IMG/VR virus record: IMGVR_UViG_3300007960_000131
Location: 1 to 28,765 of that record
DNA from: a virus
Reading direction: 5' to 3' (one strand)
DNA: 28,765 bases
Every line of letters begins with the position of its first letter. Position 1 is the stretch's first letter. Shown here piece by piece: positions 1-28,765 of the stretch. Made by a program: the position numbers and the translations under genes. A model generated the notes under the pieces. It had not been told where the DNA came from. It saw only the letters and a list, made by a program, of their open reading frames with translations, and searched no databases.

Positions 1-3000
1 ACAAGCTGAGCACCACTATCCAAAACAATATCAGTTGGCTCATATCCAATAAATGTTGTCTTCCAGTTACCATCTTGATTGACACTTAAATATTTAACTT
101 GCTTCCATTCATCATCTTTCTTTACAAACAACGCTTGCAATTCTTTCCACTGGTCGTCAGACTTGACGTGCATATGAACTGCATTGTTACCGGTAGCTGC
201 TTCCTGGATATTACCTGTTGTAGGACCACTGTATGCAGTAGTACCCATATAAGGAACAATTGATTTTAGTTCACCTCTAAACTGTTGTGGGAACTGATTC
301 TCACCAATATAACTTGGTTGATATGAAGCATGGAATGTACCAGAGTAGGTTTTTGAGTATGCTACTTCACCAGAATAGTTTGTCGAACCTTCATATGCTG
401 CTTCGTATACTGTAGCTGGTGAATATGTTCCAACCCAAACTTTATCATAAGTTTTAGTGTAGATCTTAGTCCATAATTTGTTGTATTCTTTATTATAGTT
501 ACCAACATACAATTTTAAGTAATCAGCAATGTAGTCTTTATTGTAAATTTTATTATATGTTGCATCATATGATTTTGTGTAATTACCTTCCCATACTTTA
601 TTGTATGTCTTCTGCCAGATTTGTAACCAATCCTTGGAATAATCCTTTACATACTCTTTATTATATACAGAATATGCACTTGTGTCACTTTGATAGCCAC
701 CATAAAATAGACCAACATATGACGCCTCGTAGTCTTTAATCCAACTCTTCGTATAGTTCTGGTAGTTGTTATCTTGAGACCATGATTTGGTGTAAAGTTC
801 ATTATATTGAGTTAAGAATCTGTTAGTGAATGTTGGGAACTTATTACCTTCATAATCAGCGTCATAGTTCTTTTGCCAGTTCTTTAAGAATTGGGTACCA
901 AAATGACTACTTACGTAACTATCATAAAATAGTGGTCCTTCATATCCTTTTACGTAAACTTTACTGTATATCTTAGTCCAAGTTTGAATATAATCTTTTA
1001 CGTAGTCGGTCTCCCACGTACTAGAGTATACCTTATCCCAATTCTTTACCCAAGCCTTTTCATATGTCTTTGTATATGTTTTTGAATATGTTTTTACGTA
1101 ATCACCTTCGTACAATTTAACATAGTTTTTACTCCATGCCCTGTCATAATCTTTATTATATTCTGCTGTGTATTCACCTACAAACGTTTGTCCCCAGAGT
1201 CTTTCGTACTGTGCTGTACCAGACCAGTTTGCAATATATTCACCAGAATTTGAGCCTTCGTATGTCAGTCTTAGCTGGTAATTTTTTAATCTAATCATAC
1301 GAATTGCTTCGTAGTTAGTTATCCAATCCTTTGTATATGTTTTTTCCCATCTCTTCTCATAAGCCTTGAGATAGTCCTTTAACCAATTCTTCTCCCAATC
1401 TTTATTATAAAGTTTGACCCATGTCTTTTCATAGTCTGTTACATAATCCTTCACATAATCTTTATCATAATCAGTGACGTAGTCTTTAACCCAGTTCTTG
1501 GTGTAAATGGTATCGTAATTCTTTACGTAATTTTTATCATAATCAGTTTCATATGTTTTTACCCATATCTTTGTATACGTTTTTACATAGTCTTTATTAT
1601 AGTCAGTTTCATACGTTTTGACCCAGTCTTTAGTATAGGTTTTAACGTAATCTTTTTCCCATGTTTTGTCGTAGTCGGTTACGTAATCTTTTTCCCAAGT
1701 CTTATCGTAATCAGTTACGTAATCTTTGACCCAAATCTTAGTGTAGGTCTTAACATAATTCTTTTCATAATCAGTTACCCAATTCTTGGTATACGTCTTG
1801 ACCCAATTCTTTGTATAAATCGTAACGTAATCTTTTTCCCATGTTTTGTCATAGTCGGTTACGTAATCTTTATCATATGACTTGACCCATAGTTTTGCCC
1901 AATTGGTTTCCCAATGTTTTTCGTAAATTGTATCGTAATTCTTTACATAGTTCTTGTCATAGTCGGTTACGTAATCTTTATCATATGACTTGACCCAATT
2001 CTTGGTGTAAGTCTTAACATAGTCCTTCTCCCATGTTTTGTCATAGTCGGTTACGTAATCTTTATCATATGACTTGACCCAGTTCTTGGTATAGATTTTA
2101 TCGTAATTTTTATCATAATCAGTTACCCAATCTTTTGTATACTGTGTAAAGTTTTGAAATCCACCAAAGAAAATCACACCCTGGTAATTTTTTAGGTAAT
2201 TCTTCGTCCAAATCTTGGTCCATATCTTAACATAATCAGCTACGTAATCTTTATCATATGACTTGACCCAGTTCTTGGTATAAAGAGTATCATAATTCTT
2301 TACATAGTTCTTGTCATAGTCGGTTACGTAATCTTTATCATATGTCTTGACCCAATTCTTGGTGTAAGTCTTAACATAATCTTTTTCCCAAGTTTTAGCA
2401 TAATGTGTTAACCAAATTCTAGAGTAACCACCGTAGTATTGAGGGCCACCATACTCTTGTTGATACTCTTTATCATATGTCTTTACATAGTTTTTGGTAT
2501 AGATAGTATCGTAATTCTTTACCCAAGTCTTTTCATAATCAGTTACGTAATCTTTATCATAATCAGTTACCCAATCTTTTGTATATGTTTTTACATAATC
2601 TTTATCATAGTCAGTTGCATATTCTTTTAACCAATTCTTTGTGTAAATTGTATCGTAATTCTTTACCCAATTTTTAGTGTAGATTGTATCGTAATTCTTA
2701 ACATAATTTTTATTATAATCTGTTACATAATTCTTTTCCCAAATCTTCGTATAGGTCTTTACATAGTTTTTGTCATAATCTGTTTCATAATTCTTTTCCC
2801 AAATCTTCGTATAAGTCTTTACGTAATCCTTTTCCCACCTCTTTTCATAATCAGTTACGTAATCTTTTAACCAATTCTTGGTGTATGTTTTCACATAATT
2901 CTTCAACCAATTCTTGGTGTAAATAGTATCGTAATTTTTTTCATAATCAGTGTTATAAAGTGTTACGTAATCCTTTACATAATTCTTGATATAGAACGTG

Positions 3001-4388
3001 TCGTAATTCTTAACGTAATCAGTAACCCAGTTTTTTGTATAGATTGCTTGATACAATGAAGCTCTAAAAGAAGTTTCAGCAATACCGCTGTATGTACCTG
3101 TAAATGTTGTTGTACCCTGGTAAGTTTGCAAACTAATATAGTTAGTATATGACTCAAAACTTCTCGCATATAAACCACCAGCGTAATATGCATAACTGGT
3201 AAATGAAAGTAACCTCGTATAATCTTTTTCAAAGTTTTCTGTTGCAACATAATCAGCTCCATAACCCTTTGTATAATTTTTAATTGATATATACGAAGCT
3301 TCACCTACATAAGTTTTAATGAAGTTTGCAGGACCTGTATATGTACCAACATAATCAACAGTAAAATTACCAACAGTTGAGAATGTGAGGTCGCCCTCAT
3401 AATTTTTTACCCAATCTTTAGCACCGGTGTAATAAATTAAAGAATATTGATTTTGATATGAGTTAAGACCAGAATAATTCTTTAAAAAGTCTGTTACACC
3501 ACCATCACCGGTCCAAACTTTTGAATATGTTTTTGTATATGTTTTTTGCCAAATCTTTTCATAATCGATTGTATAATTTCCAGCACCATATGAGACCGAA
3601 TAATTCTTTGCATAGTCTTTAACATAATCTTTACTATAATCAGTGTTATATGCTAAGTAATGAAGTAACAAATAACTTGTATATTCTTTTGTATATGTGC
3701 CTTCGTAATCAAGAAGTCCAGCATATGTTTTATCGTAACCCTGTTGAGTACTAGATCGATAAACCTGCTCAGACGTGTAAGTTTTTGTCCATAATGTACT
3801 GTATGTTATATCACCTTCATATGTTTTAGTGTAGTTTGTACTATCAATTCTAGTACCATAAGTTCTAAAATATGAAATCCGACCAATAAATTCATGAGGT
3901 ACTTGTAACCCTTGATACTGAATTGTTCCAGTATAGCTTCGTAGAGCAGTGTAGTTTTGTTCTGAAGCATAGTCACCGTGGTAATCTTTTGATACGTTTG
4001 CTAACGCATATATTGAACTATCGATATATGCACCTGTTTTATAAGTATTACCATCTTGTGTTGAATATGCTTTCTGCCAAAACTCAGAGCTAGGTCTTAC
4101 ACCGATACCGGTGTATATTTTTGAATATGTTCTAAGATCAATTGAATTATAATCTACATAATCTGTATATGTCTTTGCATAATTTCTCGTTACAACAGAT
4201 TGATAAGATAAACGTGAAGCTCTAGTATTAGCATATTCACCCTCAAACCCTCCATAACTACCAACGTATGCATTTTGATATAACATAGTAGGTGTTACTG
4301 TTCGGGTACCAGTATAGCTCACAACAGATGTGATAGGTTCACCTGCATATTCTTTTGCATAGAATCGTGAGAGGTACGAGGTCGTCAT
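1..4388 (-). CDS. Giant aromatic tetrad-repeat protein, probable fibre (partial, runs off left edge)
   Basis: The frame starting ATG at 4388-4386 is open for 1462 codons to the window edge, with no stop seen. It begins 12 nt after the preceding gene, with GGATCTGG just upstream. Residues 1-445 are rich in Tyr and Gly with loose tetrads such as YVGT, YTGP, FTGT and YSGI. Residues about 446-1026 form a strict array of four-residue units [YW]-[VDTE]-[KT]-[DNTSI], for example YVTD-YDKT-WEKD-YVKT, so a quarter of the residues are Tyr or Trp. Residues about 1027-1400 return to looser tetrads with Gly at the third place (YEGD, WEGN, YVGN). The end (about 1404-1446) holds three spaced WK motifs (QWKEL, EWKQV, NWKTT), a module I associate with phage fibre C-termini. 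No signal peptide or membrane segment is seen. Last gene of the leftward operon after an S74 fibre, so a host-contact fibre is the best inference; the family itself I do not recognise. Confidence 0.85.
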   Translation of the reverse strand, partial: MTTSYLSRFYAKEYAGEPITSVVSYTGTRTVTPTMLYQNAYVGSYGGFEGEYANTRASRLSYQSVVTRNYAKTYTDYVDYNSIDLRTYSKIYTGIGVRPSSEFWQKAYSTQDGNTYKTGAYIDSSIYALANVSKDYHGDYASEQNYTALRSYTGTIQYQGLQVPHEFIGRISYFRTYGTRIDSTNYTKTYEGDITYSTLWTKTYTSEQVYRSSTQQGYDKTYAGLLDYEGTYTKEYTSYLLLHYLAYNTDYSKDYVKDYAKNYSVSYGAGNYTIDYEKIWQKTYTKTYSKVWTGDGGVTDFLKNYSGLNSYQNQYSLIYYTGAKDWVKNYEGDLTFSTVGNFTVDYVGTYTGPANFIKTYVGEASYISIKNYTKGYGADYVATENFEKDYTRLLSFTSYAYYAGGLYARSFESYTNYISLQTYQGTTTFTGTYSGIAETSFRASLYQAIYTKNWVTDYVKNYDTFYIKNYVKDYVTLYNTDYEKNYDTIYTKNWLKNYVKTYTKNWLKDYVTDYEKRWEKDYVKTYTKIWEKNYETDYDKNYVKTYTKIWEKNYVTDYNKNYVKNYDTIYTKNWVKNYDTIYTKNWLKEYATDYDKDYVKTYTKDWVTDYDKDYVTDYEKTWVKNYDTIYTKNYVKTYDKEYQQEYGGPQYYGGYSRIWLTHYAKTWEKDYVKTYTKNWVKTYDKDYVTDYDKNYVKNYDTLYTKNWVKSYDKDYVADYVKIWTKIWTKNYLKNYQGVIFFGGFQNFTQYTKDWVTDYDKNYDKIYTKNWVKSYDKDYVTDYDKTWEKDYVKTYTKNWVKSYDKDYVTDYDKNYVKNYDTIYEKHWETNWAKLWVKSYDKDYVTDYDKTWEKDYVTIYTKNWVKTYTKNWVTDYEKNYVKTYTKIWVKDYVTDYDKTWEKDYVTDYDKTWEKDYVKTYTKDWVKTYETDYNKDYVKTYTKIWVKTYETDYDKNYVKNYDTIYTKNWVKDYVTDYDKDYVKDYVTDYEKTWVKLYNKDWEKNWLKDYLKAYEKRWEKTYTKDWITNYEAIRMIRLKNYQLRLTYEGSNSGEYIANWSGTAQYERLWGQTFVGEYTAEYNKDYDRAWSKNYVKLYEGDYVKTYSKTYTKTYEKAWVKNWDKVYSSTWETDYVKDYIQTWTKIYSKVYVKGYEGPLFYDSYVSSHFGTQFLKNWQKNYDADYEGNKFPTFTNRFLTQYNELYTKSWSQDNNYQNYTKSWIKDYEASYVGLFYGGYQSDTSAYSVYNKEYVKDYSKDWLQIWQKTYNKVWEGNYTKSYDATYNKIYNKDYIADYLKLYVGNYNKEYNKLWTKIYTKTYDKVWVGTYSPATVYEAAYEGSTNYSGEVAYSKTYSGTFHASYQPSYIGENQFPQQFRGELKSIVPYMGTTAYSGPTTGNIQEAATGNNAVHMHVKSDDQWKELQALFVKKDDEWKQVKYLSVNQDGNWKTTFIGYEPTDIVLDSGAQL
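1311..3053 (-). repeat. 12-bp codon-phased tandem array encoding [YW]-x-[KT]-x tetrads
   Basis: About 145 consecutive four-codon units lie in one frame. The aromatic codon keeps exact 12-nt spacing over hundreds of bases; the phase shifts only at two interruptions, around 2404-2455 and 2143-2185, and the second restores the original phase. Position 3 is nearly always Lys or Thr; position 2 is Val, Asp, Thr or Glu; position 4 is Asp, Asn, Thr, Ser or Ile. Synonymous codons are mixed (TAT/TAC, AAA/AAG, ACT/ACA/ACC), so the protein pattern is better kept than the DNA. Confidence 0.9.
1849..2081 (-). repeat. Three identical 41-nt copies inside the tetrad array
   Basis: The same 41-nt string, beginning tcatagtcggttacg on the plus strand, occurs at 1849-1889, 1957-1997 and 2041-2081. 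Offsets are 108 and 84 nt (9 and 7 tetrads). A further near-copy lies at about 2250-2291 and another begins at 2314. Identity beyond what the amino acids require points to recent duplication or conversion within the array. Confidence 0.8.
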
Positions 4389-4400
4389 TTACCAGATCCT

Positions 4401-4694
4401 TTAGTTAAATGTCTGGTACCAAATGTCTCCGTTTGCACCACCGGATGGTGCACTTGTACTGACATATACGACGTAAGAAGAATCATTGTTTGAGTCAGCT
4501 CCAAAATTCCTTGACGTTTTATTTATCTCTGCAGTTGAGATGGAGTTGACTAAACCTCGATTAGTTACGTTAGCAGTAATAGAAAACGTAGTATTACCAA
4601 ATTCCTGTGTAACTATTCCAGTGTCAGGTAAGGTTGAAACTTGTACGTTTGCAGTTGAGTTAACAATTTCAACACCAGCAACTTTAAGTGGCAT
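4401..4694 (-). CDS. Small fibre-like structural protein, 97 aa
   Basis: A 97-residue protein starting at ATG 4694-4692, overlapping the end of the S74 fibre gene by 11 nt, which suggests translational coupling. The first two-thirds are Val/Thr/Asn-rich and likely beta-structured. It ends SAPSGGANGDIWYQTFN, a Pro-Ser-Gly-Gly...Gly-Asp-Ile-Trp-Tyr motif that I know from the ends of tail-fibre and baseplate-associated proteins in many phages. There is no signal peptide or membrane helix. It sits between a self-cleaving fibre and the giant repeat protein, so it may be a fibre adaptor or a short receptor-binding unit. Function is inferred from context and the C-terminal motif. Confidence 0.7.
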   Translation of the reverse strand: MPLKVAGVEIVNSTANVQVSTLPDTGIVTQEFGNTTFSITANVTNRGLVNSISTAEINKTSRNFGADSNNDSSYVVYVSTSAPSGGANGDIWYQTFN

Positions 4695-5352
4695 GTTGAT
4701 CCTCCAGATCCTTTACTCTTGTGCTCAATTCCTTTACAGCTTCGATAAGTAATGGAATAAGTGATTGATATTTAACTGATAATGCACCATTTCCATTTTC
4801 ACTAACAAGGAATGGAAGTTCTTTTTCAACTTCTTGAGCAACTACACCTAGGTCTGTAGTACCATTTTTATGATCATCTGTATTCCAAGTAAACATATAT
4901 CCATTTAAATTTTGAACAACCTCTAATGCATTTTGCATTTGTTTTAAATCGGTTTTTAAATTGATATCTGATGAGTAACTTGCTTCAACATCACCGAATG
5001 CTCTTACGTTATTAAAATATCCATTTCCAAAAGCCATTGTTGGTGTACCAAGATCATGTGTAACATTTGCATTTACATGCACGTTTGATGCTACGTTAAT
5101 AGCAGCTGATGTACTAACAGAACCACCTCTAATTGTGTCTACAGCAACTAAGGTATTGGCTGAGAATATTCCATTTACAAATCCATTACCTGTAGTAATG
5201 GTGTGGTTGGTACCATTTGGTGATGCGACAGCACCAACAGTTACTTGAATTGTACCAGCATCGTAAACCAACTGGTTTGTTCTCTCAATCCACTCTCTAA
5301 ATGTATCTGTACTAATTGATACATTAGCACCCAAGTATGATGTTTTTGCCAT
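4684..5352 (-). CDS. Short tail fibre with C-terminal S74 intramolecular chaperone
   Basis: A 222-aa protein. Residues 1-120 are Thr/Asn/Val-rich fibre-like sequence ending in a 'FGNGYFNNV' stretch typical of the lead-in to S74 domains. Residues about 121-222 match the peptidase S74 (endosialidase-type intramolecular chaperone) pattern: YSSDINLKTDL, then GYMFTW, LGVVAQEVEKELP, LSVKYQSLIPLLIEAVKEL and a terminal coiled coil. The Ser-Asp at 128-129 and Lys133 five residues later fit the known Ser/Lys self-cleavage dyad. In this family the domain trimerises, folds the fibre ahead of it, then cuts itself off. Here that would leave a mature fibre of about 127 residues. Starts 1 nt after the 71-aa gene. 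A late promoter octamer lies upstream at 5494-5501. Confidence 0.85.
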   Translation of the reverse strand: MAKTSYLGANVSISTDTFREWIERTNQLVYDAGTIQVTVGAVASPNGTNHTITTGNGFVNGIFSANTLVAVDTIRGGSVSTSAAINVASNVHVNANVTHDLGTPTMAFGNGYFNNVRAFGDVEASYSSDINLKTDLKQMQNALEVVQNLNGYMFTWNTDDHKNGTTDLGVVAQEVEKELPFLVSENGNGALSVKYQSLIPLLIEAVKELSTRVKDLEDQHAT

Positions 5353-5353
5353 C

Positions 5354-5569
5354 TTATCCTCTTGCTATTTGGACCAAGAGATCCTTAATTTCTTTCATAT
5401 CATTTTTCAATTGTTCAACATCATCATGTAGGTTTTGTGCATTCTTAGATTCTGCTCGTTGTTTCTTGTATATTTCTAACGAACGTCTATCTGTATTTAT
5501 AAGAGCCATGCTGTTAGGCTCTCTTCCAAGAGAAGATACTTCAGTTTGAATTAATTTTCCTACAGCCAT
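5354..5569 (-). CDS. Small coiled-coil protein, 71 aa
   Basis: A 71-aa protein between the DUF4815 giant and the S74 fibre. The N-terminal half (about 1-30) contains 'MALINTDRRSLE'; residues about 31-71 are charged and heptad-like (Leu/Val spaced among Glu, Lys, Asp), suggesting a coiled coil. It has no transmembrane segment. I recall similar short proteins beside structural genes of T4-like marine phages but cannot assign a function. A small trimerising or attachment protein for the neighbouring fibre is possible, by position only. Confidence 0.7.
   Translation of the reverse strand: MAVGKLIQTEVSSLGREPNSMALINTDRRSLEIYKKQRAESKNAQNLHDDVEQLKNDMKEIKDLLVQIARG
5494..5501 (-). promoter_or_regulatory. 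T4-type late promoter octamer TATAAATA
   Basis: Exact TATAAATA on the minus strand, inside the 71-aa gene. With T4 geometry (octamer at -13 to -6) transcription would begin near 5488, about 136 nt before the S74 fibre start. It could drive the fibre genes and the giant repeat gene. Confidence 0.55.
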
Positions 5570-5576
5570 AATAACC

Positions 5577-8500
5577 CTAAATTGTTACTGCAATTGCACG
5601 ATAGTTTTTAATTCTTGGAACTCTAGTAATATCAGGTGACAACATCACAATCTTAATTTGGAAGGATCTATATTGATTAAATCTAATATTATCACCATTA
5701 AAGTAAGTTACAATTCCTTCATTTCCTGGATCTAAGAACGCTTGTTGTTTCGCTGTTGTATTAACCAAGAACAAGTCAGCTTCCGTGTTGTCAAAAGTCA
5801 ATGCGTTAGCTAGTGTAATTACAGTTGAGTTTGCAGCTGATACTAATTCAAGTTGATAATCGGTTGTTCTACTCGTATTAACAATTTTGAGTAAATCGTT
5901 TGTAGATACAGCTGTTGATAGATCAGTACCATTTGTCGAAATTTGGGTGTTTGCTAAATCAGCTAGACCAGTACCACTTAGTTTTGTAACATCTAATGAT
6001 GTTGGAAAACCAAATTCCATTTCGATAAAGTCATTAATACCTGTTGGAGATGTGAATGAATCATCACCAACTCTTGCTAGTTTAGTCCAATGCTTATCGC
6101 CAAAAGGATCTGGATCATACTCGTTAAGCACTCTTGCCCATACTTGTACGTCTGTTCCTTGTGGTCTTGTTGATGTGACAAATACTTTAATATCTTCTGC
6201 ATCTAAACCAGCATCTAAAGTAACAACCTTTGATACATATTTTGCCAATGCATTACCTTGTCCTGGTAAGTATTCATTTGTTGCATCGTTGTTAATAACA
6301 TGTTCCAATCTGACAATACTTGTTGTACTATCATCTAAGATTGGTGACAAACGATCTAATTGTGTCTTAAACTTATAAGTATGTTTCCAAGACTTAGCAC
6401 CAGATTGATCAACAATCTCATTTGACCTACTTTTAATGTATTGTTCCTCATCGAATCTTGCTCTATTGTCAACTGGATATGAGTTGTTTGCAGAAGAACC
6501 GGTTGCTGTATTTGCTTGAGCAAATTGAGTAAATTCAGTAAGTTCTGGTGAAATATAGTAAATTAAATTTTCAAATCCAGAAGTTTTTAAGTTCTTTACT
6601 GTTGTAACAACTGCATTTGCTTGCGACTGACTTCCAATAATAATGTCGCTATTGGCAAAGTACATTGTGCTGTTTGCTGTTGAATCAATCAAGAACATTT
6701 CTTTATTTCTTGATGTGTTTTCATAAAAGTCAACCGTGCCTTGAGCAGATAACATTACGTTAGCTGTGTTTGCACCTTGTACTGCAAAAGTTGGAAATCC
6801 TTGAATAGTAAGAGAAGTATTGCTTGTAATTGATGTAACCTTTTTTGCATCATGGGACGTTCCATTGGACAATGCTACCCAATCACCTACATTCAAATCG
6901 GTTGTAAACGCGGTACCAGATCCAGTTACTGTTTCTGATGTTGTTGTAAACTGCACGGTACCAGTTATATTTGCTGACGGATCCCATTCGAATACTCTTT
7001 CGCCTTGTTCGAACCCTCCCTGTATACTACTAAGATCAAAAAATTCATAATCCCTGTTTGTATACAGTACTTCACCAGAACCTTTTGTAAAATTGGCTCT
7101 GTAAATTGTCATTTTAAAGTCTTCATCAACAGTTGCTTTCCATGCGGAGTTGTTAGATGAAACAAACAATGATCCAACAAATGAGTCTTTATTCTCAACA
7201 TTTTTTGTAATGAAATCAGCTTCACCAGCTTTTCTTACAAACAACTCATAGTTTGGATTTGCATTATCTGGTGTTACAACAATACAGTATTCTGTAAAGT
7301 TCTTGAGAAACACCAAATCATTAAACGTAACTGTTGTTGCAATAGATCCATCATTAGAAGTATTGACCTGTGAACTATTTAAGTGCACTTGAGAGCCAGG
7401 AATCTGATTCAACGTTGGATATCCATTAAGTACAGATCTTAGTTCAACTGTTACACCCAAGTTAGGATCTTTTGTTTGGAAGTATAGATCAATTTTTGAA
7501 ATGAATACACCAGTAGCGTCTTGTGTATCTTTTACGATAAAGGTCTGAGCAATTGGATCATCACCATCACCATCACCACCATCGCCATCACCATCACCAT
7601 CACCATCACCACCACTTGGAGAGAAAGATGGTGGTGCTGGAGGATTTGGAATAAACCCAACAATACTTTCTGAGGAAACAACTGTTGATTTTTGTGATGG
7701 TGTATTAGTTACAATTGTCTTGGAACCGACTACTGGTCTTTTTGTTTGAAACTGTACTTGTTTTGTTGAAACTTCAAGACTACCTTGATCAACAGAATGA
7801 TTATATGCATTGAAGGTTACTGTTGTAAACGAATCAGCATCGTCAACAGCATTTTGATAAGTATTTTTATTAGCAATGTATACTTCTCTCGATCCGACAG
7901 CATATGTCTCAGATGCTATGTATAAAGAGAAAAATACTTCACCTTTAGAATTTGAATTAATTGCATCTCCTCTTGCACCTGTGGTTCTGAAGTTTGATTG
8001 AATAACTTCATCACTAGAATTTACAGTACAGGGAGTTACGACAGCACTAACGTCCTTTGAATCAAAATAAATATAATGTCTAGTATTTGGTTTTAGTCCA
8101 ACAGCGTAGCAGAAAATAACTTGTTCTCTAATATATGGATTAAACCTTGTATCTTTTACAAAGGTTCCAACGTTTGTTACACTTGTTGTTTCTGTACCAA
8201 TAAACTGATTATGTTTTTCTTGAACTTCTTCAGTTAAAATAGTCTCGTAATGTTCAACAGTCTCGTTTTCAACAATTTCAATTATTTGTGTGCCGCCACC
8301 TGTACTTCTTGTAGTTGCACCAGAAACTCTACTTGAGTTTGTTGTTCCTAAAAAGTTAGTTACACTTTCGGATGAAACGACTTCTGTTGATGGTGCTTGA
8401 ATTGCTTCTAATTGATTTAATTGATTTGCAAGACTTTTAACACCTGAAGACATATCAATCTCAAGTTTAATATCACTTTCAGCAGTATGTCTTACATCGT

Positions 8501-11500
8501 AGAAGTTGTCGTAGTTTGGAAACAAAGATGCTTTACCAAAAAAATTCCAAGATGCTTCAGCTGTGTTTCTTGTTTTTGTTGCAGATCTTTGCTCTAATAG
8601 TGTTGTTGAATTATAGGGTAGGGTAATTAAATCTCTATTCTGTACAGTATTAGTAAACGTCTGTGGTGCAATGTCAATTCTATTCTGCTTAATTCTTGAC
8701 GTCAATACCTTTCTTGCACTATCGTATCCAGCCTTAAATTCTCTATCATTTACAGAAGCTGGTGATTTGGAACTAAAATTGTCAACCAAAATACCGTTTT
8801 TAAATCTGTCTAATGATGTATTTGCCGATGATGGAATCGTGAGAGCTTGTGTATCTTTTTCAAGACTATTTAATGATGTATAATATTGAAGTTTAGTAAC
8901 ATCTTGTCTAAGCTGTTTTAGATCTTGCATTGTTGAACGCTTGATCTGCTTATCTGCTATTGTATAACCATAGTCGATTCTACCCGCTTGCCTTGCTAGC
9001 TTAGCAGAAAGGGAAGGAAATACTGGAACCTCAATACCACATAAAGGCATTACATTATCTTTTGGTCTTGGAGGTACTGGCTTAGATTGTGGCGTACCTT
9101 CTGTTATTTCAAATTTACCATTATCACTTAGTGTTAGCATATCTATTCTTGGTAAATAATGCTGATAGTCGACGACAAGATTTTTTCCTGCAGCAGCGTT
9201 ATATTGTTCACCAGCAAACGTTTTTGTTGCTGCTGGGTTCGTTGTTGCTGCAGCTGCTGTTGTTGCTTCTGTTACATTTGCGGTATTTGCAACATAAGGT
9301 CTAAAATCAATTGCATCTCTAAGATCGAAAACTTGTCCATTTGTTGGTGAAGAAAATACTGGAATTGATTCTGTTCTAATCTTATCAGCAGGAAGTGGAT
9401 TTGTCGTATCGTCTACAGGATAACTGTCGACAGAGAAATAACCATAATTTGATCCAGACTTTGTAAATGCTCTCAAGACAACAAGTATTCTACTAGCTGC
9501 AGAAAGACTCAATGTTGAATTTGTTGTTTGTCTTAGATAACTTAAATTATAGAATCCATCTTCTTGTCTACGATCGAGATAAAAATCAGATGTCTTATCG
9601 TATGTTGCACTTTCAATACCTGTAAAGGTAGTATGAACATAAACTTTTTGAATATCATATACATCTGGAATTCCAAGCGACCATGGTCCACTTGAACCAG
9701 CAGCGTTAGTACTACAATTAATTTTTACATATGAGTTTGCATTAAGTACTTTGTCAATTTGGGCTGCATTGTCTTTTCTAATATTATGGACAACATTAAC
9801 TGTTAGTGTGTCTTCTAATTCTTTACCTCTTGTGCAATTAATGATTACACTATCACCTGTGCCACCAATTGTAATATTACTCGTGGTTGAATCAGCTAGT
9901 GGTACAACTTTATTTTGGGTGAATAATCTTCTATGAGCCTTCGATGTCCCATTTGCAACTGGTTTCGCTCTTACTTGAAGAACTGTATTGTTTGTGATAC
10001 CGGTAATTACCTGGCTTCCGGATATAGTATCAACAACAATTGTGTCCCCTACTCTGTATTCATTAATAAACGCTGTACCTGTTCCAACTATTGTTGTGTT
10101 ATCACTGTTTGTTTGTACTGTACCAGTTAGTGGAACAGTTTGAGCAGTATCACCTCCGGCGACAATTATAAATTCATTTTCCTCATCATCAGACAATGAT
10201 GAGCTAGTTGAATAAGGAAAGAACTGGTCTCCACCTGATAAAGCAAATGTTAATGTACCGTTTGTTTGAACAGTCTGACTTGTAGTAGTTGTTCTGAAGA
10301 TAAACGAAGCGTTGTCAGTTGGTTTATGATTTAGTGTTTTAATACCTTTGTTTGAGAAAGATTGTACTAAAACTTTACGATCTGTTTCATTAAGAACTGT
10401 TTTACCATTTACTAATACAGTGTCGGCAATTGCCTCACCAGAACCACCACCTGCAAATTCAGCAATTGACTTAATATCTCTGAAGTCTTTACCAGCATTC
10501 ATTTGAATGTCAAACAAATAAACTCTATATTGGCACGTGCTTGTTCCTTGTACGCCACTGTTGTATCTAATTGATCTAACTTTAGCAGTACCCACAACTA
10601 CACCAGTATAAGATGGCCCTGATCCTGATACATTTGATCCGGAAATAGAAGGAATTGTTTCATCGCTAGCTGTAGGACAAGTTGAAATTCTATTAGATGC
10701 AGTGTCGAGTAATTTAACTTCAGAATTAGTTTCAATTCCAAAGTTACCAAGATATTCATCAACAATTACGTAGTTACCAAAATTTTGTGATACAACAGCA
10801 TTTTCTACATTAGCAGTATCAGTACCTTTTCTAACTGTTACTCTTGCTGTACCAACTGTTTCAGTTCTGAATCCTTGAACATACGCTTTACCTGTTCCAA
10901 CTAAAACAGTATCGTGTGTTGCATTTGATGTTAAATCTTCTGAAGAAAATGTAAAAGGTTTTACAACATAGTTACCACTTTCTTCGTGTGTTCTTCTTGC
11001 CATTTCCTTACCAAGTTGAGAATAAACCGTCTCTTCTTGAATTCTATTAATATCACCTCTTGAATTTACTTCAACAATCCTTAGGAAATTATTTGGTGCA
11101 TTTGAAGATACAAAAGAATTAGCAACAGCTGATAATTTAAGTCTATCAGCACCAGAAGCATTTACATTATTAAATCCTTGGGCATTATCAAGTAATGTAC
11201 TATCGATGTCTGAACTAATAATCTCTTCTTTTGTTGTAAAACCAACATAATAATTATTTGCAAGAGTTGTATATCTATCAACAAGGATCTTTTGTGGATC
11301 AACATCAACGAAATGACCTTTTTGAAAAATAACACCATCATCACACACAAACCCTACTGTGCTTCCAATTACATTATGCCTCAAATGTTCAGCTCGAGCT
11401 GCTTCTGTTGGTCCTGTTCCTAATAGATAATTAATTTTTCCAGGATCTGCTTTTTGTAGTGAAGAATTTGCAGCTACGAACGAAGTGTTTGACAACAGTA

Positions 11501-12230
11501 ATGCGGAAAGATTTGCACCTGATCCAGTGTTTGTATTTACTGTAATGGTAATCGTTTCTCTTAGATCATAATTTTTACCTGAGTTTGTAACAGTTACAGA
11601 TGTGATGTTACCACTAGCATCTGTTGTTACATTTGCTGCAGCGTTCGAACCTCTTAATGAAGTAAATACTAAAGTGTCACCATTGGTATAACCTGTACCA
11701 CTGTTTGCGATTGAAATGCTATTAATTATACCATTGGCCGAATAGAACTTTAAAACATTTCCAGTAGCAAATTTTTCTACTTCGGTACCGCCAGCTGTTT
11801 TACCAACAGATGTATATCTACCATAAAAAGTATTTAAATTTGGATTTTGAGTTTGAAATCCTGATCTTGTTAATTCAATCTGCATAATTAAATTATTATT
11901 AGCATTACCAGAGGTAGCTTCATACACCAAATAACCATTAGCATAATCACCAATTGAGAATACATCACCTGCTTGATTTCTATCTTCTACTTTAACATAT
12001 TGAAAAATTTTCTTTGTAAAGTTAACACCAGAAATAATTGTGCCGTCTTTAAGAATATTTTGTCCAAAAATTTCAATTTGTTTTTGTAAAATAGATTGTA
12101 GCTGAGTTAGTTCTCTTGCTTGTACAGGAACAGATGGTTTGAAAAGGATTCTATTGTAACCCTTTTCGAAATCGTAGTCGTCAAAGTATGGACTTGCATT
12201 TAAATCAGTGTCGAGTGGATTTCCTACCAT
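5577..12230 (-). CDS. Very large virion structural protein, DUF4815-type, 2217 aa
   Basis: The N-terminus (residues about 14-62) carries YFDDYDFEKGYNRILFKP followed by VQARELTQLQSILQ, the hallmark start of DUF4815 phage proteins, found next to baseplate genes in T4-like marine phages. The body is Thr/Asn/Ser/Val-rich, beta-type and repetitive: GTGYTNGD near residue 178, and two modules of the form GTGTAF...VGD. A Pro-rich linker (PNPPAPPSFSPS) and a Gly-Asp tract at about 1539-1557 divide it into two parts. The region after the tract (IAQTFIVKD...) resembles carbohydrate-binding-like beta domains of such proteins, though I cannot name a fold. An SD-like GAGGAA precedes the ATG, 8 nt after gp8 ends. 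By position it probably takes the place of T4 gp9/gp10 or the long-fibre attachment proteins at the baseplate rim; that is inference. Confidence 0.85.
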   Translation of the reverse strand: MVGNPLDTDLNASPYFDDYDFEKGYNRILFKPSVPVQARELTQLQSILQKQIEIFGQNILKDGTIISGVNFTKKIFQYVKVEDRNQAGDVFSIGDYANGYLVYEATSGNANNNLIMQIELTRSGFQTQNPNLNTFYGRYTSVGKTAGGTEVEKFATGNVLKFYSANGIINSISIANSGTGYTNGDTLVFTSLRGSNAAANVTTDASGNITSVTVTNSGKNYDLRETITITVNTNTGSGANLSALLLSNTSFVAANSSLQKADPGKINYLLGTGPTEAARAEHLRHNVIGSTVGFVCDDGVIFQKGHFVDVDPQKILVDRYTTLANNYYVGFTTKEEIISSDIDSTLLDNAQGFNNVNASGADRLKLSAVANSFVSSNAPNNFLRIVEVNSRGDINRIQEETVYSQLGKEMARRTHEESGNYVVKPFTFSSEDLTSNATHDTVLVGTGKAYVQGFRTETVGTARVTVRKGTDTANVENAVVSQNFGNYVIVDEYLGNFGIETNSEVKLLDTASNRISTCPTASDETIPSISGSNVSGSGPSYTGVVVGTAKVRSIRYNSGVQGTSTCQYRVYLFDIQMNAGKDFRDIKSIAEFAGGGSGEAIADTVLVNGKTVLNETDRKVLVQSFSNKGIKTLNHKPTDNASFIFRTTTTSQTVQTNGTLTFALSGGDQFFPYSTSSSLSDDEENEFIIVAGGDTAQTVPLTGTVQTNSDNTTIVGTGTAFINEYRVGDTIVVDTISGSQVITGITNNTVLQVRAKPVANGTSKAHRRLFTQNKVVPLADSTTSNITIGGTGDSVIINCTRGKELEDTLTVNVVHNIRKDNAAQIDKVLNANSYVKINCSTNAAGSSGPWSLGIPDVYDIQKVYVHTTFTGIESATYDKTSDFYLDRRQEDGFYNLSYLRQTTNSTLSLSAASRILVVLRAFTKSGSNYGYFSVDSYPVDDTTNPLPADKIRTESIPVFSSPTNGQVFDLRDAIDFRPYVANTANVTEATTAAAATTNPAATKTFAGEQYNAAAGKNLVVDYQHYLPRIDMLTLSDNGKFEITEGTPQSKPVPPRPKDNVMPLCGIEVPVFPSLSAKLARQAGRIDYGYTIADKQIKRSTMQDLKQLRQDVTKLQYYTSLNSLEKDTQALTIPSSANTSLDRFKNGILVDNFSSKSPASVNDREFKAGYDSARKVLTSRIKQNRIDIAPQTFTNTVQNRDLITLPYNSTTLLEQRSATKTRNTAEASWNFFGKASLFPNYDNFYDVRHTAESDIKLEIDMSSGVKSLANQLNQLEAIQAPSTEVVSSESVTNFLGTTNSSRVSGATTRSTGGGTQIIEIVENETVEHYETILTEEVQEKHNQFIGTETTSVTNVGTFVKDTRFNPYIREQVIFCYAVGLKPNTRHYIYFDSKDVSAVVTPCTVNSSDEVIQSNFRTTGARGDAINSNSKGEVFFSLYIASETYAVGSREVYIANKNTYQNAVDDADSFTTVTFNAYNHSVDQGSLEVSTKQVQFQTKRPVVGSKTIVTNTPSQKSTVVSSESIVGFIPNPPAPPSFSPSGGDGDGDGDGDGGDGDGDDPIAQTFIVKDTQDATGVFISKIDLYFQTKDPNLGVTVELRSVLNGYPTLNQIPGSQVHLNSSQVNTSNDGSIATTVTFNDLVFLKNFTEYCIVVTPDNANPNYELFVRKAGEADFITKNVENKDSFVGSLFVSSNNSAWKATVDEDFKMTIYRANFTKGSGEVLYTNRDYEFFDLSSIQGGFEQGERVFEWDPSANITGTVQFTTTSETVTGSGTAFTTDLNVGDWVALSNGTSHDAKKVTSITSNTSLTIQGFPTFAVQGANTANVMLSAQGTVDFYENTSRNKEMFLIDSTANSTMYFANSDIIIGSQSQANAVVTTVKNLKTSGFENLIYYISPELTEFTQFAQANTATGSSANNSYPVDNRARFDEEQYIKSRSNEIVDQSGAKSWKHTYKFKTQLDRLSPILDDSTTSIVRLEHVINNDATNEYLPGQGNALAKYVSKVVTLDAGLDAEDIKVFVTSTRPQGTDVQVWARVLNEYDPDPFGDKHWTKLARVGDDSFTSPTGINDFIEMEFGFPTSLDVTKLSGTGLADLANTQISTNGTDLSTAVSTNDLLKIVNTSRTTDYQLELVSAANSTVITLANALTFDNTEADLFLVNTTAKQQAFLDPGNEGIVTYFNGDNIRFNQYRSFQIKIVMLSPDITRVPRIKNYRAIAVTI
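7558..7612 (-). repeat. In-frame hexanucleotide repeat encoding a Gly-Asp tract
   Basis: A run of (ACCATC)-type hexamers, mildly degenerate, encodes alternating Gly and Asp with two extra Gly. It follows a Pro-rich linker. Any slippage by whole units keeps the frame and changes the tract by two residues per unit, so it may act as a flexible, length-variable hinge. Confidence 0.85.
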
Positions 12231-12238
12231 TGTTTCCT

Positions 12239-13993
12239 CTAAAACTTAAAGACCAGTTTAATTGTTTCTGTTGTTGTGTTTGATCTTGACACACTTTCGA
12301 TATTTTTAAGCAATAAAACACTACCTGAGTTTCTAACCAAATCTGGACTAATTTTACTTTTAAACCGAACCGTTTCATTTGACGTACTACCAGTAACAAT
12401 ATCTGTATTGGTTATATCAAATGCTCCTCTTATTGTTGTAAGAGAAGTTACAGTACTGTTACTTGCATAAACAAATGCATTAGCATTATTTATAGTGTCG
12501 GTTACCTTCTCATCTTCACTAAATGGATTACCACTTAATAAATTATGACTATATTTTCCAGTTTGTTGAAAATAATCAGTATTTGATCTAGAACTATCTT
12601 CAGCATTAACTCTAACACCAACGACTGTTGCTGTTGCACTAGATGTAGATCCAGTAACATTACCTGAGTTAGCAAAACTACCATATGCATTTGTTAATCT
12701 CATGACAGTAGTGTTTGAAAAAGATATTGCACCTTTTGCATTTGCAGTATTTAAAGTAACAGTTTCACCCGTTGTAAAGTTAGCGGTTTGATTTTCAAAT
12801 GTGATCATTACATTTGCATAATGTGGATCTTTTAATAATCCTACAGTTCTAAAATCATTATCTGTCTGAATCTGACTAGCTTCATTATTAGCAAAGTCTG
12901 TACTAATTATAATATATCTTGCATTTAATTCTTCTTTTGGATTTGACGCATGACCACCATATGGACCTATAATTGCACGGGCAGAAGCTAGGTTAGCTGA
13001 CTCCATGTTATTTGCTTCAATGGTAACATCAGCAAACGTGTAACCCGAACCTCGCTGTAATATCTCTACGTTTGATATAGTATTAGTGCTTGTGTTGATT
13101 ATTGCACGAGCTTCAGCATTTGAACCATCACCTCTGATTCTTACAAGAGGAGTGATTTCAAATGTTGATGTTCCATCTGGAGCTGAAGATAATGCATTGT
13201 TAACAGTAACAGTTTTAGTAGAACCATCGTAATCAGTAATCTGCTTAAACTCACCATTACCTACACCGCCTGTAAAATATATCATACAATTGTTATAAAA
13301 ATCATTATTTCCAGAAGCTGTGCTGACAATTTTAAACACAGTTGTGTTTGTTGAAGATACGACAGATCCGGATACGTATTCATTATAATTGTTTCCACTG
13401 TTTGAAACAACATAAGCATCAATTGAACCGTTAATTGCATTAGATACAGCATTTGCATGACTTACAATCGGAATGTATGTGTTTGAAGCAAACTTATCCC
13501 ACGTTGCCTGAGGTATTGTATACATAAATCTCCACTGGTACCCGTCAGCAGCAGATTTAATGTACAGTGTATCTAATGCTGCAGAGACATCAGAGAACAA
13601 AGGAGTTGAATTAGATGCAACACCACCATTGTTATCAATACATTTCCATACGTGATAATCTGTACCTTCTGATGTATATACAAAATAATTATTTGAGTCT
13701 AATCCAGTTGATGTAGGATCATACATTGCATATACAGTATTATTTGTCCAAAGACGTTTTTCAATAGCCTGTGATACGTCAGAACTTGTAACAAGTTTAC
13801 CAGATATCATTTCATCATATGTTTGATGTAGAGAATTTGCAATAGAAGCGTTAGGATCTGGTGTCGTAACTTCTATATAATCTCTATGCTTTGACGTAAA
13901 TACATAATATCTAGAGTTTGCTGCTTCATCTAATGACTCAACAAACTGACTAGCAACATGTACGTTATATTCTTTGTAAGTCTTACTACTCAT
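12239..13993 (-). CDS. 8: Baseplate wedge subunit gp8-like, 584 aa
   Basis: Resembles T4 gp8 (334 aa, a dimer in the baseplate wedge) in order and spacing of landmarks. An N-terminal VASQFVESLDEAANSRYYVF is followed by a Trp-Thr segment, YFVYT...HVWKCIDN at about 103-121, STPLF, and DGYQWRFMYTIP at 150-161. The C-terminus (TTTETIKLVFKF) parallels the T4 gp8 end. The middle, about 200-560, is a large beta-rich insertion compared with T4, including RGSGYTFAD near residue 314, like motifs in gp7 and the DUF4815 protein. The order gp6, gp7, gp8 is the T4 order and supports the call. It carries an internal late-promoter octamer near its 3' end. Binds gp7 and gp10 in T4. Confidence 0.85.
   Translation of the reverse strand: MSSKTYKEYNVHVASQFVESLDEAANSRYYVFTSKHRDYIEVTTPDPNASIANSLHQTYDEMISGKLVTSSDVSQAIEKRLWTNNTVYAMYDPTSTGLDSNNYFVYTSEGTDYHVWKCIDNNGGVASNSTPLFSDVSAALDTLYIKSAADGYQWRFMYTIPQATWDKFASNTYIPIVSHANAVSNAINGSIDAYVVSNSGNNYNEYVSGSVVSSTNTTVFKIVSTASGNNDFYNNCMIYFTGGVGNGEFKQITDYDGSTKTVTVNNALSSAPDGTSTFEITPLVRIRGDGSNAEARAIINTSTNTISNVEILQRGSGYTFADVTIEANNMESANLASARAIIGPYGGHASNPKEELNARYIIISTDFANNEASQIQTDNDFRTVGLLKDPHYANVMITFENQTANFTTGETVTLNTANAKGAISFSNTTVMRLTNAYGSFANSGNVTGSTSSATATVVGVRVNAEDSSRSNTDYFQQTGKYSHNLLSGNPFSEDEKVTDTINNANAFVYASNSTVTSLTTIRGAFDITNTDIVTGSTSNETVRFKSKISPDLVRNSGSVLLLKNIESVSRSNTTTETIKLVFKF
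12487..12494 (-). promoter_or_regulatory. T4-type late promoter octamer TATAAATA
   Basis: Exact TATAAATA on the minus strand in the 3' part of gp8. The predicted transcription start is near 12481, about 251 nt before the DUF4815 gene. It may give that gene its own late transcript; being within coding sequence, chance occurrence in AT-rich DNA cannot be excluded. Confidence 0.45.
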
Positions 13994-13996
13994 TTA

Positions 13997-16666
13997 CTAT
14001 GCCTGTACAACACTAGATTCTATTGCTGACGATTCGTTATTTGCAAATGAATCAACTACTACTTTGCCAAACAACTTATAACCAGCAGTGTGGATGACGT
14101 CCTTAACTACTTTTTCATACTTATTTAGCTCAAATTCAGATAGGATTTGATATGAGAATGTCTGGTAAAAATCATTATCATGAATAAAATAATTCTCATT
14201 TAACGCACCGTATTTTCTTCTCCAATAACCTCTACTGATACCTGTTCCATTTGCAACAGCTGTACCTGTTACTAATTGAGCTATTCCATTTACAGTAAAT
14301 GATACATTCTCACCTGTTTTAAATCTATAACCTGAATCAACAACTTCAATCGTATCAATTATTCCAGTACCAATAGTGACATTTGAGCTTATTGTTGCGT
14401 TTAATCCTGTTCTTATAGTTTCGTTCCAAGAATTAGCTGGATAGTTGACTCTTGTTGGTTCTAACGACTTATAATTATTGTTTGTTTGTAATCTATCGGT
14501 TGTAGATATTCTAAACAATTCATCAACAGAATGCATTCTTGCTGTCAAAGATTGTGAAGATGTGTTTATTGTAAGTACTTTTCCAACAGCCAAATGTGTT
14601 TGTGTGCTGTTTGTTTGGGTATCTATTAATGAACAATCAACCGTGTTTCCACTTATAAATCCTGTTATTGTATTGCTACTAAATGTAACTGAGCTACCTG
14701 TAACATAAAAGTTGTCACCATCAGTTTTCTCAACAAGGTTGCCTAATTTTAAATATGTTGTATTTGAATCAAGTACAACAGCATAATTATTTACTGTTGA
14801 GCTTTTCTCTTGTACAATTCCTTCACCAATAGCTAATGGATTAACAGCACTTGAGAATGTTATAACCTTTACGTCGGACGATCTACTTTGTCTTAGAATA
14901 TCACCTTGAATAGGTGCAGGACCAGCTAGGTTGATATAATCAACTTCCACATCTCTTACATTATAACCATCGATGTATCTGTTTTGAGGCAATACAACTG
15001 GATTGCCAGAATATGTGTTACCGGTGTCATTAATAGTGAGTATTGAAATTTCTCCCAACAGCTCATTTTGAAAAGTAAGAGCCTTTTCGATCACAGAATC
15101 AACATTTGCTGATGTGTCTTTTACAAAACCATATCCATTGTCAGATACGTTACTTGTGCTACCATCTATAACCATATCTAAAAACGCAACATTACCGGCG
15201 TTATTTGCATTTATATAATCTGTATATACATTAGCAGTGACACCGTTTAGAATAGTTGTAATTTCAATATTTGAACCAGTACCAGACACATTTGTTATAA
15301 TGTCTGCATATGTATTTGACGTCAGTCCTCTAACATACATTTGAGCATCAGCAAATGGAAATGCAATATTGTTTGCAACTAATCCAATATTTTTTCCATT
15401 GTCGCCAATATATGTTCCATATGCATATGTGTTTGTTATAGATACAGGTGTTGCATTTGCATATGTATTAGCTATGATTTGTAAATTTACAACACTACTG
15501 CTAAATGAACCAGTTGTCTCGTAAACAAACAAAGACCCTTCAGATGTGTTCCCTGAAATTAAACCAATATTACCGTTTGCAACTACAACACCATTCGCAT
15601 TTAAACCAACGACCCAAGTACTGGTGTTTGCTGCATTATAAAAGTCATCAGACGCAGCTGTGTATTCAATTGTTATTCTTGGCGATTCAATTGTTTCAAA
15701 TAAATCAAATGTATTGGCTGGTCTTGTAGTCAGTGGATGACTTGTAACTAAATCGTCAAACTGAGCGGATACAAATGTGTTAGATACATTATTTACTTCA
15801 AGCGTAACTGTACTAACCAATACATTACTTATTGATGTATTGGTTGAATAACCAGAACCGACACTTGTAGTAATAAAATTTGGTATGCCAGTTCCATCTT
15901 TTACAGATAAAACTCTAACATGACCATGCGTTGAAGTATTAGCTGTTGATTTTACATCTAAAGTATCACCAACAGCATAATTGTTACCACCAGCTGTAAT
16001 TGTTAAATTATTTAATGAACCATTTAGTCTAATTTTTTGTGAGCCTGATTGTCCATTAGAAATTAGTTCATTACCTTGAAACTCACCTACTAGATTATCC
16101 AAGAACATAATTGTTAATAATGTTCCTTGTACAGAAGTGCCTACAATAGATGTTACATAAGCTGATGCTTTTGAGGTTTCACCAGTAATTGTTCTTCCGA
16201 GAAATGTTTTTAAAACATCTTCATCTGGTATATAACACTCAACGTATCTTGGCTTAACAAACTCAGCATCAGAAGGTCTTAAAATATGTACATTGGGTAC
16301 ATAAAGATCTGCATCTTTACCATAAACTAATTTAAATAATAATTTCACACACGTTTCATTGCCTTTCGATCTATAGAGATCAAGAATGTGTTTTGTAACA
16401 AAACCAACGTCTAAATTTGACACATCAGGTAATGAGAAAAGATAAGTTTCTTTAAAATGTTTAAGAAAATCACCAACACTTTGATCAACATCAATATATT
16501 CAAGCATGTTTCTTGATATTTGAAGTGTGTTGTTATTTTGTTCTAAATGTTCATAATATGCTTTTAAAAACAATGTTAATAATGGAGCATCATCTCTATA
16601 GACACCAGGAAACTGCTGCTCGAGAAAGATAGAAATAGAATTCTCAATATTATTGAGCTCAGGCAT
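13997..16666 (-). CDS. 7: Baseplate wedge subunit gp7-like, 889 aa
   Basis: The N-terminal 125 residues match the helical core of T4 gp7: FLKAYYEHLEQNN (33-45), then a region aligned to 'VARFFESRSYDFYSTKG' of T4, here VTKHILDLYRSKGNE (90-104), then VKLLFKLVYGKDADLYVPN (107-125). The long beta-rich middle has several GxGY..GD motifs (around 226-234, 270 and 777). The last 60 residues (YQTFSYQILSEFEL...VIHTAGYKLFGKVVVDS) match the closing helix-strand of the gp7 core. T4 gp7 is 1032 aa with a long N-terminal beta-propeller-like part before this core; here the core is at the N-terminus. Start overlaps the gp6 stop by 1 nt (TAATG). gp7 clamps the gp6 ring in the wedge. Confidence 0.85.
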   Translation of the reverse strand: MPELNNIENSISIFLEQQFPGVYRDDAPLLTLFLKAYYEHLEQNNNTLQISRNMLEYIDVDQSVGDFLKHFKETYLFSLPDVSNLDVGFVTKHILDLYRSKGNETCVKLLFKLVYGKDADLYVPNVHILRPSDAEFVKPRYVECYIPDEDVLKTFLGRTITGETSKASAYVTSIVGTSVQGTLLTIMFLDNLVGEFQGNELISNGQSGSQKIRLNGSLNNLTITAGGNNYAVGDTLDVKSTANTSTHGHVRVLSVKDGTGIPNFITTSVGSGYSTNTSISNVLVSTVTLEVNNVSNTFVSAQFDDLVTSHPLTTRPANTFDLFETIESPRITIEYTAASDDFYNAANTSTWVVGLNANGVVVANGNIGLISGNTSEGSLFVYETTGSFSSSVVNLQIIANTYANATPVSITNTYAYGTYIGDNGKNIGLVANNIAFPFADAQMYVRGLTSNTYADIITNVSGTGSNIEITTILNGVTANVYTDYINANNAGNVAFLDMVIDGSTSNVSDNGYGFVKDTSANVDSVIEKALTFQNELLGEISILTINDTGNTYSGNPVVLPQNRYIDGYNVRDVEVDYINLAGPAPIQGDILRQSRSSDVKVITFSSAVNPLAIGEGIVQEKSSTVNNYAVVLDSNTTYLKLGNLVEKTDGDNFYVTGSSVTFSSNTITGFISGNTVDCSLIDTQTNSTQTHLAVGKVLTINTSSQSLTARMHSVDELFRISTTDRLQTNNNYKSLEPTRVNYPANSWNETIRTGLNATISSNVTIGTGIIDTIEVVDSGYRFKTGENVSFTVNGIAQLVTGTAVANGTGISRGYWRRKYGALNENYFIHDNDFYQTFSYQILSEFELNKYEKVVKDVIHTAGYKLFGKVVVDSFANNESSAIESSVVQA

Positions 16667-18099
16667 TATTCTCTAATCTCTTCAACCGTTATTGTCGTTT
16701 CATCAGGTCTTATTCTAATAATATCCTCACGCTTACCAAATACATCTGTACTGATTGTTCTACCATACAATTTAATAATACCAGATGTAAAACCACCCGT
16801 GTATGAGGTAATCGTTAGTTCTTGAATGCTAACAACTCCTTTTTCATAATCAACAGTACCTACATTTTCATTGATTACGTCAATTGAATTATTTGTAACT
16901 GTAACTACTTGAAGTACACCATTCGAGTTGTCTCTCAAAGAACAACCTGTAATTCCATTAAATGTAAATGTGCCTGATACAACAGCTGGCGTCGAAAGCC
17001 CAACAAAGTCATCTTGAGTTAATTCATCAATAGGATTGTCTTTTTTTAGCTTATTATTAAATTCAATTCTTTGAGTAAATGCTTTATTAATACTTGGTGA
17101 TATTTCTTTTACAACTCTTATTGCTGTTGAGTTGCTAAGTATTGATGGATCTGTTGCATCAATATCTTTCATCAGTTTACTTAATCTGAATGTTTTGAAG
17201 AACTGATCTAAATTAGTGCTGTTAAAATTAACAACGGTGTTTTCAACTAACGATTGAATTGCCGAAGGTGTTTTTTGTGTTGCATTTTTATTGTATCTAA
17301 CTGTACTCTTAACCTCAATGTTTATAAACTTTGGATCTTTCACATCAAATCTCATACCAATAGGCATTTTTGGTTTAATAAAATTAATAATTTGTTGTTT
17401 TAATGTTGTTGGTATAACATCGTAAGATTGACTTCTTAATGCTGCCTTAACAACACCAAACTGAGGAGTGACTTCTTCATCACCACCAAACACAAACGCT
17501 GATGTAATATCACCAAACTCATTTAAAATTAGAGTTTCGTAATCATTTGTTGTGACAGCTCTTTCTTGGGTTGCCAACGCTCTTGGTGCAGAAAATTTAA
17601 TATCATCGAGGTTTTGGAAAACGTCACCGTTCAATGCTTTTGTTACAAGTGAAATTGCTACTGGGTGACCTGCAACTGTATCTGCAGAAAAACTATTAGC
17701 ACCATTTGGATCAGATCCACTTGATACTCTGTAATTTAATTCAACGAGATTATTGTTTGCTAGTCTTCTTCCAAATGTACCATTACCAAACACAACTTTA
17801 TAACTACCATTTGTTGAAGGTTCAATGAAATATATGTTAGATGTACCAGTCAATCCAAATAAACTGTTTGCTCTTGTATATTCACTATTTGTACTATCTG
17901 TATTTGAAGTTCTTACTTTGACTGTCAAACTTGCAATATCAACATCAAAGTTGTTAATATAAAACTGTTGTGTGTTTGATGTTGAATTGGTGTTTGATAC
18001 TAAAAATGCTTCCTGTACAATTTCACCTTCGTAAATTGCAACATTACTAGCAACATACCCATTATTAGCATAAACAACTATATCAGCATTTGTAGAGAA
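16666..18099 (-). CDS. 6: gp6 baseplate wedge, C-terminal part after in-frame stop
   Basis: Continues gp6 in the same frame directly after a TAA at 18102-18100. The first residues are FSTNADIVVYANN; later come NIYFIEPSTNGSYKVVFGNG, a TERAVTTNDYETLI-like segment (QERAVTTNDYETLILNEFGD), SDPNGANSF and 'PIGMRFDVKDP', all matching T4 gp6 (for example 'CVTATDYDTFVSERFGS'). There is no in-frame ATG between 18099 and the first conserved part; the earliest alternative start is a TTG at 17928, which would remove about 57 conserved-looking residues. Hence independent translation is unlikely. The end overlaps gp7 by 1 nt. gp6 forms the conserved ring that binds gp25 and gp7 and joins wedges. Confidence 0.85.
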   Translation of the reverse strand, partial: FSTNADIVVYANNGYVASNVAIYEGEIVQEAFLVSNTNSTSNTQQFYINNFDVDIASLTVKVRTSNTDSTNSEYTRANSLFGLTGTSNIYFIEPSTNGSYKVVFGNGTFGRRLANNNLVELNYRVSSGSDPNGANSFSADTVAGHPVAISLVTKALNGDVFQNLDDIKFSAPRALATQERAVTTNDYETLILNEFGDITSAFVFGGDEEVTPQFGVVKAALRSQSYDVIPTTLKQQIINFIKPKMPIGMRFDVKDPKFINIEVKSTVRYNKNATQKTPSAIQSLVENTVVNFNSTNLDQFFKTFRLSKLMKDIDATDPSILSNSTAIRVVKEISPSINKAFTQRIEFNNKLKKDNPIDELTQDDFVGLSTPAVVSGTFTFNGITGCSLRDNSNGVLQVVTVTNNSIDVINENVGTVDYEKGVVSIQELTITSYTGGFTSGIIKLYGRTISTDVFGKREDIIRIRPDETTITVEEIRE

Positions 18100-18102
18100 T
18101 TA
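18100..18102 (-). other. In-frame nonsense codon (TAA) interrupting gp6
   Basis: The context is ACA TAT TAA TTC TCT ACA, with gp6 homology on both sides in one frame. TAA also ends several neighbouring genes (gp25, the hub, gp6 itself), so it is a true stop here. One base change from AAA, CAA, GAA, TAC or TAT explains it. Confidence 0.85.
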
Positions 18103-18486
18103 ATATGTATTGTCACCTACTGTTGTTGTAAATGAAGTAAGCCTAGGAATAGTAATTTGATGTGGATTTGTTACAGGATTAACATCAATGTTAATGTAAG
18201 CAACAGAACTTCTATATGATCTTGGTAAGTAGTTTAGAGATTTTGCAATTGAATAAACACTATCTCTTAATTGAGCACTATCAAGGAACATCTCTGATGC
18301 TACGTGATTAAGATACACATTGTTGTAATACGTATTGTATGATAAGAGATCCATCAACACGTTTAGATTGGAGCCTGTGAAATCATAATCAGCAAAAACT
18401 GCTTGACCCTGCATAAAGGAGATCAAGTTACTTTTGATAGAATCAAATTCTAAGTTGGCTACCGAGAACTCAGTGTTCGCTGCCAT
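18100..18486 (-). CDS. 6: gp6 baseplate wedge, N-terminal part (128 aa, ends at in-frame TAA)
   Basis: A clear gp6 N-terminus: FDSIKSNLISFMQGQAVFAD, YDFTGSNLNVLMDLLSYNT, ASEMFLDSAQLRDSVYSIAK and a 'LNYLPRSYRSS' turn, lining up with T4 gp6 'FLDYDFEGSRLNVLCDLLAYNT'. It stops at TAA (18102-18100) right after VGDNTY, whereas the frame goes on for another 477 sense codons of gp6. Total with the stop read as sense would be 606 residues; T4 gp6 is 660. The ATG sits directly against the gp25 stop (no gap). Confidence 0.85.
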   Translation of the reverse strand: MAANTEFSVANLEFDSIKSNLISFMQGQAVFADYDFTGSNLNVLMDLLSYNTYYNNVYLNHVASEMFLDSAQLRDSVYSIAKSLNYLPRSYRSSVAYINIDVNPVTNPHQITIPRLTSFTTTVGDNTY

Positions 18487-18906
18487 TTATCTATTCCTCG
18501 TAAGAACTAAATTTAGTGTTACAGTATCGTCACTATTTATTATTGCAAATTTAATCTCAATATTAACAGCATTATTGTCATTCATAAAACTTAAATTTGT
18601 TGCTATTAATTCTGCTCTTGGCTCATAATTATTTATTGTATCGTAAATAAATTCATCAACGACTATAGCAATACCTGGTGTCATATTTTCAAATAACATA
18701 GCCCTAAGGTTTGTGCCAATTTCAGGACGAAAAGGTCTTTCATACTTATCGGTTAGTAATAAATTTCTTACCGATTGCTTAACAGCCTCTGCATTTGTTT
18801 TTTTATTAAGTTGACCAGTAACAGGATGCCTGCTGAAATCTGTGAAGATATCAGAATATTTTTCTATTGTTCTTGTTATTTCTGTTACTGCAGTTACTTT
18901 ACTCAT
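18487..18906 (-). CDS. 25: Baseplate wedge subunit gp25 (lysozyme-like family)
   Basis: A 139-aa protein of the GPW/gp25 family (T4 gp25: 132 aa). Typical features are an early YSDIFTDFSRHPVTGQL, then 'NAEAVKQSVRNLLLTDKYERPFRP' with the EIGTNLRAMLFEN segment at about 80-92, which bears the conserved Leu/Phe core and the 'ERPFRPEIG' family signature. Family members have a lysozyme-like fold but act structurally: gp25 contacts gp6 and gp53 in the inner baseplate and primes sheath polymerisation. Lies immediately before gp6, the same pairing as in many contractile systems. Confidence 0.92.
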   Translation of the reverse strand: MSKVTAVTEITRTIEKYSDIFTDFSRHPVTGQLNKKTNAEAVKQSVRNLLLTDKYERPFRPEIGTNLRAMLFENMTPGIAIVVDEFIYDTINNYEPRAELIATNLSFMNDNNAVNIEIKFAIINSDDTVTLNLVLTRNR

Positions 18907-18909
18907 ATA

Positions 18910-20310
18910 TTACTCGTTAAAACTCTTTGGTGGTTGTACCGTACCTGGTAAACTTGGAGCCTTTCCTTTTGATAATTCATTAAGTTTTTTAGTAAATTCA
19001 GAAAAGTCTCCTAATACTTTTTGCTTCGCTTTGGTAATAAATTCTTGAGCATCAGATCCAGGTTTAACTGTATTTCCTTGATCATCAAAAACTTCAGACA
19101 ATGGATTACCATCATCATCAAGTTCAACCTCTTCAATTGAAGGTGTTTGTTCAATGTTAACAGGTGCTCCTGTTATAGTATCAATACCTATTTTCCTGGC
19201 TACACTAGGATTAAACCCAGGAGGAGGTGTTGGTATTTTAAATTCTCCTTCTTTGATACTTCCTAATTTTTTTGCAGAATCTTGTGCTATTTTACTAAAC
19301 TGCCCTACTAATTGATTTAAACCACCCACCGCCTCTTTTACTTTTCCGGCAGCCGCTTTTCTCCCTTGCTTATAGGCTGCTTCAAACTCTGCAAAACTTG
19401 CATAACCACTAGCTGTAATTTCTTCACCGTTCGGACCTTCAACCTTTTCCCAAACAATATTTTCACCAGTACTTTTGTCAAAAGTAACTGCTGTTGGTAT
19501 AGCTTCCTTAAAGGTATTTATTACAGATCTTCCAGCAGACATCAATAAACCATTGTCTCCAAATATAGGATTACTTACAACTGGGGCCATATCTTGTATT
19601 TCAATTTCATCTGGCTCTGCATCGTCAGTATCATCAGCCACCGGTGCAGTCGCTGGTGTTCCTAGTTTTAATGCTACGATTTTTTCACCGATTTGAATAC
19701 CATCATCATCAAATATGGCTTCCTTTTTAAATTGAATGTTTGGAATTAGTTTACCAAAATCTGCACCCGTTGGTAAACCAATATCAGCAGAAAGCTCAAC
19801 AGGAAAGTTTAACTTTTTAGCCTGACTCAAAGCACCTGAAATAGGATCAGCTAATAAATTTCCTACATCCTTAGCAGCTGATGTTAAATCATTTGCTAAG
19901 GATTGTATACCCGCATCCAAGCCATTTAAATTTGGTAACTCAAAACTTGCCTGGAACTTATCTGTCAATCCACTTAGAGAATTACCTGTACTCGCTATTG
20001 CATCGTTTAATTGGTCACCAAGTTGCGTTGCAACTCCCCCCAAAGAGTTTGCAATCTCTTCTTGCATTGATATTAAATCAGGTTTAAGTTGATTTGCTTT
20101 TGCAAACAAACTATTCATAGAACCTTGTACAGCCTCTTGAGCTCCAGACATAGTAACTTCTAACTGCGCAGGAGTTAAACTAGACACATCCAAATTTGCA
20201 ACTTCACTTGCTTTAGCTGCTAAAGTATCTTTGATCTTCAATAACTCAATATCTTGGCCTGTATCTTTTAAACTATTAATTAATGCTGTTGGATCTGGAA
20301 AAGCAACCAT
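18910..20310 (-). CDS. Unknown baseplate-operon protein, 466 aa
   Basis: I do not recognise this protein. Residues about 1-165 are Ala/Leu/Gln/Ser-rich and helical, with repeated amphipathic segments (ANSLGGVATQLGDQLNDAI, ANDLTSAAKDVGNLL). Residues about 165-215 contain a possible small folded part (FKKEAIFDDDGIQIGEKIV). A strongly acidic stretch (DDTDDAEPDEIEIQD) follows at about 225-240. The C-terminal half is mixed, with a Pro-rich segment (PTPPPGFNPS) and another acidic stretch (EEVELDDDGNPLSE). It has no signal peptide or clear membrane helix. Sitting between gp5 (9 nt away) and gp25 (3 nt away) it is likely a virion or assembly protein. It might be a hub-associated or chaperone-like factor; this is position only. 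Confidence 0.75.
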   Translation of the reverse strand: MVAFPDPTALINSLKDTGQDIELLKIKDTLAAKASEVANLDVSSLTPAQLEVTMSGAQEAVQGSMNSLFAKANQLKPDLISMQEEIANSLGGVATQLGDQLNDAIASTGNSLSGLTDKFQASFELPNLNGLDAGIQSLANDLTSAAKDVGNLLADPISGALSQAKKLNFPVELSADIGLPTGADFGKLIPNIQFKKEAIFDDDGIQIGEKIVALKLGTPATAPVADDTDDAEPDEIEIQDMAPVVSNPIFGDNGLLMSAGRSVINTFKEAIPTAVTFDKSTGENIVWEKVEGPNGEEITASGYASFAEFEAAYKQGRKAAAGKVKEAVGGLNQLVGQFSKIAQDSAKKLGSIKEGEFKIPTPPPGFNPSVARKIGIDTITGAPVNIEQTPSIEEVELDDDGNPLSEVFDDQGNTVKPGSDAQEFITKAKQKVLGDFSEFTKKLNELSKGKAPSLPGTVQPPKSFNE

Positions 20311-20319
20311 TTATTACTC

Positions 20320-22017
20320 CTAATGGCTTGGCGCTGCAGGTGTTGCAAGATCATCACAATTATTATCACTTGTTCTTGATGGATCAGAAGGACAACTATA
20401 GTCAACTCCAGCCTTATGCCTGTTGTACTTATCAGCACCTGTCATTTCTTTCCAAACGCCAGCATGATCAAATTCATTTTGTCCAACATATTTAACAACA
20501 TATGTGCTTGAGAAAGTTTCATGGGCAGCCCCAGCGATTTTCTTTTTGTATGTGCCTCCAGTTGTTAAGTCATAATTAGTACCAATGTTAAGATCCATTT
20601 CCGCATCAGTATCAAGATTAAAACTTGCCGCTGTTTGAATGTTAACATTCGATGTAGTCTTAATAGTCAATCTACCTGTATTAGATGCAACTCTATTAAT
20701 ATCTGTAACACCAGGAGTTCCTTTAGCAGCATTAGCTGTAGAGCCAACAATCAGGTTAGTATTACCACCTGTAAACATAGTAAGAGAACCACCAATCGTT
20801 TCTCTTTTCCATCCATCAATATTAACAAATACATTGGAAGATATTGACGTGTTTGAAGTACCAACAATCTTTTCTTCGTTCGTTCCTTCAATGGTTTTTT
20901 GATAGTTCTTTGTTATTCTTTTTCTTTCATTACCATTAATTTGTGTAGCTTTATCAGTAAGAATAACCTTTTGTTCATTACCTCTAATTTTAGTAACCAT
21001 ATCACCATCAACTCTTAGATGGTAATCACCTTTGACTTCTTGGTACATATTTTTTTCAACAAATAGTCTTACATCACCTTTAACAGTAAGATTCATATTG
21101 CCTTCAACAACAACATGATTACCTTTAAGATAGATCTCGTAGTTATCACCAACCACTTTCGTTACTTTAGATCCATCTGGTTGAATTTCATAGAATGTAC
21201 CTTTTTTATGAAATTGATGAATTCTCTCACCACCTGGGGTGTCATCATATTCCATAACATGACCAGACTCAGTTGTATAAGCGTGATTGTAAGGATATAC
21301 TGATCTCTTTGGTGCTGTACCAACTTTCTTTTTTTGCCATGGCTGCTCTAAACCATCATCGTCTACAAAACAAGTGTCTGGTGCAGCTAAACCTGTCTTA
21401 CCACCTGTTCTCGGAAAAGGTTCGTTCCATCTATTTCTGTAATAAAAATCTTCTGGTTCTCCGAAATTATTTTTTGTAGTACTTGGTTTTACAGGACCAT
21501 CTAGATCTCTAACTGATTTTGCAGTAGGAGGAACAGCTGTTGGAACATCAAGAACTCTATCTCTAGCTTTGATAGCTAATGTTTCTTCACCCCAAGCTGC
21601 TTCACCTCTTGCTAGTTTATTTACATCAGATTGTTTAAGATATTTTTCTTTTGGATAAATTCCAAGTGGATCAGAAAAACCAACTGTGCTTGGTATCTTC
21701 TCTTTTGGAATACCAACCATTGTTCCTAACACAATTGGTTGTTGCATTTCTTGTCCATCTAGGAATAAACCAAATACCCATGATCCTTCAACAGGTCCTG
21801 TTGGACTTACACCTACACCGCTAATTGAAGCGCTATTAAATGGCATAATAGGTTGTGCCCAAGGTAGTTGATCAGTAGGTATTTTTGATTTATCTTCAGT
21901 GTGAATGCCGTAACATCTAACTCTAACTCTACCAATGTTTAAAGGATCATTTCTATCCTCTACAACACCAACAAAATGAATTAGACTTGATAATGTTTCT
22001 GATGAATTTAATCCCAT
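20320..22017 (-). CDS. 5: Baseplate hub spike gp5-like, lacking the lysozyme domain, 565 aa
   Basis: The N-terminus (12-104) is the gp5 OB-fold: HFVGVVEDRNDPLNIGRVRV, then IPTDQLPWAQPIMP, GPVEGSWVFGLFLDG and QPIVLGTMVGIP, closely following T4 gp5. Residues about 105-240 are a linker of Pro/Asp/Lys-rich sequence. T4 has a lysozyme domain of about 160 aa in this region; here no such sequence is found and the catalytic Glu context is absent. Residues 249-284 (ESGHVMEYDDTPGGERI) match the T4 and VgrG spike entry. From about 284 to 420 there are VxGx-type octad repeats (KGNHVVVEGNMNLTVKGD) of the triple-stranded beta-helix needle, followed by a longer C-terminal part. Start overlaps the hub gene by 1 nt (TAATG). 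Confidence 0.92.
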   Translation of the reverse strand: MGLNSSETLSSLIHFVGVVEDRNDPLNIGRVRVRCYGIHTEDKSKIPTDQLPWAQPIMPFNSASISGVGVSPTGPVEGSWVFGLFLDGQEMQQPIVLGTMVGIPKEKIPSTVGFSDPLGIYPKEKYLKQSDVNKLARGEAAWGEETLAIKARDRVLDVPTAVPPTAKSVRDLDGPVKPSTTKNNFGEPEDFYYRNRWNEPFPRTGGKTGLAAPDTCFVDDDGLEQPWQKKKVGTAPKRSVYPYNHAYTTESGHVMEYDDTPGGERIHQFHKKGTFYEIQPDGSKVTKVVGDNYEIYLKGNHVVVEGNMNLTVKGDVRLFVEKNMYQEVKGDYHLRVDGDMVTKIRGNEQKVILTDKATQINGNERKRITKNYQKTIEGTNEEKIVGTSNTSISSNVFVNIDGWKRETIGGSLTMFTGGNTNLIVGSTANAAKGTPGVTDINRVASNTGRLTIKTTSNVNIQTAASFNLDTDAEMDLNIGTNYDLTTGGTYKKKIAGAAHETFSSTYVVKYVGQNEFDHAGVWKEMTGADKYNRHKAGVDYSCPSDPSRTSDNNCDDLATPAAPSH

Positions 22018-23354
22018 TATTTTATCTCACCCAATGCTTCTGAAATACTATCTTTCATTACTGTCAGCGTTGTAAGAAAGGAGTCTCTCGTGTATTCATG
22101 AACTACGTTGGTTACCAACCAGTAACCACTAAACTTTGTGCTTGATCTTTCTAATGGTTTGTCTGTAATAGCTGACATTTCAGGCACTTTAAGAAATATA
22201 ACTTGACCAGGTACAATAGAGGTGTCTCCCTCTATACTCATTTGAATTTGTAAATTATGAAGCTGTACAATATAAGGAATTCCAAAATTTAAAATCTGAT
22301 CAAAGTGTTGATTTTTCTTTGTTGTATCTTTTAAAAATAGATGTTCATATGTTGGTCTGGTAAACTCAGTAATATACTCATTATCAATTAATTGTTTTTC
22401 ATTTAAATGTTGTAAATCATTAAATTTAATATTATAATCAAAGACTTTTCTACTAAATGTTTTTCCTACTGGATCTACAATTAATACTGAATTTTTAAAC
22501 ACACCACCATTAGCATTAACTAGATTGTCTGATGTTTTTACTGAACTCAGATCTCTAATTTTTCTATCGAACCTTTTACCATCATTGTCCTTCTTCATTG
22601 GTTCGTATTCAAAAGTCAAATCACTTGTTACATTTCGCTTACCATCATTAATTAAATCATCAAGACAATGAAAGTAATAACCGTTTATATTTTCGTAAAA
22701 TAAAAAAATGCTTGATGCCTTTGAATTTGATCCTTTTCTACCAAGACATCTTCTAGCACAAAAATCAATTGCATCAAAAGGTTGCTTACCTGGAATTATG
22801 AATTGATTTTCAACTCTTGACTCATGAACTTCTAATGTTCTTGGTTTAAAAGCAAATCCACTATAACTTTTAAATAATTTTTTATTTCTACTATCGTTTT
22901 TAATATAATTGTCAAAAATTGATACAGCTGCATCAGAGTAAGAACTATTAAAGGATTGGTTAACATCAGAATATACATCAATCAACTTTTCTTTTGTAAT
23001 ACCACTGAGAGTATAAGTTGATGAATCGTTTTTAAACGAACCTGAAATTTCACTTACATCATAAATCCAAAACTGTAAGTCAATTAATTTTTCATCAGAA
23101 CCTGGCTTTTTGCATCTTAATGATATAAATTCTTGACCTTGATAACCTGATTTATTAAATCTTGTAATATTACCAGTTGAATCAGACATTGTAAATGTTG
23201 CTTGTATTGAGCTGCTAAACAAGTCTTGTACTAAAGAAAACATAGCAACTTGATCTTTAACATCAACTTGAGATTTAATTCCAGTATTATTAAGAACGCA
23301 AAGTTGTACTTGTTTTAGATCTAGTACACCCGCTTTTTGCAATTGCTCAGGCAT
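22017..23354 (-). CDS. 27: gp27-like baseplate hub protein, 445 aa
   Basis: In T4, gp27 (391 aa) is a trimeric ring that binds the gp5 OB domains and links spike to tail tube. This protein directly precedes gp5 with a 1-nt overlap. Its architecture resembles gp27/gpD hubs: an N-terminal part with VLNNTGIKSQVDVKDQVAMF, a middle domain with 'ESRVENQFIIPGKQPFDAIDFCARRCLG', and a C-terminal barrel (about 375-437) with SIVPGQVIFLKVPE, GYWLVTNVVHEY and FLTTLTVMKDS, which matches gp27 'PGVKIIF...FYVDEVIHELSNNN'. Sequence identity to T4 is low, so the call rests on the C-terminal motif and on gene order. Confidence 0.8.
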   Translation of the reverse strand: MPEQLQKAGVLDLKQVQLCVLNNTGIKSQVDVKDQVAMFSLVQDLFSSSIQATFTMSDSTGNITRFNKSGYQGQEFISLRCKKPGSDEKLIDLQFWIYDVSEISGSFKNDSSTYTLSGITKEKLIDVYSDVNQSFNSSYSDAAVSIFDNYIKNDSRNKKLFKSYSGFAFKPRTLEVHESRVENQFIIPGKQPFDAIDFCARRCLGRKGSNSKASSIFLFYENINGYYFHCLDDLINDGKRNVTSDLTFEYEPMKKDNDGKRFDRKIRDLSSVKTSDNLVNANGGVFKNSVLIVDPVGKTFSRKVFDYNIKFNDLQHLNEKQLIDNEYITEFTRPTYEHLFLKDTTKKNQHFDQILNFGIPYIVQLHNLQIQMSIEGDTSIVPGQVIFLKVPEMSAITDKPLERSSTKFSGYWLVTNVVHEYTRDSFLTTLTVMKDSISEALGEIK

Positions 23355-23872
23355 TATTCAAATATGTTCTCTAAGTCTGCTACTATTGTATCCAAATGTG
23401 CAAAGTCCACTAACCTAATATGCCTGTTATTGTCATTAATTCTATCGTAATAATTATAAGCATAAACAGGATTGTAGTCACCAGCGTCAATGTATGTGAG
23501 GCTTGCACTATGATCATACGTTTCTTTCGAAATCGTAATATTTTTTGTTTTATGTTCGTAAAACAATATTGTTGACTGTGAAAGTTCTAATGAACCATAC
23601 TTTTTAATCATCCATTTAGTAAAGTCACGTTGACTAATTGGCCATTGGTAATAAGGATCTATTATTGTATTTGACAAAAGAACTAACCAAGCAAAAGATG
23701 CGTCTTCATAATAATCATAAGCAACATGTTCAGGTTTATCCCCATCTTGACAACTGTATGCTACAAAATTTATTGATCTTTTTTTAACAAGCTCATCAAT
23801 CTTGACACTTTTAGTAATATCAATAATTGTTTGATTTTTAAATGTTGTTTTGGGTAAAGAAGAATACAACAT
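23354..23872 (-). CDS. 53: Baseplate wedge subunit gp53
   Basis: A 172-aa protein (T4 gp53: 196 aa). The family signature lies at about 44-80: GDKPEHVAYDYYEDASFAW, then LVLLSNTIIDPYYQWPIS, corresponding to T4 'SPRPEELANAIYGNPQLYWVLLMCNDNYDPYYGW'. In T4 gp53 attaches to gp6 and gp25 and helps join wedges to the hub. The gene shares 1-nt overlaps with gp48 and with the hub gene, so translation is probably coupled. No unusual features. Confidence 0.92.
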   Translation of the reverse strand: MLYSSLPKTTFKNQTIIDITKSVKIDELVKKRSINFVAYSCQDGDKPEHVAYDYYEDASFAWLVLLSNTIIDPYYQWPISQRDFTKWMIKKYGSLELSQSTILFYEHKTKNITISKETYDHSASLTYIDAGDYNPVYAYNYYDRINDNNRHIRLVDFAHLDTIVADLENIFE

Positions 23873-24837
23873 TATAACATTGCCCTTCCAACATCAGCTC
23901 TTACTTGTTGTTCTTGTGTTGGTGGTTGGGGCTCTAGTGGCGATACCTCAACACCATCATAATCTGTTTTATCCCATGTATCAATTTCTTTAAATGATAA
24001 ACTTAAACCGTATCCAATAGGATTACCATCTTCACCGAAAGCATTGCCTCCAGGTGCATAGTTAATGTTTACAGAAGTACAAAACGCTGGTTTAAACAGC
24101 GTGACATTTTCCATCCCCTTTGTCAAAATCTTCAAATGAAACTCATATGGATATGATAACCCCAAACCTTTTAATAAACGAGCAGGCATTGCATCTGATC
24201 TCATTTTGTATAGCATGGTTTGAATAGTATGTGATTCTTGTAAACTGGCTGGATATAATTTCCAGTTGAAAGTATATGTTTTGAGTCCTACACCTTTAAA
24301 AAAAGCTGTTATGTTTGGATTTGGTATTTGTCCTGCATAAGCACCAATCATTCCCCCAATCGACGCTCCTAACTTACCAGATTCTTGACCAAGTGCCTGA
24401 GCACCTAAAATTAATCCTTGAGTCATATCAGCTTTTGAAGCATTAGCCACTTGGTTCATCGATGATTTGATAAAATCTGCAGTCATTGCTCCTGCTTGTG
24501 TTGCACTCGTTGCACCGCTAACCTTATTAAGAAAATCACCTGCGGCAGCACCAGCTGCACCTTTAATACCCAATGTTGCATCTTGATATTGTAGTTGGGT
24601 GTTGTCAACAACACCTTCTGGTATTGGTAAATTGTATACATTTTTTATTTGGGCTGTTTTACCATCAACTCTGCCATATGTAAACTCTTTAGAAATGAGA
24701 ATCATTCTGTATTCTTCTGGTAAATCTGATGGAAATGTTTCGTTACCAGTAGAGGTATTTTTAGCTCTGTTTGCAAGTATTTTTGCACCAGGCGACACTG
24801 GTGCTTTTTTATTAAATTTTAAATCTCTGATTGGCAT
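23872..24837 (-). CDS. 48: Baseplate tail-tube cap gp48-like, 321 aa
   Basis: The N-terminus (PIRDLKFNKKAPVSPGA) and the C-terminal half fit gp48, the T4 protein (364 aa) that caps the hub and, with gp54, nucleates the tail tube. Conserved features are TYTFNWKLYPASLQESHTIQ at about 187-206 (T4: 'FTWDLTPRS'), then a Tyr/Phe-rich helix, and the 'TSVNINYAPGGNAFGEDGNPIGYGLSLSFKEID' type ending matching T4 'IRFDKTPNGNF...TFTLEITMREI'. An Ala/Gly-rich helical segment (about 92-170) has glycine-zipper character but gives no confident membrane helix. First gene of the leftward operon; its ATG is 16 nt from that of gp4, transcribed the other way. Confidence 0.8.
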   Translation of the reverse strand: MPIRDLKFNKKAPVSPGAKILANRAKNTSTGNETFPSDLPEEYRMILISKEFTYGRVDGKTAQIKNVYNLPIPEGVVDNTQLQYQDATLGIKGAAGAAAGDFLNKVSGATSATQAGAMTADFIKSSMNQVANASKADMTQGLILGAQALGQESGKLGASIGGMIGAYAGQIPNPNITAFFKGVGLKTYTFNWKLYPASLQESHTIQTMLYKMRSDAMPARLLKGLGLSYPYEFHLKILTKGMENVTLFKPAFCTSVNINYAPGGNAFGEDGNPIGYGLSLSFKEIDTWDKTDYDGVEVSPLEPQPPTQEQQVRADVGRAML

Positions 24838-24840
24838 TCC

Positions 24841-24848
24841 TATAAATA
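24841..24848 (+). promoter_or_regulatory. T4-type late promoter octamer TATAAATA before gp4
   Basis: Exact TATAAATA in the 16-bp gap between the gp48 and gp4 start codons. With T4 geometry (-13 to -6) the +1 base falls on 24854, the A of the gp4 ATG, so the transcript would have no leader. No SD-like sequence is seen just before gp4. Confidence 0.7.
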
Positions 24849-24853
24849 ATCCT

Positions 24854-25309
24854 ATGAGTTATAAAGGCAAATTTAGTCCTAAACGACCTGCAAAATACAA
24901 AGGTGATCCCACAAATATTATTTATAGGAGTTTGTGGGAACTAAAGCTCATGTCTTATTTAGACTCCCACCCCGACATTGTTAAGTGGTCGAGCGAAGAG
25001 TTTTTTATACCGTATAAGAGCCCTATTGATGGTAAATACCATAGATACTTTCCAGATTTTTGGGTGAAGAAGAAAGATGGCTCTTGTGTTGTCATTGAGG
25101 TCAAACCAGCTGCACAAACAAAAGAACCAGATATTAGAAAAAAGAACAACACACCATCTGGCAGAGTAAGTAGACGATATTTAAAAGAAGTTAAGACATA
25201 CGGAATTAACCAAGCTAAATGGAAAGCTGCTCAACAGTTCTGTGAAGATAGAAGATGGAAGTTTCAAATAATGACAGAGAAAGAATTAGGAATAAAGTAT
25301 AATGGCTAG
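24854..25309 (+). CDS. 4: Head completion nuclease gp4 (PD-(D/E)xK type), 151 aa
   Basis: Close in length and order to T4 gp4 (150 aa): MSYKGKFSPKRPAKYKGDPT parallels T4 'MAYSGKWVPKNISKYRGDPK', followed by IIYRSLWELK, SEEFFIPYKSP, YFPDFWVKKKDG, VVIEVKPAAQ and a C-terminal INQAKWKAAQQFCEDRRWKF. The nuclease residues are E29, D68, E82 and K84, a TnsA-like PD-(D/E)xK arrangement. In T4 gp4 acts at head completion, probably trimming DNA before tail joining. I chose ATG 24854 because the family start is MSYKGK; the reading frame is open further upstream through gp48 antisense, but that part has no family match. Stop overlaps the next gene by 8 nt. Confidence 0.93.
   Translation: MSYKGKFSPKRPAKYKGDPTNIIYRSLWELKLMSYLDSHPDIVKWSSEEFFIPYKSPIDGKYHRYFPDFWVKKKDGSCVVIEVKPAAQTKEPDIRKKNNTPSGRVSRRYLKEVKTYGINQAKWKAAQQFCEDRRWKFQIMTEKELGIKYNG
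24907..24939. repeat. 9-bp inverted repeat bracketing a minus-strand late octamer
   Basis: Perfect arms tcccacaaa (24907-24915) and tttgtggga (24931-24939) flank a 15-nt spacer that contains the octamer. It lies in the gp4 coding region, so it may be coincidental. Confidence 0.5.
24919..24926 (-). promoter_or_regulatory. T4-type late promoter octamer TATAAATA for the leftward operon
   Basis: Exact TATAAATA on the minus strand inside gp4. Predicted start near 24913, giving gp48 a leader of about 76 nt. It is the best-placed promoter for the whole gp48 to gp8 operon. Confidence 0.6.
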
Positions 25310-25880
25310 TTACTTATTTACAGATCTTCTTAAAAGAGCACCAGCTGAAATTAGAAATAATGTTGCTGATGCAAGAACATGGTTAAATCAAAACATACAA
25401 ACGACAGTAACGCCTGGACGTCTGCTTAGACAAGATCCCGATAGACCTAGTAGGATTTCAAGTAGACCAAATCCTGGAACTCTAAATATGTTTCTATATG
25501 ATGCAAAAACAAAAGCAAAACTACCATACTTCGATAGATTTCCTTTAATACTTTACGCTGGTAGTACTGGTGATGGATTTACAGGATTAAACCTACACTA
25601 TTTACCTCCATTACTTAGAGCTAGATTGTTTGATAGAATGTATCAAGGTAATCCACAATTAACAGCATCAAACCCATCAACTGGACTAGCGATTGCAACA
25701 GCATCAAGACTGAAGTATTATAAGCCATGCTTCAAAAGGTATCTAAATAGTAATGTAAGATCTAGATTTGTGCAAATATATCCTGAAGAATGGAATCTAG
25801 CTATTTTCTTGCCTACAGAGAGATTCTCTGGAGGATCAAAGGGAGAGGTGTTTAGCGACACTATAGGTAAGATAGGTTAA
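25302..25880 (+). CDS. Conserved T4-like phage protein, 192 aa (possible DNA end protector gp2 or tail/head completion)
   Basis: It carries a segment I associate with a conserved T4-like virion family: RPNPGTLNMFLYDAKTKAKL, PYFDRFPLILYAG, GFTGLNLHYLPPLLRARLFD (about 94-113), and a C-terminal 'YLNSNVRSRFVQIYPEEWNLAIFLPTERF'. The first 50 residues are basic and likely helical. I have some memory of relatives labelled DNA end protector (gp2), which would suit its place next to gp4, but I cannot confirm this from sequence alone, so no symbol is given. No catalytic motif or membrane segment is visible. Starts within the end of gp4 (8-nt overlap) and ends 1 nt into gp54 (TAATG). Confidence 0.75.
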   Translation: MASYLFTDLLKRAPAEIRNNVADARTWLNQNIQTTVTPGRLLRQDPDRPSRISSRPNPGTLNMFLYDAKTKAKLPYFDRFPLILYAGSTGDGFTGLNLHYLPPLLRARLFDRMYQGNPQLTASNPSTGLAIATASRLKYYKPCFKRYLNSNVRSRFVQIYPEEWNLAIFLPTERFSGGSKGEVFSDTIGKIG

Positions 25881-26704
25881 TGGCTTTTAACAATATAGTA
25901 AACAACATTAGAACTGGAATTGGTATTGCAGGCACGGCTGTTAATGCTGTAGAAGGCCTCATTGGTGCCAATAGAACTGGTGGTCAAAAGAAATTTAATG
26001 TAGGTAATCTTGTAAGCACGTTAAGTTCGAGTGGAGGACTACTTGAGCCAAATATGTCATTGTTAGAAATGACAGCACCTCTAGCTTTAGCTGGGGATAG
26101 TAGACCGGTTAATTTTTTGTGTAACTCAATGAACTTACCAACCAGATCAATGGATGTAATTGATCATAAGAGACATGGTTATGGTGTTTCTGATAAAAGA
26201 GTACAGGGTGGGTCATATGGTGATCTGGTTTTGTCTTTCTTTGTAAGCAATGATGGAGAACCTATAGTATTTTTTAACGAGTGGATGGATAATATATTTT
26301 ATACCGACGCATCGTCTGGTCAATCAGCCGTAAGTAGAAATGGTACACAAGTATTTAATATAAGATACAGAAAATCCTATACTGTTGATATGTCTGTGTT
26401 AGTTTTCGATAAAACCCAAACACAAATTCTAAAATATACATTCTATGAAGCATTTCCAACAAATATTGGCGATGTACAATTGGAATGGGGTGCTACTGAC
26501 TCCTTCGCTGTCGTCGGCATTCCATTTACTTACAGATTTTACACTATTGATAAAATTGATAGACCAGTTAATTCCTTATCATCAGGTGGTATTCTTTCTG
26601 AAATCAAAAACGGATTAGGTGTAGTTAATAGACTTCTGAATAGCTCACCAGCTAGAAATATACTACAAGGATTGAATGTTGCATCTGCACAAAAATTATT
26701 TTAA
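25880..26704 (+). CDS. 54: Baseplate-tail tube initiator gp54-like, 274 aa
   Basis: The protein has the tail-tube (gp19-type) fold signature: NFLCNSMNLPTRSMDV (78-93), DLVLSFFVSNDGEPIVFFNEW (115-135), KYTFYEAFPTNIGDVQLEW (185-203) and a strand IPFTYRFYTID. T4 gp19 ends 'PTNVGELQLDW...FEVTLALDYWE'. Extra N- and C-terminal parts and a Gly/Ser/Leu helical tail (GGILSEIKNGLGVVNRLL) resemble gp54 (320 aa), the tube initiator, rather than gp19 (163 aa). In T4 gp54 sits on gp48 and receives the first gp19 ring. Here it lies on the opposite strand from gp48. Confidence 0.8.
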   Translation: MAFNNIVNNIRTGIGIAGTAVNAVEGLIGANRTGGQKKFNVGNLVSTLSSSGGLLEPNMSLLEMTAPLALAGDSRPVNFLCNSMNLPTRSMDVIDHKRHGYGVSDKRVQGGSYGDLVLSFFVSNDGEPIVFFNEWMDNIFYTDASSGQSAVSRNGTQVFNIRYRKSYTVDMSVLVFDKTQTQILKYTFYEAFPTNIGDVQLEWGATDSFAVVGIPFTYRFYTIDKIDRPVNSLSSGGILSEIKNGLGVVNRLLNSSPARNILQGLNVASAQKLF

Positions 26705-26716
26705 TGGTTAAACAAT

Positions 26717-26721
26717 GGAGG
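26717..26721 (+). promoter_or_regulatory. Strong ribosome binding site for gp26
   Basis: GGAGG, 7 nt before the ATG at 26729. It supports this start and contrasts with the overlapping, weakly marked starts of the preceding genes. Confidence 0.7.
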
Positions 26722-26728
26722 CTTAATT

Positions 26729-27427
26729 ATGGGATTACCTGTTCTACCACATCCCACTTTTGAACTAACGATTCCGTCAACAAATGAAAAAATTAGATAT
26801 AGACCCTACTTAGTAAAAGAGGAAAAGATTCTTTTACTAGCACAGCAGTCTGGTGAACCTCAAGATATTATTGAAGCTGTATCACAAATTATTTCTAACT
26901 GTGTTAACAATTACGACACAACAATCATTACAAGTTTTGATACAGAATATATTTTCTTAAAACTCAGAGCTAATAGTGTATCTGATTTAGCAACTATCAA
27001 TGTATACGACGATGAGACTGAACAATACGTTGAGGTTGAAGTTGATCTTAACGATGTTCAATGTCCAATCATCGATCAAAGCAATATTATTCAACTCAGC
27101 GAAGGTGTATCTATTACATTAAGATATCCAAAGTATACTGATCTGCTTAAAATTAATCCGGACGACGATTTTGAAACATCAACAGATTATCTAGCTATGT
27201 GTATTGATAAAGTTTTAAATGGTGATGAGGTTCTGGAGCTTAAAGACTTCTCAAAAGAGGAACAAGAAACGTTTATCAATTCCTTTAGTGCTGATTCCTT
27301 TAAAAATATTAAAAAATATTTCGATACAATGCCTAAAGTAACGATGGAAATCGAGTATAAAGTAAAGGTGAATAATAGAAATAAAACTAAAAAGAAGAAA
27401 TTAGAAGGAATTGCTGATTTTTTTTAG
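26729..27427 (+). CDS. 26: Baseplate hub assembly protein gp26-like, 232 aa
   Basis: Matches the T4 gp26 (208 aa) baseplate family by the N-terminal segment LPHPTFELTIPST (6-18) and KIRYRPYLVKEEKILLLAQQ (21-40), the most conserved part, then 'QIISNCVNN', 'FDTEYIFLKLRA' and a 'KYTDLLKI' region. The C-terminus is Lys-rich. It ends ...ADFF with TTT TTT TAG. The stop lies directly behind a run of eight T, and a -1 slip there continues into the next ORF (see frameshift site). gp26 is needed for hub assembly in T4 but is not a well-defined part of the mature baseplate, which suits an assembly-chaperone role. Confidence 0.85.
   Translation: MGLPVLPHPTFELTIPSTNEKIRYRPYLVKEEKILLLAQQSGEPQDIIEAVSQIISNCVNNYDTTIITSFDTEYIFLKLRANSVSDLATINVYDDETEQYVEVEVDLNDVQCPIIDQSNIIQLSEGVSITLRYPKYTDLLKINPDDDFETSTDYLAMCIDKVLNGDEVLELKDFSKEEQETFINSFSADSFKNIKKYFDTMPKVTMEIEYKVKVNNRNKTKKKKLEGIADFF
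27403..27427 (+). promoter_or_regulatory. Predicted programmed -1 frameshift site
   Basis: AGAAGGA (27403-27409) lies 8 nt before the heptamer T_TTT_TTT (27418-27424), which is in the correct phase in gp26 (GAT TTT TTT) and is followed at once by TAG. A -1 slip reads TTA GTG GCG and enters the downstream ORF. The layout is like dnaX, with an SD-like element stimulating a slip. Confidence 0.6.
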
Positions 27428-27600
27428 TGGCGCTGTCCCATATTAATATTGCCAGCTACTATAAAATTATCTTTGGGATGGCCCAGCATCATAAATACAG
27501 CATAAAGGAAATTGAGGAATTATATCCATTTGAACGTGATCTTTATTTTGAAATGTTGATTGAATACTTGGAACAAGTAAAAAACGAACAACAAAACTAA
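27427..27600 (+). CDS. 57-codon ORF in the -1 frame of gp26 (probable C-terminal extension; gp51-like position)
   Basis: The ORF could start at GTG 27427, sharing one base with the gp26 TAG, or be made as a -1 frameshift product of about 290 aa. It encodes a helical, charged peptide: HINIASYYKIIFGMAQHHKY, SIKEIEELYPFERDLYFEM, LIEYLEQVKNEQ. Short C-terminal extensions of this kind (YSxxEIxxLYPFERDxYxxL) are typical of tail assembly chaperones. The GTG has only a distant SD (18 nt) unsuitable for initiation, which favours frameshifting. In T4 the matching hub-assembly role could be gp51, but I see no direct sequence evidence. Confidence 0.7.
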   Translation: MALSHINIASYYKIIFGMAQHHKYSIKEIEELYPFERDLYFEMLIEYLEQVKNEQQN

Positions 27601-27610
27601 GGTCAAGTAA

Positions 27611-27934
27611 ATGGCACAGAAGAAGTTAGAAAAAAATAGTGAGTATGAGAAGTATGATTTAGACGGAGATGGCATTGTTTCCGATGAGGAACTAGCTACA
27701 ATGAGAGAAATTGAGGAGTTGGAGATGCAAGAACGAAAGGCTTTAGCACAAAGGCGTATGGCTTGGGTTTCAATGGCAGCAATGCTTTTATTTACGCTTG
27801 TAGTTATTATTCCAGGAGTTATTCCCGAATCAAGATTAAAGCTACTTGCTGATCTATCAGCATTATTTTACATAGCTATGGCTGGTGTTGTAGGTGCTTA
27901 TATGGGTATGACAGCATATATGTCAAGGAAATAG
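27611..27934 (+). CDS. EF-hand plus two-transmembrane small protein, 107 aa
   Basis: Residues 16-27 (DLDGDGIVSDEE) are a perfect EF-hand calcium loop: Asp at 1, 3 and 5, Gly at 6, Val at 8 and Glu at 12. A charged helix (about 28-49) follows. Two hydrophobic segments lie at about 51-71 and 82-104, joined by a short PESRLK turn, which suggests a hairpin in the membrane with the EF-hand on the same side as the C-terminal Arg-Lys. It sits between the gp26 pair and the probable tape measure. The role is unknown. A holin-like function, an injection-channel accessory, or a virion protein that responds to seawater calcium are possibilities, none shown by sequence. Confidence 0.8.
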   Translation: MAQKKLEKNSEYEKYDLDGDGIVSDEELATMREIEELEMQERKALAQRRMAWVSMAAMLLFTLVVIIPGVIPESRLKLLADLSALFYIAMAGVVGAYMGMTAYMSRK

Positions 27935-27937
27935 TAA

Positions 27938-28765
27938 ATGGCGTCAGTTCCGGAACAAAGACACAACCAAGTAGTTGGTACTTTATCAAGCATTAACAGT
28001 ACATTATTGGGTATTAAAACCCAAAATGAAAGACTGCGTCAAACAATTATTGATCGAAGTAATGCAGAAGTAAAGGCTGAAGAAAAAGGCGAGAAACAAA
28101 CTCTTCGTGAGAGAGCAACAGCCTTTATGAAAAGTTCCGGAAAAGATGACAAGCCAGACATTAAACCAAAAGACCAAAAAGCAGGTGCTAAGCAAAGCGG
28201 AAGTGGTGGTGGTGAAGCTTCTTTGCCCATGTTTGCTAAAATTATGGGATTGGCAACATTAGGTCTTTTATTTAAGGATCAAATTATTGGTTTCTTCACA
28301 GGATTATTGGGTCAGTTTTCAGGCTTTATAAATGATTGGTGGGAAAATACATTTAAACCAGCTGCTGAAAAATTATATATAGCACTTGTACCTGAACCTC
28401 TTAGAAATGCAATAACAAGTATTAGTAATTGGTTTGGTGAACAATGGGCTGCTTTGCAAAATTCCAGTTTTTGGAAGTTTCTTTTTGGTAATGAAGAAAC
28501 TGGAGAAGAGGGTGCTTTATCAGGACCAATTAAATCAGTAAAAGAATGGTTTGGTAATGCAACAGAAGCGCTTGGTCAATTTGGCAAAGACATAGGTCTA
28601 TTCAATGAGGACGGATCTTTTTCACTAGGTGGTGCACTTGCTGGTGGAGCTGGAATAGCTACCATTACCACGCTGTTTGGAGCAAAGGGTTTATTTTCTT
28701 TATTGACCGCTCCTCTTAAAATAATTACCAAAGGTATCGGCGGCCTTGCAAAATTTGGATGGAAA
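27938..28765 (+). CDS. Probable tape-measure/hub protein (gp29-like), N-terminal 276 aa, runs off right edge
   Basis: The frame from ATG 27938 is open to the window end (276 codons). Residues about 1-65 are a charged helical region (QNERLRQTIIDRSNAEVKAE); about 66-95 is a Lys/Gly/Ser-rich linker (SGSGGGE); about 97-130 is hydrophobic (FAKIMGLATLGLLFKDQIIG), and about 230-270 is another Gly/Ala/Leu-rich stretch. Tape-measure proteins commonly combine helices with hydrophobic, membrane-active segments, and they usually follow the tail chaperone pair, as here. In T4 the corresponding protein is gp29 (590 aa). The assignment is by context and composition, since no diagnostic motif is visible in this portion. 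Confidence 0.6.
   Translation, partial: MASVPEQRHNQVVGTLSSINSTLLGIKTQNERLRQTIIDRSNAEVKAEEKGEKQTLRERATAFMKSSGKDDKPDIKPKDQKAGAKQSGSGGGEASLPMFAKIMGLATLGLLFKDQIIGFFTGLLGQFSGFINDWWENTFKPAAEKLYIALVPEPLRNAITSISNWFGEQWAALQNSSFWKFLFGNEETGEEGALSGPIKSVKEWFGNATEALGQFGKDIGLFNEDGSFSLGGALAGGAGIATITTLFGAKGLFSLLTAPLKIITKGIGGLAKFGWK

Follow-up and report, generated by a model that had tools for sequence, protein, structure and literature searches.

What kind of protein is encoded at the edge of this viral contig, where an aromatic residue recurs at every fourth position over hundreds of residues? The window, by which we mean the whole stretch of DNA analysed (28,765 nucleotides of IMG/VR record IMGVR_UViG_3300007960_000131), had been described beforehand from its letters as holding a single frame of at least 1462 residues at one end. 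That frame is borne out, on the minus strand (window positions 4388 to 3), and the plus strand has no open frame in the region 3-4388. The gene, its subdivisions and its neighbours are collected in Table 1. We refer to the encoded protein and its relatives as type A.

Table 1. Features of the array gene and its surroundings (positions in the window; residue numbers refer to the type A protein)
Feature	Positions	Strand	Basis or remark
Type A predicted adhesin, N-terminal 1462 residues	3-4388	-	open frame with ATG start, runs off contig end
Irregularly spaced aromatic-rich N-terminal part of array 1, residues 1-445	3054-4388	-	spacing analysis
Array 1 core, near-continuous [YW]-x-[KT]-x tetrads, residues 446-1026	1311-3053	-	exact 4-spaced chains
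Phase break YGGPQYYGGY, residues 646-655	2424-2453	-	similar to the GPxYYGGF apex motif seen in relatives
Second phase break and candidate apex YQGVIFFGGFQNFTQY, residues 735-750	2139-2186	-	sequence
Putative return arm, the less regular second half of array 1, residues 1027-1370	279-1310	-	spacing chains
Collar of three W-K repeats, residues 1405-1455, leading into GP38-type domain	24-176	-	sequence; conserved in type A homologues
97-aa ORF	4401-4694	-	ORF of 97-105 aa upstream of type A in loci examined
Shaftless S74 (intramolecular chaperone) fibre protein, 222 aa	4684-5352	-	PF13884, E=3.3e-13
71-aa virion structural protein	5354-5569	-	phrog_473, E=5.9e-14
2217-aa DUF4815 protein, syntenic neighbour	5577-12230	-	PF16075, E=2.5e-45; phrog_358
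T4-like baseplate wedge genes	12239-17928	-	phrog_438, phrog_17744, phrog_219

Within the core of array 1, whose limits (residues 446-1026) had been given exactly, 149 of 581 residues are aromatic (25.6%) and 102 of 581 are lysine (17.6%), close to the quarter and the fifth estimated earlier. Unbroken aromatic chains run through residues 446-646 (51), 651-735 (22) and 750-1026 (70), and the longest of these exact four-spaced chains, at 70, compares with a maximum of 10 and a mean of 4.6 over 2000 shuffled versions of the protein. The tetrad consensus is [YW]-[VDTE]-[KT]-[DNT]: of 182 tetrads, position +2 is K in 129 and T in 34, +1 is V, D, T or E, and +3 is D, N or T. Chains recur in the return-arm half at residues 1061-1149 and 1242-1322.

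Comparison with the homologue on contig L003 gives a dN/dS of 0.156 for the array gene (0.17 for residues 1-445), and 2 of 328 aromatic positions have turned non-aromatic while 5 have changed aromatic type. The low ratio and the retention of the aromatics indicate that the array gene is a real protein under selection and no sequence artefact. The preliminary description had named a stop codon or frameshift on resequencing as evidence that would overturn it; a single intact frame is found independently in L002 and L003. The complete homologue in L003 (positions 8001-17249) has 3082 aa, is 95% identical to the window protein and comprises, in order, array 1, three W-K repeats, a glycine-rich GP38 domain, a second array (array 2) of ~1,300 residues and a glycine-rich C-terminus. 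The protein is giant, as first described, but its extent had been understated and it has two arrays rather than one.

The window ends before the GP38 domain, and our account of that part rests on the 95%-identical L003, in which PF05268 (GP38) scores 32.1 bits against a Pfam gathering cut-off of 25. The same family exceeds the cut-off in L107, L113, L109 and L376 (37, 35, 43 and 44 bits, respectively), in L376 over profile positions 4-216 of 218. The glycine-rich domain of L003 also matches phrog_2056 ('tail fiber protein; host specificity'), and the long polyglycine motif IENYGIIGGGGGGGGASG is present in the GP38-type domain together with C-terminal glycine-rich motifs. Searched by sequence against the PDB, the GP38-like tip returned no significant match. 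An uninterrupted GP38 domain with the same collar is encoded by an upstream gene in L109 (full-length in L361); the profile match is continuous there and ends at profile position ~120-125 in the interrupted proteins. Each half of the split domain is ~40% identical to the uninterrupted L109 tip, an alignment that identifies array 2, at the level of sequence, as an insertion within the GP38 domain.

Array 2 starts 10-20 residues past GGGGGGGG, which in S16 gp38 (151-GGGGGGGG-158) forms helix 3 of the polyglycine sandwich (PMC6851490). The loops at the distal end of S16 gp38 are its proposed receptor-binding sites (PMC6851490), and loop-B of PP01 gp38 consists of residues 161-170 (PMC12892980). 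Judged by position, the site of array 2 probably corresponds to this loop-B.

A profile search recovered 18 type A loci, several of them on near-duplicate contigs. The GP38 tip is intact in L361, L362, L375, L376 and L377/378, array 2 is present as an insertion of 834-1579 aa in L363, L365-L370, L372-L374 and L379, and L364 and L371 are cut; the GP38 adhesin is split by the second array in most giant-array type A relatives. One locus, L367 (4863-14269), has its type A gene broken into overlapping frames, one of 1527 aa and one of 1673 aa; in the closely similar L363 the gene is a single frame of 3160 aa.

Type A proteins share with the GP38 adhesins (PF05268; S16, PP01, T2) a glycine-rich domain bearing a GGGGGGGG run, the Pfam family, a tail-fibre neighbourhood and a tryptophan-bearing segment ahead of the domain. 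That segment is here the collar of three W-K repeats, whose tryptophans (W1414, W1428 and W1442) are spaced 14 apart, and in S16 gp38 three tryptophans attach to gp37 (PMC6851490, PMC12892980). The L376 collar is modelled by AlphaFold2 as beta-strands, as against helices in S16 gp38 (PMC6851490). Whereas S16 and PP01 gp38 have ~260 residues and neither array, type A proteins add an N-terminal array of up to ~2,200 residues (L361, L362) and, in most giant relatives, the in-domain array as well. We favour, on balance, the view that the window gene encodes a GP38-family adhesin of an uncultured T4-like phage whose shaft has been replaced by giant aromatic-tetrad stalks.

The arrays themselves belong to no named repeat family, as had been supposed: those of P0001 and P0003 match no Pfam or NCBIfam family, sequence searches of the arrays against the PDB gave no significant match, and no function is assigned to the repeat in Pfam, PHROGs or NCBIfam. 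One array segment of P0001 matches phrog_15773 (E=2.6e-10), itself without an assigned function. A search of the literature on such aromatic repeats returned nothing relevant, and the architecture was not found described.

Similar arrays occur in a second family, type B (327-3364 aa), whose members start with a head of related domains in tandem, continue with an array and end in a C-terminal strand. In most of the giant-array contigs long enough to show it, the gene that follows type A is a type B gene; this is not so in L003, the relative closest to the window. The +2 residue is Gly in the short type B proteins and Lys in some giant ones, and the array is bordered on one side by the final conserved segment of the head and on the other by the C-terminal strand, which is modelled with the head. 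Among the matches listed, unbroken runs of exactly spaced aromatics reach 243, in homologues that are not independent of each other. Two contigs (L203 and L211) carry tandem type B genes (466/636 aa and 491/635 aa) whose head domains differ and whose YSGx arrays are similar.

Only one match was found among 50,697 named phage records, protein WJE88074 of C48C1 (Kyanoviridae), a type B relative of 3347 aa that shares the C-terminal strand and has arrays of the form [YF]-x-[GR]-x; unlike the window protein it has Gly or Arg at +2, not Lys, and it has no assigned function. In L001 (19597-20331; ~1815-2060 of the C48C1 protein) the array encloses a non-repeat domain of ~245 residues that matches no family significantly and is a candidate apex domain. 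A scan of cellular genomes for the aromatic-x-Gly pattern found short low-complexity tracts and no comparable array among the 119 stretches listed. A 586-aa ORF of L148 has a different N-terminus, with weak matches to disaggregatase-repeat/CBM96-like sequences, and a YTGS array of 15/13 tetrads (residues 286-409) around a cysteine-flanked centre, CDRCCHAH; this array is possibly a convergent hairpin, stapled by metal or disulfides.

How the arrays might fold is indicated by their symmetry. An apex near the middle divides the arrays of short type B proteins into arms of n and n-1 tetrads, 9+8 (three proteins), 10+9, 11+10, 12+11, 14+13, 17+16, 22+21 and 25+24, and in L141 (type B, 1301 residues) they number 116 and 115. 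Two-residue phase breaks are mirrored about the centre (L235, 7,5,6|5,5,7; L126, 6,5,5|4,5,6; L128, 10,5,5,5|...5,5,10), and an apex motif like GPxYYGGF lies at the mirror centre of the type B arrays of L107, L363 and L374. In L074, 90% of the aromatics pair across the mirror (z 11.5). For the long type B arrays the mirror spans cover nearly the entire array with z of 5-13, gapped and ungapped tests agreeing, and in five related type B proteins the identity of the +2 residue across the arms peaks at mirror shift 0 (z 3.5-5.4). Cross-arm charge complementarity was flat over all shifts tested. DNA inversion cannot yield a reversed order of amino acids, and the symmetry therefore reflects structure, that is, arms paired in antiparallel register. 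Matched arms and mirrored breaks fit a register-locked antiparallel beta-ribbon.

Type A array 1 behaves in part alike. In L363, L372 and L374 its mirror z is 6.4-7.6 and its symmetry centre lies inside a Laminin_G_3-like domain, matched at the L363 apex by PF13385 with E=1.1e-17 and 65 bits against a cut-off of 27.6. No Laminin_G_3 domain was evident in the window array by Pfam search. In the best gapped mirror alignment of the window array, residues 196-1352 pair around a centre close to 776, with z of 8.0 when one arm is shuffled and 5.5 when all spacings are shuffled; the shuffled-spacing null preserves spacing composition but no regional trends, and leaves unaccounted for any trend in regularity that the two arms share. 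Centres at 742 (an FFGGF motif), 776 and 886-902 score within a few units of one another, and the mirror-shift test gave no residue-level agreement across the arms of the window array. An ungapped mirror test, whose centre differed between the window and L003, was dropped for the gapped one. Array 2 of several relatives has no clear mirror symmetry. A hairpin is therefore strongly supported in type B, moderately in array 1 of type A and weakly in array 2.

These observations bear directly on the main idea of the earlier account, a fibre of stacked beta structure. Phage fibres are usually trimers, in which the shaft gives reach and the tip gives specificity. A parallel trimeric beta-fibre with stacked aromatic rings, built like ordinary phage shafts, would suit the beta-favouring composition, the habit of phage fibres of this size to be homotrimers and the shaft-like placement of array 1 before the tip domain. 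Arms of equal length, phase breaks at mirrored places and a lectin-like apex in mid-array do not follow from it, and it would have to accommodate arrays that sit within loops whose ends must adjoin, in the type B head region and in the GP38 domain; we regard it as unlikely. What stands of the stacked fibre is a beta stalk, probably folded out and back as an antiparallel hairpin, as the mirror-symmetric arms of relatives suggest.

Mirror-matched arms are also unexpected in an intramolecular beta-solenoid with tetrads as the sides of its coils (e.g., three tetrads, or 12 residues, per coil). As such a solenoid would have it, L001 and L141 show enrichment of a three-tetrad lag, and the window a weak enrichment, but other arrays favour a seven-tetrad lag or none, and local duplications explain lags of this kind. 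Higher-order periodicity was rejected as a solenoid signal, the lags varying between proteins. Foldseek searches of the AlphaFold2 model of L185 against the PDB and BFVD returned nothing at E<=0.001, which also counts against a solenoid, and we consider this fold very unlikely. The weak fold matches of the L185 model reach Z of 2.6 at most; one of them is T4 gp11 (44 residues, Z 2.4).

The L185 model consists of two long strands and a turn, with pLDDT of 36-57 in the array and mostly >85 in the head and C-terminal strand. The model of full-length L376 has a mean pLDDT of 38, with ~30 in the arrays and 24-41 in the glycine-rich part, and was set aside as uninformative about the arrays. Array pLDDT below 57, together with the high charge and aromatic content, is what one might expect of a largely disordered, sticky low-complexity chain, in which aromatic stickers every four residues would give weak multivalent adhesion. 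Exact spacing, near-invariant aromatics under purifying selection and symmetric arms all need register, however, and make such a chain quite unlikely. The spacing of four is near a helical turn and had raised the alternative of a long alpha-helix with an aromatic stripe, which now appears extremely improbable: the tetrads have Gly at +2 in relatives and Thr, Val, Asn and Asp elsewhere, their breaks are commonly two-residue insertions (spacing 6) and uncommon at 7, and an array helix is absent from both AlphaFold2 models. The original preference for beta over helix holds, on the beta-branched residues, the +2 Gly of relatives, the two-residue breaks and the low-confidence AlphaFold2 strands.

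The antiparallel hairpin suggests the following scheme. Each array would leave a loop, turn at an apex and return as a register-locked beta-ribbon, one face of which would bear the +2 residue (G or K/R) together with the aromatics. The ribbons would presumably pack face to face, and they may pair or trimerise via the aromatic face. For array 1 of the window, arms of ~580 residues at ~3.3 Å per residue would correspond to a stalk at most ~190 nm long. Such a length is comparable to that of the T4 long tail fibre. The stalk apex would carry a recognition element, lectin-like in some relatives, and the GP38 tip, with or without a long finger of its own, would contact the receptor. Array 2, placed just after the GP38 polyglycine run, may act as another long finger that reaches out to the host, and the three collar tryptophans may dock a single adhesin chain onto a trimeric base, as S16 gp38 is docked on gp37. 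This retains the giant phage tail protein and the stiff stalk with an aromatic ladder of the preliminary description. Sugar binding by the aromatic face, also proposed there, seems less likely than recognition by the apical lectin-like domains and the GP38 tip.

A broader proposal, to which we give somewhat less than even chances, is that aromatic-tetrad arrays are a new structural class: register-locked antiparallel beta-ribbon stalks, ~20 to 450 nm long and following a code of four residues (aromatic, x, G/K, x), that phages insert in adhesin loops and that replace trimeric shafts. An analogy, and no more than that, is the bovine ultralong CDR-H3 'stalk and knob', in which a loop of a binding domain is drawn out into a two-stranded beta-ribbon with a small knob; its sequence is unrelated, it reaches up to 70 residues rather than hundreds to thousands, and it lacks a strict period of four (PMC12009342). 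Reach would here appear to be supplied by single-chain ribbons with a four-residue code, and arm lengths that evolve in matched pairs imply that length changes must be symmetric. If this is true, the arrays offer a rule, simple and open to test, by which a very long and stiff protein stalk can be built, and a receptor-contact loop tolerates an insertion of a thousand residues. The family is almost unseen in cultured phages, yet present in many IMG/VR contigs.

The surroundings of the gene bear on the replacement of the shaft. The wedge genes fix the array gene in a T4-like tail module. In the S74 fibre protein the chaperone domain is C-terminal (PF13884, 50.1 bits against a cut-off of 22), and the protein also matches tail-fibre and long-tail-fibre-distal-subunit PHROGs. 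In giant-array loci where it is readable, the S74 gene encodes 219-227 aa, an N-terminus plus the chaperone, as in the window; next to small type A proteins (994-1143 aa) the S74 fibre has 1031-1366 aa, with full-size homologues in L375 and L377. The S74-chaperoned trimeric shafts (gp37-like) are encoded by the adjacent gene and belong to the same virion module, and the arrays, which lack a trimeric-shaft signature, appear to take their spacing role. We infer that the arrays took over the role of the fibre shaft; alternatively, the short S74 protein of giant-array phages may reflect common descent within a few clades.

Nucleotide identity to L003 is ~99% upstream and falls to 90-97% from the S74 gene onwards (window 3-5352), and dS is 0.15 in the array gene and 0.02 in the DUF4815 gene. 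The drop in identity and the contrast in dS suggest exchange of a module at a host-recognition locus. Farther along the module, the gp6-like wedge gene (window 17900-18486, minus strand) has a single in-frame stop (VGDNTY*FSTNADIV) with the frame open on either side, which may be a sequencing error or a real split. Window positions 7557-7615 encode a GD-rich low-complexity linker (GDGDGDGGDGDGDD) in the DUF4815 protein, and its length differs from that in L003.
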